This document shows positions 1 to 64,000 of a DNA stretch of 64,000 bases, piece after piece. Every line of letters begins with the position of its first letter. The first letter of the stretch is position 1. Source of the DNA: Pleomorphomonas carboxyditropha (GTDB lineage: Bacteria; Pseudomonadota; Alphaproteobacteria; Rhizobiales; Pleomorphomonadaceae); the NCBI RefSeq assembly GCF_002770725.1, contig NZ_NQVN01000002.1, positions 150,622-214,621 of the forward strand, in the 5' to 3' direction. The position numbers were made by a program, and so were the translations under genes. The notes beneath the pieces were generated by a model that was given only the letters and a program-made list of their open reading frames with translations, was not told where the DNA came from and searched no databases.

Positions 1-1
1 T

Positions 2-421
2 CATATCCAGAGCACGGACCACGACTGGCCGGACGGCTTGCCGCCGCTGGTGTTCGAGGAGCGATCGACGATCGTCACGCGCTTTTTCGGCGGGCTCCGC
101 GCCGCCAGCTTCGTCGAGCTGACGCGCCACGACGCGCCGCCGGACGAGCGGCGCTGGCGCACGCTCGAGCGCCACGTCGGCGAACTCGGCCTGCCGATGC
201 GCGGGCCGTTCGCGCGCTGGCACGGCTCGCGACCGACGTTGCCCGACTATCTGCCGGCGATCGGCAAGGCGCCACAGACCGGCAACCTCTACTACGCCTT
301 CGGCCACCAGCATCTCGGGTTGACGCTGGCGCCGGTGACGGCCCGGCACGTGGTCGCCATGCTGAGGAACGGCGAGCCCGCGCCGGCCATCGGCGCATTC
401 TCATTGGCTCGCTTCCAGTGA
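2..421 (+). CDS. FAD-dependent D-amino-acid/D-hydroxyproline dehydrogenase (DadA-like), C-terminal part
   Basis: Only the last ~139 residues lie in the window; the frame is open from base 2, so the start is off the left edge. The visible part is the C-terminal half of a DAO/DadA-type flavoenzyme: it has the RPTLPDYLPAIG stretch and the closing YYAFGHQHLGLTLAP segment, which in this family contacts the flavin and closes the substrate site. Its stop codon overlaps a possible GTG start of the next gene, so the two are cotranscribed. Next to an alpha-ketoglutaric semialdehyde dehydrogenase, the best guess is a D-hydroxyproline dehydrogenase of the trans-4-hydroxyproline pathway. The neighbouring epimerase and deaminase that would prove this are not in view. 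Family call is firm, substrate is inferred. Confidence 0.85.
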   Translation, partial: HIQSTDHDWPDGLPPLVFEERSTIVTRFFGGLRAASFVELTRHDAPPDERRWRTLERHVGELGLPMRGPFARWHGSRPTLPDYLPAIGKAPQTGNLYYAFGHQHLGLTLAPVTARHVVAMLRNGEPAPAIGAFSLARFQ

Positions 422-447
422 ACCAGAAGCCGCAAGGACAAGGATCG

Positions 448-1965
448 ATGCAAGGAACCATGCTGATCGACGGCAAGCCGCGCTTCGGTGCCGGCGCGCG
501 CTTCCACGGGCTCGACGCGGTGACCGGCGAGGCGCTGTCTCCCGCCTACGGCAGCGCTCTGCCGCGGGATGTCGACGATGCCGCCGAGGCGGCCGCCGCC
601 GCGTTCCGGATTTACCGCGCCGTGCCGCGCGCCGACCGGGCCGCCTTCCTCGACCGCATCGCCGCGGCCATCGAAGAGCTCGGCGACAGCTTGGTCGAAC
701 GGGCGATGCTGGAGACCGGCCTGCCGCGGGGGCGCATCGAGGGCGAGCGGGCGCGGACCGTCGGCCAGTTGCGCCTGTTCGGCGACGTCCTGCGGGCCGG
801 CGACTATCTCGACCGCCGCCGCGTCGACGCGCTGCCCGACCGCACGCCGTTGCCGCGACCCGATCTCCGGATGATGAACGTGCCGCTCGGCCCGGTCGCT
901 GTGTTCGGCGCCTCCAACTTTCCGCTGGCCTTCTCGGTCGCCGGCGGCGACACGGCCTCGGCGCTGGCCGCCGGCTGCCCGGTGGTGGTCAAGGCCCACC
1001 CGGCGCATCCCGGAACATCGGAGATGGTGGCTGAAGCGGTGGCGACGGCCGTCGGCCGGTCCGGACTTCCGGCGGGCGTCTTCGGCCTTCTCCATGACGC
1101 GGGCATCGAGGCCGGCAGTCGCCTCGTCGCCGACCCGCGCATCAAGGCGGTCGGCTTCACCGGATCGGCGCGAGCCGGCAAGGCGCTCGTCGCCATTGCC
1201 CGAAGCCGGCCGGAACCCATTCCCGTCTACGCGGAAATGAGTGCGATCAATCCGGTCCTGCTCTTTCCCGCCGCTCTCGACGAGCGGGCCGAGGCCATTG
1301 CCGACGGCTTCGTGCCGGCCCTCACCGGTAGTTGCGGCCAGATGTGCACGGCGCCGGGCCTGCTGATCGCGGCGGAAGGGCCGGCGCTCGATCGCTTCCT
1401 CGCCACAGCCGGGGCGAAGATCGCGGCGACGCCCGCTGCGACCATGCTGACGCCGGCTATCGCCGCCAACCACGCCGCCGGCGCCGCCAGGCTGGCGGCG
1501 ACACCGGGGGTCGAGACGATCGCACTCGGCGCCGAGGCCGGACCGCGCGAGGGGCAGGCGGGCCTTTTGGGCGTCGATGCGCCGGTCTTTCTCTCCAATG
1601 CCTTGCTGGCCGAAGAGGTATTCGGCCCCACCGCGCTTTTGGTCCGCTGCTCGGATGTCGACGAAATGGCGGAAGCCCTGGCGGCAATCGGCGGGCAACT
1701 GACGCTGTCACTGCATGTCGCCGACGACGATATTCCGGCGGTTCGGGCGATGTGGCCGCTGATCGAGGACAAGGCCGGCCGCGTCATCAACGGCGCCTTC
1801 GGGACCGGGGTCGAGGTCTGCGAGGCGATGGTGCATGGCGGCCCCTGGCCGGCGACCGCCGATCCGCGCACCACATCGGTGGGAACGCGCGCGATAGATC
1901 GCTTTGTCAGGCCGGTGTGCTATCAGAATCTACCTAAAGCCCTCCTGCCGGCCGATCTAGGATAG
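448..1965 (+). CDS. alpha-ketoglutaric semialdehyde dehydrogenase (aldehyde dehydrogenase, NADP+)
   Basis: A 505-residue aldehyde dehydrogenase of the 2,5-dioxovalerate dehydrogenase class, which oxidises alpha-ketoglutaric semialdehyde to 2-oxoglutarate at the end of hydroxyproline, arabinose or glucarate breakdown. Visible signs are the FTGSARAGKAL cofactor-binding segment, the YAEMSAINP segment with the general-base Glu, and the GSCGQMC segment with the catalytic Cys. I chose ATG 448 because an AAGGA-rich ribosome site (about 434-444) precedes it; a GTG at 418 in the same frame overlaps the previous stop (GTGA) and would add 10 residues. Cytoplasmic, no signal peptide. It is cotranscribed with the upstream flavoenzyme, which favours a hydroxyproline pathway. 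Confidence 0.9.
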   Translation: MQGTMLIDGKPRFGAGARFHGLDAVTGEALSPAYGSALPRDVDDAAEAAAAAFRIYRAVPRADRAAFLDRIAAAIEELGDSLVERAMLETGLPRGRIEGERARTVGQLRLFGDVLRAGDYLDRRRVDALPDRTPLPRPDLRMMNVPLGPVAVFGASNFPLAFSVAGGDTASALAAGCPVVVKAHPAHPGTSEMVAEAVATAVGRSGLPAGVFGLLHDAGIEAGSRLVADPRIKAVGFTGSARAGKALVAIARSRPEPIPVYAEMSAINPVLLFPAALDERAEAIADGFVPALTGSCGQMCTAPGLLIAAEGPALDRFLATAGAKIAATPAATMLTPAIAANHAAGAARLAATPGVETIALGAEAGPREGQAGLLGVDAPVFLSNALLAEEVFGPTALLVRCSDVDEMAEALAAIGGQLTLSLHVADDDIPAVRAMWPLIEDKAGRVINGAFGTGVEVCEAMVHGGPWPATADPRTTSVGTRAIDRFVRPVCYQNLPKALLPADLG

Positions 1966-2106
1966 ACACTGCCCCACGCAACCATCTCAACTTGCGATGC
2001 TAAGTTGCATTTATCTTCGCGACGCAGCGGGCGCCGCCGAACGCCGACGAGCGACGCGGTGATGGTGAGTGACGATGGCATTCGGCTCTCTATGGTAGGC
2101 GCAATT

Positions 2107-2149
2107 TCGGACGCAAAACCGGTTCCCACTTTTGCTGAAATTGCTCTAG
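2107..2149. repeat. Hyphomicrobiales intergenic repeat element, copy 1
   Basis: The stretch with CAAAACCGGTTCCCACTTTT followed by GCTGAAATTGCTCTAG matches, from memory, a short palindromic element scattered between genes in many Hyphomicrobiales genomes. Here it lies between two genes that both end towards it, where such elements often sit. Related copies occur near 19970-20080 and 26033-26092. The rest of the 1966-2268 gap holds nothing I can identify. Confidence 0.6.
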
Positions 2150-2268
2150 GCTCGGGCTTCCTCGCCGCCGTCATGCTTGCTTCGATCCGCCTGTGGCTGG
2201 TCGTGTCGCCGGGGATTTGCAGCAAGGTCGGCGGCTGGTTGCCGATGGCTCGGTCGGGGCGAAGCGGA

Positions 2269-3258
2269 TTACGTCGAACCGCGCTCGATAAGGGAGACCG
2301 GCAGAATGATGTTGGTGATCTCGGCATCCGGCGCATCGAGGCGGCGGACCAATAGGTCGACGGCGTCGCGGCCGAGCCGGCCCAGCGGTTGCCTCACGGT
2401 CGTCAGGTTGAGGAGGGGCCAGCTCGACCATTGCATGTCGTCGAAGCCCATCACCGACACATCTTCCGGCACGCGGACGCGTGCCTGCCGCAAGGCGCTG
2501 AGGGCGAGCATGGCGATGAGGTCGTTGACACAGACGACCAGCGACACGTCACCGCGACGGAGAGCGTCGACGGCTTCCTGTGGCAGGCTCGGAACGAGCG
2601 GTACCTCGACGTTCCAGGCGATGTCGAGGCGCCCGCGCGCCGCTTCGACGAAGCCCTCGCGGCGTTCGCGGCTGCTGTAGAGGCCCTGCAGGCCAGAGAG
2701 CAAACCGACGCGCCGGTGGCCGAGGCCGACGGCGTATTCGGCCAGCAGACGGCCTCCCTCCCGATGATCGGCATAGACGGCGTCCATCCCGTCCATCGGC
2801 TGGTCGACGACAACCAGCGGCAAGGTCGGGCGATCCGAAGCGGGGCGCGGCGAACCGAGCACGGCAATGGCGCCGTCGACACCATGGTCGGCCAAGACGC
2901 GGATCGCCTCGGCCTCGCGCGCCGCGGTCTGCAGGCCGGAATCGATGACGAAGGTGGCAAAGCCATGTTCCTCGGCGCGCTGCTGCACCGCCTGGGCGAT
3001 CTCCGGGAAGACCGGACTGAGCAGGGACGGCATGATGCAGCCGATGACGTTGTTGCGGCCGGTTTTCAGCGCCCGTGCCGCCCGGTTGCGGCTGTAGCCG
3101 AGTTCATGCGCCACCCGCCGTACGTGAGCGTCGACCTCGGGCGATACCTTGTTGAGATTGTTGAGAACGTAGGACACCGTCGCCTGCGACACGCCCGCCG
3201 CCTTCGCCACGTCCTTGATCGTTGGAATTCTGCCGCCAGACTTTTCAGCCGCCATCAT
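2269..3258 (-). CDS. LacI-family transcriptional regulator of the adjacent BMP-type ABC operon
   Basis: A 329-residue LacI/GalR repressor. The N-terminal helix-turn-helix (PTIKDVAKAAGVSQATVSYVLN, about residues 12-33) and hinge helix (NRAARALKTGRNNVIG) are clear, followed by a periplasmic-binding-protein-like effector domain starting at IMPSLLSPVFPEIA. It is transcribed away from the BMP-type importer operon, and the 183-bp space between them holds two copies of a LacI-type operator (3283-3298 and 3336-3351). This layout is standard for a local repressor that also controls itself. The effector is probably the imported nucleoside-like compound or a metabolite of it, which is inference from context. 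Confidence 0.92.
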   Translation of the reverse strand: MMAAEKSGGRIPTIKDVAKAAGVSQATVSYVLNNLNKVSPEVDAHVRRVAHELGYSRNRAARALKTGRNNVIGCIMPSLLSPVFPEIAQAVQQRAEEHGFATFVIDSGLQTAAREAEAIRVLADHGVDGAIAVLGSPRPASDRPTLPLVVVDQPMDGMDAVYADHREGGRLLAEYAVGLGHRRVGLLSGLQGLYSSRERREGFVEAARGRLDIAWNVEVPLVPSLPQEAVDALRRGDVSLVVCVNDLIAMLALSALRQARVRVPEDVSVMGFDDMQWSSWPLLNLTTVRQPLGRLGRDAVDLLVRRLDAPDAEITNIILPVSLIERGST

Positions 3259-3282
3259 TTTACCCGGTAACGGTCCGATTTG

Positions 3283-3298
3283 GTTTAAACGTGTAAAT
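3283..3298. promoter_or_regulatory. Candidate LacI-type operator O1
   Basis: GTTTAAACGTGTAAAT is a near-palindrome centred on ACGT, the usual form of LacI-family sites. It is the reverse complement of O2 at 3336-3351 except for one end base. It lies upstream of the TTGACA box of the importer promoter and beside the divergent lacI-type gene. The 53-bp spacing to O2 is about five helical turns, compatible with looping by one tetramer or cooperative dimers. Confidence 0.75.
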
Positions 3299-3304
3299 CG
3301 ACCC

Positions 3305-3333
3305 TTGACAAGGCCGGCGATATTCAGAACTCT
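3305..3333 (+). promoter_or_regulatory. Candidate sigma-70 promoter of the BMP importer operon
   Basis: A consensus -35 box TTGACA at 3305-3310 is followed after 17 bases by a weak -10 candidate, AACTCT, at 3328-3333. The start of transcription would fall inside or just before operator O2, so a bound LacI protein would block it. The -35 is convincing; the -10 is a guess by spacing. Confidence 0.45.
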
Positions 3334-3335
3334 CC

Positions 3336-3351
3336 GTTTACACGTTTAAAC
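3336..3351. promoter_or_regulatory. Candidate LacI-type operator O2
   Basis: GTTTACACGTTTAAAC is almost a perfect palindrome around ACGT and is the inverted partner of O1. It overlaps the expected transcription start of the importer operon, the classical repression position. Confidence 0.8.
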
Positions 3352-3441
3352 AGGATGCTTCACCGGCGACCCGGCCACGGCACGACGGCTCGTCGGCGCA
3401 AGGGGAATATGCGTGTCGTCCAAAAAAGAAAAGGGGAAGTC

Positions 3442-4554
3442 ATGATCCGTTTCAAGGCGAGGCGATCCGCCTTGCGTGCCGGCCTGGTTCTCGCCACGGC
3501 CGGCCTTCTGAGCGTTGCCGCTGTCGCCGAAGCCGCGGCAGCGGACAAGATCCTGCTGATCATCAATGGTGCCCTCGGCGACAAGTCGTTTTTCGACTCC
3601 GCCAATCACGGCATCGAGCTGATCAAGGCCAAGTATGCCGACAAGGTCGAGACGCGCGTCCTCGAGATCGGCGACGACGCCACCAAGTGGGAGCCGGCGC
3701 TGCTCGACGCCTCCGAGCAGGACTGGAACCTGATCATCCTCGGAACCTATTCGATCTCCGAGACGCTGGCCGAAGTGGCCAGGCAATATCCGGACAAGAA
3801 GTACATCCTGTTCGACGCTTCGGTGCCCTACGCTGACGGCGGCTACGACAACGTCTATTCGATCTCCTACAAACAGAACGAGGGTTCATATCTCGGTGGC
3901 GTCTACAATGCCGAGCTGTTGAAGTCGGGCAAGCTCGAGGGCGACATCGGCACCTCGCTCGGCTTCCTCGGCGGCATGGACATCCCGGTGATCAACGATT
4001 TCCTGGTCGGCTACATCGCCGGTGCCAAGTTCGTCTCGCCCGACATCAAGATCGCCGTGTCCTACGTCGGTTCGTTCTCCGACGCCGCCAAGGGCAAGGA
4101 GCTCGGTCTCGCCCAGTATCGCGCCGGTGTCGGCATTGGCTTTACCGCCGCCTCGCAGGCCGGCCTCGGCCAGTTGTCGGCGGCCAAGGAAACCGGCAAA
4201 TACGTGCTCGGCGTCGATTCCGACCAGGAAGCCATTTTTGCCGAAAGCGATCCGGCCATCGCCTCGCAGGTGGTGAGCTCGGTGCTGAAGAACGTCGACG
4301 TCAGCCTGTTGCAGGCTTACGACAAGTACGTGGCCGGCGAACTGAAGTTCGGTTCGGAGGAAAGCCTCGGCCTTGCCGAGGGGGCCGTCGGTCTGGTCGA
4401 AAGTGGCAACTACCAGCAGCTGGCGACGCCGGAACTGCTTGCCGCCATCAAGACCGCCAAGGAAAAGATTGCCAGCGGCGAGATCAAGGTGCCCAGCGCC
4501 TTCGGCATGTCCAGCGACGACCTCAACGCGCTGCGCAACTCCGTGAAGCCATGA
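3442..4554 (+). CDS. BMP/PnrA-family ABC transporter substrate-binding protein
   Basis: A 370-residue exported binding protein. The N-terminus has a charged stretch, a hydrophobic core (LRAGLVLATAGLLSVAAV) and an AEA-AAA cleavage region, so it is a soluble periplasmic protein rather than a lipoprotein. The mature part is of the basic membrane protein/PnrA type, whose members bind purine nucleosides and related compounds; NGALGDKSFFDSANHGIE matches the family opening, where the loop binds substrate. ATG 3442 is preceded by AAGGGGAAG. The stop overlaps the ATPase start (ATGA). With the ATPase and two permeases it forms a complete importer. The ligand is not readable; a nucleoside or ribosylated compound is the best guess because the operon ends with an ADP-ribosylglycohydrolase. 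Confidence 0.9.
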   Translation: MIRFKARRSALRAGLVLATAGLLSVAAVAEAAAADKILLIINGALGDKSFFDSANHGIELIKAKYADKVETRVLEIGDDATKWEPALLDASEQDWNLIILGTYSISETLAEVARQYPDKKYILFDASVPYADGGYDNVYSISYKQNEGSYLGGVYNAELLKSGKLEGDIGTSLGFLGGMDIPVINDFLVGYIAGAKFVSPDIKIAVSYVGSFSDAAKGKELGLAQYRAGVGIGFTAASQAGLGQLSAAKETGKYVLGVDSDQEAIFAESDPAIASQVVSSVLKNVDVSLLQAYDKYVAGELKFGSEESLGLAEGAVGLVESGNYQQLATPELLAAIKTAKEKIASGEIKVPSAFGMSSDDLNALRNSVKP

Positions 4555-6110
4555 CCGACGGGCGCGACGACGGGGAGCGAGCCGCCGGGCCAGCGCCCGC
4601 CGTCGCGTTCGATCGCATTTCCAAGACCTACGCCAATGGAACCGTCGCGCTCCGCGACGTGTCCTTTTCGGTTCCCGCGCGGACCATTCATGCCATCTGC
4701 GGCGAGAATGGCGCCGGCAAGTCGACGCTGATGAAGATCCTGTTCGGCCTCGAGGAGCCGACGGGCGGCCGGATTTGGCTCGATGGTCGGCCGGTGTCGA
4801 CCGCGACGCGCGATTTTGCCGGCCGGCATGGCATCGGCATGGTGCATCAGCACTTCTCGCTGATCCCGACGCTGTCGGTGACCGAGAACATCATTCTCGG
4901 CCACGAGCCCGGCAAAGGGGGGCTGATCGACCGCGCCGCCGCCCGGGCCAGGGTCGAGATGCTGTCTCGCAGGTACGGTCTTGCCGTTGATCCGGATGCC
5001 GTCACCGGCCGGTTGCCGGTTGCCGCCCAGCAGAAGGTGGAGATCCTGAAGGCGCTGTCGCGCGATACCCGGATTCTGATCCTCGACGAGCCGACGGCCG
5101 TTCTGTCGCCGCCGGAAATCAACGAGCTGTTCAGCCGGCTGCGCGATCTCAGCCAACACGGCATCACCATCCTGTTCATCTCGCACAAGCTCAACGAGGT
5201 GCGCAGTCTCGCCGAGACCGTGACGGTGCTGCGGGCCGGCCAACTGGCCGGCGCCGCCCGTCTCGCCGACGTGCCCGACAACATGATCATGCAGATGGTG
5301 ATGGGACGACCGGTAGAGATCACCCGCCGTCAGCCGCGCCAAGTGACCGGCGAGCCGCTGCTCGCCATGTCCGATGCTAGCCTTGCCTCACGCGATCCGG
5401 CCGATCGCCTGCAAAGCATCGACCTCGTCATTCACCCCGGCGAGATCGTTGGCGTCGCCGGGGTCGATGGCAGCGGCCAGCGCGGGCTGGTATCGCTGGT
5501 CACCGGAACCGCTCGCCCGGTATCGGGCTCGATTCGCTTCGACGGCGAAGACATGGCCGGCGCCTCGACCGCGCGCTGGCGTGCCCGGGGCATGGCGCAT
5601 CTGCCGTCCGATCGTTTCACGCAAGGCGGGGTGCCGGCGCTGACGCTGACCGACAACGCCATCGCCGGCACCGACGGCGACAAGCGCTTCCAGCGCGGTC
5701 CCTTTCTTCGTCGTGGCGCCATCTCCAGGGCGGTCGCGGCCATGGTCGAAGACTATTCGGTTCGAGCCTTGTCGATCGGCGAAAGGCTCGACTCGCTGTC
5801 CGGCGGCAACGTGCAGAAGCTGATCGCGGCGCGCGAGCTGGCAACCGAGCCGCGTTTCCTGATCGCCGACCAGCCGACCCGCGGCATCGACGTTGCCGCC
5901 GCCGCCTTCATCCACAAGCGCATCGTCGATGCCGCCGAACGCGGCGCCGCGGTGCTGCTTGTCACCGCCGATCTCGACGAACTCTTGCGTTTGTCCGATC
6001 GCGTCGTGGTGATGTTCGCCGGTCGGATCACCGCCGTGCTCGCCAACGAAGCGCAACTGACGCCGGAGCGGCTCGGTCCCTTTATGCTCGGCCTGGAGGG
6101 CATGCCATGA
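4551..6110 (+). CDS. Double-domain ABC transporter ATP-binding protein (nucleoside/sugar importer type)
   Basis: A 519-residue ATPase with two ABC domains in one chain, as in the ribose and purine-nucleoside importers. Domain 1 has Walker A GENGAGKST and Walker B ILILDEP. Domain 2 is degenerate in its Walker A region (GVDGSGQRG) but keeps the LSGGNVQK signature and FLIADQPTRGID, as is usual for the CUT2/BMP class. The start overlaps the binding-protein stop and its end overlaps the first permease (both ATGA), so the four transporter genes form one coupled operon at the inner membrane. Confidence 0.93.
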   Translation: MTDGRDDGERAAGPAPAVAFDRISKTYANGTVALRDVSFSVPARTIHAICGENGAGKSTLMKILFGLEEPTGGRIWLDGRPVSTATRDFAGRHGIGMVHQHFSLIPTLSVTENIILGHEPGKGGLIDRAAARARVEMLSRRYGLAVDPDAVTGRLPVAAQQKVEILKALSRDTRILILDEPTAVLSPPEINELFSRLRDLSQHGITILFISHKLNEVRSLAETVTVLRAGQLAGAARLADVPDNMIMQMVMGRPVEITRRQPRQVTGEPLLAMSDASLASRDPADRLQSIDLVIHPGEIVGVAGVDGSGQRGLVSLVTGTARPVSGSIRFDGEDMAGASTARWRARGMAHLPSDRFTQGGVPALTLTDNAIAGTDGDKRFQRGPFLRRGAISRAVAAMVEDYSVRALSIGERLDSLSGGNVQKLIAARELATEPRFLIADQPTRGIDVAAAAFIHKRIVDAAERGAAVLLVTADLDELLRLSDRVVVMFAGRITAVLANEAQLTPERLGPFMLGLEGMP

Positions 6111-7174
6111 ACCGGGCCCTTCTGGCTGGCCTCGTGCGCCTGGCGATCACGCTGGCGGTCATTGCGGCGGTGATCCTGGCGGTGTTGATCCCCTTCGCGC
6201 TGCCGCACGACCAGCCCGGCGCCGTGGTGGCCGCCTTCCTGCTCGGGCCGCTGTCGAGCGTCAGGCATCTTGGCAATGTCGCCGAATATGCAACGCCGAT
6301 CGCCTTCACCGGCCTCGCCGCCACCGTGGTGTTCCGCTCCGGTCTGTTCAACCTCGGCATCGAGAGCGGCGTCTTCCTGGGCGGGCTCGCCGCCACCGCG
6401 GCGGCGCTGCTGCTGCCGTCCTTCGGGCCGTTCACGCCGCTTGTCGCCATCATCGTCGGCGCCGTCGTCGGCAGCATCTCCTGCGTCATCCCCGGTGAGC
6501 TCCGCTTGCGCTGGGACGCGCCGGAAATGGTGACGTCGCTGGTGCTCAACTTCGCCATTCTCTACGCCGGCGTGTTCTTCCTCAACTATTACCTGCGCGA
6601 TCCGGCCGCCGGCTCGTTGATGTCCTACCGTATCCCCGCCGACGCCAGGCTTGATCGCCTTCTGTCGGGAACGCGGCTCAACTCCGGTGCCATCGTTGCG
6701 CTGGCCGCCTGCCTGACCGTCGGCATCTGGCTCTATTTCACGCGCTCCGGCCTCAATCTGCGCATCGTCGGCCAGGGACCGGCATTCGCCGCCCATCTCG
6801 GCCTGCCGTCGCGGCGAATCATCATGCAGGCGCAACTCGTCGGAGGGCTGATCGCCGGCATGGCCGGCGCCATCCAGGTGCTGGGTCTCTATCCGCGCTT
6901 TTCGTGGACGCAACTGCCGGGCCTTGGCTGGACGGGCATCATCATCGCCATCCTCGCCCGGGAAAATCCCTTCTACGTCGTGCCGGCTGCCCTGTTTCTC
7001 GGCTACCTGCAGGTCGGCGGCGACTTCCTGGCCCGCGACATCGGCATACCCAGCGAAGTGGTCGGCCTTGTCACGGCCGCCATCATGCTGGCGGTTACGG
7101 CCAGCGCCATTTTCCAGCACCCGGCCGTGCTCCGGCTGATCCGCCGGATACGGCGGGTGGAGGCCGCGCAATGA
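6107..7174 (+). CDS. ABC transporter permease (BMP/nucleoside importer, first subunit)
   Basis: A 355-residue inner-membrane permease of the BPD_transp_2 type with about ten hydrophobic segments. FRSGLFNLGIESGVFLGGLAA is the conserved N-terminal permease motif of this class, seen also in its partner as DRAGVFNLGMEGMML. It pairs with the next gene as a heterodimer. It starts with ATG overlapping the ATPase stop and ends overlapping the next start. Confidence 0.92.
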   Translation: MNRALLAGLVRLAITLAVIAAVILAVLIPFALPHDQPGAVVAAFLLGPLSSVRHLGNVAEYATPIAFTGLAATVVFRSGLFNLGIESGVFLGGLAATAAALLLPSFGPFTPLVAIIVGAVVGSISCVIPGELRLRWDAPEMVTSLVLNFAILYAGVFFLNYYLRDPAAGSLMSYRIPADARLDRLLSGTRLNSGAIVALAACLTVGIWLYFTRSGLNLRIVGQGPAFAAHLGLPSRRIIMQAQLVGGLIAGMAGAIQVLGLYPRFSWTQLPGLGWTGIIIAILARENPFYVVPAALFLGYLQVGGDFLARDIGIPSEVVGLVTAAIMLAVTASAIFQHPAVLRLIRRIRRVEAAQ

Positions 7175-8085
7175 CCGGCCTCGCCATCATCACCGACCCC
7201 GCGACCTTCGCAACGGTGCTGCGCGTCATGACGCCGCTGTTGATCGCCGCGCTCGGCATCCTGATCTCCGATCGTGCCGGGGTGTTCAACCTCGGCATGG
7301 AGGGCATGATGCTGACCGGCGCGCTCGCCGGGGTTCTGGTCAGTGCCTGGACCGGCAGCGCCTGGCTGGGATTATCGGCCGCGATCGTCGCCGGCGGCCT
7401 GATCGGCGCGCTGATGGCGTTTGCCGTCAACGGCCTTGGCGCCAACCTGATCATCGCCGGCATCGCGGTCAACCTTGCGGCCTCCTCGGGCACGACGCTG
7501 GGCTTGTTTTTCGCGACCGGCGACAAGGGCATGTCCGGGGCGCTCAGGAGCGGCGTCATGCCCTCCCTCGACCTGCCGTTCGTCCGGGATATCCCGGGCA
7601 TCGGGCCGCTCGTCTCGGGTCACAACGTGCTCACCTACGGAGCGCTGCTGGCCGTGCCGCTGATCAGCCTGATGATGGCGAGAACGGCGTTCGGTCTGCG
7701 CATTCGCGCCGTCGGCGTCGACCCGAAGGCGGCTGCCACGGTCGGCATTTCGGTGAAGCTCATCCAGCTTCAGGCGCTTGTCCTGTCGGGCATGCTCGGC
7801 GGCATGGCCGGCGCCTATCTCTCCATGGGCTACGTCTCCTGGTTTGCCCAGGACATGACGGCCGGGCGCGGCTTCATTGCCATCGCCATCGAGGTGATGG
7901 GCATGGGAACCGCCTGGGGCACGCTCGCCGCCACCATCGTCATTGCCATCGCCGAGACGCTGGCCATCACCATGCAGACCTTCGGTCTGCCCAACGAACT
8001 GATGCAGATGATCCCCTACGTGGTGCCGATCGTCATCCTGACCATCTGGACCGCCCGCGGCCGCGCCAGGCCTGCGGGCAGATAA
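7171..8085 (+). CDS. ABC transporter permease (BMP/nucleoside importer, second subunit)
   Basis: A 304-residue polytopic permease, partner of the preceding gene and of the same family. I placed the start at ATG 7171, which overlaps the previous stop (ATGA); the frame is open further upstream but that part only mirrors the first permease in another frame. The motif DRAGVFNLGMEGMMLTGALAG near residue 35 identifies the family, and MGYVSWFAQDMTAGRGFIAIA is the conserved C-terminal cytoplasmic loop region. Confidence 0.92.
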   Translation: MTGLAIITDPATFATVLRVMTPLLIAALGILISDRAGVFNLGMEGMMLTGALAGVLVSAWTGSAWLGLSAAIVAGGLIGALMAFAVNGLGANLIIAGIAVNLAASSGTTLGLFFATGDKGMSGALRSGVMPSLDLPFVRDIPGIGPLVSGHNVLTYGALLAVPLISLMMARTAFGLRIRAVGVDPKAAATVGISVKLIQLQALVLSGMLGGMAGAYLSMGYVSWFAQDMTAGRGFIAIAIEVMGMGTAWGTLAATIVIAIAETLAITMQTFGLPNELMQMIPYVVPIVILTIWTARGRARPAGR

Positions 8086-8107
8086 CTCGTCAAAAATGGA
8101 AAGAACC

Positions 8108-9499
8108 ATGAAAGCCTGGGAAGTGACGCGCGATCTCCTGCGACAGACGATGCCGGTGGTCCGCAGCAAGGAGGAACAGACCTGGGATGCCAGCGCCGCC
8201 ATGGTCGGGCAGGATGTCCTGCTTGCCCTGTTCTGGAAGAGCAACGTGCCGGGTTCGGCCGCCCCGGAAAACCTGATGGCAGCGGCGTTGCAGTCGCTGG
8301 AGAACAAGGGTTTCGTGCTGGCGCCTTATTCCGAGCTTCTCGCCCAAGGCCTCACGGCACTCGCCGCCGGCGATTTCGAGCGTCTCTACGTCATCGACAT
8401 GCGCCTGCGCGCGCTGATGCGGGCGGCGCGGCCCGATCCCGACCATCCGTCGCAGAAGACGGTGCGACATGCCTCCTGGCCGGAATTCGAGCGGACGGTC
8501 GCCTGGCCGGCCGACGTCGTGCCGGCCTACGGCGACGCCGAACTTCGGGACCGCCTCGCCGCCGGCTGGCTCGGCCAACTGGTGGGGGCCGCCGCCGGCA
8601 CCGCCCTGGAAGGCTATTCGGCCGAAAATCTCTTGAAGGTGTTCGGTCCGATCCGCTCCTACGTGCGCGAGCCCAATACCTACAACGACGACATCACCTT
8701 CGAGATCGCCTTCCTGGAAGCCTACGGCGCCGAAGGGCCCGGCATTACCGGCGCCGATATTTGCGAGCGTTGGACCAGCCTCATCCCGACGGCCTGGTCG
8801 GCGGAGGCGATCGCGTTGTCCAGCATGCGTAGAGGTCTGTTGCCGCCGGAGACCGCCACCACCGACAATCCGTTCGACGAATGGATCGGCGCCCAGATGC
8901 GCGGGGTCATCTGTGGCATGGTCGTTCCCGGCCGGGCGCATGAAGCGGCACGCCTCGCCTGGATCGACGCCGAGGTGTCGCATGCCGGCAACGGTATCCT
9001 TGGCGAGGTATTCAATGCGGTGCTCGCCGCCCGGGCCTTCGTCGAACCGGATGTCCGCTCGCTGCTCACCTCGACCATCGCGCTGTTCCGCACCGATACC
9101 GAATATGGCGCGGTGCTCGATTTCGCCCTGAAGGCCTGCGAGACGGCGCCCGACTGGCGCAGCGCCTGGGCCGTCTGCGACGCCCGTTACGTCGAATACA
9201 ACTGGATTCACGCCTATCCCAACGCCGCCGCCGAGGTGATCGCCCTTTATTTCGGCCGGGGAGACTTCGACCTGACGCTGGAGATCGTCTGCGGCATCGG
9301 CCACGACGTCGATTGCAATGCCGCGCAGATCCTCTGCGTGCTGGCGATCGCCAAGGGAAGGGCGGTGATCGCCGACCGCTGGTCGGCGCCGCTTCTAGCC
9401 GACGACATCGTCACCTACATGCGGCGCCCGGCCAAGATCTCCTTCGACGCGCTGGTCGATCAGACAGCCGATGCCGCCCTCAAGTGGCGGAAGAGTTGA
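8108..9499 (+). CDS. ADP-ribosylglycohydrolase-family protein
   Basis: A protein of about 463 residues whose C-terminal two thirds match the ADP-ribosylglycohydrolase (ARH/DraG) fold. The metal-binding signature YNDDITFE is near residue 195 and the second aspartate cluster, GIGHDVDCNAAQ, near residue 397; these hold two Mg2+ ions in known members. About 160 helical N-terminal residues of unknown role make it longer than single-domain ARHs. ATG 8108 has GGAAAG just upstream; an in-frame ATG at 8096 is the alternative. It follows the second permease by about 20 bases and is surely in the importer operon. It may split an N- or O-ribosyl bond in the imported compound; ADP-ribosyl-protein repair is the other possibility. 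Confidence 0.88.
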   Translation: MKAWEVTRDLLRQTMPVVRSKEEQTWDASAAMVGQDVLLALFWKSNVPGSAAPENLMAAALQSLENKGFVLAPYSELLAQGLTALAAGDFERLYVIDMRLRALMRAARPDPDHPSQKTVRHASWPEFERTVAWPADVVPAYGDAELRDRLAAGWLGQLVGAAAGTALEGYSAENLLKVFGPIRSYVREPNTYNDDITFEIAFLEAYGAEGPGITGADICERWTSLIPTAWSAEAIALSSMRRGLLPPETATTDNPFDEWIGAQMRGVICGMVVPGRAHEAARLAWIDAEVSHAGNGILGEVFNAVLAARAFVEPDVRSLLTSTIALFRTDTEYGAVLDFALKACETAPDWRSAWAVCDARYVEYNWIHAYPNAAAEVIALYFGRGDFDLTLEIVCGIGHDVDCNAAQILCVLAIAKGRAVIADRWSAPLLADDIVTYMRRPAKISFDALVDQTADAALKWRKS

Positions 9500-9546
9500 T
9501 CCCTGACCGGGATCAAGACGCGGGACAGGAAGCCGTCCGTCCCGCG
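9496..9546 (+). other. Two tandem stem-loops at the end of the importer operon
   Basis: TTGATCCC-tgacc-GGGATCAA (9496-9516) encloses the stop codon of the ADP-ribosylglycohydrolase gene, and CGCGGGAC...GTCCCGCG (9519-9546) follows directly. Both stems are perfect 8-bp pairs. No run of T follows, so these are more likely 3'-end stabilising or Rho-linked structures than an intrinsic terminator. A third strong stem, GGCCCGCCCGG/CCGGGCGGGCC, lies at 9673-9700. Confidence 0.5.
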
Positions 9547-9700
9547 AACAAGGACGATCGCCGCGACATCTTCCGGATCGGCACCGATCTTTGGAGGCAG
9601 CGCAAAATCGTCCGCAAGAGAGCGCAAGCTCCCAATGCGGCCATCGGCCGCGCCTACCGCTGGTCCAAATACGGCCCGCCCGGCGCCATCCGGGCGGGCC

Positions 9701-9930
9701 GGCAGCGCAGAACTCGAGGATATCGGTTGGCCGATCCGGACGCGTGCCGTCACGGTACGCGGCACCCACACGATGTTTCCGGCCGCAAAGAGGGGCTGTC
9801 GATCAACGTGCCGGTGGCCGCCGGTGGTCTGGTCGTCCGCCCGGAGATTTCGTCATTGCCGACAGGGGCAAGACGGTGGAAGATCTTCTGGCCGAATTCG
9901 GGCGTATCCGACGGTTGCCCGAACGACGCT
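9701..9930 (+). pseudogene. Remnant of an RraA-family aldolase/regulator gene
   Basis: Joining three reading frames gives the C-terminal part of an RraA-like protein: frame 2 from 9701 (AELEDIGWPIRTRAVTVRG), frame 1 from about 9767 (HPHDVSGRKEGLSINVPVA then AGGLVVRP), frame 3 from about 9849 (PGDFVIADRGK). This is the family pattern 'GxPVfargv..., (I)NVPV..GG..V.PGDxVxAD.DG'. At least two frameshifts and loss of the N-terminal half make it a pseudogene. RraA relatives include 4-hydroxy-4-methyl-2-oxoglutarate aldolases. The flanks 9547-9700 and 9931-10042 hold nothing else I recognise. Confidence 0.65.
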
Positions 9931-10042
9931 GCCGCCGGCAAGGACGCGATGGCGGCATCGTTGGTTCCACAGTGGGGCAATCCACCACGAGCCCCGGACA
10001 TGGCGGTCTCCTCCTCCGAGGGCAGCCGCTCGTACGAACGTA

Positions 10043-11356
10043 TCACTTGTGCTGTTGCAGCAGCCAGTCGCGCACGCCGGGAATGGCGTAGGCGATCGGC
10101 CAGGTCCAGACGTGGCCGGATCCGCCGTTGACCTCCACCCCTTCTGGGATCACCGTGCCCTGACGGAAGGCGGCGAAATAGACGTTGCTGTCCGGCCCGT
10201 CCCTCAGCATCGCCGCCACCGCGTCTTCGAACCCGGCGGCGTCCGAACGGCCGTCCCAGATCGCCCGCGTCATCTTGGCGCCGTTCTTCTCCAGCGTGTC
10301 GACCACGGCGCTCATGCCCGGCCAGGCCTTGCCGTCGTCCTGCGACACGATGATCCAGAACTTGTTCCCGGCCATTGGCGGCACCTGCGCCACGTCCCAC
10401 TGGCCGGCCACCAGGAAGGTGGCGGCGAAGAAGTCCGGATATTTGACGTTGAGGGCGATGGAGGTCATGCACCCGCCCGACTGCCCGGTGGTGTAGAGGC
10501 GGCTCCGGTCGATGCCGTAGCGGGCCGTCAGGTCGCGGATCAGCCGGATGGTCACGTCGGCATAGTCGCTCGTCTGGGAGGCGTCGTTGGCGATGGCGAC
10601 GGGATATTGCGGCGCCAGCACGAAGGCCGGGTGCTTCGCCTGGTCTTCCGGACTGGCGAAGGAAATCGCGCCCAGCCCCTGCTCGAGCGTGCGCAGCGGG
10701 TTGGTGCCGGTGACGCCGGCGTCGTGCATGAAGAGAACCAGCGGATAGGATTTCGTCGCGTCGTACCCTTCTGGAATATAGAGGTTATAGGCGAGCGGCA
10801 GATCGGTGTCGGGATCATTGAACCGGAACTGCTGGAAATCGTCGACGATCAGGTTCGACTGCCGCGTGTTGATGATCGCCGTGGTCGTCGGCGCGTAGGT
10901 CTCGCCCGACACCGCCGCGACCGGGGCGACCTGCGACACCACCACCGTCGCCGGCTGTTCCACCTCGGGCGAAAACACCACCGCGCCGTCATCGTTGGGA
11001 TCGAGTTCCAGAACGACGAAATGCCCGTCGCGGCCATGGTCGGCCTTGGCCGCGTGATCGTTGGCATAGGCCTTGGCAATGGTCCTGCCGGCGACGCTGA
11101 ATTGGGCCGCGCTCGCCGCCCCGCTCCTGATCGGCGCGTCATATTCGACGATCGCCGCCGTGCAGCGCTGGCTGCGGCCGAAGACCTCGGTTACCGCCGT
11201 CACCGCCTTGATGTGCTCGCCGCGGAAAACCGAGGAGTTGATCGCCATGGCGCCGCCCGGCGGCGGCGTTGCGGCGGCCGCCTTGCCCGAGGCAAGGATC
11301 AGGGAGCCCAGCGCGGCGGCGGGGGCGAGCGTCAGCAGGTCTCGACGTGACGGCAT
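10043..11356 (-). CDS. Exported esterase (PHB-depolymerase/feruloyl-esterase-like alpha/beta hydrolase with Ig-like N-terminal domain)
   Basis: A 437-residue secreted hydrolase. The N-terminus (MPSRRDLLTLAPAAALGSLILASGKAAAA) is a signal peptide of possible Tat type, with only two arginines. Residues about 35-180 form a beta-rich domain like the Ig-like N-terminal domain of bacterial esterases, with a 'TTTAIINTRQSNLIVDDFQQF' transition. The C-terminal catalytic domain has the oxyanion region LVLFMHDAG, the nucleophile in GQSGG (about residue 314), an acid candidate in SQDDG and the His in GSGHVWTW. The natural substrate is not readable; extracellular polyesters or plant wall esters are usual. 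It stands alone, next to another exported hydrolase in the same direction. Confidence 0.8.
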   Translation of the reverse strand: MPSRRDLLTLAPAAALGSLILASGKAAAATPPPGGAMAINSSVFRGEHIKAVTAVTEVFGRSQRCTAAIVEYDAPIRSGAASAAQFSVAGRTIAKAYANDHAAKADHGRDGHFVVLELDPNDDGAVVFSPEVEQPATVVVSQVAPVAAVSGETYAPTTTAIINTRQSNLIVDDFQQFRFNDPDTDLPLAYNLYIPEGYDATKSYPLVLFMHDAGVTGTNPLRTLEQGLGAISFASPEDQAKHPAFVLAPQYPVAIANDASQTSDYADVTIRLIRDLTARYGIDRSRLYTTGQSGGCMTSIALNVKYPDFFAATFLVAGQWDVAQVPPMAGNKFWIIVSQDDGKAWPGMSAVVDTLEKNGAKMTRAIWDGRSDAAGFEDAVAAMLRDGPDSNVYFAAFRQGTVIPEGVEVNGGSGHVWTWPIAYAIPGVRDWLLQQHK

Positions 11357-11551
11357 GGCGTGTTTCCTTGAGAGCGATTTCAGCGAAAGAATATCCGGCC
11401 GAAATGCCAGCCTGTTGGGTGGCTACTCGTCGACGATATTGTCCTCGGCGCCGGATTGTACTCATCTCGAATAGCGGCGTGTCGTATGAGAGATCATCGG
11501 CAATATAGCCGACCAAGCCCGGCCGCCAAGCCGGGGCCGCCGGTGCGTGCC

Positions 11552-12922
11552 CTATTTCCTGAGGTCGGCCGCGATGTCCGAGAGCATCCCGCCGATGCGG
11601 TCGGCGAGCGCTTCGGCGCTGCCCTTGGCGTAGAAGGAGTTCATCGCCTCATAGGTGAGGCGGTCATAGGCGTCGGACGCCGCCATATACTTGGCTGCGC
11701 CGTCGACCAGCCCCATGACGACGGTCTTCTCGACCGGCGAATTGGCCTTGATGGCCATGCCCGTCGAGGCTGAAAGCTCCACCTGCACGCCGACCAGGGC
11801 GATATCGCCGATGCGCAGCAGGGCGATCGGCGCCTCCACCGGATCGGCCGGCGGATAATCGTAGCTCGTCGTGACGTGGATATCCTTGATGTTCGCCGGG
11901 ATCTTCTGGCCCGCCATGTGACCGCTGTCCCTGACGACGGCGATCTTCGGCGCGCTCTGGTCCGCCTCGATGGTCTCGGCGACGCGAACGGCCTCGGCGC
12001 CGAGGCGGTCGCCCTGCGCCTTCACCAGCAGCAGGCCGGCCTCGTGGGCGTCCTCGCGCACCACCTCGCCGGCCCGGGTCAGCTTGTACTGGTTGGAAAC
12101 GTAGGCCGGCGACTGATCGCCCTCCGCTCCCACCGAGAACAAGGAGACGGCGCCGCCCCCATACTGGCCTTCCACATAGTCGGAGACGGCGCCGGCAAGG
12201 TCCGGCGTGACGACGCGGCCACCGTCGGCGCCGACCGACTCGTTCATCACCGACGGCTGGACGGCGTAGTTGACGATGAAGGCGATCGGCTTGTGCGACA
12301 TGTCGTCGAAGCGGACCACGGCGACCTGCTTGTCGGAGGCGCCGTGCTCGTCGGCGCCGAACCACCACCCTTTGGGCGTCAGGATCTCGCGATTGACGTT
12401 GATGTTGCTGGTGCCTGTCCCGAAGCCGACCGACGCCGGCTGCATCGCCTTCATGGCCGCGTCGGCGGCATTCTTGACCGAAGCGAATACGGCATCGACG
12501 AGCAGCTTGTTCTTGGCCTTGGCCTCATCGGAGGGCAGATGCGTCGCGTCCTGCATGTGCGGCGCCGAGAAGGTGTGGCTGGACATGATCAGGACGTTGT
12601 CGGCGGCGACGCCGGTCTCCCGACTGACCAGCGCCTTGAGTTCGCTCACCAGCGGGACGCTGACCGATGTCATGTCGACGACGACCATGACAGCCTTGTC
12701 GTCGTCGTTCTGAAGCATCAGGACGCGCGTTTGCAGCGGCTGAGCCTCGACCGAGAAATTCTCGTTGGGATAAAACGCGGAGGGTATCGCGATCCGTTCC
12801 TTGGCCGCCCCCGCCTTGAGCTCGCCGGCAAAGCTGTTCGCCGCCAGCGACGCAATCGGCAGGACGACCAGCGACACCGTAAGCAGATGGGCAGCGAAAC
12901 CTTTCTTGCAACCGTGAACCAT
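11552..12922 (-). CDS. Exported neutral/alkaline ceramidase-like hydrolase
   Basis: A 456-residue exported protein resembling the N-terminal catalytic domain of neutral ceramidases. I placed the start at ATG 12922, preceded on this strand by GGAGG and opening with a good signal peptide (AHLLTVSLVVLPIASLAANSFA); 36 further upstream codons are open but unlikely. Family landmarks: early AGAAKERIAIP, SSHTFSAPHMQDA in place of the usual HTHSgPG, and GAEGDQSP near the nucleophile loop. Two expected metal-site histidines look changed: HTH is HTF, and the 'AVH' segment reads NYAVQPSVMN. It also lacks the C-terminal Ig-like domain of classical ceramidases. It may have another amide or ester substrate. 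Confidence 0.65.
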   Translation of the reverse strand: MVHGCKKGFAAHLLTVSLVVLPIASLAANSFAGELKAGAAKERIAIPSAFYPNENFSVEAQPLQTRVLMLQNDDDKAVMVVVDMTSVSVPLVSELKALVSRETGVAADNVLIMSSHTFSAPHMQDATHLPSDEAKAKNKLLVDAVFASVKNAADAAMKAMQPASVGFGTGTSNINVNREILTPKGWWFGADEHGASDKQVAVVRFDDMSHKPIAFIVNYAVQPSVMNESVGADGGRVVTPDLAGAVSDYVEGQYGGGAVSLFSVGAEGDQSPAYVSNQYKLTRAGEVVREDAHEAGLLLVKAQGDRLGAEAVRVAETIEADQSAPKIAVVRDSGHMAGQKIPANIKDIHVTTSYDYPPADPVEAPIALLRIGDIALVGVQVELSASTGMAIKANSPVEKTVVMGLVDGAAKYMAASDAYDRLTYEAMNSFYAKGSAEALADRIGGMLSDIAADLRK

Positions 12923-13325
12923 TCGTACTCCTCCACTCGTGCTGCTTCTCCTCAGAGACAGCAAGACCAACGCAGATTTCGTATCGAAACCCACGTTTCC
13001 TCCAGATACAGGGGGACTAAATCCGCGCAATCAAAATTCCGCAGACAACCTCACGTCATTTTCTGTAATACCGAGCGTTTGACCGAAGGATCGACCCCAA
13101 TGATCCTCTCGAAAGCTGTCGATGAACGCTCGAAGTTTATTGGTCCTTATCGGTACCAATAACATGAACTCGAATGCCGTCAAGCCGAAACCAACTTGAA
13201 CCGGCAGGACGAGTCGGAGCGGAGATCGCATGTCCTCGACGGGCGGCTTTGGGCGCGCCAGGCTTGCGGCACTGCCATTCAGGGGGTAGCGATGCTCTCG
13301 GTCATTCGCGGAACCGGAGCACCGA
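12923..13325. other. Intergenic region between the ceramidase-like gene and the TetR gene
   Basis: About 400 bases lie between divergent genes. Apart from the inverted repeat at 13137-13162 I see no conserved element. The part next to 12923 holds the GGAGG ribosome site of the ceramidase-like gene and presumably its promoter. Confidence 0.5.
13137..13162. promoter_or_regulatory. Inverted repeat, candidate TetR operator
   Basis: TTATTGGT at 13137-13144 and ACCAATAA at 13155-13162 form a perfect 8-bp inverted repeat with 10 bases between. The intervening CCTTATCGGT also contains a partial direct copy of the left arm. It lies 164 bases before the TetR start, between divergent genes, a usual position for an autoregulatory site that could also control the ceramidase-like gene. 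Confidence 0.5.
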
Positions 13326-13961
13326 ATGGACGGCGATAAGAAGGACGTTGTTAGGAAGCGCGGGCGTCCCAAGCTGGTCGACGATGCCGCGCGCCGGCAA
13401 TCCATCCTCCGCGCCGCGCATGAAGCCTTCGTCGAACTCGGTTTTTCGCGAACGACCACGGCGCTGGTCGCCGCCAGGGCAAGGGTGTCGAAGCGCGACA
13501 TCTATTCGTTGTTCGCGACCAAAACCGAACTCTTCGCAGCGGTTGTCACCGAGCACCGTCACCTGATTCTCGATCTGCCACGACCGGAGGGCGAGGATCT
13601 GCCGCCGCTTGAAACACTGGTCCGGATCTTCCGGCTCGATATCGACGAGGCGGCCGAATTCGAGCGCGAAGCCATTCTGAGCCTTATCGTGCGGGAGTCC
13701 GTGCAGTATCCGGAGCTGTCGGACTACCTCTATGAAAACGAGATCATTCGCTCCCGCGAGGAACTGATCGATTGGCTCAAGGCGGAGACGCTCAAGGGCC
13801 GGATGGTGATCGACGATGCCATGGTTTGCGCCGGCATGCTGATGGATATCGTCTTCGGCGCCCTGCTGCCGCGACGCCGGCTGCGCCACCGTGTCGACCG
13901 CAGGCAAAGGATCGAGCATATCAGGAAGCGGCTGGAGATTTTCCTGCGTGGCATCCGCTAG
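13326..13961 (+). CDS. TetR/AcrR-family transcriptional regulator
   Basis: A 211-residue regulator. After a basic tail (KKDVVRKRGRPKLVDDAARRQ) comes the TetR helix-turn-helix: ILRAAHEAFVELGFSRTTTALVAARARVSKRDIYSLFATKTELFAAVV, residues about 28-75. The ligand domain is helical and ends in an Arg-rich tail, RRRLRHRVDRRQRIEHIRKRLE. It faces away from the ceramidase-like gene and stands just before the heme genes, which run the other way. Targets are unknown; the inverted repeat at 13137-13162 is the most likely binding site. Confidence 0.9.
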   Translation: MDGDKKDVVRKRGRPKLVDDAARRQSILRAAHEAFVELGFSRTTTALVAARARVSKRDIYSLFATKTELFAAVVTEHRHLILDLPRPEGEDLPPLETLVRIFRLDIDEAAEFEREAILSLIVRESVQYPELSDYLYENEIIRSREELIDWLKAETLKGRMVIDDAMVCAGMLMDIVFGALLPRRRLRHRVDRRQRIEHIRKRLEIFLRGIR

Positions 13962-14197
13962 GAAGAAAGCTGATCGAGGCGCTGTGCGCCCCCATTGGGT
14001 GAGCGAGCCTCGTCCACCTCTACCGCACGGCCTTGCCCATGAGGGCGCCAGCTATTGCTCGGCGTTTGCGTTCGGATAAGCGCAGAACACGCGGCGCCCG
14101 CCTCGCTTGAGATCCATCCGAGTAATGGATTGCGTATATTGCCATCCGCGGCAGCGATTTGGCCCGAGAGACGGGCAAAGGTTCGACGATCGAGCCT

Positions 14198-14719
14198 CTA
14201 GTAATTCATCGCTTCAAATCGTGCCAACTGCTCGGCGTTCAACGCCTTATCGGCGCCACGCCGGATGAAAACCTTAAACATGGCCTCGCCCTTGTCGTTG
14301 AGGAACCACACCGAGCAGGAGCGGCGGCCATGGAAGGGACGGTCGACCAACGCGATGGCGCGACAATTTTCCTTGCGGATATGTCCGCCGATCGGGCTAT
14401 CGCCATGGATGTTGAACCAGCCGTGCGCTTCCGATCCCCGAGGCAGCGTGCCGGCCGCCTCGAGCACGATGTCGCGGGTATGCACGATGAGCAGCACCTC
14501 GCCCCAACTGGCAAGCTCCTGCCATACGGCATCGAAAAGTGTCCCGTCGAGCAGGCGGCAGCCGGGCTCGGGCAGCGCTTCCAGTATATCGAGGGACGCC
14601 AGTCCGGCCTGCTCGGCAATGGCCTCGACAATGCCATCCGGTTGCTCGGCGAGTGCGGCCAGCGCACGCTCCCGCCGAGCGGCTCGATCGTCCGAGCCGG
14701 TCCCCAGAACGTCGGTCAT
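14198..14719 (-). CDS. hutX: Heme utilisation cytosolic carrier protein HutX/ChuX-type
   Basis: A 173-residue cytosolic protein of the HutX/ChuX family, which bind heme after import and pass it to degrading enzymes. The family pattern is seen in GEVLLIVHTRDIVLEAAGTLP, GWFNIHGDSPIGGHIRKENC and the closing SVWFLNDKGEAMFKVFIRR. ATG 14719 overlaps the stop of the upstream heme-degrading enzyme (ATGA), so the two are translated together. The region 13962-14197 between this stop and the TetR stop shows nothing recognisable. Confidence 0.88.
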   Translation of the reverse strand: MTDVLGTGSDDRAARRERALAALAEQPDGIVEAIAEQAGLASLDILEALPEPGCRLLDGTLFDAVWQELASWGEVLLIVHTRDIVLEAAGTLPRGSEAHGWFNIHGDSPIGGHIRKENCRAIALVDRPFHGRRSCSVWFLNDKGEAMFKVFIRRGADKALNAEQLARFEAMNY

Positions 14720-15057
14720 GCTGCGACGGACCGGCGCTCACCGTGGCCGTCCTCGTGCACAATCACGGTGAAGCCCTCGAAATGCGGCCCGGAGAGGTAC
14801 TGGACCTTGGATTCACCGACCCGGGCATGGACCGAGCGGAACTGCTCGGATTGCGTCCAGGCCAGGAAATCATCGTAGCTCTCCCACACCGTATGCGAGG
14901 CGTAGAGGGTGTGGTCGTCGGCCGATGGGCCGCGCAGGAGATGAAATTCGAGATAGCCCTTCATCTCCGATAGACGGCGCTTGCCGCCCATCCACTGGGC
15001 TTCGAAGGCCTGTTCGTATCCGGAGGCAACGCGGAACCGGTTCATGGCGATGTACAT
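14716..15057 (-). CDS. IsdG/HmuQ-type heme-degrading monooxygenase
   Basis: A 113-residue member of the antibiotic-biosynthesis-monooxygenase fold that in rhizobia (HmuQ) and Gram-positive bacteria (IsdG) opens the heme ring. Three catalytic residues of the family are visible: Asn6 in MYIAMNRF, Trp in FLAWTQSEQF or VWESYDD, and His in FRSVHARVG. ATG 15057 is chosen because AAAGGA lies upstream and the family begins this way; an upstream in-frame extension to 15114 overlaps the receptor remnant. It is coupled to hutX. Its original partner receptor just upstream is broken. Confidence 0.85.
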   Translation of the reverse strand: MYIAMNRFRVASGYEQAFEAQWMGGKRRLSEMKGYLEFHLLRGPSADDHTLYASHTVWESYDDFLAWTQSEQFRSVHARVGESKVQYLSGPHFEGFTVIVHEDGHGERRSVAA

Positions 15058-15114
15058 GGGTTGTCCTTTGCGCGAGGAGACATTAATCGCCGAGACGGCG
15101 GGCAGAGTAAACAT

Positions 15115-15512
15115 GACGGAGGTATCGGAGGAAGCATCCTCGTCGAGCTATATTCCTCACTGAAGAACTTCCTGACGTTGAGGTTGAACGTCAAGTCCTC
15201 CGTTGGCCGATAGCAGACGAACAGGTCGATCACACCAAACCTTAAAAATTGGCGGGCCGGAGGAGATGTAGTCCCTGGCGGCCACCGCTCGCCATCGCGC
15301 TCCGACGATGGGCTTTTCGCTAGGCCACGAATGTTAATGGACATGCCGCCCCCGTCGCTGTCGGCGGTCAGGCTTGGCGTGTCCTGAAAGACATCGGCCA
15401 CAGTCAACGCGCTCGCTAGTTCAGTCACCTCGGGATCGATAACCGAGCCACCATCGATGGTTTTGCTCGGCGTCATATTCGTCTTGTCGCATGGTTTCTT
15501 GCGCGTATGCAT
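15115..15512 (-). pseudogene. Remnant of a TonB-dependent heme receptor
   Basis: The frame opens with DPEVTELASALTVADVFQDTPSLT and SDGGGMSINIRGL, the plug domain of a TonB-dependent receptor, then after a short junk stretch (about 15240-15320) jumps to DLFVCYRPTEDLTFNLNVRKFFSEEY, which is the last beta strands of a receptor barrel. About 500 residues in between are missing, there is no signal peptide, and the C-terminal Phe end is lost. Position directly before hutX and divergent from hmuTUV is that of an HmuR-type receptor in rhizobial heme loci. The protein cannot work as a transporter. Confidence 0.8.
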
Positions 15513-15652
15513 CTTGGTTTTTGTAAGTAGAGATTCATAAGAATCCTCAAATTGTTAGTCTTTATTCGCAAGTATAGAAACAATGAAGACGGATCTGAAA
15601 AGACGAGAAACAATGTAGAGTGTGGAACGCATCTGTGTTTTTATCACCTGTA

Positions 15653-15671
15653 GTTCAGATTCTTTCTAAAC
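15653..15671. promoter_or_regulatory. Iron control element-like (Irr) site before hmuT
   Basis: GTTCAGATTCTTTCTAAAC reads on the other strand as GTTTAGA-N5-TCTGAAC, one mismatch from a perfect inverted repeat and matching the Irr iron control element TTTAGA-N5-TCTAAA in spacing. It sits in an AT-rich 290-base gap between the receptor remnant and hmuT, where an iron-responsive promoter is expected. The rest of 15513-15802 shows no other element. Confidence 0.55.
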
Positions 15672-15802
15672 AACTTCCGCAAATCTGTTTGCCTTCTATT
15701 TGCAAATGAGTATTATTGTCAAGTTTGCAGTTGCGCCTCGGATTGGCTGTTTGATGCCCAACCCGTTGTCCGGCAGCCTTCCAAGCCTAAGAGTATATAA
15801 TT

Positions 15803-16681
15803 ATGAGAAAAATAATCAAGTTTGCCACCTTGGCCATCGCCGCTTTTTGGGCGATGGGGATCTTGGGCAGCGTTGCGGGGCAATCGCTTCCCAAAGCCAA
15901 TCGCATTGTCGTAGCTGGCGGCACGATTACCGAGATCCTATTCGCGCTCGGGCAAGGCGATCGGGTGGCTGCTGTCGACACCACGAGCGCCTTTCCGCCC
16001 GAGGCGCGCGCCAAGCCGCAGATCGGCTATATGCGCGCGCTGTCGGCCGAAGGCATTCTGTCGCAGAAGCCCGACCTCATTCTGGTCGAGCAAGGCGCCG
16101 GGCCGACGGACGCCTTGGCGATCATAGAAGCGAGTTCCATTCCGGTGGTGACTATCGACGCACCGCCGGAGGCGGATGCGATACCAGCCAAGATCGAAAG
16201 CGTGGGGCGGGCGGTCGGTGTCGAAGCGGCCGCCGCGGATCTGGCTGCCAAGGTTCGACAGGACATCGGCGCCCTCAAGGCCGAGATCGCGGCGGTCAGG
16301 GAAAAGCCCAAACGGGTGCTGTTCGCCCTGTCGCTCGCCAATGGTCGCATCACCGCCGGTGGCGCCGGCACGGCGGCCGATGCGATCATCCGCCTGGCGG
16401 GTGGCGTCAACGCTGCGGCGGCGGTCAACGGCTACAAGCCGCTCTCCGACGAGGATGTGCTGGCGGCATCGCCCGACGTGCTCCTGGTGATGAACAACGG
16501 TGGTCACGCCATAGCCGAAGACGCGGCTTTTGCGTTGCCGGCGCTCAAGGGCACGCCGGCCGCCGCTGCCGGTGCCTATGTCACCATGGATGGGCTTTAC
16601 CTCCTGGGCTTCGGCCCGCGAACCGCCGCTGCCGGCCGCGACCTGGCCCGGGCTCTCTATCCCGACGAGATCAAGCCGTGA
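15803..16681 (+). CDS. hmuT: Heme ABC transporter periplasmic binding protein
   Basis: A 292-residue class III binding protein (cobalamin/heme type). The signal peptide is MRKIIKFATLAIAAFWAMGILGSVAG, followed by NRIVVAGGTITEILFALG, the family start. The two lobes are joined by a long helix rich in Ala and Lys. The conserved GYMRALSAEGILSQKPDLIL segment carries the Tyr that in HmuT proteins binds the heme iron. It is first in a three-gene operon; its stop overlaps the GTG start of the permease. It moves heme from the outer-membrane receptor to the inner-membrane permease. The linked old receptor is broken, so it probably serves the HasR-like receptor at 23.3 kb. Confidence 0.92.
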   Translation: MRKIIKFATLAIAAFWAMGILGSVAGQSLPKANRIVVAGGTITEILFALGQGDRVAAVDTTSAFPPEARAKPQIGYMRALSAEGILSQKPDLILVEQGAGPTDALAIIEASSIPVVTIDAPPEADAIPAKIESVGRAVGVEAAAADLAAKVRQDIGALKAEIAAVREKPKRVLFALSLANGRITAGGAGTAADAIIRLAGGVNAAAAVNGYKPLSDEDVLAASPDVLLVMNNGGHAIAEDAAFALPALKGTPAAAAGAYVTMDGLYLLGFGPRTAAAGRDLARALYPDEIKP

Positions 16682-17757
16682 GCACCGCGCTGTTCGCCAC
16701 CGTCCGCGGCCCGGTGCTCCGTCACGTCGGCGCACCGACCGTCGTCTTCGTCCTGCTCGGCACCGGGCTCGTCCTGGCCACCGTGCTGTCGCTGGCCACC
16801 GGGGCGACGGACGTCGGATTCGCTGATCTCTGGCGGTTTCTGACCGGCAGGACCGAGCAGATGGGCGCCCAGACACGCTTGGTAATCGAGGCAATCCGCC
16901 TGCCGCGAACGGCACTGGCACTGCTGGTCGGCGCCGGTCTCGGCCTTGCCGGCGCGCTCATGCAGGGGCTGTTTCGCAACCCCCTGGCCGATCCGGCCGT
17001 CGTCGGCGTGACGTCGGGAGCCGCCACGGCGGCCGTCGCCGCCATCGTGCTCGGCGACGGCGTGCTGGCGCCGCTCGCCGCGCTGCTCGGACAGGAGTAT
17101 CTGCCGACGTTAGCCTTCGCCGGGGGGCTTCTCAACACGGCGCTGCTGTATTTCTTTGCCACGCGTGGCCAGCGGACCTCGACCGCCACTCTGGTGCTGG
17201 CCGGCATCGCCGTCGGCGCCTTCGCGGCGGCGCTGACGGGCATTTTGATCTTCCTCGCCGACGATAACCAGCTGCGCGACATTACCTTCTGGAGTCTCGG
17301 CTCGCTCGGCGGGGCGACGGCGGCGCGCGTCCTGTCGGTGGCGCCATTCGTGCTGGCGGCCATCATCGCCTGTCCGTTCCTCGCCCGCGGCCTGGACGCC
17401 ATGGCGCTGGGCGACGCCGTCGCCTTCCACATGGGCGTCGACGTGCAGCGCGTCAAGAAAGTCGTCATCCTGTCGGTGGCGGCGGCGGCCGGCGCCACCG
17501 TGGCGGTAACCGGCTCGATCGGCTTCGTCGGCATCGTGGTTCCACACGTGCTGCGGCTGGCCGGTGGCGCCTCGCACCGATTCCTGCTGCCGGCCTCGGC
17601 CCTCGGCGGCGCGCTGCTGCTGGTGACCGCGGACATGTTCGCCCGCACGGTTGTCGCGCCGGCCGAGCTGCCGCTCGGCATCATCACCGCCCTGATCGGA
17701 GCCCCCGTGTTCTTGTCCATGCTGCTGCGCCGGCGGCCTTGGGAGATTGCGCCATGA
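16678..17757 (+). CDS. hmuU: Heme ABC transporter permease
   Basis: A 359-residue FecCD/BtuC-type permease with about nine to ten membrane helices. GTG 16678 overlaps the hmuT stop (GTGA). Family landmarks include RLPRTALALLVGAGLGLAGALMQGLFRNPLADP and GSIGFVGIVVPHVLRLAGG, the latter near the coupling helix that meets the ATPase. It forms a homodimer with two HmuV subunits in the inner membrane. The end overlaps hmuV by four bases. Confidence 0.93.
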   Translation: MSTALFATVRGPVLRHVGAPTVVFVLLGTGLVLATVLSLATGATDVGFADLWRFLTGRTEQMGAQTRLVIEAIRLPRTALALLVGAGLGLAGALMQGLFRNPLADPAVVGVTSGAATAAVAAIVLGDGVLAPLAALLGQEYLPTLAFAGGLLNTALLYFFATRGQRTSTATLVLAGIAVGAFAAALTGILIFLADDNQLRDITFWSLGSLGGATAARVLSVAPFVLAAIIACPFLARGLDAMALGDAVAFHMGVDVQRVKKVVILSVAAAAGATVAVTGSIGFVGIVVPHVLRLAGGASHRFLLPASALGGALLLVTADMFARTVVAPAELPLGIITALIGAPVFLSMLLRRRPWEIAP

Positions 17758-18554
17758 TCCGCGCCGACCACCTCTCCTACGCTATCGGCGGCCGCTCGCT
17801 GGTCAGCGACATCGACCTCGGTTGCACCGCGGGCAGCGTCACGGTGGTGATCGGCCCCAACGGGGCGGGAAAATCCACCTTGCTGCGCCTTGTCGCCGGC
17901 GAGCTTCGGCCGAGCGGCGGCACCGTGCGCTACGGGGACACGGCCATTGCCGGCCTTTCCGCCGCCGAGCTCGCCACCCGACGCGCCGTGGTGCCACAGG
18001 CGGTGCATCTCGCCTTTTCCTTCACCCTTTCCGAGGTCACGCGCATGGGCTGCGGCCACCGCCGCAACGGCGAGATAGCCGCGCGTGACGCGCTAGCCCG
18101 TGTCGGCCTCGACGACCTGGCCGACCGGCAGTTCCACACGCTGTCCGGCGGCGAGCAGCAGCGCGCCCACGTGGCACGCGCCCTGGTGCAGCTATGGCAG
18201 GCGGGCCGTCCGCCCACCGAGCAGGCATTGCTGCTCGACGAGCCGACCGCCTCGCTCGACCTTCGCCATCAGATCCGCACGCTGGAGCTGGCGCGTGCCT
18301 TCGCCGCCGAGGGGGGTACGGTGCTGGCCGTGCTGCACGACCTCAATCTCGCGGCGGAATTCGCCGACCATGTGGTCCTCATGCTTGGTGGATGCATTGT
18401 GCAGCAGGGCCCACCTGCGGCGGTGATCGCCGACGAGACGGTTAGCGGCGTCTACGAAGTTGTCGGGACGATCAACCGGCTGCCGGCACGCGGCGTGCCT
18501 TACTTCCTGCCGCAATCGCGATCCGATGCTCGCAATCCGACCGGCTCTGCTTGA
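17754..18554 (+). CDS. hmuV: Heme ABC transporter ATP-binding protein
   Basis: A 266-residue ATPase. Walker A is GPNGAGKSTLLR, the signature LSGGEQQRAHVARAL, Walker B LLLDEPTASLD and the switch His is in AVLHDLNLA. The Q-loop region has the heme-importer style VPQAVHLAFSFTLSEVTRMG. ATG 17754 overlaps the permease stop. It powers heme uptake by HmuU. Confidence 0.94.
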   Translation: MIRADHLSYAIGGRSLVSDIDLGCTAGSVTVVIGPNGAGKSTLLRLVAGELRPSGGTVRYGDTAIAGLSAAELATRRAVVPQAVHLAFSFTLSEVTRMGCGHRRNGEIAARDALARVGLDDLADRQFHTLSGGEQQRAHVARALVQLWQAGRPPTEQALLLDEPTASLDLRHQIRTLELARAFAAEGGTVLAVLHDLNLAAEFADHVVLMLGGCIVQQGPPAAVIADETVSGVYEVVGTINRLPARGVPYFLPQSRSDARNPTGSA

Positions 18555-18569
18555 AACGGAATTGAACGC

Positions 18570-18843
18570 ATGGATTTGGACGCCCCCTGCCTGCCGACCG
18601 TCCGACTTACCGATCTGGTGCCACCGGGCACCCCATCGAACATCGTCGGTCGCCTATCTCCATGTCCCCTTCTGCCGGAGCCGCTGCCTGTTCTGCGGCT
18701 TCTGGCGCAATCCCTGGCACAAGGACGTCTCCAAGCCGGTTACCGATCTGCCGATCCGCGAAATCGAGCTCCGGTCCCGTCAGCTGACCCGGCAGGGTTA
18801 CCCAATCGTAATTATCCAAAATCCAATGGCCAAGTTACCATGA
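18570..18843 (+). pseudogene. Remnant of a HutW/ChuW-type radical SAM gene
   Basis: Directly after hmuV, one frame starts MDLDAPCLPTVRLTDLVPP and a second continues with VAYLHVPFCRSRCLFCGFWRN, which carries the CxxxCxxC iron-sulphur motif and the 'HVPFC...CGF' context of HutW/ChuW heme-opening enzymes. The N-terminus and core are therefore in different frames, and the rest of the ~450-residue protein is missing; the frame stops at 18843. A complete HutW lies at 31896-33332. The sequences after the cluster differ (NPWHKDVSKP against NPYDAEETHA), so this is an older gene rather than a recent copy. Confidence 0.75.
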
Positions 18844-18876
18844 GGCGGGAATTGCAGAAAACGGAAGGTGACTCAT

Positions 18877-19764
18877 ATGACCCGTCTCACCGCGAAGGAT
18901 TTTCCCCAGGAACTGCTCGAACTCTACGATTACTACGCACACGGCAAAATCACGAAACGGGAGTTTCTTGACCGGGCGGGCAGGTTCGCAGTCGGCGGCT
19001 TGACGGCGACGGCAATCCTCACCTTGATGAGTCCGAACTATGCGCTGGCGCAGCAGGTGGAATTCACCGATCCAGATATTGTGCCCGAATACATCACCTA
19101 TCCCTCGCCGAAAGGGCATGGCGACGTGCGTGGTTATCTGGTTCGCCCGGCAAAGGCTCCGGGCAAGGTTCCGGGCATCGTCGTCGTGCACGAAAATCGA
19201 GGCCTCAATCCCTATATCGAGGACGTGGCGCGCCGCGTAGCCAAGGCTGGATTCATAGCCCTTGCACCCGACGGGCTGACCTCCCTGGGCGGATATCCCG
19301 GCAATGATGACAAGGGACGCGAACTACAGCAACAGGTCGATCCCGAGAAACTGATGAATGACTTTTTTGCGGCCGTCGAGTTCCTCATCTCCCATGAGGC
19401 GACGACCGGGAAGGTCGGCATCACCGGTTTCTGCTATGGCGGCGGCGTTTCCAACGCTGCGGCGGTCGCTTATCCGGAGCTTGGCGCGGCAGTACCCTTC
19501 TATGGCCGACAGCCACGTGCGGAGGACGTGCCGCGCATACAGGTGCCTTTGCTGCTGCACTATGCCGAACTGGATGACGGGGTTAATGCCGGCTGGCCGG
19601 CCTACGAGACGGCATTGAAGGAAAACGGCAAGATCTACGAGGCCTATATCTATCCCGGCACCAACCATGGTTTCCATAACGATTCGACGCCACGCTACGA
19701 CGAGGCTGCCGCAAAGCTCGCCTGGGATCGGACCATCGACTGGTTCACGCGTTATCTTGCCTGA
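18877..19764 (+). CDS. Exported dienelactone hydrolase-family protein
   Basis: A 295-residue alpha/beta hydrolase. The N-terminus has [35 protein letters not shown], an internal Tat-like or membrane signal preceded by about 25 residues, as in YghX-type dienelactone hydrolases. Catalytic residues of the family are Cys in GFCYGGG, Asp in [12 protein letters not shown] and His in [13 protein letters not shown] 18877 is favoured by GGAAGG upstream; GTG 18868 is possible. The substrate is unknown. It lies next to the broken heme radical SAM gene without clear functional link. Confidence 0.85.
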
Positions 19765-19969
19765 GTGCGGTGGTCGATAGGGCTCGGGGCATCGCCGCCT
19801 TGCAAGTCGCGCAAGCCAAGTATGCTTTCCGGCGCGGGATAGCGGCGTCCGGAACCATGCGCGCGGCCCAGACGAGAAGCGCCTGGCGGCATGCCATCTC
19901 GTCTGCCGCCAACTGCGAGCTTCCATCGGTGCCCATTCGGCCCCGAGCGGGGAAACTGAAATTGCTGAA

Positions 19970-20080
19970 GCACCTTAAGCGTTTCCGTGTTTCATGGAAA
20001 CGCAGAAACGCTCTATCTTTTTGAATTGACTCATTTTCTTCACGCGAACCTGTATCCACTTCGCTCGAAAATGCTCTGGC
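19970..20080. repeat. Hyphomicrobiales intergenic repeat element, copy 2
   Basis: The segment runs from AAGCGTTTCCGTGTTTCATG through AAACGCAGAAACGCTC to GCGAACCTGTATCCACTTCG and CTCGAAAATGCTCTGGC. Its inner part contains the inverted pair GCGTTTC...GAAACGC. From memory this is a widely repeated rhizobial intergenic element. The rest of the 19765-20659 gap has no identifiable gene. Confidence 0.65.
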
Positions 20081-20659
20081 AGTCACCCAAGGATCGGATG
20101 ACTGGCTGCTTGATGCCGGGCAGTCGAGCAGAAATGGTTCAACGTGAGCGAAGTGTTTGATGCCAGATTTTGATGGCGCATCGTTGCCTCAGCAATGAAA
20201 GGATGCGCCATAGGATAGGTTCGCCGTGGCGGCACCACCACGACAGAGATAATCCGGCCTATGATCAGCGGCTCAGCCCGATTTAGTTCGATTTCGGCAT
20301 AATTATGAAGTAATCCGAATTTACGCGCCTTCTGATACTACAGTCTATTACAATTTATCGCCATACGTCGACCTTGACAGGCCTGGCATATGCTATAATT
20401 TGAACCACGAATAAATTAATCGAGAACTTTCGGCGTCCGCGGTTGCGGACGCAGCCCTGTCGTTGGAGGCGATCAGGGCTAGGGTGGCTGTTACCCTATT
20501 TTGGCCAGGACGCGCTGATCCGGAGCCGCAATATCGGGTCCGGAAGTTCGGGCGAGCCGCCGCGCCCCTGGATGTCCGACGTCGGAGCGCTTCGTGCCGC
20601 GAGGTTCCGGCGCCCGAAAGCCCCTCGAAGACACCCATTCATCAGCGGAGGGAAATACC

Positions 20660-20985
20660 ATGCTTACCAGACGCAGAAAGCTACGGGCTGTGTCGATGAT
20701 CGCCCTGAGCGCGATCATCGGCGTGCCGGCGGCCCCATGGCCAACCCCGAAACCTGGCTGACGCCCGACTGCCCGCCGGTGCTGTTCCAGCACGCGCCTG
20801 CCGATCCGATCGTCCCCGTGCAGATGTCGGTGCATTTCGCCGCCCGTATCAACGAGGTGGCCGGTCCCGGCCGGGCGCGACTGCACTTCGTCGAGGGCGC
20901 CGGCCATGCCGGACCGGAGTTTGACCGGCCGGAGGTGGTCGGCCGGACGATCGGTTTCCTGAAAGAGGTGCTGCGCGTCATTTGA
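20660..20985 (+). pseudogene. Remnant of an exported alpha/beta hydrolase
   Basis: ATG 20660 has a good ribosome site (GGAGGGAAA) and encodes a signal peptide, LTRRRKLRAVSMIALSAIIG, but the frame then changes. In another frame NPETWLTPDCPPVLFQHAPA continues with ADPIVPVQMSVHF and GAGHAGPEFDRPEVV, the last third of an esterase with the acid Asp and catalytic His, ending at 20985. The middle of the protein with the nucleophile Ser is missing. This is an internal deletion plus frameshift. Confidence 0.7.
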
Positions 20986-21409
20986 AGGCTCGGCAAGGCG
21001 GGGCTGCGAGTCAGGTCAGATCACGGAAATTTGATTGGAACCTGTAAAGTCTGCCAAGACCAGCGCCGGAAGCAACTAAGAATTGTTCAGGTGCGATAAA
21101 ATCGCAGGAAAACATGAAAATAATAATCCGGTTTTAGAATTTGCTCCCGATTGCCGCAGTCTGGCTTAGATGTATTCTAAATATCTGACGTTGCAATGAA
21201 ATTTTGAGAGTGCTTACTAACCTGCGCAAGGCTGCAAGGGCCGCCGATGGGGGATTTGGGGGACCGAGGCAGGGGTATGCGTGCCGACGGAACGAGAAAA
21301 CGCCTTGGCTGCACGAAAGGGGCACCCTCGCTCGGAGAACGGACCTCCTTGAAAAGGAGCTGAATTCTTCCTGCGCCAGAATAATAGCCGCAATGCGAAG
21401 GAATTTGGG
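20986..21409. other. Intergenic region upstream of the sigma factor gene
   Basis: About 420 bases, lower in GC than the neighbouring genes. It contains the Irr-like site at 21165-21181. I see no ORF with family resemblance and no RNA structure I can name. Confidence 0.4.
21165..21181. promoter_or_regulatory. Iron control element-like (Irr) site upstream of the hemophore locus
   Basis: CTTAGATGTATTCTAAA reads on the other strand TTTAGA-N5-TCTAAG, one base from the perfect TTTAGA-N5-TCTAAA pattern of the Irr iron control element of Hyphomicrobiales. It lies about 230 bases before the sigma factor gene that heads the hemophore locus. A site with the same spacing stands before hmuT. Confidence 0.6.
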
Positions 21410-21934
21410 ATGAAGGAAGGACCGGACCTCCGCTTCTCCACGTATCTGTCCCAACGGCCGGGCCTGATCGAGTATGCCGCCCGCATGCTGGGCTCGCGCG
21501 AGGCTGCCGAGGACATCCTTCAGGAAGCCTATCTCCGCTTCGTCCCCAAGGCATCCGGTAGCCCGCTCCGCCACAAGTCCTACCTGTTCCGCATCGTCCA
21601 CAACCTTGCCGTCGATATGCTGCGGCGCAAGAAGCTCGAACGCCGAAGCAGGATGGAGGACACTCCCCCCTGGGCCGCGCCTCCGCCAATGCCGACGCCG
21701 GAGGAAACAGTTCTCTTTTGCGAAAGCGTAAGGCGAGCCATGGATATCATCGCCGATCTGCCGAAAAGTCAGCGCGTCGCATTGGAGATGCACCGCTTCG
21801 GCGGCTACCCGCCCGAGCAGATCGCCGCCCACCTCGGCGTATCCGTCCCGACCGTATACCGTCTCGTGCAGACGGCCGTGGCCACGCTCACCTTGCGCCT
21901 CAGACAGGATCCCGCCGATCATCGCCCCTCGTGA
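21410..21934 (+). CDS. ECF RNA polymerase sigma factor, FecI/HasI type
   Basis: A 174-residue sigma-70 family protein with only regions 2 and 4. Region 2 is YAARMLGSREAAEDILQEAYLRF to SYLFRIVHNLAVDMLRRKK (residues about 18-78); region 4 is DIIADLPKSQRVALEMHRFGGYPPEQIAAHLGVSVPTVYRLV (about 112-155). The stop overlaps a GTG start of the FecR-like gene. With the FecR protein and a receptor carrying a signalling domain this is a cell-surface signalling trio, like HasI-HasS-HasR of Serratia: heme or holo-hemophore binding outside would turn on the receptor genes. Confidence 0.88.
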   Translation: MKEGPDLRFSTYLSQRPGLIEYAARMLGSREAAEDILQEAYLRFVPKASGSPLRHKSYLFRIVHNLAVDMLRRKKLERRSRMEDTPPWAAPPPMPTPEETVLFCESVRRAMDIIADLPKSQRVALEMHRFGGYPPEQIAAHLGVSVPTVYRLVQTAVATLTLRLRQDPADHRPS

Positions 21935-23064
21935 ACGAAAATCACATTGTAAAGAATCAAACGAAGGAAAATGGTATCGTGGTCGCGGCATTCGCCTTCT
22001 TCATGAACAAGCAGACTGGCGCGGCCGCCGGCAAACAGCGCACATTGGGCACCGAAGTGAAAGCGGAACAGGAACTTCTCGAGGAGGCGGCGGGCTGGAT
22101 TCTGAAATTGGAGACGGCGCCCGATGGTTCGCCGTTGTTCAGGGAATTCGATGCCTGGCTGATGGCTTCGCGGGGAAACCGGACCGCATGGGAAAGCGTC
22201 AACCAAACCTGGCAGCTGCTCGGCGCAATCAGGCCGGCCGACAATCAGAAGGTCTGGGGCGACGTTCCGTCCCTCCCCAAACCGGGCCTGGCGCCACTCG
22301 TTGAGACCATGACGCGCGCCCGTTCGGCGCGCGCTTCGTTTGTTCGTTCCGCCGGCCTGGCCATCGCCGCGGTCTCCGTCGCCTGGTTGATCTGGATCGT
22401 TGCCCCGATCGCCCTGATTGCCTGGCAGGCGGATCATCGGACTGGCGCCGGCGAGACCGAGATCGTCGCCATGGCGGACGGCTCGACGGTCGAACTGGGT
22501 GGCCGCAGCGCCATCAGCACCAAGGTCGATTCCGCGCAGCGCAAGGTGACGCTGCTGGCCGGAGAGGCTTTCTTCGATGTTTTCCGCGACGCCGAGCGTC
22601 CGTTCGTCGTCGATGCGCAGGGCATCGAGCTCGAGGTGCTAGGCACCGCCTTCGACGTTCAGGTGTCGTCGTCGACCACCAATATAGCGTTGCTGCGCGG
22701 CTCGGTCGTCATCCGCTCTGGAGCGCAGGACGGCGTCGTCACGGTCCTCAAGCCCGGCGAAAGGTTTGCCGTCGATCATGACACCGGCGCCGTCAGCGTC
22801 ACCGCCGTATCGTTGGATGAGATCGGCGCATGGCGCGACGGCAAGGTTTTCCTCGCCGATGCCACCGTCGCTTCCGCCGTCGAACTGATCCAGCGCTATC
22901 ATCCGGCATGGATTTCCGTGCCGGACGGAAGCCTCGCCGCCCGCAAGGTCAGCGGGCTGTTCGACCTTCGCCATCCCGATCAGGCCTTGTCGGCTCTCGT
23001 CGGACCGTTCGGCGGCAAGGTCAGATCGGTCTCGCCGCTGGTGCGCATCGTCACCCGCCTTTGA
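21931..23064 (+). CDS. FecR/HasS-type anti-sigma factor
   Basis: A membrane protein of up to 377 residues. The N-terminal cytoplasmic part (EAAGWILKLETAPDGSPLFREFDAWLMASRGNRTAWE) is the sigma-binding domain, then one membrane segment (AGLAIAAVSVAWLIWIVAPIALIAW) and a periplasmic FecR domain with ADGSTVELGGRSAI and VDAQGIELEVLGTAFDVQV. The C-terminal STN-like part (VELIQRYHPAWISVPDG) would meet the receptor. I used GTG 21931, which overlaps the sigma stop; ATG 22003 would give 353 residues and is a real alternative. It holds the sigma factor until the HasR-like receptor signals. Confidence 0.85.
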   Translation: MNENHIVKNQTKENGIVVAAFAFFMNKQTGAAAGKQRTLGTEVKAEQELLEEAAGWILKLETAPDGSPLFREFDAWLMASRGNRTAWESVNQTWQLLGAIRPADNQKVWGDVPSLPKPGLAPLVETMTRARSARASFVRSAGLAIAAVSVAWLIWIVAPIALIAWQADHRTGAGETEIVAMADGSTVELGGRSAISTKVDSAQRKVTLLAGEAFFDVFRDAERPFVVDAQGIELEVLGTAFDVQVSSSTTNIALLRGSVVIRSGAQDGVVTVLKPGERFAVDHDTGAVSVTAVSLDEIGAWRDGKVFLADATVASAVELIQRYHPAWISVPDGSLAARKVSGLFDLRHPDQALSALVGPFGGKVRSVSPLVRIVTRL

Positions 23065-23302
23065 GCCGCCGCCGCCCCGGCGGGGAGCGGGCCCTCCGGT
23101 TTTCCACACCGCGCGTCTTCTAAAGTATAATGTAAAATCAAAGGCTTGCTACGAATTGTAGCAATGAGCCGTCCAAAAACCTGACAAAAAAATTCGAGAA
23201 TTTTCGCGCCTCCGTGAGAATTTCGCGGAGTTGTTCGTCTTTACGGTCGGAAGCATGCGTCAAGAGCGGTGTGCGTTACGACAATGAAGGCGCGGGGGCA
23301 CG
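23065..23302. other. Intergenic region before the HasR-like receptor
   Basis: A 238-base AT-rich gap. It contains runs such as CTGACAAAAAAATTCG and the pair CTCCG...CGGAG (about 23210-23230). An ECF-type promoter for the receptor is expected here but no convincing boxes can be fixed by eye. Confidence 0.4.
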
Positions 23303-25984
23303 ATGCGTATCGGGGGTACACGGAATGGAGTTTCAACGACCAAGGTAACGGGGGTGGCCGCCACGTCCCGGCTGCTCGTCGGCGTTGCGGGTTGCGCGCT
23401 TGCCGCCGCTTCAGTCGTCATCCCGCGAAGTGCCTTGTCCCAGGCGATCGAAAACACCTCGACGGTTGCCGCGACGCGCCAGTTCAGCATCCCGGCGCAA
23501 CCGCTCACCGATGCCCTTGGCCAGTTCGGCCGGCAGTCGGGCCTTCAGGTCGCCTTTCCGGCCGAAGTCGCGCAAGGATTGAGCGCGAATGCCGTCGTCG
23601 GCACATTCACGCCGCGCGACGCTCTGGCGCGGCTTCTTCAGGGAACCGGCGTTTCCTGGCGCATCACCGCGCAAGGCGCCGTCATCGTCGGCGGCCAAAC
23701 AACGGACGCCTCGGACGACGGGGCCGTGACCGCCGACGGCTCGCTATTGCTCGACACGATCACGGTCACCGGCCAGAGCGAGCGCGCCGCCTCTTCCGGC
23801 TCCGGCTATCAGGGTACGCCCGATTGGGTCTACGAAACGCCGTCCTCGGTTGGCGTGATCTCACGCGAGGCGATTCAGAGCGCGCCGTCCCGCAACGCCC
23901 GCGACCTGCTCGACAACGTCGCCGGTGTCTATGCAAGCCGCGCCGAGGCACAGAAGCCTGGTATTTCGGTGAATATCCGCGGCCTTCAGGATAACGATCG
24001 CGTCGGAATGATGATCGACGGCGCGCGTCAGAGTTTCCAGCGCAACGGGCATGGCGCCACCCAACAAACCTATGTCGACACGGCTTTCGTCCGCGCCATC
24101 GAGGTTGAAAAGAGCGGGACCTCGGGCGCCGGAAGCTTGGGTACGCTGGGTGGATCGGTGAACTTCCGCACGATCGTCGCCGACGATCTGATCCAGCCGG
24201 ATCGCAAATGGGGCGTCGAGCTCAACGGAACGACGGGCACCAACAACTATCATTTCGACGGTTCGTTAGCGGCGGCAATTCGCCTGTCCGACAGTTTTTC
24301 GGTTCTTGGCGGCGTCAGCCACAAGAACATCGGCGCCTACGAGGTCGGAAAGAACGGAGAATTGCGCGCCCAGACAACGACGGCGACCGGCGACACCTTT
24401 CTGTTCTCGGGCCAGGAGGTGCTGTCCACCATTCTCAAGGCAGAGGCCGACATCACGGACGACGCCAAGCTGTCGCTCAGCTGGGTCCGTAACGAATCCG
24501 ATTTCAGCACCGGCAATTACTCCACCTTTCTAGGCGACACGATGCTGCTGGAAACAAAGCAGAATGTCGTCAACGACACGTTTGCGACATCACTCGACTG
24601 GAACCCGCACAGCAATCTGGTCGATCTGAAGGCCCGGCTTTACTACAACCAGACGGATCACGAGGACAACGCTTACGTCATCGATGGCGTGGGTCGCAAT
24701 TACAAGATGGAAACACCGGGCGGCAGCATCGAGAATACCAGCCGCGTCGACACGTCCTTCGGGCTTCTCTCACTCAATTATGGCGCCGAGGCGTTCCGGG
24801 ACGACGGCAAGTCGAACAATCCCGCCGTCATCATCGACGGCATGGACCAGACGGACTACTACAACGGCGGCAACCCCGCAGGTAAACGCGACGTTGCCGG
24901 CGGTTTCTTCAACGCCAAGCTCGAGCACGACGACTGGCTGACCGTACAGGGCGGCTTTCGCTACGACTGGTACAGGGCAAGCGGCAGCACGACGATCTAT
25001 GGCAATGAGACACGGGATATTATCCAGACAATTGAACATCCCGAAATACCCTGCCGTCAGCCGTTCCCAACACGGCCAGATATTTGCATCGGCGGTCAGC
25101 CGGCGTGGACGGAATATGTTTATGGTGATCCCTATTATCCCCGCTACGGCGTAAACATTAATCGCTCGGACGGAGCATTCCTTCCGACCTTCACCGTTGC
25201 AGTAAAGCCCTATGACTGGCTTCAGCCCTTCGTCAAATATTCGGAGAGCTTCCGCCCGCCGACCGTGATGGAATCCTTCCTGAATAGCGGCCACCAGGGC
25301 GTGTCCAACAGCTATGCTCCGAACCCATATCTTGAGCCCGAAAGTGCGGAAACCTGGGAACTCGGCGTCAATATTTCAAAGGATGCTCTGTTCAAGGCGG
25401 ACGATAGCTTGCGCCTCAAGGTTGTTGGCTTTTATCGTGAAGTCGAGGATTATATCGCGCTGGGGCGCACGTATAACGAAGACGCCGCCCGGTATTATAC
25501 GTCGCCCGTCAATCTGAGCGGAGCGACGCGCATGAAGGGCGTCGAGGTCGAGGCCAATTACGACGCTCGAGCGTGGTATCTCGGCGGAACGCTCACCTAT
25601 AACGAGGCCGACTACCCGCGATGGTACGGTTCCGGCGCCGGGCTCGGATATCTGGGCGCCGAGTCGTCGGTAATCTTCGTCCAGCCCGAAATTCGGGTGG
25701 CGCTCGACGGTGGCGTGCGGCTTTTCGATGAGAAGCTGACGCTCGGGGCCCGCATGACTTATGTCGGCAAGACGGAGCCGACGATCGGTTCGTTGCAGAA
25801 CAACTACAAGCTTGACGACTACACGCTTTTCGATCTCTACGGGTCCTACGCTATCAACGAAAATGCGAAGTTGCGGGTCTCCGTCACCAACCTGACGGAC
25901 AAGGCCTACGTCTCGGCACTCGGTGCGGACTACTACGCCATGCCTGGACGCACGATCACGGCATCGCTCAACCTTAAATTCTAG
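23303..25984 (+). CDS. HasR-like TonB-dependent hemophore/heme receptor with signalling domain
   Basis: An 893-residue outer-membrane receptor. Signal peptide to about residue 48; STN signalling domain (FSIPAQPLTDALGQFGRQSGLQVAFP to LLQGTGVSWRITAQGAVIV, about 55-135); TonB box DTITVTG; plug with VSVIS-like start and GISVNIRGLQDNDRVGMMIDG; 22-strand barrel ending LNLKF. His250 lies in the plug apex (QRNGHGATQQ) and His664 in a loop between FRPP and NPYLEPE, the usual heme-receptor site. Their 414-residue spacing equals that of His189 and His603, the heme ligands of Serratia HasR. It follows the sigma/anti-sigma pair and precedes two hemophore genes. The stop codon lies inside a stem-loop repeat. 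Confidence 0.88.
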   Translation: MRIGGTRNGVSTTKVTGVAATSRLLVGVAGCALAAASVVIPRSALSQAIENTSTVAATRQFSIPAQPLTDALGQFGRQSGLQVAFPAEVAQGLSANAVVGTFTPRDALARLLQGTGVSWRITAQGAVIVGGQTTDASDDGAVTADGSLLLDTITVTGQSERAASSGSGYQGTPDWVYETPSSVGVISREAIQSAPSRNARDLLDNVAGVYASRAEAQKPGISVNIRGLQDNDRVGMMIDGARQSFQRNGHGATQQTYVDTAFVRAIEVEKSGTSGAGSLGTLGGSVNFRTIVADDLIQPDRKWGVELNGTTGTNNYHFDGSLAAAIRLSDSFSVLGGVSHKNIGAYEVGKNGELRAQTTTATGDTFLFSGQEVLSTILKAEADITDDAKLSLSWVRNESDFSTGNYSTFLGDTMLLETKQNVVNDTFATSLDWNPHSNLVDLKARLYYNQTDHEDNAYVIDGVGRNYKMETPGGSIENTSRVDTSFGLLSLNYGAEAFRDDGKSNNPAVIIDGMDQTDYYNGGNPAGKRDVAGGFFNAKLEHDDWLTVQGGFRYDWYRASGSTTIYGNETRDIIQTIEHPEIPCRQPFPTRPDICIGGQPAWTEYVYGDPYYPRYGVNINRSDGAFLPTFTVAVKPYDWLQPFVKYSESFRPPTVMESFLNSGHQGVSNSYAPNPYLEPESAETWELGVNISKDALFKADDSLRLKVVGFYREVEDYIALGRTYNEDAARYYTSPVNLSGATRMKGVEVEANYDARAWYLGGTLTYNEADYPRWYGSGAGLGYLGAESSVIFVQPEIRVALDGGVRLFDEKLTLGARMTYVGKTEPTIGSLQNNYKLDDYTLFDLYGSYAINENAKLRVSVTNLTDKAYVSALGADYYAMPGRTITASLNLKF

Positions 25985-26023
25985 ATCGTCGTGCGTCCTC
26001 ACGGACACAGAACGACGGTCTAG
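25981..26023 (+). terminator. Stem-loop at the end of the receptor gene
   Basis: CTAGATCGTCGT (25981-25992) pairs with ACGACGGTCTAG (26012-26023) with one G-T type mismatch, and an inner GTCC-tcac-GGAC stem adds to it. TCTTTTG follows. The receptor stop codon is in the left arm. This looks like an intrinsic terminator or attenuator between the receptor and the hemophore genes, and may be part of the repeat element that follows. Confidence 0.55.
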
Positions 26024-26032
26024 TCTTTTGTT

Positions 26033-26092
26033 ATCGCATCGGATTTTTCGAAAACCGGAGCCCGCTTTCCGATCCGATGCTCCAAGGAATTC
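26033..26092. repeat. Hyphomicrobiales intergenic repeat element, copy 3
   Basis: GCATCGGAT at 26036-26044 and ATCCGATGC at 26072-26080 are perfect inverted arms around CGAAAACCGGAGCCCGCTTT, a layout I recall from rhizobial intergenic palindromes. It separates the receptor gene from the first hemophore gene. Confidence 0.65.
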
Positions 26093-26164
26093 CCCGGCCC
26101 GCTGGGCTGCGGAACAGAGGTTCGTCCCGGACGAACAGACGAGACCGACCAAAGGAGATTTAAC

Positions 26165-26950
26165 ATGGCAGTCGTGCTTCAGTTGACCGCGGCAAGCAGC
26201 AATCTGCGCGCCTATCTCGACTCCTATGACGCCAACTTCACCTACAATGGCAATGGCTGGTTCAACGGCATCGCCGGCGGAGAAGATCAGTGGGTTGCCG
26301 GCACGTCCACCTACATTGGAACGCCAACCAATGGCGAACTCTCGGCGATCATGGACATCGTGGACTATTCGTACACGCCGGGCGCCTTCAACGGGCAGGT
26401 GACCCAGCTCGCACTCGGCGTCAACTTGGTCCAGGACTACAACAACGACATCTTCACCCAGACCAATCAGCTCATTATCACGCCCGAGTCCGGCTACCTG
26501 CCGATCACCAGCACGTTCAACGAGGCGATCTATGCGTTGTCTCACGGCGGCGCAGTGGATGGAGGGACCTACACCTTCACGATCCCCGGCCAGGCTCCCG
26601 TCACCCAGGAGTTCGCCGGTCTGACCGACTACTTTGCCGAGCAAGGCACAATCCAGATCGGCAATGTCGGTCTTAATGACGTCCTCGTTGGCTTTGGCGG
26701 ACAGGACACCTTCGTCTTCCAGGAAGGCTCCGGTACGGAAGACACGGTCAATAACTTCGACGTGGCGCAAGACCTTCTCGACGTTTCCGCATGGGGCGCT
26801 ACGAGCCTGACCGATCTGAATATCGCGGTCGATGCTGGTGATACGATCATTTACAGCGCCGACTTCAGCGACGGTATCGTTGTCACAGGCGTCACCGACC
26901 TCACCGTGTCGAATTTCGTCTTCGCCGACTCGCTCGCCCTCGCTGCCTAA
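26165..26950 (+). CDS. HasA-like secreted hemophore with RTX-like C-terminal domain, paralogue 1
   Basis: A 261-residue acidic protein without signal peptide, preceded by AAAGGAGA. Residues about 1-165 resemble HasA: a short N-terminal strand and helix (AYLDSYDANFTYN), then VDYSYTPGAFNGQVTQLALG, which lines up with the LTYTL...LYGQLDSLSFG segment of Serratia HasA holding heme-ligand Tyr75. From about 170 it changes to a serralysin/RTX-type tail (DVLVGFGGQDTFVFQEG and NNFDVAQDLLDVSAWGA) ending in a hydrophobic LALAA, as in type I secretion substrates. The only His is in ALSHGG, away from the ligand loops. It would be exported by the HasD/HasE pair downstream, scavenge heme outside and feed the HasR-like receptor. 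Confidence 0.78.
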   Translation: MAVVLQLTAASSNLRAYLDSYDANFTYNGNGWFNGIAGGEDQWVAGTSTYIGTPTNGELSAIMDIVDYSYTPGAFNGQVTQLALGVNLVQDYNNDIFTQTNQLIITPESGYLPITSTFNEAIYALSHGGAVDGGTYTFTIPGQAPVTQEFAGLTDYFAEQGTIQIGNVGLNDVLVGFGGQDTFVFQEGSGTEDTVNNFDVAQDLLDVSAWGATSLTDLNIAVDAGDTIIYSADFSDGIVVTGVTDLTVSNFVFADSLALAA

Positions 26951-26970
26951 GAGCCGCACGGCATGACGCA

Positions 26971-26997
26971 ACGCCGCCGCTCCGCACGCGGCGGCGT
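26971..26997 (+). other. Strong stem-loop between the two hemophore genes
   Basis: ACGCCGCCGC (26971-26980) and GCGGCGGCGT (26988-26997) form a perfect 10-bp stem with a 7-base loop, 20 bases after the first hemophore stop. No T run follows. Such structures after a highly expressed first gene often protect its 3' end or lower downstream expression; the Serratia hasA message also ends at a stem-loop. Confidence 0.5.
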
Positions 26998-27108
26998 ATC
27001 TGACTTCAAACCCGAAGCCACTCACTCATCCGCATTGGTCGGAGCCGCCGCTCGCAACCGGGCTGGCGATATTCCGGCAAGCGCCGACGAAATAGTAAGG
27101 AGATGAAC

Positions 27109-27840
27109 ATGTCAGTGATTTTGAACTACACGACGGCAAGCAGCGATCTTCCTTCTTTCCTGGCGGACTGGCAGGACAATTTCGGCTATCGCGGCGACGG
27201 TTCGTTCAACCAGGTCCGCAACACCACCGATCAATGGTTCGCCGGCACGCCGGGAAACGCCACCGCGTCTTCGGTGATCGTCAATGGCGACGACTACAGC
27301 CTGACGCCGGGGACCGTTGACGGAACGGTCGACACGCTCGCACTCGGCAGCAACCTGACCTACTCGGGTTCCGCCGACACCTGGTCGCAGACGGTGGGCC
27401 TGTCGGTGGACCTCGATGGCGCACCGCTGACCGATGCCTGGGACGCCGCTATCACCGACCTGTCACAGAATGGCAGCCTCGACGGCCTTTATGCCTATTT
27501 CGCCGAGCAGGGCACCGTACAGAACGGCACTGTCGGCGATGACGTTCTGCTGAGCTTCGGCGGCGACGACGTCTTCTATGGAGGCGACGGTGCCGATACC
27601 TTTCTCTTCACCGGCAATGACGGCGCCGATACCATCAAGGACTTCGACGCCGATGCGGACGTTATCGATGTGAGTGCCTGGGGCGCCGATGCCTTCACCT
27701 CGCTTTCGGTGAGCTGGATCAACCAGGGTGTTCAGGACGTCTACAACGCCGTCATTACCTACAACGGTAACGGCAACACCATCACCGTCGAGAATATCGC
27801 CTTCGGCTCCCTCGACGCTGGCAACGTCCTCGTCGCCTGA
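27109..27840 (+). CDS. HasA-like secreted hemophore with RTX-like C-terminal domain, paralogue 2
   Basis: A 243-residue paralogue of the preceding protein. ATG 27109 is chosen over 27103 because TAAGGAG then has proper spacing and the start (MSVILNYTTASSDL) aligns with paralogue 1. HasA-like part: FLADWQDNFGYRGDG, GDDYSLTPGTVDGTVDTLALGSNL with the Tyr75 counterpart, and LYAYFAEQGT. The tail has a true RTX nonapeptide pattern (GGDDVFYGGDGADTFLF) and KDFDADADVIDVSAWGA, ending NVLVA. The whole protein contains no His and no Cys, so heme, if bound, must rely on Tyr. It is cotranscribed with paralogue 1. Confidence 0.78.
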   Translation: MSVILNYTTASSDLPSFLADWQDNFGYRGDGSFNQVRNTTDQWFAGTPGNATASSVIVNGDDYSLTPGTVDGTVDTLALGSNLTYSGSADTWSQTVGLSVDLDGAPLTDAWDAAITDLSQNGSLDGLYAYFAEQGTVQNGTVGDDVLLSFGGDDVFYGGDGADTFLFTGNDGADTIKDFDADADVIDVSAWGADAFTSLSVSWINQGVQDVYNAVITYNGNGNTITVENIAFGSLDAGNVLVA

Positions 27841-27848
27841 CGCGAAGG

Positions 27849-27873
27849 GTGCGCATCCGTCCTGGGTGCGCAC
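27849..27873 (+). other. Stem-loop after the second hemophore gene
   Basis: GTGCGCA (27849-27855) pairs perfectly with TGCGCAC (27867-27873) just after the stop of hemophore 2, followed by GTCTTCGTCTCC. A weak terminator or processing site that would separate abundant hemophore mRNA from the export genes. Confidence 0.4.
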
Positions 27874-27924
27874 GTCTTCGTCTCCGTTCAGCAGAATTTA
27901 CCACTCCAGGAGGTTCCGGCGCTC

Positions 27925-29781
27925 ATGCAACCAATCCGGCCCAGGCCTCGCTCTGAACCGTTCAAAGCCCTCGGCTTGACTCGGACTGTTGCCGCTATCG
28001 CGCTCGTCAGCGGCGTCGTCAACCTCCTGGCGCTGACCTCGCCCCTGTTCATGCTTCAGGTCTACGACCGGGTGCTGTCGAGCCGCAGCGTGCCGACGCT
28101 GGTGGGGCTTGCCGTGCTGGCGGCCGGTCTCTACGCCTTCCAGTCCGCGCTCGACATCCTGCGCGCCCGCGTGCTGCTGCGCGTCGGCGAGCGCTTCGAC
28201 CACGAGTTCTCCGGCCGTGTCCATGACGCCGTCGTTCGCCTGCCGCTGCATGCGCGGCTTCCCGGCGACGGCCTCCAGCCGTTGCGCGATCTCGACAACG
28301 TGCGCGGCTTCCTGTCCGGCCAGGGGCCGACCGCGCTCTTCGACCTGCCGTGGATGCCGCTCTATCTCGGCATCTGCTTCGCCTTCCACGTCTGGCTCGG
28401 CACGACGGCGCTGGTCGGCGCCATCGTGCTGGTGTCGCTGACGCTTCTCACCAATTTTCTTTCGCAAGGGCCGATCCGCGCCACGATCGAGCACAACATG
28501 GTCCGCAACGCGCTGATGGAGGCCGGCCGCCGCAATGCCGAAGTCGTGCGCGCCCTCGGTCTCGGACCCCGCATCGCCGCCCGCTGGCGGGAGGCCAACG
28601 TTGCCTATCTCGCCGCCAACCGCAAGGCGGGCGATGTCGCCAGCGGCCTTGGCGGCATTTCGAAGGCGCTGCGCATCACGCTCCAGTCGGCCATCCTCGG
28701 CGTCGGCGCCTGGCTCGTCATCCGGCAGGAGGCGAGCGCCGGCGTCATGATCGCCGCCTCCATCATGATGGGGCGCGCGCTGGCGCCGGTCGATCTCGCC
28801 ATCGCCAGCTGGAGGCCATATCTCATGGCGCGCCAGAGCTGGGCGCGCCTTCAGGATCTCCTCGGGAAGCTGCCGGAAGCCGGGCCGGTCCTGGCGCTGC
28901 CCAGGCCGGCGCGCGACCTGTGCGCCGAAGCCCTTGCCGTCGCGCCGCCCGGCGACAGGAAGCCCACGGTCATGGGGATCGGCTTTGCCATCCAGGCCGG
29001 CAGCGCTCTCGGCATCATCGGCCCGTCCGGCTCGGGCAAGTCCACGCTCGCCCGCGCCCTGATCGGCGCATGGGAGCCGGCCGCCGGCAAGATCCGCATC
29101 GACGGCGCGAGCTTCGATCAGTGGGATCGCGAGGCGCTCGGCCGGCATATCGGCTATCTTCCCCAGGGCGTCGAGCTGTTCGACGGCACGATCGCCGAAA
29201 ACATCGCCCGCTTCGAGCCCGAAGCCGATGCAGGGAAGATCGTCGCCGCCGCGATGGCGGCCGGCGCCCATGAACTCATCCTGCGCTTCGAAGCCGGTTA
29301 CCAGACCCGCATCGGCGAGGCCGGCTCGGCGCTTTCGGCCGGCCAGCGCCAGCGCATCGGCCTTGCCCGCGCGCTCTACGACGACCCCTTCCTCGTCGTC
29401 CTGGATGAGCCGAACGCCAATCTCGACAGCGACGGCGAAACGGGCGTCGTCAGGGCAATCACCGCGGTCCGCGAACGCAAAGGCATTGCCATCGTCGTCG
29501 CGCACCGGCCGAGCGCCATCAATGCGGTGGACCATGTGCTGGTGATGGAGGCCGGGCGCATGAAGGCGTTCGGCCCTCGCGACGAGGTTCTGTCCAAGGT
29601 TCTCAAGCCGCCGCCGGACCGCCATCCGGCAACGAACGGCGCCGCGCCTTCCGGCCCGCCGGCCTATCGCCCCACCACCCGCACCTTGCACCCGTTCCAC
29701 GTCGCCGCCGCTCCGGCAAGCGGCTTCGATACGGCGGCTGAGAAGACCCCGGAAGCGGAGGACGCCGATGTCCGCCACTGA
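27925..29781 (+). CDS. Type I secretion ABC transporter, HasD/PrtD type
   Basis: A 618-residue half-transporter. Residues about 20-300 are the membrane domain (INLLALTSPLFMLQVYDRVLSSRSVPTL is the PrtD/HasD hallmark, no C39 peptidase domain). The ATPase domain has Walker A GPSGSGKSTL, signature LSAGQRQRIGLARAL, and VVLDEPNANLD as Walker B. The C-terminus continues for about 60 Pro-rich residues. It overlaps the membrane-fusion gene by 14 bases. Position right after the hemophores says that these are its cargo. The outer-membrane TolC partner (HasF) is not in the window. Confidence 0.92.
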   Translation: MQPIRPRPRSEPFKALGLTRTVAAIALVSGVVNLLALTSPLFMLQVYDRVLSSRSVPTLVGLAVLAAGLYAFQSALDILRARVLLRVGERFDHEFSGRVHDAVVRLPLHARLPGDGLQPLRDLDNVRGFLSGQGPTALFDLPWMPLYLGICFAFHVWLGTTALVGAIVLVSLTLLTNFLSQGPIRATIEHNMVRNALMEAGRRNAEVVRALGLGPRIAARWREANVAYLAANRKAGDVASGLGGISKALRITLQSAILGVGAWLVIRQEASAGVMIAASIMMGRALAPVDLAIASWRPYLMARQSWARLQDLLGKLPEAGPVLALPRPARDLCAEALAVAPPGDRKPTVMGIGFAIQAGSALGIIGPSGSGKSTLARALIGAWEPAAGKIRIDGASFDQWDREALGRHIGYLPQGVELFDGTIAENIARFEPEADAGKIVAAAMAAGAHELILRFEAGYQTRIGEAGSALSAGQRQRIGLARALYDDPFLVVLDEPNANLDSDGETGVVRAITAVRERKGIAIVVAHRPSAINAVDHVLVMEAGRMKAFGPRDEVLSKVLKPPPDRHPATNGAAPSGPPAYRPTTRTLHPFHVAAAPASGFDTAAEKTPEAEDADVRH

Positions 29782-31078
29782 CGCCGTCCTCGTCGCTCGC
29801 TCGATCCGTGGGCATCTCGCCGCCGGTCTCGTCATCGGCGGCCTGCTCGTCGGCGGCGTCGGCGCATGGGCGGCCACCGCCACTCTTGCCGGCGCCATCG
29901 TCAGCCACGGCACCCTGGTCGTCGATTCCTACGTGAAGAAGGTCCAGCACCCGACCGGCGGCATCGTCGGCGAGATCCTTGTCGGCGACGGCGACCGGGT
30001 TGCCGCCGGCGACGTTCTCGTGCGGCTCGACGCGACGCAGACGCGCGCGCAACTCGCCATCGTCGCCAAACGGCTCGACGAGCTTGCCGCCCGCCTGGCC
30101 CGCCTGGAGGCCGAGCGCGACGACAAGCCGGAAATCGAGTTTCCCGCATGGCTGCTCGCGCGCACGGATGACGCCGATGTCGCCGCCGCCTTGCACAGCG
30201 ACCGCCGCCTCTTCGAATTCCGCCGTGAATCCCGCGACGGCCGCAAGGCGCAGCTTCGCGAGCGCATCGCCCAATACGAGCACGAGATCGACGGCCTGAA
30301 GGCGCAGGAGCTCGCCTACCAGCGCGGTCTTGCCGTCCTCGAAAGGGAGATCGCGGCCTTGCGCCCGCTGTTCGAGAAGGGCGTCGTCAACGCTCAGCGC
30401 CTCAACGCCCTCGAAACGCAGGCCGCCACCTTCGATGGCGAGCGGGGCGAAAAGATCGCGTTTCAGGCGCAGGCCGCCGGCCGCATTTCCGAGACGAAAT
30501 TGCAGATCCTCTCCATCGACCAGGATCTGAAGACGGAGGTCGGCCAGGAACTGCGCGAAATTCAGGCCCAGACCGGCGAATATGTCGAGCGCAAGGTGGC
30601 GGCCGAGGACCAATTGAAGCGCATCGACATCCTCGCGCCTCAGGACGGGGTCGTGCACCAGCTCGCGGTCCACACCGTCGGCGGCGTCATATCCCCGGCC
30701 GACACCATCATGCAGATCGTGCCCCAGAGCGACGCCCTGGCGCTGGAGGCGCGGATTTATCCGCAGGACATCGATCAGGTGGTGCTTGGCCAGACTGCCG
30801 TCCTGCGCATGTCGGCCTTCAACCAGCGCACCACCCCGGAGCTCAACGGCCGCGTCAGCCGCATCGCCGCCGACCTGACCGAGGACGAGCGCACCGGCCT
30901 GTCCTGGTACCTCGTCCGGATTTCCATCCCGCCCGAGGAACTGGCCCGCCTCGGCGACCTCGCGCTGGTCCCGGGCATGCCCTGCGAGGCGCTGATCCGG
31001 ACCGGCGAGCGCACGGCGCTCTCCTACCTGGTCAAGCCCCTCGCCGACCAGCTCAATCGCGCGTTCCGGGAGGAATAG
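29768..31078 (+). CDS. Type I secretion membrane-fusion protein, HasE/PrtE type
   Basis: A 436-residue HlyD-family protein: short cytoplasmic N-terminus, one membrane helix (LAAGLVIGGLLVGGVGAWAATATL), a lipoyl-like strand (VQHPTGGIVGEILVGDGDRVAAGDVLVRLD), long coiled coil about 95-270, the second lipoyl half (RIDILAPQDGVVHQLAVHTVGGVI) and a beta-barrel C-terminus. It links the HasD-like ATPase to TolC in the periplasm. Its start overlaps the end of the ABC gene, so the two are made together. Confidence 0.92.
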   Translation: MSATDAVLVARSIRGHLAAGLVIGGLLVGGVGAWAATATLAGAIVSHGTLVVDSYVKKVQHPTGGIVGEILVGDGDRVAAGDVLVRLDATQTRAQLAIVAKRLDELAARLARLEAERDDKPEIEFPAWLLARTDDADVAAALHSDRRLFEFRRESRDGRKAQLRERIAQYEHEIDGLKAQELAYQRGLAVLEREIAALRPLFEKGVVNAQRLNALETQAATFDGERGEKIAFQAQAAGRISETKLQILSIDQDLKTEVGQELREIQAQTGEYVERKVAAEDQLKRIDILAPQDGVVHQLAVHTVGGVISPADTIMQIVPQSDALALEARIYPQDIDQVVLGQTAVLRMSAFNQRTTPELNGRVSRIAADLTEDERTGLSWYLVRISIPPEELARLGDLALVPGMPCEALIRTGERTALSYLVKPLADQLNRAFREE

Positions 31079-31224
31079 CATGGGCGGCAAAGCTGAAGCG
31101 GACGCCGCAATGAAGGCTGGGAAATTGGCCGGCCGCCGCCGAACGGCACGAGAGGGGCCATCGAGGCGAGCGCCTTGCCGTTCGCCCTTCCAGGCATGTC
31201 AACGCAACTCGATTCGAGGTCGGA

Positions 31225-31899
31225 ATGGATAGAAATACCTTGGCGAAAGCACCCGCCGGGCATGTGCGGAGCCATACGCAGCTTTTGCATGCAGCCACAC
31301 ATCCGACCCATGATTTGCTCGACAAGGCGATCATGGGGCATCGACCGTTTGCCGACCGGGAGCGTTACGGTCTGTTCCTGCGAACGCAGCACGGCTTCCA
31401 TCGCGACATCGACGCGCTCTACGACGATGCCGGCCTCGCCGGGTTGCTGCCCGACCTCCGGGGGCGTCGGCGGCTCGGCCTGATCGAGCGGGATCTTGCC
31501 GATCTCGGCGTCGAGCCGCCGGCGCCGGATGGCGATCCCGCATTCCTTCCCGGCGCGGCCGTCGATCTGCCCACCGCATTGGGCTGGCTCTATGTGGCCG
31601 AAGGCTCCAATCTCGGCGCCGCCTTCCTGCTGAAGGAAGCCGCCAAACTGGGCTTTTCCGAAAGTTTCGGCGCAAGGCATCTTGCCGGGGCGCCGGAAGG
31701 CCGCGGTCTTCATTGGCGGACGTTCACGACGGCCTTCGACGCCATTCCGCTCGACGGGGACGGAGAGGTGCGCCTGATCGATGGGGCCGTAAGCGGATTT
31801 GCCCGTGTTCTCGGCTTTGTGGACCGGCAGTTCCGGGTGCCGGGGCAGGGTCGTCCGTCGGTTTCGCGCGAGGATCAGCGGGGAGAGAAGCATCCATGA
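31225..31899 (+). CDS. Biliverdin-producing heme oxygenase, paralogue 1
   Basis: A 224-residue bacterial heme oxygenase (BphO/HemO type). The proximal-helix region is LLHAATHPTHDLLDKAIMG, with the His of the second 'TH' as the best axial ligand, and the distal region GWLYVAEGSNLGAAFLLKEA. It would open imported heme to biliverdin, CO and iron in the cytoplasm. It follows the type I export genes by 146 bases and its stop overlaps the HutW start (ATGA). The N-terminus is 15-20 residues longer than in paralogue 2. Confidence 0.85.
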   Translation: MDRNTLAKAPAGHVRSHTQLLHAATHPTHDLLDKAIMGHRPFADRERYGLFLRTQHGFHRDIDALYDDAGLAGLLPDLRGRRRLGLIERDLADLGVEPPAPDGDPAFLPGAAVDLPTALGWLYVAEGSNLGAAFLLKEAAKLGFSESFGARHLAGAPEGRGLHWRTFTTAFDAIPLDGDGEVRLIDGAVSGFARVLGFVDRQFRVPGQGRPSVSREDQRGEKHP

Positions 31900-33332
31900 G
31901 GCCCCAGCAGCCGTCCGCGCGGCCGGCCGGCCATCCCACCGCCGCCGGCGGCATGAGCCCGTCGGCCGGCCCGGCCGACCTGTCGGCGTTTCTGCCCGTT
32001 GCCGGCGGCGACGCGCTGACCGGCGCCTTCGCCCGCCGCGCGCCGATGATGCCCTGGCAGACCGACCGCCGCATAGCCGAGGAGGAGTTCCCCCGGCACG
32101 TCGCGGCCGTCTTCGGCGCGGCGAGCCCGGCGCGGCGGGTGGCCTACGTCCATGTCCCGTTCTGCCATACGCACTGCCTGTTCTGCGGCTTCTACCAGAA
32201 TCCGTATGACGCCGAGGAGACGCACGCCTTCGCCGGCCGACTGGTACGCGAGATCGAAGCGGCCGCCGCGCGGCCGCTCCACCGCGACGGCCGGCCGATC
32301 GAGGCGGTGTTCCTGGGCGGCGGCACGCCGACGGCGCTGGCGGCCGAGGACATCGCGGCGGTGGTTGGGGCGCTCAGGCGCTGTCTGCCGCTGGCCGAGG
32401 ACTGCGAGATCACCCTCGAGGGCCGCACCCACGACTTCACGCCCGACAAGGTGGAGGCGGCGCTCGGCGCCGGCGTGACGCGCTTTTCCATCGGCGTGCA
32501 GAGCTTCGATACCCGCGTGCGGCGTCGGCTCGGCCGCAAGTTCGACCGTGCCGGCCTGCTGGCGCTGCTCGAGGAACTGGTGCAGGCCGGCGGAGCGTCC
32601 TTGGTCATCGACCTGATCTACGGCCTGCCGGGCCAGGACGCGACGGTGTGGCGCGACGACGTCGAGACGGCGGCCGGGCTTGGCCTCGACGGCCTCGACA
32701 TCTACGCGCTGAGCATCTTTCCGGGCGTACCGCTGTCCCGGGCGATCACGGCGGGCAAGACGCTGCCGGTGCCGAGCCTGGCCACGCAGGCCGAGAGCTA
32801 CGCCCATGCGGTCGGCCGTTTTGCCGAGCTCGGCTGGAAGAAGCTGTCGCAGGCGCATATGGCCCGCACCGGCCGCGAGCGCAGCCTCTACAACCAACTG
32901 GTCAAGACCGACGCCGCCTGTCTCGCCTTCGGCCCCGGCGCCGGCGGCTCGGCGCACGGCCGCTCCTGGCGCACGGTGGCCGACCTCGCCGAGTGGTCGC
33001 GCCGGATCGAGGTGGGCGCGCCGACGGTGGCAATGATGGCCGAGGGCACGCCGCGGCGCGCCGTCCACGCGCGTATCCGCTCGCAGCTCGAGGACGGGGT
33101 GTTCGACGGCGCGAGCGTCGAGGCGCTGGTTCCGGGCTTTCTCGCCGCCGCCGAGCCGCTTTTGTCGGCCTGGACGGCGGCGGGGCTGGGCGCGCGCCAA
33201 GGCAGTTCGTTCCGCACCACGGTGGCCGGCGATTTCTGGATGACGACCCTCGCCGCCGGCCTGATCCAGGCGAGCGAGACATTGGGATCGACGAGGGAGC
33301 GCGCCGGCATCCACGCCGGGAGAGCGCCATAG
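31896..33332 (+). CDS. hutW: HutW/ChuW-type radical SAM heme-degrading enzyme
   Basis: A 478-residue HemN-like radical SAM protein. The [4Fe-4S] motif is Cys90, Cys94, Cys97 (PFCHTHCLFCGFYQNP), followed by VFLGGGTPTAL and TRFSIGVQSFDTRVRRRLGR, all typical of HemN relatives; 'HTHCLFCGFYQN' and ALSIFPGVPLSRAI match the ChuW/HutW branch, which opens heme without oxygen by a radical methyl transfer. ATG 31896 overlaps the stop of heme oxygenase 1. Together with two heme oxygenases this gives both aerobic and anaerobic ways to take iron from heme. Confidence 0.86.
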   Translation: MRPQQPSARPAGHPTAAGGMSPSAGPADLSAFLPVAGGDALTGAFARRAPMMPWQTDRRIAEEEFPRHVAAVFGAASPARRVAYVHVPFCHTHCLFCGFYQNPYDAEETHAFAGRLVREIEAAAARPLHRDGRPIEAVFLGGGTPTALAAEDIAAVVGALRRCLPLAEDCEITLEGRTHDFTPDKVEAALGAGVTRFSIGVQSFDTRVRRRLGRKFDRAGLLALLEELVQAGGASLVIDLIYGLPGQDATVWRDDVETAAGLGLDGLDIYALSIFPGVPLSRAITAGKTLPVPSLATQAESYAHAVGRFAELGWKKLSQAHMARTGRERSLYNQLVKTDAACLAFGPGAGGSAHGRSWRTVADLAEWSRRIEVGAPTVAMMAEGTPRRAVHARIRSQLEDGVFDGASVEALVPGFLAAAEPLLSAWTAAGLGARQGSSFRTTVAGDFWMTTLAAGLIQASETLGSTRERAGIHAGRAP

Positions 33333-33412
33333 CCGCCGCGCCCGTCCGGGGATCGCTTCCGCGGCGCTGCCGGGGAGGGCGCCCGGTAAAGCCGCAGACA
33401 GGAGAGAAGCGA

Positions 33413-34018
33413 ATGGACACGAAGACGACGACCGCTCCCGACGGGAGGACGAGCCGCGTCGCCCGCCTGAAGGCGGCGACGCAGGAGGCCCACGAGCGCC
33501 TCGACGAGCGCTTTCTGGCGCTCGATCCGTTCGGCGATCTCGAGCGCTATCGACGGTTTCTGGCCGTGCAGCACGCCTTCCACCAGGAGATCGACCGCCT
33601 TCAGCGCAGCCCGGCGCTGGCCGGCCTGATCCCGGATATGGCGGCGCGCCGGCGCCTCGACCTGATCCGGCAGGACATGCTGGATATTGGCGTCGCCCTT
33701 CCGGAGACCGGCTCCGGCGAGAAGCACTCCGTCGACGTGGCGGGCGCCTTCGGCTGGCTGTATGTGGCCGAAGGCGGCAATCTCAGCGCGGCGACCTTCA
33801 TGAGGTCGGCGGCCGGGCTGGGGCTGACCGGGGACGCCGGCGCGCGCCACCTTGCGGCGGCATCGCAATCGCGCGGCGCGCACTGGCAGACTTTCCTGGC
33901 CGCGCTCGAGGAGCTCGGCCTCGATGAAGCGGCCGAACGGCGGCTGGTCGACGGCGGCATCGAGGCGTTCGATCGTTACCACATGCTGCTGGCGACCCAT
34001 CTGGTCCCCCCGCGGTGA
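33413..34018 (+). CDS. Biliverdin-producing heme oxygenase, paralogue 2
   Basis: A 201-residue heme oxygenase. Proximal His in RLKAATQEAHERLDERFLAL, distal segment FGWLYVAEGGNLSAATFMRSA. ATG 33413 has AGGAGAGAAG upstream. It shares with paralogue 1 the unusual GWLYVAEG distal helix, but elsewhere the two are clearly diverged, so the split is not recent. It ends overlapping the DUF454 gene. Confidence 0.86.
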   Translation: MDTKTTTAPDGRTSRVARLKAATQEAHERLDERFLALDPFGDLERYRRFLAVQHAFHQEIDRLQRSPALAGLIPDMAARRRLDLIRQDMLDIGVALPETGSGEKHSVDVAGAFGWLYVAEGGNLSAATFMRSAAGLGLTGDAGARHLAAASQSRGAHWQTFLAALEELGLDEAAERRLVDGGIEAFDRYHMLLATHLVPPR

Positions 34019-34482
34019 TGGAGCCCGGCATGAGCGCGTCCGCTGACGGGAGGGATCGGCCACGGCTGGGAATTGGCCTGGGGTTGCGCCTGGGTCTGCG
34101 CGGGCTTGGGCTGCTGTTCCTCGCCATCGGCGTGGTCGGCGCCTTTCTGCCGATGCTGCCGGCCACGCCCTTCCTGCTCCTGGCTCTCGGCTGCTTCGCA
34201 CGATCGTCGCCGCAACTGGAAGCGCGGCTGCTCGCCCATCCGCGCTTCGGTCCTTCCCTCCTGGCGTGGCGGACGCATCGCGCGATGTCGCGCCGGGCCA
34301 AGATCGGCGCCTGCCTGGGCAAGGCGGTGGGTTTTGCCTGCTTTGTTTTCTTCGCGCATCCGCCCGTCTGGCTTGCGCTGGCGGTGCTGGGGCTGATGAC
34401 GGCGGCGGCGGTATGGATCGTGCGGCGTCCGGAGCCCGAAGCGCAGGGGATAACCGGCGGGGAACGGGAGATCGGAGAATGA
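34018..34482 (+). CDS. DUF454/YbaN-family inner-membrane protein
   Basis: A 154-residue protein with hydrophobic segments at [32 protein letters not shown] and [20 protein letters not shown]. The [24 protein letters not shown] start and the [32 protein letters not shown] loop define DUF454. The function is unknown, but such genes recur in heme loci of alphaproteobacteria. ATG 34018 shares bases with the preceding stop (TGATG); GTG 34015 is possible. The end overlaps exbB. Confidence 0.82.
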
Positions 34483-35435
34483 GGATGCGTCGGATATCGG
34501 CTTCGGCGGCGGCCATCAGGCGCTCCTTCCTGGTGATGGCGATGATGGTGCTCGCGGCACCGGCCTTTGCACAACAGGGGGCGGCCGCGACGGAAGCGCC
34601 GGCCGCGCCTGTCGTTGCGCCGGCGCCGTCCGCCGATGCGCCCGTACCGTCCCTGTTGGAGAATCCGGCGGCAACGATTTCGCATCTGCTGGCCGCGCCG
34701 GAGCGCACCGCCGACCTGCCGCATGACCTGTCGCCCTGGGGCATGTTCCTGGCCGCCGACTGGGTGGTGAAGGCCGTCATGATCGGCCTCGTGCTCGGTT
34801 CGCTGGCGGTGTGGACGGTGTGGCTGGCCAAATCGATCGAGATCGCCTGTGCCAGGACGCGCGCCAAGCGGGCTGTCGCCGCGATCGCCGGGGCCGCCTG
34901 CCTCTCCGATGCCGATGCGCGGCTGGCCGGGCGCGGCGGACCGGCTGCCTTCATGGTGCGATCGGCCGCCGACGAGATGCGCCGCTCCGCCATGGCGCTC
35001 GACCATGTCGGCGGCGACGGCGTCAAGGAGCGCGTCGGCGCGCGGCTTGCCCGCATCGAGGCACAGGCCGGCCGCCGGCTCGCGCGCGGCACCGGGCTCC
35101 TGGCCACCATCGGTTCCACCGCACCCTTCGTCGGCCTGTTCGGCACCGTCTGGGGCATCATGAACGCCTTCATCGGCATCTCGGAAGCGCACACCACCAA
35201 CCTTGCCGTGGTGGCGCCCGGCATTGCCGAGGCGCTGCTGGCCACCGCCATAGGCCTGGTGGCCGCCATCCCCGCGGTCATCGTCTACAACGTCTTCGCC
35301 CGCGCCGTCGCCGGCTACGCGCAGTTGCTGGCCGATGCCGCCTCGGGCGTGGAACAGTTGGTCAGCCTCGACATCGACCTGCGCAGGGTGCCGGCCGAAG
35401 ACCGGTCCGCTTCCACACTTGCGGCGGCGGAGTAG
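34479..35435 (+). CDS. exbB: TonB-system energiser ExbB
   Basis: A 318-residue ExbB of the long alphaproteobacterial type: signal peptide ([16 protein letters not shown]), a Pro/Ala-rich periplasmic segment of about 60 residues, then three membrane helices. The MotA/ExbB core is [32 protein letters not shown] and [27 protein letters not shown] 34479 overlaps the previous stop; ATG 34485 is an alternative. With ExbD and TonB it draws on the proton gradient to drive the HasR-like receptor. Confidence 0.92.
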
Positions 35436-35439
35436 GGCC

Positions 35440-35916
35440 ATGGCCGGCGGCATAAGAAGGAATGCGGGTTCGCTGCCCGAGGAGAACAGCGACATCAACA
35501 TCGTCCCCTTCATCGACATCATGCTGGTGCTGCTCATCATCTTCATGGTGGCGGCGCCCTTGGCGACCGTGGATGTCGACGTCGACCTGCCGGCTTCGAC
35601 GGCCAAGCCGGCCGAGCGGCCCGACAAGCCGCTCTACCTGACGCTCGGGAGCGATCTCGCTCTGCATCTCGGCGACGCTCCGGTGGCGCGCGAGGGGCTG
35701 GCGGCGGCGCTCGACGCCTTCACCGGCGGCGACAGGGAGACGCGCGTGTTCCTGCGGGCCGACCAGGCGGTCTCCTATCGCGATCTCATGGAGACGATGA
35801 ACCTGCTGCGCGACTCCGGCTACGTGAGGATCGCCCTGATCGGCCTCGAGGCCGCGCCGGCCGCCTCCGTTCCCGACGACGGGGCCGGCCGTCAGCCCGG
35901 AACCCCGCTCCCGTGA
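35440..35916 (+). CDS. exbD: TonB-system energiser ExbD
   Basis: A 158-residue ExbD. One membrane helix carries the essential Asp: NIVPFIDIMLVLLIIFMVAAP. The periplasmic part follows (VDVDLPASTAKPAERPDKPLYLTL). ATG 35440 is four bases after the exbB stop; the end overlaps the tonB start (GTGA). Confidence 0.93.
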   Translation: MAGGIRRNAGSLPEENSDINIVPFIDIMLVLLIIFMVAAPLATVDVDVDLPASTAKPAERPDKPLYLTLGSDLALHLGDAPVAREGLAAALDAFTGGDRETRVFLRADQAVSYRDLMETMNLLRDSGYVRIALIGLEAAPAASVPDDGAGRQPGTPLP

Positions 35917-36752
35917 GCGGCTGGAGCGCCTCGGTCGGACGCGGCGCCAAGGCCGCCGAGGCGGCGCTCTGGACCGCCGCGGGCCTGATCGTGCTCTCCG
36001 CTCATCTCGGCGCGGCGGCCTGGCTGACGCGCCAACCGCCGACCGCCGCCGTCGACGCGCCGCCGGCCGCCATCATGATCGAATTCGCCGACGTGCCCGA
36101 GGCGATCCTGACCGAAGCCGACGACCTCGCGCCCGACCAGCAGGACGCCCCCGACAGCCCCGAGGCCGAGCGGGTGGAGGCACCCGAGACGCCGCCCGAG
36201 AGGATCGTCGAGAAGGAGCCCGCGCCGGTCGAGGAGGAGGTCGCCACGGACGAGATCGAGCCGGCCGAAGAGGCAACGATCCTCCCAATCATCGATGCCG
36301 AAGTGCCCATTCCCCTTGCCAAGCCAAAGCCGCCGGAACCGAAGAAGAAGGCCGAGCGGCGCCAGCAGGAACAGGCCGCTTCGCAAGCCGCCATGGCGGC
36401 CCAGGCCCAGGTCCGCCAGTCAGACCGCAATGCCGCCCGCCAGAGCGCCTCCGGCCTGTTGTCCTCCGCATCGTCGCTGGCGAAGTGGCAGGCCCGGCTG
36501 ATGGCGCATCTGGAGCGCCGCAAGCGCTATCCCGCCGGTGCCAGGTCACGCCGCGAACAGGGCGTCGCCTATGTGCGCTTCGCGATCGACGACGCGGGCA
36601 ATGTGCTCTCCGCTGTGCTCGCCCGCTCCTCCGGCTTTCCCGAACTCGATAACGAGGTGCTGGCCCTCGTCCGCCGCGCTTCCCCGCTGCCCGCTCCGCC
36701 CCCTGGCGTGCCATCCGCCATTACTACGCCCGTTCTCTTCGACCTAAAGTAA
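35913..36752 (+). CDS. TonB-family protein (HasB-like)
   Basis: A 279-residue TonB homologue: N-terminal membrane anchor (ALWTAAGLIVLSAHLGAAAWLT), a long Glu/Pro then Lys/Pro-rich spacer (about 60-150), and a C-terminal TonB domain (LERRKRYPAGARSRREQGVAYVRFAIDDAGNVLSAVLARSSGFPELDNEVLALVRRASPLP). Start is GTG 35913, overlapping exbD. As the last gene of the hemophore locus it is the counterpart of HasB, the dedicated TonB of the Serratia system. Confidence 0.9.
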   Translation: MSGWSASVGRGAKAAEAALWTAAGLIVLSAHLGAAAWLTRQPPTAAVDAPPAAIMIEFADVPEAILTEADDLAPDQQDAPDSPEAERVEAPETPPERIVEKEPAPVEEEVATDEIEPAEEATILPIIDAEVPIPLAKPKPPEPKKKAERRQQEQAASQAAMAAQAQVRQSDRNAARQSASGLLSSASSLAKWQARLMAHLERRKRYPAGARSRREQGVAYVRFAIDDAGNVLSAVLARSSGFPELDNEVLALVRRASPLPAPPPGVPSAITTPVLFDLK

Positions 36753-36834
36753 TCCAAAATCTTGGTGACCCCAGGGAGCCCACCTGTGCGCTTGGGAGAG
36801 AGCGCGAGCCATCGGACCGATGGCGTCTGCGCGC

Positions 36835-37800
36835 TTACGGGAAACCGGCCGCAACCGGCTGTATGTCATGAAGATCGTCGGCGTGGCCGTCCCCCGGCAG
36901 GGCTTCCGCCTCGGCGACGACGACGGCATTCTTGCCGCCCCTCTTGACGGCATACATGAGCCGATCGGCTTCCCGCATCATGTCCCGGCTGGTCCTGCGC
37001 GGCTCGGGAGGAACGATCAGCGCTCCCATGCTGCATGTGACGGAATGACAAGTTCCGGCAAGCGCCTCGGTCACGCGCCGATGCAGTCTCGTGGCCAGCA
37101 GCCGTGCCTCCTCCGGCGAGGCCGCCTGCAGCGCCAGCGCGAACTCGTCGCCGCCGATCCGCCCGAAACGATCGGCGCGTCGGATCTCTTTTGCGACGTG
37201 GTGCGTGAACGTCATCAGCACCTCGTCTCCGGTTTCATGGCCGTGCTGATCGTTCACGCTCTTGAAGCCGTCGAGGTCCATCACGGCGAGCAGCACCGTC
37301 TTTCCCGAGGCATGGCCGGCGGCGAGCATGGCTTTGACTTCTTCCTCGAACGCGGTCTTGTTCAGGACGCCCGTCATCCGGTCTTTTTGCGCCATGTTCA
37401 GCACATGGTTGTATCTGCTCCTGAAGCCCGCAACGATACCCGCGACCGCCGCAAAGGACACGGCGCGGGCCAGCGTGCTTGTCACGATTGGCAGGAGATC
37501 GACGTGCCCCTGAACGAGGGGAGCCTTGATGGACATCGCGAGAACGACGAAAGCCGTGACCGTGATCGCATGCATCCGGCCCAGCATCCAGCAGCCGAGA
37601 ATGACCGGGAAGACGTAAAGGGAACGGACGCTGATATCGCCGTTTCCGGGCAGAAGATCGAGGAACGTTATTATCGCGACGCCACCGACAACGAGGGCCC
37701 ACGCCTCCCACGGGCTTCTGTTCAGCAGCCAGGAGACGATCGTATAAAAGGGGTCGAACCCGTTCCTGGTTCGCTTACCGATATGAGTGCGATAATTCAT
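36835..37800 (-). CDS. Membrane-bound diguanylate cyclase (GGDEF)
   Basis: A 321-residue protein with four or five membrane segments in the first 130 residues (AWALVVGGVAIITFLDLLPG, SLYVFPVILGCWMLG, AITVTAFVVLAMSI, ARAVSFAAVAGIVAGF) and a GGDEF domain from about 140. The catalytic loop is intact (GRIGGDEFAL), and MDLDGFKSVNDQHGH and MREADRLMYAVKRGGKN fit an active enzyme. There is no EAL domain. It would make cyclic di-GMP from GTP. It is convergent with the tonB gene, 82 bases away, and not obviously tied to either neighbour. Confidence 0.92.
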   Translation of the reverse strand: MNYRTHIGKRTRNGFDPFYTIVSWLLNRSPWEAWALVVGGVAIITFLDLLPGNGDISVRSLYVFPVILGCWMLGRMHAITVTAFVVLAMSIKAPLVQGHVDLLPIVTSTLARAVSFAAVAGIVAGFRSRYNHVLNMAQKDRMTGVLNKTAFEEEVKAMLAAGHASGKTVLLAVMDLDGFKSVNDQHGHETGDEVLMTFTHHVAKEIRRADRFGRIGGDEFALALQAASPEEARLLATRLHRRVTEALAGTCHSVTCSMGALIVPPEPRRTSRDMMREADRLMYAVKRGGKNAVVVAEAEALPGDGHADDLHDIQPVAAGFP

Positions 37801-38229
37801 CCCCGATCCCGAAAGGGTTCAACAGTCCAGAAGCGATGCCCGGATGGCGGGCGCCCGGTTTCTCTCAAGCGCCCCGGTGTTGCAAGGCGCGACGAACCAG
37901 CTTGTCGACGTCGCCTTTATATTGCAAGGCTCCTATATGAGCTACGGGTTGAATTTGGGTAAATGATACGATCGCGCTCGCTCCTGGCGAGCGACGTTCT
38001 ATAATCTTTTGTTTTGCAGGCTATAGGCGGCAATTTCTGCGAAGAAAAGTTGTCGCAGCGTTTTTATTTCAGGCGATCGAGACGATGACTGCCTGCCGGA
38101 CACCAGGGGCGCTCCGGAAATCCTTCTTGAACGCACTTTGAGCCGGTATCGTAACTTGGCAGCCATTTCGAAAACTTGCTATTGTCATTGCCGGCTTCCT
38201 GATCGGGAAGGAAAACCGCGGGGTAGGGG
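37801..38229. other. Intergenic region between the GGDEF gene and the response regulator
   Basis: A 430-base gap between divergent genes. It holds a perfect 7-bp stem-loop, CGCTCGC-tcctg-GCGAGCG (37975-37993), followed by the AT-rich stretch ACGTTCTATAATCTTTTG. The TATAAT-like hexamer could be the -10 of a promoter towards the response regulator. No small ORF was convincing. Confidence 0.4.
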
Positions 38230-38946
38230 ATGCGTGCGTTGTTGATCGACGACGAGGAACTGGCGCGGGCGGAAATCCGTCTGCTGCTCGGCCGGGAGGC
38301 CGATATCGACATCGTCGGCGAAAGCGCCAACGCGATCGAGGCCATCGCCGCCATCAACCACCTTCGGCCGGACGTGGTGTTCCTCGATATCCAGATGCCG
38401 CGCATTTCCGGGCTGGAGATGCTCGGCATGATCGATCCCGACCGTCTGCCGCGCATCGTCTTCCTGACGGCCTACGAGGAATATGCCCTGCGCGCCTTCG
38501 ATGCCAACGCCTTCGACTACCTGTTGAAGCCGGTGCAGGAGGCACGCCTCGCCAAGACGCTGGAGCGGCTGCGCCGGCCGCCGGCCGGCGTCGCGCCGCT
38601 GCCGGCCGAGGCGACGCAGCCGCTGCGCCACATCCCCTGCACCGGTCTCAACCGCGTCCACCTGATGAAGCTCGACGAAGTCGAGGCGGTGCTCTCCAGG
38701 GCCTCCGGCGTCTTCGTGCTCGGCACGGACGGGGAGGAGCATTTCACCGAACTGACGCTGCGGACCATCGAGGAGCGCACCGGCCTCATCCGCTGCCACC
38801 GCCAGGTGATGGTCAATCCCGACCGCATTCGCGACATCGCCTTCGGCGACGGCGGGCTCGCCACCATCCATACGCTCGGCGGCCGGGCGATCCCGGTCAG
38901 CCGCCGCTTTTTCGGCTCGCTGAAGGAACGGCTCGGCATCGGTTGA
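38230..38946 (+). CDS. LytTR response regulator (BtsR/YehT type)
   Basis: A 238-residue response regulator. The receiver domain has the acidic pair in LLIDDEEL, the phosphoacceptor Asp in VVFLDIQMP, and Thr/Lys in FLTAYEEYALRAFDANAFDYLLKPV. The C-terminal half is a LytTR DNA-binding domain (VHLMKLDEVEAVLS to RQVMVNPDRI and AIPVSRRFFGSLKERL). With the LytS-type kinase at 41-42.8 kb and the CstA-family transporter between them it matches the BtsS/BtsR pyruvate-sensing pair with its target transporter. Confidence 0.92.
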   Translation: MRALLIDDEELARAEIRLLLGREADIDIVGESANAIEAIAAINHLRPDVVFLDIQMPRISGLEMLGMIDPDRLPRIVFLTAYEEYALRAFDANAFDYLLKPVQEARLAKTLERLRRPPAGVAPLPAEATQPLRHIPCTGLNRVHLMKLDEVEAVLSRASGVFVLGTDGEEHFTELTLRTIEERTGLIRCHRQVMVNPDRIRDIAFGDGGLATIHTLGGRAIPVSRRFFGSLKERLGIG

Positions 38947-38965
38947 TGCAAATGGCCATGAAAAA

Positions 38966-38995
38966 AAGCCGGGTCCCGATGCCAGGACCCGGCTT
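38966..38995 (-). terminator. Intrinsic terminator of the CstA-family gene
   Basis: AGCCGGGTCC (38967-38976) and GGACCCGGCT (38985-38994) form a perfect 10-bp stem, extended by one A-T pair. Read on the minus strand it is followed by seven T. It lies 36 bases after the transporter stop and also just past the response regulator stop. Confidence 0.88.
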
Positions 38996-39031
38996 GCGCT
39001 GCGGCTAAGGGAGGGGTGCCGCGCGCTTGCC

Positions 39032-40849
39032 TCACTCGGCCGGAGCGGCCGCGAAGTCGGGCAGCGCCTGCCGTTCGGCTCCCTTGGCGGCGAGCAGGGA
39101 CTTCCAGCGCTTCAGCGATGTCGCCAGGATCACCACGCCGAGCACCAGCATGATCACCGAGATCGCCGCGTTGACCGGGTTGTAACCCTTGGCCGCCGGA
39201 TTGAGGTAGACGTTCGCCACCATCCAGTAGCCGGCGTAGTTCACCGTTACGTAGAGGTAGGCGAGCGGTACGAGGCAGGTCAGCGCGTAGATGCGCTTGG
39301 TGGCGAGGCGCAGGATGATGGTGGCGCCGACCATCAGCCCGAGCGAGGCCATCATCTGGTTGGAGACGCCGAACAGCGCCCAAACCGAGTTGATGTCGCC
39401 CGAGTTGAGCAGATAGCCCCACAGCAGGCAGGCGAGGACCGAGGCGGCAAGCGCGCCCGGCAGCCAGTCGATCCGCTTCATCGGCGCGTAGAGGTCGCCG
39501 ACCATGTCCTGGATCAGGTAGCGGGCGACGCGGGTGCCGGAGTCGACGGCGGTCAGGATGAACACCGCCTCGAACATGATGACGAACTGGAAGAAGTAGG
39601 AGGCGAGCGTCGAGAACCAGGGAATCTTGGTGAAGATGAAGGTCATGCCGACGGCCAGCGTCACGGCGCCGCCGGTGCGGCCGGCCAGATCCATGCCGAT
39701 CTCCTGCTCCAGGTGCGGCAGTTCGACGGTGGTCATGCCGAGGTTGGCGAACACGTCCGGCGCGGCGTTGATGGCGAAGTAGTCGGCCATCGGCAGCGCG
39801 GTGGCGGCGATGAGGGCCAGCACCGCGACGACGCATTCGACCAGCATCATGCCGAAGGCCACCGGCAGGATGTCGTTCCACTTGTCGGTCAGTTTGGGCG
39901 TGGTGCCCGAGCCGATGAAGGCATGGAAGCCGGAGATGGCGCCGCAGGCGATGGTGATCGAGATGAACGGCCAGACCGGACCGGACAGCACCGGGCCGCC
40001 GCCGTTGACGAACTCGGTAAGGGCCGGCATGCGGATGTCGGGGTTGATGAACACCACGCCGACCACCAGCGCGCCGAACACGCCGATCTTCATGAAGCTG
40101 GAAAGGTAGCCGCGCGGGGTGAGTAGCAGCCACACCGGCAGCGCCGAGGCCAGGAAGGCATAGGCCGGCAGCATCAGCGACACGGCTTCCTTGTGGTAGC
40201 TGAACCAGGCGCCGATGGCGGTGTCCTGGATGTATGGGCCGGCGAGCACCGACGCCAGGATGGCGGCGAGGCCGAAGTAGGTGGCGATCTTGACGTTGCC
40301 GCCGAAACGCTCGTAGAGCCCGACCAGGATGGCGATCGGGATGGTCATGAACACCGCGAAGGTGCCCCAGGGATTGCGTTCGAGGGCATGCACCACGACC
40401 ATGGACAGGCCCGCCATGGTGATGGTGATGATGAACAGCATGGCCAGCGCCGTGCACCAGCCGGCCACCGGCCCGAGCTCGGCCTTGGCGACCTCCGACA
40501 GCGACGAGCCCTTGTGCTTCATCGAGGCGAACAGCACGACGGTGTCGTGCACGGCGCCGCCGAGCACGCAGCCGGCGAGCAGCCATACGAAGCCGGGCAG
40601 GTAGCCGAACTGGGCGGCGAGCACCGGGCCGACCAGCGGGCCGGCGGCGGCGATGGCCGCGAAATGCTGGCCGGCGTTCACCCACTTCTTGGTCGGAACA
40701 TAGTTGCGGCCGTCCTCCAGCGCGTGGGCCGGCGTGACGGCGCCGTCATCGGTGCCGAGCACCTTCTTGACGAAGAAGATGCCGTAGAAGCGGTAGCAGA
40801 TCGCCAGTATACACAGCGTGACGATCACGAGCGTCAGGGCGTTTTCCAC
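39032..40849 (-). CDS. CstA-family carbon starvation/pyruvate transporter
   Basis: A 605-residue polytopic protein with about 16 membrane segments. The N-terminal HALEDGRNYVPTKKWVNAGQHFAAIAAAGPLVGPVLAAQFGYLPG and VHDTVVLFASMKHKGSSLSEVAK regions are CstA hallmarks. E. coli members (CstA, BtsT) import pyruvate or peptides. Placement between the BtsS-like kinase and BtsR-like regulator favours a pyruvate/H+ symporter. It is shorter than E. coli BtsT because of reduced C-terminal loops. Confidence 0.92.
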   Translation of the reverse strand: MENALTLVIVTLCILAICYRFYGIFFVKKVLGTDDGAVTPAHALEDGRNYVPTKKWVNAGQHFAAIAAAGPLVGPVLAAQFGYLPGFVWLLAGCVLGGAVHDTVVLFASMKHKGSSLSEVAKAELGPVAGWCTALAMLFIITITMAGLSMVVVHALERNPWGTFAVFMTIPIAILVGLYERFGGNVKIATYFGLAAILASVLAGPYIQDTAIGAWFSYHKEAVSLMLPAYAFLASALPVWLLLTPRGYLSSFMKIGVFGALVVGVVFINPDIRMPALTEFVNGGGPVLSGPVWPFISITIACGAISGFHAFIGSGTTPKLTDKWNDILPVAFGMMLVECVVAVLALIAATALPMADYFAINAAPDVFANLGMTTVELPHLEQEIGMDLAGRTGGAVTLAVGMTFIFTKIPWFSTLASYFFQFVIMFEAVFILTAVDSGTRVARYLIQDMVGDLYAPMKRIDWLPGALAASVLACLLWGYLLNSGDINSVWALFGVSNQMMASLGLMVGATIILRLATKRIYALTCLVPLAYLYVTVNYAGYWMVANVYLNPAAKGYNPVNAAISVIMLVLGVVILATSLKRWKSLLAAKGAERQALPDFAAAPAE

Positions 40850-41046
40850 GATTGGGTCCTCCGAGATGATGGCGGACCCTAGCGTCTGACCGGCAATGGC
40901 GGGGCGGGCTTCCGGCGAGCGGCGGAATCCGGAGGACGAGCGGCGGTTTTGGCGCCGCGAGCGGTCGTGCGAAAATGCGGCCGGCGGCCGAAACGACTGA
41001 ATTTACATAGTATTACCTATGCGGCGGGCCGTGCCGTTGCCGCCGG

Positions 41047-42765
41047 TCAGGCGGCCGGAACCGCCGTCGCTCCATCGACGCCCGTCCCTTGCAGCGGAAC
41101 ACGCAGCGACACCCGCGTCGCCACCTCCGGCTCCGCGCTGACGGAAAGGCCGTAACGGCTGCCGAAGCGGGCGCGGATACGCCGGTCGACCAGCGACATG
41201 CCGAGCCCGTCGCTGCCGGGGCGGGGTTCGTAGAGCCCCGCGTTGTCCTCGACGGCGACCACGACGTCGCCGCCGTCGCGGCGGGCGGAGATCGACACCC
41301 GGCCTTTGTCCAGTAGCTGCGAGGTGCCGTGCTTGATGGCGTTCTCGACGATCGGCTGCAGCGAGAAGGCGGGCAGGTGCACGCCGCGCAGCTCGTCCGG
41401 CAGGTCGATCACCACCTCCAGCCGGTCGCGGAAACGCGCCTTCTCGATCTCGAGATAGGCGCTGACGTGCTCGATCTCGTCCTCGATCGCCACTTCTTCG
41501 CCAGCGCGTTTCAGATTCTTGCGGAAGAAGGTCGAAAGGTTTTGTACCAGCCGCCGCGCCGCCGGCGGATCGATGCGGATGACCGCCGACAGCGTATTGA
41601 GCGCGTTGAACAGGAAGTGCGGATTGACCTGGGCGTGCAGCAGCTTGATCTCCGACTGGGCGAGGCTCTGCTTCTGCTGCTCGTAGCGGCCAGCCAGGAT
41701 CTGCGCCGACAGCAGCCGGGCGACGCCCTCGCCGAGCGCCCGGTTGAAGGACGAGAACAGCCTGGATTTCGGTTCGTAGAGCTTGATGGTGCCGATCACC
41801 TCGCCGTCCTCGCCCTGCAATGGAATGACCAGCGCCGAGCCGAGCGGGCAGTCGGGATCGATCGAGCAGGTGTAGGAGACCTCGTCGCCGTCGGCATACA
41901 TCACCTTGTTGTCGCGGATTGCTTCCCGGGTCTGGACCGAGGTGATGGCCCGGCCCGGCACGTGATGATCGGCGCCAATGCCGATGAAGGCCAGGATCTT
42001 CTCGCGGTCGGTAATGGCGACGGCGCCGACGCCGGCCTCCTCGTAGAGGATGCGGGCCACCGTGGTGCTGTTCTCGGCGTTGAAGCCCTGGCGCAGCACA
42101 CCTTCGGCCCGGGCGGCGATCTTCAGCGCCTTGGCCGAAAACACTGCCGAATGGGTTTCGTAGAGCTTGCGGCGGTCAAGCAGGATGGTCATGAACAGCG
42201 CCGCGCCGATGGTGTTGGCGAGCGTCATCGGCAGGACGATGTCGCTGACGAGATGGGCCGCCGCCTCGATCGGCCGGGCAAGCGCCAGGATGATCGCCAT
42301 CTGGGTGAGCTCCGCAGCCAGGGTGACGGCGGCGACGAAGGCCGGCGACAGCAGCAGGGCGGCGCGGTGGCGGCGCATCAGATCGGCGTGGGCGAGGCCG
42401 CCGATCAGCCCTTCGGCCGCCGTCGACAGGGCACAGGCCAGGGCCGTGAAGCCGCCCATCGAGTAGCGGTGGAGGCCGCCGGTGATCCCGACCGCCAGCC
42501 CGACCAGCGGCCCACCGAAGATGCCGCCGAGCACGGCGCCGATCGCACGGGTATTGGCGATCGATTCGCCGATATGCAGGCCGAAATAGGTGCCCATCAC
42601 GCAAAAGGTCGAGAAGACGACGTAGCAGATGATCCGGCGCCAGGGGCGGACCGTCACCTGCATCAGCGGCAGGATGATCGGCGTCTTCGAGAACAGATAG
42701 GCGATCACCAGATAAACGCACATCTGCTGCAGGAGCTTGAGGACGAGGTCGATCCAGGTGGGCAT
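41047..42765 (-). CDS. LytS/BtsS-type sensor histidine kinase
   Basis: A 572-residue kinase. The 5TM-5TMR_LYT membrane sensor spans about residues 1-200 (PIILPLMQVTVRP, GTYFGLHIGESIANTRAIGAVLGGIFGGPLVGLAVGITGGLHRY), then a GAF domain, then the His_kinase region LLHAQVNPHFLFNALNTLSAVI and an HATPase (PIVENAIKHGTSQL, GLGMSLVDRRIRARFG). I placed the start at ATG 42765 because the sensor begins there; no good ribosome site is visible and the frame is open up to 42903. It is cotranscribed neither with cstA (197-base gap) nor with the sugar-binding gene. Confidence 0.9.
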   Translation of the reverse strand: MPTWIDLVLKLLQQMCVYLVIAYLFSKTPIILPLMQVTVRPWRRIICYVVFSTFCVMGTYFGLHIGESIANTRAIGAVLGGIFGGPLVGLAVGITGGLHRYSMGGFTALACALSTAAEGLIGGLAHADLMRRHRAALLLSPAFVAAVTLAAELTQMAIILALARPIEAAAHLVSDIVLPMTLANTIGAALFMTILLDRRKLYETHSAVFSAKALKIAARAEGVLRQGFNAENSTTVARILYEEAGVGAVAITDREKILAFIGIGADHHVPGRAITSVQTREAIRDNKVMYADGDEVSYTCSIDPDCPLGSALVIPLQGEDGEVIGTIKLYEPKSRLFSSFNRALGEGVARLLSAQILAGRYEQQKQSLAQSEIKLLHAQVNPHFLFNALNTLSAVIRIDPPAARRLVQNLSTFFRKNLKRAGEEVAIEDEIEHVSAYLEIEKARFRDRLEVVIDLPDELRGVHLPAFSLQPIVENAIKHGTSQLLDKGRVSISARRDGGDVVVAVEDNAGLYEPRPGSDGLGMSLVDRRIRARFGSRYGLSVSAEPEVATRVSLRVPLQGTGVDGATAVPAA

Positions 42766-42910
42766 GGGCGGAAGTGGCGTTCTTGGCGAAGAAGGATACC
42801 AGGGAAGCCTATTACATAGCCCGCTGGAGCGCGATAGCGTATCTGGGCAGATGAATTTCCCGGCGCGCCTTCCTTCGTGGCTGGGGGACCGCCGGGCGTC
42901 CAAAAAACAT

Positions 42911-42937
42911 CCGGGCGCCGCGGATGGCGGCGCCCGG
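42911..42937 (-). terminator. Intrinsic terminator of the sugar-binding protein gene
   Basis: CCGGGCGCCG (42911-42920) and CGGCGCCCGG (42928-42937) form a perfect 10-bp stem; read on the minus strand it is followed by ATG and six T (A run at 42902-42907). It lies 27 bases after the binding-protein stop. Confidence 0.85.
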
Positions 42938-42963
42938 GCGTTCGAAGAATACGCAGCGCGATG

Positions 42964-44238
42964 TCAGTTCGCGGCGGTCTCGTTGATCTTGGCGATGTCG
43001 GTTTCCAGCGCCTTGTAGGTCTCGTCGAGCGACAGCTCGCCGACGATCAACTGGCTCATGCGCTGGACGATCTGCTGGAACATCGCCGTGCTGCCCTTGG
43101 TACGGATCAGCTCGATGGCCGAACCGGGAATGTTGTTCTGATTGTCGGCAAACACCGCCATCGAGGCCTTGGCGCTGGCGTTGGTGAGCTGGTAGCTGAC
43201 ATTGTCGAGGCGGGCGCCGGTCAGGATGACGTAGTTCTCGGCGATCTCGCGCTGCACCTTCTCCGAGCCGAGGAACTCGATGAATTCGCCGACCACCTCC
43301 GGATATTTGGTGCGCTTGAAGCCGACGATGGCCGTGGCGCCGGGCATGGCGTAGCAGCCGGCGGCGCCGCACGGGGCGCTGACCGCCGTCCATTCGAAGG
43401 CGTCGCCGATCTTGTTCTGGAACGGATTCACCATCCAGTTGCCGGCGAGATAGGTGACGACGTTGCCGTTGACGAACTCGTCGCCCATGTTCTTGTACTG
43501 CGAGCCGCCGGCCGCGCCCCACATTTCCTTCGGGAAGCTGCCGTCCTGCGTCCACTGGTAGAGATCGGCGATGTAGCTCCTGGCGGCGTCGTCGGGGAAG
43601 GTGAACTTGCCGTCCTTGATGAAGGTCGCGCCGTAGGAAAAGGCGCCGCCGGCGAAGCGGTGGCCGGAGCGGTCGAGCGTGAACGGGATCTGCGCGCCGG
43701 TGGCCTTGGCGACGCGGGCCGAGGCCTCGACGATGTCCTTCAGCGTGGCGCCGGGGGCGGGCAGCGGCTCGTCCGCCTGCTCGAACAGCGTCTTGTTGAC
43801 GAAGGGCAGGTTGAGCGTCTGCGAGGCGATGTAGCCGTTGATCGACTGCGGGTCGTTGATGCCCGGCAGGCGCAGCAGGTCCAGGCTGGCGCCGTGCAGC
43901 TTGGCGAAGCTCTCCGGGTCCTTCATGTAGGGCCGCATGTCGAGATAATAGGGGGCCAGTTGCCAGTCGGCGATCTTGGCGAGGTCGGGACCTTCGCCCA
44001 CGGCGAGCTGGACCGGCAACTGCTTGCCCACCGCGTCATACCCCGACGACACGAAATTGATCTTCACGTCCGGATGGCTCGCCTCGAACTCCCGGCTTAG
44101 CGAAGCCATGTGGTCGACGTAGCTCTGGTCGTCGTCGGTGAAAAGGAACGTGATGGCCTTCTGCTCGGCCAACGCGGACGAGGCCGCCCAGACCGACGCG
44201 ACGGCGAACAGGCTCGTGCCGATGAAAGATTTCGACAT
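42964..44238 (-). CDS. Sugar ABC transporter substrate-binding protein (family 1, pectic oligosaccharide context)
   Basis: A 424-residue exported binding protein. ATG 44238 is preceded by GGGAGGA and opens with a signal peptide (FIGTSLFAVASVWAASSALA); upstream codons are open to 44352 but unlikely. The fold type is that of UgpB/MalE-like proteins (FEASHPDVKINFVSSGYDAVGKQLPVQLAVGEGPDLAKI). Two Cys in APCGAAGCYAMPG may form a disulphide. It faces away from the CAZyme-importer operon and shares its control region. As that operon has ATPase and permeases but no binding protein, this is its missing component, most likely for oligogalacturonides or rhamnogalacturonan fragments. Confidence 0.9.
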   Translation of the reverse strand: MSKSFIGTSLFAVASVWAASSALAEQKAITFLFTDDDQSYVDHMASLSREFEASHPDVKINFVSSGYDAVGKQLPVQLAVGEGPDLAKIADWQLAPYYLDMRPYMKDPESFAKLHGASLDLLRLPGINDPQSINGYIASQTLNLPFVNKTLFEQADEPLPAPGATLKDIVEASARVAKATGAQIPFTLDRSGHRFAGGAFSYGATFIKDGKFTFPDDAARSYIADLYQWTQDGSFPKEMWGAAGGSQYKNMGDEFVNGNVVTYLAGNWMVNPFQNKIGDAFEWTAVSAPCGAAGCYAMPGATAIVGFKRTKYPEVVGEFIEFLGSEKVQREIAENYVILTGARLDNVSYQLTNASAKASMAVFADNQNNIPGSAIELIRTKGSTAMFQQIVQRMSQLIVGELSLDETYKALETDIAKINETAAN

Positions 44239-44249
44239 CCAGTCCTCCC

Positions 44250-44265
44250 ATGAAAGAAATTTTAT
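44250..44265. promoter_or_regulatory. Imperfect ATGAAA/TTTCAT operator-like site
   Basis: ATGAAAGAAATTTTAT resembles the perfect ATGAAA-N4-TTTCAT repeat at 44392-44407 with one arm mismatch. It lies just upstream of the binding-protein ribosome site. Two similar sites next to two divergent starts suggest one regulator for both transcripts. Confidence 0.35.
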
Positions 44266-44391
44266 GATCTGGCGGTGCTCCTCCGACTGGTGCCAGAATG
44301 ATGGCAATTTGATCATTGACAAAGCGGCCGTCAAGCTGTTTTTCAGTAGCAAAATCGCGGCGACGGCAGGTTGCCGTCTGTTGCTGTAGAA

Positions 44392-44427
44392 ATGAAAACT
44401 CTTTCATGAATGGGAGATATTCATGAA
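44392..44427. promoter_or_regulatory. Overlapping inverted repeats around the start of the CAZyme operon
   Basis: ATGAAA-ACTC-TTTCAT (44392-44407) is a perfect 6-bp inverted repeat. Overlapping it, TTCATGAAT (44403-44411) and ATTCATGAA (44419-44427) form a perfect 9-bp inverted repeat whose loop, GGGAGAT, is the ribosome site and whose right arm holds the ATG start at 44423. This could be an operator, or an RNA hairpin controlling translation. Confidence 0.5.
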
Positions 44428-46945
44428 GGCTCGCCAGATGGCGATCCCCGTCGGAGCCGGGGGTGCCTACGTCGTGTCGCCCGGTCAGTCGCTGACATCC
44501 TGGGTGGTGTCGCCACGCGTCGAGAGCTTTTTTCCCGGCGAGCCGGCTCCGGCCGAGGACAGGGTCGGCTACCGGTTCGTCAACGGCTTCGTCGATGTCG
44601 GCGACCTGCCTTGCCGCAAGGCGTTCCGGGCGACCATGCCGGGGCGATCGATCGAGCCGGAGACCGACTGGCCGGTCGATCACCTGAACCTGCCCGGAAG
44701 CAACCGCCGGGTCGAGTTCACCGGCTTCTGGCATGTGCCGACCCACGTGCGCCGCTGGCTCAGGAGCATTTGGCGCGCCGACGCCGACGGCACGGTCGAA
44801 CTTCTCCTCCGGACCTGCGGCGGCGTCCGCGTCTGGGTGAACGGCATCGAGCGCGTGCGCTTCGAGCCCTTCCTTCGCAACGTCGAAAGCGAGACCCGCG
44901 TCCGCCTGCCGCTTCTCGCCGGCGACAACGAAATTCTGGTGCACAGCGAGGATCTGGCCGAGCGCGACACCGTCTGGTTCGTCGAGATGGAGCTCGGCGG
45001 CGACATGCCGCTCACGGTGCTGCTGCCCGTGGCTGTGGACCGCGACGCGCTGGCCCGCCTCGAGGCGCTGGCCCGGCAGGTGCGCCCGGCGCGCGACGTC
45101 TTCGCAGGCGCGCCGCTGGAGCTCCTCTTCGATACGCCGCCCGGCGTCGACCTGCCGGTCGAGGTCCGGATCGTCAGCCACGGACACGACCGCAGTTGCC
45201 TTGCTGTGTCGGAGACGGTGCTCGGGGCGGGGGAACCCCGGCTTGTCGTCGCCGGCAGCGAGCGCGTCGGCAGCGGCTATCACGGCGTCCGGCTGTCGCT
45301 CGGGACGGGCGCGGGCAAGGTGACGCGGGCGTTCGACGCCGCCTTCATCGACGACCTTGCGCCGGCGCCGCCCGGCGCCACGCTCGCCGAGCGCAAGCGC
45401 CGGGCGCTCCGTTTCGCCGCCCGGCGCGGGGCGCCGCGCATCGGCCGGGTGCTGGCCATGCTGGCGTCCGACGATGGGGAACCCGCGGCGATGGCGGCCA
45501 TCGTCGACGCGACGCTGGCGACGATCGACCGGGCGGAGGATTGCTCGGACTTCGTCATGGTGCCGCTGCTTTGGCTGGCCGGCGCCCACGGCGATCGCCT
45601 CTCCGCGTCGACGGCCGACCGCATCCGCGCCGCCGTGCTCGCCTATCGCTACTGGGTGGACGAGCCCGGCAACGACACCATGTGGTTCTGGAGCGAGAAC
45701 CACGTTCTCTGCTTCCACGCCAGCCAGCTCATCGCTGGCCGCCTCTATCCCGACGACCGGTTTCTCCGGTCCGGGCGGAGCGGCCGCGAGCAGGCGGCGC
45801 TGGCGGAGGAGCGGCTCGGCCGCTGGTTCGACAGCGTCGAGGCCCACGGTCTCGCCGAATGGAACTCCGCCGCCTATTACCCGATCGACTTCATCGGGCT
45901 GCTGGCGCTCCACCGCTGGGCGGACGCGCCGATCGCCGACCGGGCGGGGGCGATGCTCGACCGCATCTTCACCATGATCGCCCTGCATACGCTCGCCGGC
46001 GTGCCGGCCGGCTCGCAGGGGCGCGCCTACGACAAGGAGCTGAGGGCCGGGCCGCTGACCGAGCTCGCCCCCTTCGCCACCGTCGCCTTCGGCCGCGGCT
46101 GGCTCAATGGCGGCGTCGCCGCGCTGCCGATGTTCTGCGCCGGTCCCTACGCGCCGCCGGCCGGCCTCGCCGACCTCGTCGATCTCGCCCCTGGCCGGTC
46201 GATCGAGGCGCGCTACGCGCAGGGACTGGAGAGCGGCAAGCTGGTGCTGTTCAAGACGGAGGCGGCCCAGCTCTCCACCGTCGTCGATCACAGGACCGGC
46301 AAGCCGGGCCACCAGCAGCATGTGCTCGACATCCGCCTGGCCGGCCATCCCATGGCGCGGCTCTGGGTCAACCATCCGGGCGAGGACGATCCATGGGGCA
46401 CCCGGCGGCCGTCCTACTGGGCGGGCAGCGGCATCCTGCCGCGCGTGGCCCAGCACCGCGACGTCGCCCTTCTCGTCGCCGATCCTCGCGCCGCGCGCAT
46501 CCGCTGGACGCACGCCTATGTCGGGCGCGACGGAATGGACGAGATCCTGATCGAGGACGGCTGGCTGATCGTCCGTTCCGGGCGCGGCTTCGCGGCGCTT
46601 CACGCGTCCAACGGCCTCGCGCCGGTCGAGTCTGGCGCCACCGCCGGACACGAGGTGAGAACGGGCGAGGGGCCTGTCGGCTGGGTGGCGGTGATCGGCT
46701 CGGGCGACGCCCACGCCTTTGGCGCCTTCCGGACGCGCCTTCGCGCCAGCACCGTGACGTTCGATCGCGAGGCGCTCCGCCTCGATTTCAGCCCGGATGG
46801 CCGGGAAACGCTGAGCCTTGCCTATGACGGCGCCTTCAGCGTCGGCGGCCGACGCGTCGCCTTCGACCATACCGGGCCGATCCCGGTCCTGACCCATGAC
46901 AGCGCCGATCCGCGGCTCGACGCATTTCCCCCGTTCTTTGCCTGA
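44423..46945 (+). CDS. Large cytoplasmic carbohydrate-active protein of unknown family
   Basis: An 840-residue protein without signal peptide. About 1-300 is beta-rich with a carbohydrate-binding-like segment (ELLLRTCGGVRVWVNGIERVRFEPFLRNVESETRVRLPLLAGDNEILV), as in jelly-roll domains of glycosidases. About 330-600 is helical, with Trp- and His-rich stretches (MWFWSENHVLCFHASQLIAGRLYPDD, EWNSAAYYPIDFIGLLALHRWAD) like an alpha/alpha toroid of polysaccharide lyases or GH families. The C-terminal third is beta again. It heads an operon with GH105, GH28 and ABC importer genes, so it probably acts on an imported pectic oligosaccharide. I do not recognise the family and name no reaction. Confidence 0.75.
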   Translation: MKARQMAIPVGAGGAYVVSPGQSLTSWVVSPRVESFFPGEPAPAEDRVGYRFVNGFVDVGDLPCRKAFRATMPGRSIEPETDWPVDHLNLPGSNRRVEFTGFWHVPTHVRRWLRSIWRADADGTVELLLRTCGGVRVWVNGIERVRFEPFLRNVESETRVRLPLLAGDNEILVHSEDLAERDTVWFVEMELGGDMPLTVLLPVAVDRDALARLEALARQVRPARDVFAGAPLELLFDTPPGVDLPVEVRIVSHGHDRSCLAVSETVLGAGEPRLVVAGSERVGSGYHGVRLSLGTGAGKVTRAFDAAFIDDLAPAPPGATLAERKRRALRFAARRGAPRIGRVLAMLASDDGEPAAMAAIVDATLATIDRAEDCSDFVMVPLLWLAGAHGDRLSASTADRIRAAVLAYRYWVDEPGNDTMWFWSENHVLCFHASQLIAGRLYPDDRFLRSGRSGREQAALAEERLGRWFDSVEAHGLAEWNSAAYYPIDFIGLLALHRWADAPIADRAGAMLDRIFTMIALHTLAGVPAGSQGRAYDKELRAGPLTELAPFATVAFGRGWLNGGVAALPMFCAGPYAPPAGLADLVDLAPGRSIEARYAQGLESGKLVLFKTEAAQLSTVVDHRTGKPGHQQHVLDIRLAGHPMARLWVNHPGEDDPWGTRRPSYWAGSGILPRVAQHRDVALLVADPRAARIRWTHAYVGRDGMDEILIEDGWLIVRSGRGFAALHASNGLAPVESGATAGHEVRTGEGPVGWVAVIGSGDAHAFGAFRTRLRASTVTFDREALRLDFSPDGRETLSLAYDGAFSVGGRRVAFDHTGPIPVLTHDSADPRLDAFPPFFA

Positions 46946-46957
46946 ATTGGAATTCGT

Positions 46958-48049
46958 ATGGACCAGCTGACAATCGACAGGATCGGTCTCCGGGAAACCA
47001 CCGATCGGGTGGCCGCCGCCTTCCGCCGGCTCAAGGGTATCCGGGAGGGGCTGGCGTCGGGGGATGCCGGCGGCATCGCCTTCGAGGAGTGGGACTGGGA
47101 GGTCGGCGTCGGTCTCTACGGCTTTCTGCGCCGGGCGCTCGCCACCGGAGACAGAGCGGCGATCGCCCAACTGACCGACTGGTACGCCTGGCAGATCGGC
47201 CGTGGCCTGCCGCCGCGTCAGATCAATTCCACCGCTCCGATGCTGCCCCTGGCGCTGCTCGTCGAGCATGTCGATCGTCCGGATTTCCGGGCCCTGATCG
47301 AGGACTGGGCCGACTGGCTGGTGCGCTCGCTGCCGAAGACCGAGGACGGCGGCTTCCAGCATGTCGTCAAGGAGCGCCTCAACGAGGGAGAGCTCTGGGA
47401 CGACACGCTGTTCATGGCCGTGCTGTTTCTGGCCCGCGCCGGCCGGCTGCTCGGGCGGCGCGACTGGATAGACGAGGCCGTCTACCAGTTTCTCGTCCAC
47501 GCCCGCTATCTCTCCGATCCGGTGACCGGCCTCTGGTACCACGGCTGGACCTTCAACGGCCGGCACAATTTCGCCCGGGCCTTCTGGGGGCGCGGCAACG
47601 CCTGGATCACCGTCGCCATCCCCGAACTGCTCGATCTGGTGCCGGAGATCGAGGCCAAGGACCGCCGCTTTCTCACCAATCTGCTGCATAGCCAGGTCCG
47701 GACGCTGAAGGCGCTGCAGCGGCGGGACGGGCTTTTCCATACGCTGCTCGACGATCCGGCCTCGCCGGTGGAAGCCTCGGCCACGGCCGGAATCGCCTAC
47801 GGCATCCTGCGCGCCGTGCGCGCCGGCATCCTGCCGGAGGAGGACCGGGCCGCGGCGCTGTCGGCCTTCGGCGCCGTGCTGGCCGAGATCGACGAGACCG
47901 GCGTCGTCGGCAAGGTCTCCGACGGGACCGCGATGGGGCACGATCTCGATTTCTACCGGCGCATTCCCAACCTGCCGACGCCTTACGGCCAGGCGCTCGC
48001 CATGCTGCTGCTGATCGAAATGCTGGGCTCTCGGGAGGACGAACGGTGA
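46958..48049 (+). CDS. GH105 unsaturated rhamnogalacturonyl/galacturonyl hydrolase
   Basis: A 363-residue (alpha/alpha)6-barrel glycosidase of the GH88/GH105 type (YteR/YesR-like). The catalytic Asp lies in ELWDDTLFMAVLFLARAG (about residue 147), and GLWYHGWTFNG...NFARAFWGRGNAW is the substrate-contact stretch. These enzymes hydrate the enol double bond left by pectate or rhamnogalacturonan lyases and release the unsaturated uronic acid. There is no signal peptide, so it works on imported fragments. The ATG is 12 bases after the preceding stop; the end overlaps the GH28 start. Confidence 0.88.
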   Translation: MDQLTIDRIGLRETTDRVAAAFRRLKGIREGLASGDAGGIAFEEWDWEVGVGLYGFLRRALATGDRAAIAQLTDWYAWQIGRGLPPRQINSTAPMLPLALLVEHVDRPDFRALIEDWADWLVRSLPKTEDGGFQHVVKERLNEGELWDDTLFMAVLFLARAGRLLGRRDWIDEAVYQFLVHARYLSDPVTGLWYHGWTFNGRHNFARAFWGRGNAWITVAIPELLDLVPEIEAKDRRFLTNLLHSQVRTLKALQRRDGLFHTLLDDPASPVEASATAGIAYGILRAVRAGILPEEDRAAALSAFGAVLAEIDETGVVGKVSDGTAMGHDLDFYRRIPNLPTPYGQALAMLLLIEMLGSREDER

Positions 48050-49380
48050 CCAAGGGCAGGGCAGTTCTCGTCGAGGCGACGGGCGGCGACGCGACCGCCG
48101 TCCTGCAGGCGGCGATCGACCGGACATCCGCCGAGGGCGGCGGCGTGGTGCGACTCCTGGCGGGCGAGCACATCGCCGGGGGACTTTGCCTGCGGTCGGG
48201 CGTCGAGCTCAACCTCGCCGAAGGCGCGGTGCTGAGGCCGATTCCCGATTACGACGCCTTTGCCGGGACGACGGTATCGGTGATCGCCGAAAAGTCGGAC
48301 AGGGGGATGGTCGTGGCGCGCGGCGCCCGTGATGTCGCGCTGACCGGCCCGGGACGCATCGCGGCCGGCGGCGGCCGGTTCATCGTCGGCGAGGAGGCGG
48401 CGATGGGCACCTTCGTACCGGCTACTTATCGGCCGCGGGTGGTGGTGTTCGAATCCTGCCGCGGCGTCCGGCTCGAAAACCTCGCGGTGGACGATTCGCC
48501 GATGTGGACGCTGCATCTGGTCGACTGCGAGGACGTCACCGTCCGCAAGGTCCGCGTCTCCAACAACCGGCGGCTTCCCAACACCGACGGCCTGGTGCTC
48601 GACGCCTGCCGGCGCGCGCTGATCGAGGACGTGGTCATCTCGACCGCCGACGACGGCATCTGTCTCAAGACCAGCGCCGGGCCGGACGGCGAGGCCATCG
48701 GCCGCTGCGAGGATATCCTGGTCCGCCGCGCCGAGGTGGCCAGCCTGTCCTGCGCGCTCAAGGTCGGCACCGAGTCCTTCGGCGACTTTTCGAACATCGT
48801 CTTCGAGGATTGCCGCGTCGTCGACTCCAACCGCGGCCTCGGCCTGTTCTCGCGCGACGGCGGCCGGATTTCCAACGTCCGCTTCTCGCGGATCGACGTC
48901 GATTGCCGCGAGACGCCGGATGGCTTCTGGGGATCGGGCGAGGGATTGACGGTCACCGTCTTGGACCGCCGGCCGAGCCGCCGGGCCGGCGCCGTCGAGG
49001 ATCTTGTCGTCGAGGATATCACCGGCCGCATGCAAGGCGCCATCGCCCTGGTATCGGCGTCGGAGGCGGGAATCCGCAACGTCAGCCTCGCCCGCATCCA
49101 TCTCGTCCAGACGCCCGGCGATCTCGGCACGGCGCTTCGCTACGACATGCGCCCGACCGGGGCCGACCTCGCGCCGGCGCCCAACGCGGCCGGCCGGGCC
49201 AACGCCTGGACGCTCGGCGCCGACGGCAGGGTGGTCGGCCTCGTCGATTATCCGGGCGGCCTGCCGGCCGTCTTCGTCAAGGGTGTCGAGGGTCTTTCGA
49301 CCGAGGACGTGGTCATCGGGCGTCCGGAGCCGTTGCCGGTCGGCTGGAACAGCGCCGACATCGTCCGCCAAGCAAGATGA
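48046..49380 (+). CDS. GH28-family polygalacturonase-like glycosidase
   Basis: A 444-residue right-handed beta-helix protein. Family signs are the NTDGLVLDACRRALIEDV and STADDGICLKTSAG stretches with the conserved Asp residues. The usual 'GHG' segment is replaced (SLSCALKVGTESFG) and the 'RIK' segment by RGLGLFSRDGG, so part of the standard active site is altered, as in divergent rhamnogalacturonan-type or exo-acting GH28 members. Start GTG 48046 overlaps the GH105 stop. No signal peptide is visible, pointing to cytoplasmic work on oligosaccharides. Exact linkage cut is unknown. Confidence 0.82.
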   Translation: MTKGRAVLVEATGGDATAVLQAAIDRTSAEGGGVVRLLAGEHIAGGLCLRSGVELNLAEGAVLRPIPDYDAFAGTTVSVIAEKSDRGMVVARGARDVALTGPGRIAAGGGRFIVGEEAAMGTFVPATYRPRVVVFESCRGVRLENLAVDDSPMWTLHLVDCEDVTVRKVRVSNNRRLPNTDGLVLDACRRALIEDVVISTADDGICLKTSAGPDGEAIGRCEDILVRRAEVASLSCALKVGTESFGDFSNIVFEDCRVVDSNRGLGLFSRDGGRISNVRFSRIDVDCRETPDGFWGSGEGLTVTVLDRRPSRRAGAVEDLVVEDITGRMQGAIALVSASEAGIRNVSLARIHLVQTPGDLGTALRYDMRPTGADLAPAPNAAGRANAWTLGADGRVVGLVDYPGGLPAVFVKGVEGLSTEDVVIGRPEPLPVGWNSADIVRQAR

Positions 49381-49398
49381 ACCTCGCGGGAGGAGGGA

Positions 49399-50512
<1,114 letters not shown>

Positions 50513-50523
<11 letters not shown>

Positions 50524-51508
50524 GGCTTCCGCGGTGCTCGAACGGCTCGTCGAAGGCGTCATGTCCTTGGTCGAGATCCCGATCAACGCCCTCGAGCGGC
50601 TGATGGGGCGCAAGCGCGTCCCCTATCTGTTCCTCGCGCCCAATCTCGTCCTTTTCGGAATCTTCACCTTCCTGCCGATCGCCATCTCCGTCGGCTACGC
50701 GGTAACCGGCGGCACCAACCTCTTCGTCACCGACCGGCCGTTCGTCGGTCTCGACAACTTCCGCCAGCTCCTGAGCTGCCAGGACTATTCCCGTCCCGGC
50801 ACCTGCCAGGAATCCCTGTTCTGGACCGCCATCTGGAACACCTTCTGGTTCGTGGGCTTCAATGTCGTCGCCACGCTGCTGGTCGCGCTGGTCACGGCGC
50901 TGATCCTCAACCGCGCCATGGTCGGCCGCGGCTTCTTCCGGGCGATGTTCTTCTATCCCGTCCTGCTGTCGCCGGTGGTCATCGGCCTCATCTGGAAATG
51001 GTTTCTCGACCGCAACGGCCTGCTCAACGCCTTTTTCGAGATGATGGGCGTGCCGCCGCACGTCTTCCTGCTGGAGGTCGGCTGGGCGCGGTTCTTCGTG
51101 GTGCTGGTCTCCGTGTGGTTCCACATGGGCTTCTACACGCTGATCCTGCTCGCCGGATTGCAGGCGATCCCCAAGGACCTCTACGAGGCCGCCGCCATCG
51201 ACGCCGCCTCGCGCCGGCGCACGCTGTTCGCGATCACCCTGCCGCTGCTCGGTCCCAACCTCCTGGTGGTGCTGATCCTGCTGATGATCCGCTCGGTGCA
51301 GATATTCGACGAGGCATGGGTGCTGACCAACGGCGGCGGACCGGGCACCGCCAACAGCTTCATCGTGCAGTATATCTACCAGATGGCCTTCGGCAGCGAC
51401 CTGCGCCTGCTGGGCCTCGCCTCGGCCGCCTCGGTGCTGATGGGCGTGGTGCTGCTGGCCCTGACGCTGGTGCAACTGCGCCTCGCCAGGAAAACGGAGG
51501 AGATCTGA
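50513..51508 (+). CDS. Sugar ABC transporter permease (MalF/UgpA type)
   Basis: A 331-residue permease with six or seven membrane helices. ATG 50513 lies within the end of the ATPase gene, after GGGGGG. The EAA loop is YEAAAIDAASRRRTLFAITLPLLGPN. A periplasmic loop contains two Cys (LLSCQDYSRPGTCQES), likely a disulphide. Partner of the next gene. Confidence 0.93.
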
Positions 51509-51510
51509 CC

Positions 51511-52569
51511 ATGGCCGGCACCATCAATCCCGTCGCCTTTCTCGGGCGCACCCGCCGGCGCGGGCGGATCGACATCACCGACATCCTGTCCTGGCTCTGG
51601 CTGATCGGCGGCACCATCGCCGTGCTGGTCCCGGTGGTCTGGGCGGGTCTGTCGTCGATGAAGCCGGAGGCCGAGATCACCCGCTTCCCGCCGAGCCTGC
51701 TGCCGCGCACCACCCAGCAGGTCGTGGTGCCGGGCTACGACCGGCCGCTCGGCCTGTGGACCGTCACCATCGACGGCGAAAGCCGCGAGATGGCGATGGT
51801 CCGGCGCATCGGTATCAAGGCCCAGATGGTCGATCCGGAAAATCCGGCGGCGCCGGTCAGCGTCGATGCGCGCACCATCTCGCCGGTGCAGAAGCTGACG
51901 ATCGCCACCGAAAACTACAGCGACCCGCTCGAACGGTTCAACTTCCTGACCTACCTCAAGAACTCGGTGTTCGTCACCGTCGTCGCCACCATCCTGACGC
52001 TGATCGTCAACGCCATGGCCGCCTTCGCCCTGTCCAAGTACCGCTTCCGCGGCGACAAGGCGGTGTTCGTGCTGATCATCTCGACGCTGATGATCCCGCT
52101 CACCGTGGTGATGGTGCCGGCCTATATGGTGATCGTTGGGGTCGGCCTCGTCGACAATCTGTGGGGCGTCATCATTCCCACCGTGGCATCGCCGACCGGC
52201 GTGTTCCTGCTGCGCCAGTACATGCTGACCATCCCCGACGAGCTGATCGAGGCGGCCCGCGTCGACGCGGCCAGCGAGTTCCGCATCTTCTGGCGGATCG
52301 TCCTGCCGCTCACCGCCCCGGCGCTGGCGGTGCTGGCTATCTTCTCGGTGCTGTGGCGGTGGAACGACTTCCTCTGGCCGTTGATCGTTCTGAGCAGCCG
52401 CGAGAACTTCACGCTGCAGATCGGACTGAATGCCTTCCAGGGAGAGTTCTCGGTCCAGTGGCACTATATCCTGGCGATGACCTTCCTGAGCCTGCTGCCG
52501 GTGACCGTGGTGTTCCTGTTCCTGCAGAAGTACATCACCACCGGCATCGCCGGCACGGGCATGAAGTGA
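51511..52569 (+). CDS. Sugar ABC transporter permease (MalG/UgpE type)
   Basis: A 352-residue permease; EAA loop IEAARVDAASEFRIFWRIVLPLTAPA. Between the first two helices it carries an enlarged periplasmic loop of about 100 residues (about 55-150, PGYDRPLGLWTVTIDGESREMAMVRR onward), much longer than in MalG of maltose importers. The loop may contact the binding protein or a large oligosaccharide. ATG 51511 follows the previous stop by two bases. Confidence 0.92.
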   Translation: MAGTINPVAFLGRTRRRGRIDITDILSWLWLIGGTIAVLVPVVWAGLSSMKPEAEITRFPPSLLPRTTQQVVVPGYDRPLGLWTVTIDGESREMAMVRRIGIKAQMVDPENPAAPVSVDARTISPVQKLTIATENYSDPLERFNFLTYLKNSVFVTVVATILTLIVNAMAAFALSKYRFRGDKAVFVLIISTLMIPLTVVMVPAYMVIVGVGLVDNLWGVIIPTVASPTGVFLLRQYMLTIPDELIEAARVDAASEFRIFWRIVLPLTAPALAVLAIFSVLWRWNDFLWPLIVLSSRENFTLQIGLNAFQGEFSVQWHYILAMTFLSLLPVTVVFLFLQKYITTGIAGTGMK

Positions 52570-52590
52570 TCCGCGCTCCCGAACGGCGCC

Positions 52591-53643
52591 TCATCCGGCG
52601 CCGCGCGGCGGGGCGATGCTGCCTCGCCGCACCAGCCGGCAGCCGAGCTCCAGCCGGTAGGCCGGACGCAGCGGATCGTTGGCGATCACGCGCTGTTCGA
52701 GCAGCGACAGGGCTGCCTCGCCGAGCCGTCCGATCGGCAACTGGATGGTCGACAGCGGCGGCTGGGTGAATTCGCCCGGCATGATGCCGTCGAAGCCGAG
52801 CACGGAAATCTGCTCGGGCACCTTGATGCCGGCCTCTGCCAGCGCGGAAAGACAGCCGAGCGCAAGATTGTCGGCGGCGCAGAAGATGGCGGTCGCGCCG
52901 CCGAGCTGCGGATCCCTCCTCAGCGCCGCCACCATCGCCGCCTGGCCCTGGGCCGGCGTGTAGCCGGCCGCCTCGACGACGAGATCCTGCGGAAACGGCA
53001 GGCCGGCGGCGAGATAGGCGTCGGCATAACCGTCGAACCGGCGCCGGATGGTGGTGCGCCCCTTCCAGGTGAGGTGCATGATCCGGCGGTGGCCCAGCGA
53101 CAGCAGATGCTCGACGCCGAGCCGGGCGCCGAAGCGGTTCTCGCCGGTCACCGTGTCCACGGTCATCGACGGGTCCTCGCCGTTGATGATCACCACCGGC
53201 AGCGACAGGCTGGTCAGGCCGCGCACGAGCTCCGCCCGATCGTCGGCGAGGACCACGATGCCGTCGATCTTTTCCGCCAGCGCCGCCCTGCGCACCTCCG
53301 CCATGTCGATCCGGTCGACGCCGCTCACATGCGGCACCACCCGGATCGCCCGGCGCTCGCATTCCTGCTTGAACCCGTCGAGGATCGTCCAGCTCACCAG
53401 GTTGAGGGCGGTATTGCTCGCGGCGTTGCCGGCCATGGCCACCAGGATCGAGGTCAGCGACGTGATGGTCGCCTGCCGGCGCCGCTTTTCGAGGTAGCCG
53501 ACCTTCCGGGCGATCTCCAGCACCCGCTCCCTGACCTCGACGCTGAGGGGAGCCGTGCCGTTGAGCGCATGCGAAGCGGTGCTCAGGGCGACGCCGGCCT
53601 CCTTGGCGATCTCCTTCAGACCGACTTTTCCCCTTGCCGCCAT
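52591..53643 (-). CDS. LacI-family transcriptional regulator of the pectic oligosaccharide locus
   Basis: A 350-residue LacI/GalR regulator. ATG 53643 (GAGGA upstream) starts just before the helix-turn-helix LKEIAKEAGVALSTASHALNG; 32 more upstream codons are open but do not fit the family. Hinge region: ERVLEIARKVGYLEKRRRQ. The effector domain has NGEDPSMTVDTVTGENRFGARLGVEHLLSLGHRRI. It is convergent with the importer operon and is the best candidate to control it; the effector is probably a pectin-derived uronide. Confidence 0.9.
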   Translation of the reverse strand: MAARGKVGLKEIAKEAGVALSTASHALNGTAPLSVEVRERVLEIARKVGYLEKRRRQATITSLTSILVAMAGNAASNTALNLVSWTILDGFKQECERRAIRVVPHVSGVDRIDMAEVRRAALAEKIDGIVVLADDRAELVRGLTSLSLPVVIINGEDPSMTVDTVTGENRFGARLGVEHLLSLGHRRIMHLTWKGRTTIRRRFDGYADAYLAAGLPFPQDLVVEAAGYTPAQGQAAMVAALRRDPQLGGATAIFCAADNLALGCLSALAEAGIKVPEQISVLGFDGIMPGEFTQPPLSTIQLPIGRLGEAALSLLEQRVIANDPLRPAYRLELGCRLVRRGSIAPPRGAG

Positions 53644-53856
53644 GATCCTCGCCCAGATTTGTCGTGGCTGCCGCCCCCGTTCCGAACCGGTTTCGGAACA
53701 GGCGGGCACCGGTGCTTCCCTAAAAGGAAATTCGAACACGGTATTCCGGAGCCCCGGCCCGCGGGCCGGAATGACTCCGCCGCCATCCTATATCATTTTC
53801 GCCGTTGCTCCAGATTGCATCGGCGGCAACCCCCTTGCCCCGCGGCGGATATTCGA

Positions 53857-53875
53857 AAATTGGTCAGTCCAATTT
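53857..53875. promoter_or_regulatory. Perfect inverted repeat, candidate FCD-GntR operator
   Basis: AAATTGG-TCAGT-CCAATTT is a perfect 7-bp inverted repeat. ATTGGTnnnnCCAAT is close to the TTGGTnnnACCAA sites of FCD-class GntR regulators such as PdhR. It lies 114 bases before the GntR gene, between it and the divergent LacI gene (213 bases from the LacI start). Confidence 0.65.
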
Positions 53876-53988
53876 CAATGAATGGTTTGACAGATTTGAT
53901 GGCATAAATCATTATTGGCCTGACCGGATAGGGGAAATGATCGCGGCCGCCTCCGGCGCTTGCCGTGCCGATCGATGGAAAGTTGGCG

Positions 53989-54756
53989 ATGAACTCCGAC
54001 GCGAAAACGCAGAGACGGTATCGCGAGCTGGCCGAGCAGCTTCAGGGCGACATCGCGGCCGGCCGCTACGAGGTGGGCGAGCGCCTGCCTCCCGAGCGCG
54101 ATCTCGCCGAGGCATTTTCCGTAAGCCGGCCAACCATCCGCGAAGCGCTGATCATGCTGGAGATTTTGGGGCTGGTGCAGGTTCGCGTCGGCTCGGGCAT
54201 CCATGTCGTCTCCCGCACGCCGACGTTGTCGGCCCAGGGCGCCGGTCTGGCCGACGACGTCGGTCCGTTCGAATTGCTGCAGGCCCGCCAACTGATCGAA
54301 AGCGAAGTTGCCGCCTTCGCCGCCAACCGGACGACCAAGAGCGATATTGCCCGGATGCGCGAGGCGCTCGACATGGAACGCCGGGACGTGGCGGCGGGCG
54401 ATACCGACCACCGCAGCGACGAGATGTTCCACCTGCTGATCGCCGAGGCGACGCAGAACACCGTGCTTCACGAGACCGTTCGCAGCCTTTGGCAGCGGCG
54501 TCACCGCAGCGCCATGTGGCTGCAACTGCACCGCCGGATCGCCGAGCAGGAATATCGCCGGCAGTGGCTGGACGACCATCAGGCGGTTCTGGCGGCGCTG
54601 CGCGCGCGCAACCCCGAGGCGGCCTACGATGCCATGTGGTCGCATCTGCAGCGCGTCCGCGAGACGCTGCTGGCGATTTCCGACGTCGACGACCCGCATT
54701 TCGACGGCTTTCTGTTCACCTCGGCCACCATCAAGACGGCCGTTCCGGGCGGCTGA
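53989..54756 (+). CDS. GntR-family (FCD) regulator of hexuronate catabolism, UxuR/ExuR-like
   Basis: A 255-residue regulator. The winged helix-turn-helix is YRELAEQLQGDIAAGRYEVGERLPPERDLAEAFSVSRPTIREALIMLEILGLVQVRVGSGIHVV (residues about 10-75); the helical FCD domain has the metal-binding residues Asp and His in DHRSDEMFHLLIAEAT, DDHQAVLAAL and AAYDAMWSHL. ATG 53989 has GGAAAG upstream; GTG 53965 is possible. It stands 30 bases before uxuA in the same direction, so it likely senses a hexuronate intermediate and controls the uxuA operon. Confidence 0.9.
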   Translation: MNSDAKTQRRYRELAEQLQGDIAAGRYEVGERLPPERDLAEAFSVSRPTIREALIMLEILGLVQVRVGSGIHVVSRTPTLSAQGAGLADDVGPFELLQARQLIESEVAAFAANRTTKSDIARMREALDMERRDVAAGDTDHRSDEMFHLLIAEATQNTVLHETVRSLWQRRHRSAMWLQLHRRIAEQEYRRQWLDDHQAVLAALRARNPEAAYDAMWSHLQRVRETLLAISDVDDPHFDGFLFTSATIKTAVPGG

Positions 54757-54786
54757 CCGTTCCGCCGGCTTTCGAAAGGGCGATCC

Positions 54787-55839
54787 ATGAAGATGACCTT
54801 CCGCTGGTATGGCGACGACGATCCCGTCACGCTGGCCAAGATCCGCCAGATTCCCGGCATGACCGGCATCGTCAGCGCCATCTACGACGTGCCCGTGGGC
54901 GAGGTTTGGCCGGCCGGGCGCATCCGGGCGCTGAAACAGACGATCAACGCCGCCGGCCTTGCCTTCGAGGTGGTGGAAAGCGTGCCGGTGCACGAGGACA
55001 TCAAGCTCGGCAAGCCGGACCGCGACCGGCTGATCGCCAACTATTGCGCGACGCTCCGGAACCTCGGCGCCGAGGGCGTTAAGATGGTCTGCTACAACTT
55101 CATGCCGGTGTTCGACTGGACGCGCACCGACCTCGCCATGCCCTTGCCCGACGGCTCCAACGCCCTGTCCTTCGACGCCGCCGAGGCCGACGCCATCGAC
55201 GTCTCCAAGGGCATCAGCCTGCCGGGCTGGGACGCCAGCTACAAGCCCGAGGAACTGTCCGCGCTGCTCGACGACTACCGGAGCGTCGACGAGGAAAAGC
55301 TGTTCGATAACCTCGCCTATTTCCTGAAGGCGGTCATCCCGGCGGCCGAGGAGGCCGGCATCCGCATGGCCATCCATCCCGACGATCCGCCACGCCCGAT
55401 CTTCGGCCTGCCGCGCATCGTCAAGAACCGCGACGACCTCGACCGCATCCTGGCCGTCGTCGACAGCCCGGCCAATTCGCTCACCTTCTGCACCGGCTCG
55501 CTGGGCGCCGATCTCGGCAACGACCTCGTCGCCATGGTGCGCGAGTTCTCGGGCCGGGGGCGCATCGCCTTCGCCCATCTCAGGAACGTCAAGACCAGCG
55601 CCGCCGGCGACTTCCACGAGGTGGCGCACCTGTCCTCGGAAGGCTCGGTCGACCTCGGCGAGGTGGTGCGCGCCTATCACGACACCGGCTTTACCGGCTA
55701 TTACCGCCCCGACCACGGCCGCATGATCTGGGGCGAGACCGGCAAGCCCGGCTACGGCCTCTATGACCGGGCGCTGGGCGCCGTCTACATCAACGGCCTC
55801 TGGGAAGGCATCGCCAAGACCGTGGCCGCCAGGCAGTGA
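54787..55839 (+). CDS. uxuA: D-mannonate dehydratase
   Basis: A 350-residue UxuA, a TIM-barrel dehydratase converting D-mannonate to 2-keto-3-deoxy-D-gluconate. Recognisable segments are [79 protein letters not shown] and [13 protein letters not shown], which carry the Mn2+-binding His, Cys, His and Asp. It is coupled to the SDR gene by GTGA. Its substrate comes from glucuronate via fructuronate. Confidence 0.95.
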
Positions 55840-56699
55840 GGGCAACCGTGGATATCCCGTTCAAGATAGATCTCGCCGGCAAGACCGTCGTCATCACCGG
55901 CGGCGCCGGCGTGCTCGGCACCTCATTCGCGGCGGCGCTCGGCGCCTGCGGCGCCCGCATCGCCGTGCTCGACCTCGATCGGCAGGCCGCCGACCGGGTG
56001 GTCGCCGGGCTCAGTGCGGACGGCGTCGAAGCGATTGCGGTGACGGCCAACGTGCTGGAGCGCGAGTCGCTGGCCGCGGCGGCCGACAGGGTCGCGGCCG
56101 CCTTCGGCCCTTGCGATCTGCTCGTCAACGGCGCCGGCGGCAACCACCCCAAGGGCACCACCACCAAGGAGGTGCTGGAGGCGGCCGACCTCGACGATCC
56201 GGCTTTGCTGACCTTCTTCGACCTCGATCCGGCGAGCGTCGGCTTCGTCTTCAACCTCAACTTCCTCGGCACGCTGCTGCCGACCCAGGCCTTCGCCCGG
56301 CAGATGATCGGCCGCCCCGGCTCGTCGATCGTCAACGTGTCGTCGATGAACGCCTTCCGGCCGCTGACCAAGATCCCGGCCTATTCGGGCGCCAAGGCGG
56401 CGGTCAGCAACTTCACCCAGTGGCTGGCGGTGCATTTTGCCGGGGTCGGCATCCGCGTCAACGCCATCGCGCCCGGCTTCTTCGTCACCAACCAGAACCG
56501 GGGCATGCTGATCGGGGCGGACGGCGAACTCACCGAGCGGGCGCGCAAGATCGTCGCCCATACGCCGATGGGCCGCTTCGGGGAGGCCGACGAGCTGATC
56601 GGCGCGCTGCTGTTCCTCGCCAGCGAGAAGGCGTCCGGCTTCGTCAACGGCGTCGTGCTGCCCGTCGATGGCGGGTTCTCCGCCTATTCCGGCGTGTGA
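55836..56699 (+). CDS. SDR-family D-mannonate oxidoreductase (fructuronate reductase, UxuB-like)
   Basis: A 287-residue short-chain dehydrogenase. The cofactor loop is [11 protein letters not shown], the NNAG-type segment reads [10 protein letters not shown], and the catalytic pair is in SSMNAF and YSGAKAA. Such an SDR directly after uxuA replaces the long-chain UxuB and reduces fructuronate to mannonate. GTG 55836 overlaps the uxuA stop; GTG 55848 ([10 protein letters not shown]) is a possible alternative. Confidence 0.88.
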
Positions 56700-56750
56700 G
56701 CCGCGCGAGGGACGTGGCGCTCCGGGACATCGGCGAGCGTAGAGTTCAAA

Positions 56751-58238
56751 TCACAGTGTGACGCCTGTCTTGAAGATGACGATTTCGCCGATGTCGTTGA
56801 TCTCGTTGCGGGTCGGCTTGCCGGAGGCGATGGCGAGGACGGCGTCGACGAAGCTGTCGCGCAGGCCCTCGACGGTGGTCTCGCCGATGGCGATCGGGCC
56901 GGCGTCGAAGTCGATCCAGTGCGGCTTGCGGCCGGCGAGGTCGCTGTTGGTGGCGATCTTCATGGTCGGCACCACGCCGCCGAGCGGCGTGCCGCGGCCG
57001 GTGGTGAACAGCACCATGTGGCAGCCGGCGGCGGCCAGCGCCGTCACCGCCACGCCGTCGTTGCCCGGCGCCGACAACAGGTTGAGGCCGGGCCTTTTGA
57101 TCCTGCCGGTGTAGCCGATCACGTCGCGCACCGTGGAAAGGCCGGCCTTCTGGGTGCAGCCGAGCGACTTCTCCTCCAGCGTCGAGATGCCGCCCGCCTT
57201 GTTGCCCGGCGACGGGTTCTCGTAGATCGGCTGGTTGTTGTCGACGTAGTAGCGCTTGAAGTCGTTGATCAGCGCCACCGTCTTGTCGAACACCTCGCGG
57301 CTTTCCGCCCGCGCCATCAGCAGTTGCTCGGCGCCGAACATCTCCGGCACCTCGGTGAGCACCGTGGTGCCGCCGATGCCGGTCAGCCAGTCGGAGAAGG
57401 CGCCGAGCAGCGGATTGGCGGTGATGCCGGAGAAGCCGTCCGAGCCGCCGCACTTGAGGCCGACCCTGAGGCGATCGGCACCGACCTCGACCCGCTTGTC
57501 GTTGGCCATCGTCCCGGCGAGCTCGCGGCAGATGGCGAGCGCCTCGGCCATCTCGTCGCCGGCCTCCTGGCTCAGCAGGAAGCGGACGCGGGATGGATCG
57601 GGCAGCTCCAGCCCCTCCCGGAAGTAGGCCTTGGTGTTGTTCTCGCAGCCGAGACCGAGCACCAGGACGCCGCCGGCATTGGGGTGGGCCACGTAGTTCT
57701 GCAGGATGCCGCGCGTGTTGGCGAGGTCGTCGCCGAGCTGCGAGCAGCCGTAGGGATGGCTGAGCACGCTGACCTTGGAGCCCTCGGGCAGCAGGCCCTC
57801 GCGCTCCACCGCCTTGGCGATGTTGCCGGCAAGGCCGTTGATGCAGCCGACCAGCGGCACGATGTAGAGGTCGTTGCGGATGCCGATGTCGCCGTTCGCC
57901 CGCTCGTAGGCCTGGATGGTCGGCGCCGGGCCGCCGTTCTGCGGCCGCACCGCGACGTTGCCGGCATAGCTGTAGTCGAGGATGTCGCCGAGCGCGGTCT
58001 TGAGATTGTGGACGTGGACATGCGCGCCCTTGGCAACCGCCTCGCGGGCGAGGCCGATCACCGCGCCGTACTTGATCACCTTGTCGCCTTCGGCGATGTC
58101 GCGCAGCGCGAACTTGTGCGCCTGCGGCACGTCGTCGCGCAGCGTCAACCCGAAGGCGGCGATGTCGGTGCCCTTGGCGAGCGGTTCGAGGGCGACGGCG
58201 ACGCTGTCGTCGGGATGGATCTTGAGAACGCGCGGCAT
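56751..58238 (-). CDS. uxaA: Altronate dehydratase (UxaA, two-domain form)
   Basis: A 495-residue fused altronate dehydratase: N-terminal SAF-like part (about 1-95, KVIKYGAVIGLAREAVAKGAHVHVHN) and C-terminal catalytic part with GCINGLAGNIAKA, PYGCSQLGDD, GLGCENN, GLKCGGSDGFSGITANP and PGNDGVAVTALAAAGC, whose Cys residues hold iron. It makes 2-keto-3-deoxygluconate from altronate. It is downstream of uxaB in one minus-strand operon, 17 bases apart, and ends near the SDR gene. Confidence 0.94.
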   Translation of the reverse strand: MPRVLKIHPDDSVAVALEPLAKGTDIAAFGLTLRDDVPQAHKFALRDIAEGDKVIKYGAVIGLAREAVAKGAHVHVHNLKTALGDILDYSYAGNVAVRPQNGGPAPTIQAYERANGDIGIRNDLYIVPLVGCINGLAGNIAKAVEREGLLPEGSKVSVLSHPYGCSQLGDDLANTRGILQNYVAHPNAGGVLVLGLGCENNTKAYFREGLELPDPSRVRFLLSQEAGDEMAEALAICRELAGTMANDKRVEVGADRLRVGLKCGGSDGFSGITANPLLGAFSDWLTGIGGTTVLTEVPEMFGAEQLLMARAESREVFDKTVALINDFKRYYVDNNQPIYENPSPGNKAGGISTLEEKSLGCTQKAGLSTVRDVIGYTGRIKRPGLNLLSAPGNDGVAVTALAAAGCHMVLFTTGRGTPLGGVVPTMKIATNSDLAGRKPHWIDFDAGPIAIGETTVEGLRDSFVDAVLAIASGKPTRNEINDIGEIVIFKTGVTL

Positions 58239-58255
58239 GGCGGCTTCTCCTGGTG

Positions 58256-59734
58256 TCAGATGGATCGGCGGGCGTCGATCAGCGCGCCCAGCCGGTCGAA
58301 GCTCATCGGCTCCCGGGTCAGCGCCGCGAAGTCGGCGACGACGGCCGCCCGCAAGGCCGGCGTATCGATCGACTGGCCCCAGAAGGCGGGCTCACCGAGA
58401 TAGGCCGAGACCATCGCTTCGCGGCCGGCAGGTGTGCCGTCGTCGAGCGCGCCGATCGCCTTGATCCTGTCGAGGATGTCGGCGGCGTCGCGCGGCGGAT
58501 AGGCCTCGGCGCCCTTGAAGCGGCCGAGATAGAAGACGAGCCAGGCGGCGAGCGCCAGCGTCAGCAGCGGCGCCGGCCTGCCGTGGCGCTCCATGTAGGC
58601 GGTGAGGCGGTCGAGATCGCGCGTCTGGTACTTGACGAGGCCGTTCAGCGAGATGTCGTACCAGAGGTGGCGGATATAGGGGTTGGCAAAGCGCCTCAAC
58701 ACCGCGTCGGCGAACGCCTGGAGCTCGTCCCTCGGCAATGTGAGGAAGGGGATGACCTCCTCGGCCAGCAGCCGGTCGAGGAACTTGGCCCCGACCTTGG
58801 TGGTCACCGCCTCGCCCACCGTCTCGATGCCGCAGATCAGGCCGAGGGCGCAGAGCGCGGTATGCGCGCCGTTGAGGATCGCCACCTTGCGCGCCTTGTA
58901 GGGCGTGGCGTCGGGGACGACGATGGTGTCCGGATCGTATGTGGCAAGCGGCAGGCGCAGCTCCGGCTGGCCGGGCTGCCGTTCGATGACGAAGAAGTGG
59001 AACAGCTCGGCAGTGGTCATGAAGCGGTCGCCGTAGCCGAGCTCCTGCTCGATCGCTGCCGCCTCGGCCTTCGGATAGCCCGGCACGATGCGGTCGACCA
59101 GCGTGTTGTAGAAGGCGTTGGCCTCCTTCACCCAGGCGATGAAGCCCGGCTCGAGGCCCCATTCCTCGGCGTGGCGCAGCACGATGCGCCGGAGTTCGTC
59201 GCCGTTGTGGTCGATCAGCTCGCAGGCGATCATCTGCCAGCCGGCTTCCGGCCTGCCGCCGAACGCCTGCCAGCGCTCGTGCAGCAGGCGCGTCATCTTG
59301 CCGGGGAAGGAGGCCGGCGGCGCGTCGGCGTACTGGACGGTCGGCACATAGGCGATGCCGGCGTCGGTGGTGTTGGAGATGACGACAGTGATCTCCGGAT
59401 CGCGGGCCAGCGCCAGCACCTCGTGCCAGTGCTGATGGGCGCCGATCTCGCGTCGCACCGCGCCGACGACCCGCGCCTCCGACACCTTGGCGCCGTCCTC
59501 GGCGACGCCGCGCGACAGCACGGTGTAGAGCCCGTCCTGCTCGTTGAGCCAGTGCGGGTTGCCCTGGGCGATCGGCCGGACGATCACGACGCCCCAGTCG
59601 AGGCCGCCGGCCTCGTTCATGCGGTCGATCTTCCAGTCGACGAAGGCGCGCAGGAAATTGCCCTCGCCAAACTGAAGAACGCGCATGGTCGGGCGCGTCC
59701 GACCTCCGAGCTGCGCCGCGCCGATCTCTATCAT
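58256..59734 (-). CDS. uxaB: Tagaturonate reductase (UxaB-like, mannitol dehydrogenase family)
   Basis: A 492-residue long-chain dehydrogenase. ATG 59734 has GGGGAG upstream; a longer frame to 59809 would run through the palindrome and is rejected. FGEGNFLRAFVDWKIDRMN is the NAD-binding start, ACELIDHNGDELRR and KEANAFYNTLVDRIVPG the family core, and KVAILNGAHTAL contains the catalytic Lys/Asn/His. It reduces tagaturonate (from galacturonate via UxaC) to altronate for UxaA. UxaC, KDG kinase and aldolase are not in this window. Confidence 0.93.
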   Translation of the reverse strand: MIEIGAAQLGGRTRPTMRVLQFGEGNFLRAFVDWKIDRMNEAGGLDWGVVIVRPIAQGNPHWLNEQDGLYTVLSRGVAEDGAKVSEARVVGAVRREIGAHQHWHEVLALARDPEITVVISNTTDAGIAYVPTVQYADAPPASFPGKMTRLLHERWQAFGGRPEAGWQMIACELIDHNGDELRRIVLRHAEEWGLEPGFIAWVKEANAFYNTLVDRIVPGYPKAEAAAIEQELGYGDRFMTTAELFHFFVIERQPGQPELRLPLATYDPDTIVVPDATPYKARKVAILNGAHTALCALGLICGIETVGEAVTTKVGAKFLDRLLAEEVIPFLTLPRDELQAFADAVLRRFANPYIRHLWYDISLNGLVKYQTRDLDRLTAYMERHGRPAPLLTLALAAWLVFYLGRFKGAEAYPPRDAADILDRIKAIGALDDGTPAGREAMVSAYLGEPAFWGQSIDTPALRAAVVADFAALTREPMSFDRLGALIDARRSI

Positions 59735-59767
59735 GTCAAGCTCCCCACCAAATCGGATCCGTTTGTG

Positions 59768-59785
59768 ATATATCACGTGATATAT
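59768..59785. promoter_or_regulatory. Perfect 18-bp palindrome before uxaB, candidate GntR operator
   Basis: ATATATCACGTGATATAT is fully self-complementary. It lies 34 bases before the uxaB start codon, over the expected promoter. A related site occurs at 60122-60139. The likely binder is a GntR regulator of the hexuronate genes, either the one at 53989 or the one at the right edge of the window. Confidence 0.7.
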
Positions 59786-60259
59786 AAGACGGCAATTCGC
59801 TTGCCGCAAGCAAGCCTACGCACAACCGCGGAGGGGCGATGACGGCGCACCGCCTTGGGGGAGGGCGGTTGGCGGGATACGCCACTCCCCAACCGGCGGC
59901 CCCCGATGGCGCAGTACCGATCCGGCCCGCATGTCGCTCGCCACGCCCGAGCGTTTTGGCGTCCTGCGGAGAAGCGGCGGCTCGCGCAAAAAACGAACGC
60001 GGCCGGCTGACGAGTCCGCCTCGCGCCGCCGATGCGGCGACCTTCGCGGGCGGCCGGCCATCGGTATTCGACCCAATGGCGTTCCAACTTTGAAACAATT
60101 GACGGCCTGCGTCCGCTAGTAATATATCACTGAATATATCAGAGCGTCGCCGCGGTCGAAGGGCCGGCTTTGGGGGCATGCGCAGTCGATATTGCGCATG
60201 GATGGAGAAGGACGCGCGACGGCGCCACGGTCTTGCTGGGGGAAAGCGTGCAGCGGTTG
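59786..60259. other. Intergenic region between uxaB and the hydratase remnant
   Basis: About 470 bases without a recognisable gene. The second ATATATCAC site at 60122-60139 is the only element I can name. Confidence 0.4.
60122..60139. promoter_or_regulatory. Second ATATATCAC-type site
   Basis: ATATATCACTGAATATAT shares the ATATATCAC half and an ATATAT end with the perfect palindrome at 59768-59785. It may be the operator of the transcript that once began with the hydratase gene and now reads into the TRAP genes. Confidence 0.5.
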
Positions 60260-60574
60260 TTGGATCATGAGGTTGACGAGATCGCTCGCGCCTTCGTGAC
60301 GGCGCGTCGCCGGGCACGCAATCTTGCCGCTTTTCCCTGCCGCCTGCCGGAGCGCCCCGACGGCGCCTGTCGCATCCGGAACCGCGCCATCGCGCTCGAT
60401 GGCCGCCGCGCTCGCCGCGCGCGGCCGCAATCTGTCGGCCGGCGACATCGTCCCGACCGGCATGACGACCGGCACCCACGCCGTGGTGCCGGGGTCCCCG
60501 GGGCGCGCACCGCCTTTGGGGAAACTGTCGGGGTGGACATCGCCGTTCGGGTGATCAGGCCCGAGCTGCCGTAA
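60260..60574 (+). pseudogene. Remnant of a 2-keto-4-pentenoate hydratase/fumarylacetoacetate hydrolase-family gene
   Basis: One frame from about 60270 reads DEIARAFVTARRRARNLAAF then PERPDGACRIRNRAIALDG, the N-terminal helix of 2-keto-4-pentenoate hydratase relatives. From about 60400 a second frame reads MAAALAARGRNLSAGDIVPT then GMTTGTHAVVPGS, which is the C-terminal 'LaarGr.L.aGDiv.tG..tg..pv.pGd' signature, and a third ends FGETVGVDIAVRVI. The middle ~130 residues with the metal site are missing. It is an internal deletion with frameshifts, so no enzyme is made. Confidence 0.65.
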
Positions 60575-60637
60575 CGCATTCGATCGGCTTGCCGGCTCTG
60601 CCGGCGGCCCGAGCCTTGTGAGGATGGGAGGACCGAA

Positions 60638-61612
60638 ATGAAGCTTACCTACACCGTTGCCATGACCCTTGCCGCCGGCGCGATGGCGCTCGGCGTATCC
60701 GCCGTCGAGGCCCGCACGTTCCGCGCCGCCGACGTGCAGCCGCCGGATTACCCGACCGTCAAGGCCGTCAACTTCATGAGCGACGAGCTCAGCAAGGCCA
60801 CCGACGGCAAGTACAGCATCAAGGTGTTCCCGAGCTCGCAGCTCGGCTCGGAAAAGGACACCATCGAGCAGATCAAGCTCGGCGCCATCGACTTCCTGCG
60901 CGTCAACGCCGGCACGCTCAACACCATCTGCCCGGCCATGACCGTGCCGGTGATGCCCTTCGTGTTCCGCGACGTCGACCACTTCCACCATGTCGTCGAC
61001 GGCCCGATCGGCGACGAGATCCTGGCCGACTGCGAGGCGCACGGCATGGTCGGCCTCGCCTTCTACGATTCCGGCTCGCGCTCGTTCTACACCCGCAATC
61101 CGGTGCGCAGCATCGACGACCTCAAAGGTCTCAAGATCCGCGTCCAGCAGTCGGACGTCTGGGTGGCCATGATGAAGCTGCTCGGCGCCAATCCGACGCC
61201 GATGCCGACCGGCGAGGTGTTCACCGGCCTCAAGACCGGCCTGATCGACGGTGCCGAGAACAACTGGCCGACCTACCAGACGTCGCACGCCTACGAGGTG
61301 GCCAAGTACTACACGCTGGACGAGCATTCGATGGCGCCCGACGTGCTGCTGATGTCGAAGAAGGTCTACGACAGCTTCACGCCGGAAGAGCAGGCCGCCG
61401 TCCGCAAGGCCGCCAAGGACTCCGTGCCCTACATGCGTCAGCTTTGGGCCGAGCTCGAAAGCCAGTCCCAGGACATCGTCGGCAAGGCCGGCGTCGAGGT
61501 GATCACCATCGACAAGGCGCCGTTCCAGGCCGCCATGAAGCCGCTCTACGACGAGTTCCTGACCGATCCGGCGCTCAAGGACCTGCTGCAGCGCATCGCC
61601 GACTTCAAGTGA
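60638..61612 (+). CDS. TRAP transporter substrate-binding protein DctP type
   Basis: A 324-residue exported DctP/TAXI-class binding protein. Signal peptide MKLTYTVAMTLAAGAMALGVSAVEA; mature part with FRAADVQPPDYPTVKAVNFMSDELSK, FPSSQLGSEKDTIEQIKLGAIDFLRVN and the carboxylate-binding Arg in GLKIRVQQSDVW, followed by GLIDGAENNWPTYQTSHAYE. GGGAGGACC precedes the ATG. Because it follows hexuronate genes, the ligand is probably a hexuronate or related sugar acid. The 184-base gap to the next gene (61613-61796) holds nothing I can name apart from GC-rich repeats of CCGGC. Confidence 0.93.
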   Translation: MKLTYTVAMTLAAGAMALGVSAVEARTFRAADVQPPDYPTVKAVNFMSDELSKATDGKYSIKVFPSSQLGSEKDTIEQIKLGAIDFLRVNAGTLNTICPAMTVPVMPFVFRDVDHFHHVVDGPIGDEILADCEAHGMVGLAFYDSGSRSFYTRNPVRSIDDLKGLKIRVQQSDVWVAMMKLLGANPTPMPTGEVFTGLKTGLIDGAENNWPTYQTSHAYEVAKYYTLDEHSMAPDVLLMSKKVYDSFTPEEQAAVRKAAKDSVPYMRQLWAELESQSQDIVGKAGVEVITIDKAPFQAAMKPLYDEFLTDPALKDLLQRIADFK

Positions 61613-61796
61613 GGACCGTGGCCAGCCGGCGGCATACCCGCCGGCCGGCCACCGACGGCTATGGGCAGAACCGGCCCGGCGGCGCCAGGCGTCCCGATGG
61701 CTTTCCGGCCGGGCTGCCGCCTCTTCCAATCGTCATCGCCTGTACGCCAGCCGCCGCCGCCCGGCGACGACCGGACAGGCTCAAGGAGATAAACGG

Positions 61797-62351
61797 ATGG
61801 CTGCGAACCTGCAGACCCCGACGCGCCGACTGACGACCGAGGAGGTCGGCGGGACTTTGGCGGTCTATTTCCGCTTTCAGGCCCGGCTTTCGCGCATTTG
61901 CCTGAAGTTCGCGGTGTTGGGCCTGATCATCATTCTCCTGGCGGTCCTCTATCAGATCTGGGGCCGCTACGTCATGAACGACTCGCCGTCCTGGACCGAG
62001 ATCCTGGCGCTGGTCGTCGTTCTCTACGTCACCTGCTTCGCCGCCGCCGTCGGCGTGCGCGACGGCCGCCACATCGGCATGGAGTCCTTCCTGGCCTTCG
62101 CGCCGCCCAGGGTCCGGCTGTGGGCCGACATCGCCGTCTATCTCGGCATGATGGTGTTCGGCGCCTTCATGAGCTACGGCGGCACCGTGCTCGCCGGGGA
62201 AATGTGGGAATACGTCAATCCCGGCCTGCCCATCAGCCAGGGCTGGTCCTACGTGCCGCTCGCCGTCGGCGGCCTGCTGATCATCATCTTCGCCATCGAG
62301 CGCATCATCGCCCGCGTCAACAACCTGGAGGTCGTTCCGTCATGGCACTGA
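61797..62351 (+). CDS. TRAP transporter small permease DctQ type
   Basis: A 184-residue membrane protein with four helices (FAVLGLIIILLAVLYQIWGRYVM, ILALVVVLYVTCFAAAVGV, IAVYLGMMVFGAFMSYGG, YVPLAVGGLLIIIFAIERI). SWTEILA and the DGRHIGMESF loop are family marks. It has AAGGAGA upstream. It overlaps the large permease gene by 10 bases. Confidence 0.93.
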   Translation: MAANLQTPTRRLTTEEVGGTLAVYFRFQARLSRICLKFAVLGLIIILLAVLYQIWGRYVMNDSPSWTEILALVVVLYVTCFAAAVGVRDGRHIGMESFLAFAPPRVRLWADIAVYLGMMVFGAFMSYGGTVLAGEMWEYVNPGLPISQGWSYVPLAVGGLLIIIFAIERIIARVNNLEVVPSWH

Positions 62352-63622
62352 CCATTCTCTGCCTGACCTTCGTCCTCGGATTGCTGGTCGGCATGCCGGT
62401 GGTGTTCGCCATCGGCCTGTCCTCGCTCGCCACCGTGCTCTACGAAGGGCTGCCCGTCGCCGTCGTCTTCCAGCGCATGGCGGCCGGCATGAACGTCTTC
62501 GCCTTCCTGACCATCCCCTTCTTCATCTTCACCGGCGAACTGATGATGTACGGCGGCATCGCCGACCGCATCATCCGCTGCTCGAAGGCGCTGGTCGGCC
62601 ACGTGCGCGGCGGCCTCGGCATGACCAATGTGGTGGCCTGCACCATGTTCGGCGGCGTTTCCGGCTCGCCGGTCGCCGACGTCTCGGCCATGGGCTCGGC
62701 GCTGATCCCGCTGATGAAGAAGGAAGGCATCGACGCCGACTACGCCGTCAACGTCACCACCTATTCGTCGCTGGTCGGCGCCGTCATGCCCACCAGCCAC
62801 AACATGATCATCTACTCGCTGGCCGCCGGCGGCATCGTGTCGATGAATTCGCTGATCATGGCCGGCGCCGTGCCGGCGGTGATCCTGTCGATCGCCAACC
62901 TGCTGACCGCCTACTTCGTCGCCCGTGCCCGCAACTACCCGCGCGGCCAGTTCCCCGGCTGGCACGAGGTGGCCCTGTCGCTGGCCGTCGCCTTGCCCGG
63001 CCTGTTCATCATGGTGATCATCGTCGGCGGCATCCTGTCCGGCGTGTTCACCGCCGCCGAAGCCGGCGCCGTGGCGGCCCTCTATGCCCTGCTCCTCACG
63101 GTTTTCGTCTACCGCAGCCTGAGCTGGCAGCATTTCCTCAAGGCGGCGGCCAAGGCCTCCAAGACCACCGGCATCGTGCTGCTGCTGGTCGGCATCTCCA
63201 CGATGTTCGGCTATCTGATGAGCATCTACGGCGTGGCCGAGCTGGCCGGCCAGTTCCTGAGCTCGATCAGCACGACGCCATGGGTCGTCTTCATCCTGGT
63301 CGACATCGCGCTGTTCGTATTCGGCATCTTCCTCGACATGGCCGCCCACATCCTGGTCTGCACGCCGATCTTCCTGCCGATCGTCGTCCAGTACGGCATG
63401 GACCCGGTGCAGTTCGGCATCATCGTGCTGCTCAACTGCACCATCGGCCTCAACACGCCGCCGGTCGGCGCCGCCTTCTACCTCGGCTGCGCCATCGGCG
63501 AGGTGTCGGTGAGCAAGGTGGTCAGGTCGATCTGGCCGTTCATGGCCGCCTTGTGGGTGACGCTGCTGATCGTCACGCTGGTGCCTGAGACGTCGATGTT
63601 CGTGCACGATCTCCTGAAGTAA
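62342..63622 (+). CDS. TRAP transporter large permease DctM type
   Basis: A 426-residue membrane protein with about 12 helices. FIFTGELMMYGGIADRI, MFGGVSGSPVADVSAMG and LLNCTIGLNTPPVGAAFYLGCAIG are typical DctM segments, including the Na+-coupled transport loops. I chose ATG 62342 inside the DctQ end, the usual overlap for these pairs. Together with DctP/DctQ it imports a sugar acid at the cost of the sodium gradient. Confidence 0.94.
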   Translation: MALTILCLTFVLGLLVGMPVVFAIGLSSLATVLYEGLPVAVVFQRMAAGMNVFAFLTIPFFIFTGELMMYGGIADRIIRCSKALVGHVRGGLGMTNVVACTMFGGVSGSPVADVSAMGSALIPLMKKEGIDADYAVNVTTYSSLVGAVMPTSHNMIIYSLAAGGIVSMNSLIMAGAVPAVILSIANLLTAYFVARARNYPRGQFPGWHEVALSLAVALPGLFIMVIIVGGILSGVFTAAEAGAVAALYALLLTVFVYRSLSWQHFLKAAAKASKTTGIVLLLVGISTMFGYLMSIYGVAELAGQFLSSISTTPWVVFILVDIALFVFGIFLDMAAHILVCTPIFLPIVVQYGMDPVQFGIIVLLNCTIGLNTPPVGAAFYLGCAIGEVSVSKVVRSIWPFMAALWVTLLIVTLVPETSMFVHDLLK

Positions 63623-63655
63623 CCGGCGGAAGCCATCCGCCCGGTTCATGCAGAG

Positions 63656-63682
63656 CGGCCGCCTCCCTCGGGGAAGCGGCCG
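63656..63682 (+). terminator. Candidate terminator after the TRAP operon
   Basis: CGGCCGC (63656-63662) pairs with GCGGCCG (63676-63682), followed by TTGTCGTTTCTGG. It lies 34 bases after the dctM-like stop, between convergent genes. The T tract is weak. Confidence 0.5.
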
Positions 63683-63745
63683 TTGTCGTTTCTGGTCAGG
63701 CGTGTGGTAGCGGCGGGTCTGGCCGGCGAAAAGCCGGCATGCGCC

Positions 63746-64000
63746 TCAGCGGCCGTTGAACTCCGGCAGGTGGTTGATGAAATAGGCCGGCAGCTTGAGG
63801 CTCATCACCTCGGCCATCGGCAGCACGCCTTCGAGATGCTCGCGCATCAGCCGCGTCGCCGCCTCCGCGTCCTTGGCGATCACCGCCTCGGAGATGCGAC
63901 GGTGCTCGGCCACCACGTTTTCCATGCGCCCGGGCACCGCCAGCGTCAGCCGACGGTAGCGGTCGATCTGCGTCTTGGCCTGCTGGATCAGCCGCCAGAA
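63746..64000 (-). CDS. GntR-family (FCD) regulator, C-terminal part
   Basis: The last ~84 residues of an FCD-domain regulator whose start lies beyond the right edge. Visible: FWRLIQQAKTQIDRYRRLTL, then EHRRISEAVIAKDAEAATRLMREHLEGVLP, with the His residues (EHRRI, REHLE) that bind the metal in FCD domains, and a closing AYFINHLPEFNGR. It is convergent with the TRAP operon and is a good candidate to control it, perhaps through the ATATATCAC sites. Confidence 0.85.
   Translation of the reverse strand, partial: FWRLIQQAKTQIDRYRRLTLAVPGRMENVVAEHRRISEAVIAKDAEAATRLMREHLEGVLPMAEVMSLKLPAYFINHLPEFNGR

Follow-up and report, generated by a model that had tools for sequence, protein, structure and literature searches.

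Tandem HasA-like proteins with RTX/serralysin-type tails in a has locus of Pleomorphomonas carboxyditropha

Our analyses indicate that hasA1 and hasA2, two tandem genes of Pleomorphomonas carboxyditropha, very probably encode HasA-family hemophores that carry an RTX/serralysin-type secretion module and are served by their own type I secretion system (T1SS) and their own HasR receptor. It is well supported that the N-terminal domain is HasA-like, that the tail is RTX-like, and that the locus is a has locus. In the stretch of 64,000 nucleotides that was analyzed (hereafter the window, numbered from its first letter), hasA1 is the open reading frame (ORF) at 26165-26950 (261 aa) and hasA2 that at 27103-27840 (245 aa), both on the forward strand, as are all other features described below. 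The start of hasA2 is probably at 27109 (third codon), because AAGGAG lies immediately 5' of 27103 and homologues align from that Met. A first-pass annotation had read the two proteins as tandem HasA-like hemophores, each fused to an RTX/serralysin tail, and this reading is backed by the profile searches, the gene context, and the relatives. Both ORFs lie where that annotation had placed them, and the tail motifs that it quoted are present (FGGQDTFVF in HasA1 and GGDDVFYGGDGADTFLF in HasA2), as is its FD....DLLDVSAWGA block (FDVAQDLLDVSAWGA in HasA1 and FDADADVIDVSAWGA in HasA2). The switch to the tail, given there as about residue 165 in both proteins, is right for HasA1 (near residue 163) but not for HasA2 (near residue 139). 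In HasA1, the HasA-family domain found by profile matches covers residues 1-162 (26165-26650), and the degenerate tail delimited by the tail profile covers residues 163-261 and the stop codon (26651-26950); in HasA2, the corresponding regions are at 27103-27516 (profile matches and alignment, with the likely start noted above) and, including the stop codon, 27517-27840 (tail profile).

The HasA relationship of the N-terminal domains emerges from family profiles. The Pfam HasA model PF06438, against which the first-pass annotation would have checked its reading, matches neither HasA1 nor HasA2 at E up to 10, whereas it detects 5 of the 25 proteins in alignment A6 at E <= 0.01; single-sequence searches of Pfam, NCBIfam, and the PDB with HasA1 and HasA2 likewise found no HasA. 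A profile of 16 N-domains, drawn from the window, loci L004 and L005, and genomes of the order, gave 26 matches at E up to 10 among 177,635 PDB sequences, of which 24 belong to HasA (E 5.4e-12 to 1.6e-7); the match to HasAp spans residues 1-150 of 184. The eight N-domains of the twin pairs alone reached one HasA among the PDB sequences (E 0.0021), and a profile of eight relatives with no twin-pair member reached 24 HasA sequences (1.3e-13 to 4.1e-8). When a profile of ten relatives, also free of twin-pair proteins, was run against 1126 ORFs, it recovered HasA1 at 4.9e-8 (residues 1-106) and HasA2 at 2.6e-7 (residues 13-107); 31 ORFs passed its inclusion threshold, of which 30 were read as HasA-like, L066_1_653 not being among those read. 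This profile misses remote members of the subfamily, four of which stand at E 0.19-1.3 with the L039 protein unlisted, and the first unrelated ORF follows at E 1.6. Profile-profile comparison of the twin-pair group with the relatives gave a probability of 97.1. The AlphaFold model of HasA2, computed from six aligned proteins (mean pLDDT 79.9, pTM 0.82), shows an alpha/beta domain that ends at residue 136, followed by short strands at intervals of 8-11 residues, as in a beta-roll; the remaining four models score 61-73, and confidence is low past residue ~190, where blocks average 49-70. Judged from these profile matches, the N-terminal domains are homologous to solved HasA proteins.

With respect to the tail, a search of the PDB with a profile of 12 tails gave 41 matches at E up to 0.1, of which alkaline metalloproteases and serralysins score best (5.6e-11). 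The best match lies near the C-terminus of the subject (residues 364-457 of 480), and the profile covers the RTX repeats of serralysins together with the region after them. Among non-HasA ORFs, the HasA2 tail has 23 matches at E < 1e-5 and the HasA1 tail one, the best of 50 shuffles per tail reaching 0.023 and 0.096; only this contrast between real and shuffled tails carries weight, because most of the RTX loci compared were fetched by their likeness to the HasA2 tail. Many of the tail matches run to the very C-terminal end of the subject. The HasA2 tail contains two strict nonapeptides, a number reached by none of 2000 shuffles (its two loose motifs were reached by 9%), and gives 17.8 bits with the Pfam RTX repeat model against a cut-off of 23. 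The HasA1 tail has no match to that model and no strict nonapeptide, and its one loose motif was reached by 23% of 2000 shuffles; the motif count was thus rejected as proof of RTX for HasA1, being no more than chance, and the RTX identity of this tail rests on homology. As to calcium dependence of the window pair, 0 and 2 strict nonapeptides give it weak support. The secretion signal of classical HasA sits in its C-terminal region. Because the HasA match stops at residue 150 of the 184 of HasAp, the tail replaces this region, in line with the first-pass remark that the proteins do not end as classical HasA does: the tail stands in for the last part of HasA and is not appended to a whole one.

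The genes are embedded in a set of heme-uptake genes that spans 15.7 to 36.8 kb of the window. Upstream are a heme/B12-type periplasmic binding protein (HmuT-like, 15803-16681, family match), a frame at 15700-17757 that contains a FecCD-type permease by family match (HmuU-like, about 16768-17730), the heme ABC transporter ATPase HmuV (17739-18554, NF010068 over cut-off), an ECF sigma factor (HasI-like, 21410-21934, family match), a FecR-type anti-sigma factor (HasS-like; listed frame 21718-23064, with the real start further in and domains from residue 122), and a HasR-like TonB-dependent heme receptor with an STN signaling domain (23303-25984, TIGR01785 E 7.6e-156). Downstream follow a type I secretion ABC exporter of the PrtD/HasD type (27925-29781, TIGR01842 E 1.1e-225), an adaptor of the HlyD/HasE type (29768-31078, TIGR01843 E 7.9e-120), heme oxygenase 1 (31225-31899, PF01126 E 1.1e-14), a HutW/ChuW-type radical SAM protein (listed frame 31713-33332, family match from residue 104, TIGR04107 E 4.7e-144), a frame at 32648-34018 with heme oxygenase 2 (match at residues 272-448, about 33461-33991, PF01126 E 8.8e-19), and, each by family match, ExbB (34266-35435), ExbD (35335-35916, from residue 49-52), and a TonB/HasB-like protein (35913-36752). 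The HasR, exporter, adaptor, TonB, sigma, and anti-sigma neighbors are those of a classical has operon. A G+C-rich hairpin without a T-run (26971-26997), which is suggestive only (z -1.9 for the folded gap), lies between hasA1 and hasA2, and a strong one, also without a T-run (27842-27881, z -2.85), lies between hasA2 and the exporter gene; speculatively, these hairpins might control how much hemophore is made relative to exporter. Scans for promoters and terminators close to hasA1 and hasA2 found neither, with no terminator-like site at the gap hairpin, and no tRNA marking an island end occurs in the window.

This gene order suggests how the system might operate. HasA1 and HasA2 would leave the cell through the downstream exporter and adaptor, with the RTX tail serving as the T1SS recognition and folding module, capture extracellular heme, bind to the HasR-like receptor encoded upstream, and pass the heme on. 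Uptake through HasR would be energized by TonB-ExbBD, after which the HmuTUV-type transporter would carry heme into the cytoplasm and the heme oxygenases and HutW would open it. The signaling domain of HasR and the adjacent ECF sigma/FecR pair would render the operon heme-inducible; HasI/HasS signaling is described for the has systems of Serratia and Pseudomonas (PMC11442138), which the locus resembles.

The pair occurs in the order HasA1-HasA2 in four loci, namely the window, L004 (a Tardiphaga MAG), L005 (a Hyphomicrobiales MAG), and L035 (G236). Identity over the N-domain is 60-89% among HasA1 orthologues and 62-78% among HasA2 orthologues, versus 40-51% between paralogues, and in the N-domain tree the HasA1 proteins of the four loci form one clade (92/96) and the HasA2 proteins another (94/97), with support just under the program's star in both cases. 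The tail tree, tested with groups fixed beforehand from gene order and N-domain, rejects monophyly of HasA1 (AU p 0.0149) and of HasA2 (AU p 0.00266); in this tree, a long branch leads to the HasA2 tail, and the names of the three tail groups were assigned once the tails had been inspected. For HasA1, the window and L005 tails share 65% identity, and both are 30-34% identical to those of L004 and L035, which in turn are 51-55% identical to the L036 tail. Because the trees and identities of N-domain and tail disagree, hemophore domain and tail act as exchangeable modules.

Across the order, the 16-row profile at E <= 0.001 matched 21 of the 397 genomes sampled, at 29 places and in 12 of 141 genera. 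At the same threshold, it matched 2 of 372 genomes sampled from the class and 4 of 339 from the phylum, the window genome being counted each time and two more of the phylum's four also belonging to the order. No other sampled genome of the genus (0/13) and one of six others in the family matched, so the system is patchy. A search with PF06438 had matched 3 of 101 genomes sampled from the order and none of 385 from the class, no control genome matching in either, and the A1 profile was used instead; the whole of HasA2 was rejected as a query for the order, as it matched 94 of 397 genomes mostly through the tail only. A scan of genome contigs with HasA2 found two relatives. A Gly/Asp-rich tail continues in all 29 frames of the order. 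In this survey, the HasA-RTX arrangement is regular in the order and not a one-off; the first-pass view that it is unfamiliar holds for the literature searched, although not for these genomes, and one plasmid relative is already annotated as HasA.

The relatives differ widely in their tails. At E <= 0.01, Pfam models detected an RTX repeat in 17, HasA in 5, and Peptidase_M10_C in 3 of the 25 proteins scanned, and at least one strict nonapeptide is found in 18 of the 28 tabulated proteins (multi-domain ones left out). Several relatives are longer with more repeats, and L047, L075, and L076 hold two HasA-like domains per chain. L078, from outside the class, lies in a has locus and has no strict nonapeptide and the C-terminus ELELAA. 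Among 29 fetched loci, some of which end at contig edges, 25 contain a HasR homologue (E <= 1e-6), 16 a heme oxygenase, and 8 an exporter match of at least 200 bits. Of the 13 proteins that have a T1SS gene nearby, 12 contain 0-2 strict repeats, and 12 of the 13 with none nearby contain 2-10 (n = 26, not corrected for relatedness, the flanks of L085 and others being cut by contig ends); this comparison omits L040 and L077 (short contigs), L063, L065, and the multi-domain L047, L072, and L074-L076. The pattern is consistent with longer tails in proteins that depend on a shared exporter, the 26 proteins not being independent. In long-tailed relatives, the tail would keep the hemophore unfolded inside the cell and calcium would fold it outside, which is the job of SecB for Serratia HasA.

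Several other explanations of the tail were considered. That the likeness arose by chance or convergence, with an unrelated small RTX protein lying next to a heme receptor, is hardly credible, for the single-sequence searches that found no HasA stand against profiles, including one built without the twin pair, that did find it, and against a has-type operon in relatives. The proteins might instead stay bound to the surface, with the RTX part as an anchor or adhesin-like module and heme relayed at the surface, and the tail profile does have S-layer and adhesion proteins among its weak matches (E 0.006 to 0.08); this is very unlikely, because the top matches are secreted proteases and the proteins are small (245-261 aa), their tail matches often extending to the very end of larger RTX proteins, the site of a T1SS signal. 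A further alternative, for which the chances are slightly below even, is that the tail is merely a different type I secretion signal on an ordinary HasA with no role in calcium binding or folding. The few or absent strict repeats in the window tails, the swapping of tails of differing types between paralogues, and the low repeat numbers beside T1SS genes (subject to the relatedness noted above) are as expected for such a signal. On the other hand, the 10 strict repeats reached in relatives are seemingly more than a bare signal needs, and the tail profile spans the RTX repeats of serralysins, not just the region after them.

The positions of the heme ligands Tyr75 and His32 and of the partner residue His83 were compared on an alignment of 28 proteins, multi-domain ones being left out and L057-L059 being near-identical. 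Tyr occupies the Tyr75 position in 27 of the 28, including HasA1 (Tyr70 in DYSY), and the exception is HasA2 of the window (Leu67), a protein with no histidine at all. An hhalign alignment suggested Tyr65 of HasA2 as the Tyr75 equivalent; this was rejected for Leu67, since the column of the latter is Tyr in 27 of 28, whereas the position two residues earlier varies (Tyr, Phe, Met, Leu, Ile, and others). The His83 position, as far as tabulated, is His in L040-L045, L057-L067, and L078, and its equivalent is missing from the twin-pair proteins, L036-L039, and L077. The stretch around His32 of HasAp is about 11 residues shorter in the 16-row profile, and the eight twin-pair proteins have no His in it and none at the His83 position; L036, L037, L039, and L040 have one His at residues 30-37, a putative His32 counterpart only. 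Heme binding by the pair is thus not assured, the equivalents of His32 and His83 being missing in both proteins and that of Tyr75 in HasA2, which would probably bind or release heme differently from HasA1. Kumar et al. 2014, to go by the title, reportedly found that replacing Tyr75 or His83 minimally affects hemin acquisition by HasAp, and another study is said in its title to have found Tyr-His coordination critical for heme release to HasR. Ligation of heme by a lone tyrosine is known from HasAyp, in which His32 is not a ligand (PMC9627568), and the twin pair resembles HasAyp in having no His32 ligand. The lack of both a Tyr75 equivalent and any histidine in HasA2 is absent from the first-pass annotation.

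These losses bear on whether the two proteins share the work. HasA1 might be the sole heme carrier and HasA2 a heme-free partner that, for example, signals via HasR to FecR/sigma or helps to extract heme from proteins, which we regard as possible although rather unlikely. It would explain the Leu at the Tyr75 position and the lack of histidine in the window HasA2, the paralogues are distinct (8 N-domain positions are fixed differently in the four HasA1 and the four HasA2), and HxuA provides a precedent, described in PMC11442138, of a hemophore-class protein without detectable heme affinity. However, HasA2 keeps Tyr75 in the other three twin loci, so this loss is so far private to the window genome. 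The small effect that Tyr75 or His83 replacement reportedly has in HasAp also argues against a heme-free HasA2. A more ambitious proposal, which we consider unlikely, is that Hyphomicrobiales HasA would form a separate secretion class, in which an exchangeable RTX module replaces the classical signal and the need for SecB and extracellular calcium switches on folding and heme capture, and in which HasA1 would act as a lone-tyrosine heme carrier and HasA2 as a fast-exchange or heme-free partner at HasR. A pair without His32 and His83, with one member also without Tyr75, constitutes a natural test of minimal hemophore ligation.

Compared with known systems, the window proteins, viewed as HasA-RTX hemophores, combine features of two families. 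They share with HasA of Serratia, Pseudomonas, and Yersinia (PF06438) an N-domain homologous over residues 1-150 of HasAp and, in HasA1, the Tyr75 position, but classical HasA has ~190 residues, no RTX, and its own C-terminal signal, whereas here two hemophores of 245-261 aa with RTX-type tails lie in tandem, the His32 stretch is shortened, His83 is absent, and HasA2 is without Tyr75. The tail aligns with the last repeats and following region of the C-terminal modules of serralysin/alkaline protease, RTX lipase, and mannuronan epimerase (PF00353, PF08548), and the exporter is of the PrtD type, as in the serralysin system; the passenger of those proteins is an enzyme, whereas that of the window proteins is a hemophore and their repeats are few and degenerate. 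Closest in build are the Hyphomicrobiales proteins of L044, L057, and L042 and Shinella WP_241949299.1, with the same two-part architecture beside a HasR homologue, although, unlike the window pair, they keep the equivalents of Tyr75 and His83, and their strict repeats number 5, 6, 3, and 1, respectively, against 0 and 2.

Reviews state that HasA contains no RTX domain (PMC8277102), that it is maybe the sole T1SS substrate without RTX (PMC6891781), and that it is kept unfolded by SecB, whereas RTX substrates are chaperone-independent (PMC6891781, PMC8277102). Because HasA is described there as a SecB-dependent T1SS substrate without RTX, natural HasA-RTX fusions make the role of RTX testable, and the series of 0 to 10 strict repeats allows its part in secretion and folding to be asked with one small, easily assayed passenger. 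No description of a HasA with an RTX tail was found in the open-access literature searched, as far as its accessible text goes; subscription literature and protein-architecture databases lie outside this scope, and no claim is made that the arrangement is unpublished.

These relatives also extend HasA systems to soil and plant-associated bacteria, in which annotation is uneven. Relatives occur on eight plasmid records (six Shinella, one Rhizobium, and one Neorhizobium), where one is annotated as HasA, one as hypothetical, and one as hemolysin, and five are without a gene in the PLSDB table, which is incomplete. The one named as such is WP_241949299.1 on p1 of Shinella sp. H4-D48, annotated "heme acquisition protein HasA."

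Among the relatives that carry a single HasA-RTX gene, four (L036, L037, L039, and L040) encode proteins in which one histidine falls at residues 30-37, within the stretch occupied in classical HasA by the loop of the heme ligand His32. Two of these has loci, L036 and L037, belong to the same genome (G367). In L036 (6952-13583), the genes for HasR, the exporter, and the adaptor are each broken across several frames, which reflects either decay or sequencing error; in L037, each of the three occupies one frame. Another relative (genome G326, contig C8) has a 435-residue open frame (L072, 281-1588) that joins a HasR-like receptor, at its plug region, directly to a HasA-RTX protein, and this frame is either a natural fusion through deletion or an assembly fault.

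A has locus is also found on the Neorhizobium galegae plasmid pNgVX (L098, 481-6855), where an IS630-family transposase gene separates the receptor from the regulator genes; the annotation there divides the receptor between two genes and labels the HasA-RTX gene a hemolysin. Outside the class Alphaproteobacteria, the has locus of genome G925 (L093) encodes a 228-residue HasA without a tail, together with homologues of the sigma factor, FecR, HasR, the exporter, the adaptor, and heme oxygenase. HasA-like domains also occur inside large RTX proteins (L047, L074, L075, and L076), with two such domains per chain in L047, L075, and L076, and no HasR homologue was found in the fetched surroundings (L095, L084, and L096) of L074, L075, and L076.

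Within the window, a single island holds two heme oxygenase genes (31225-31899 and about 33461-33991), one on each side of the gene for the anaerobic-type radical SAM protein HutW (31.7-33.3 kb). Besides this full HutW gene, the window contains a partial second one at 18460-18843, a short frame that matches HutW positions 34-93 (TIGR04107, E = 1.1e-14) and sits between the sigma factor and heme ABC transporter genes.
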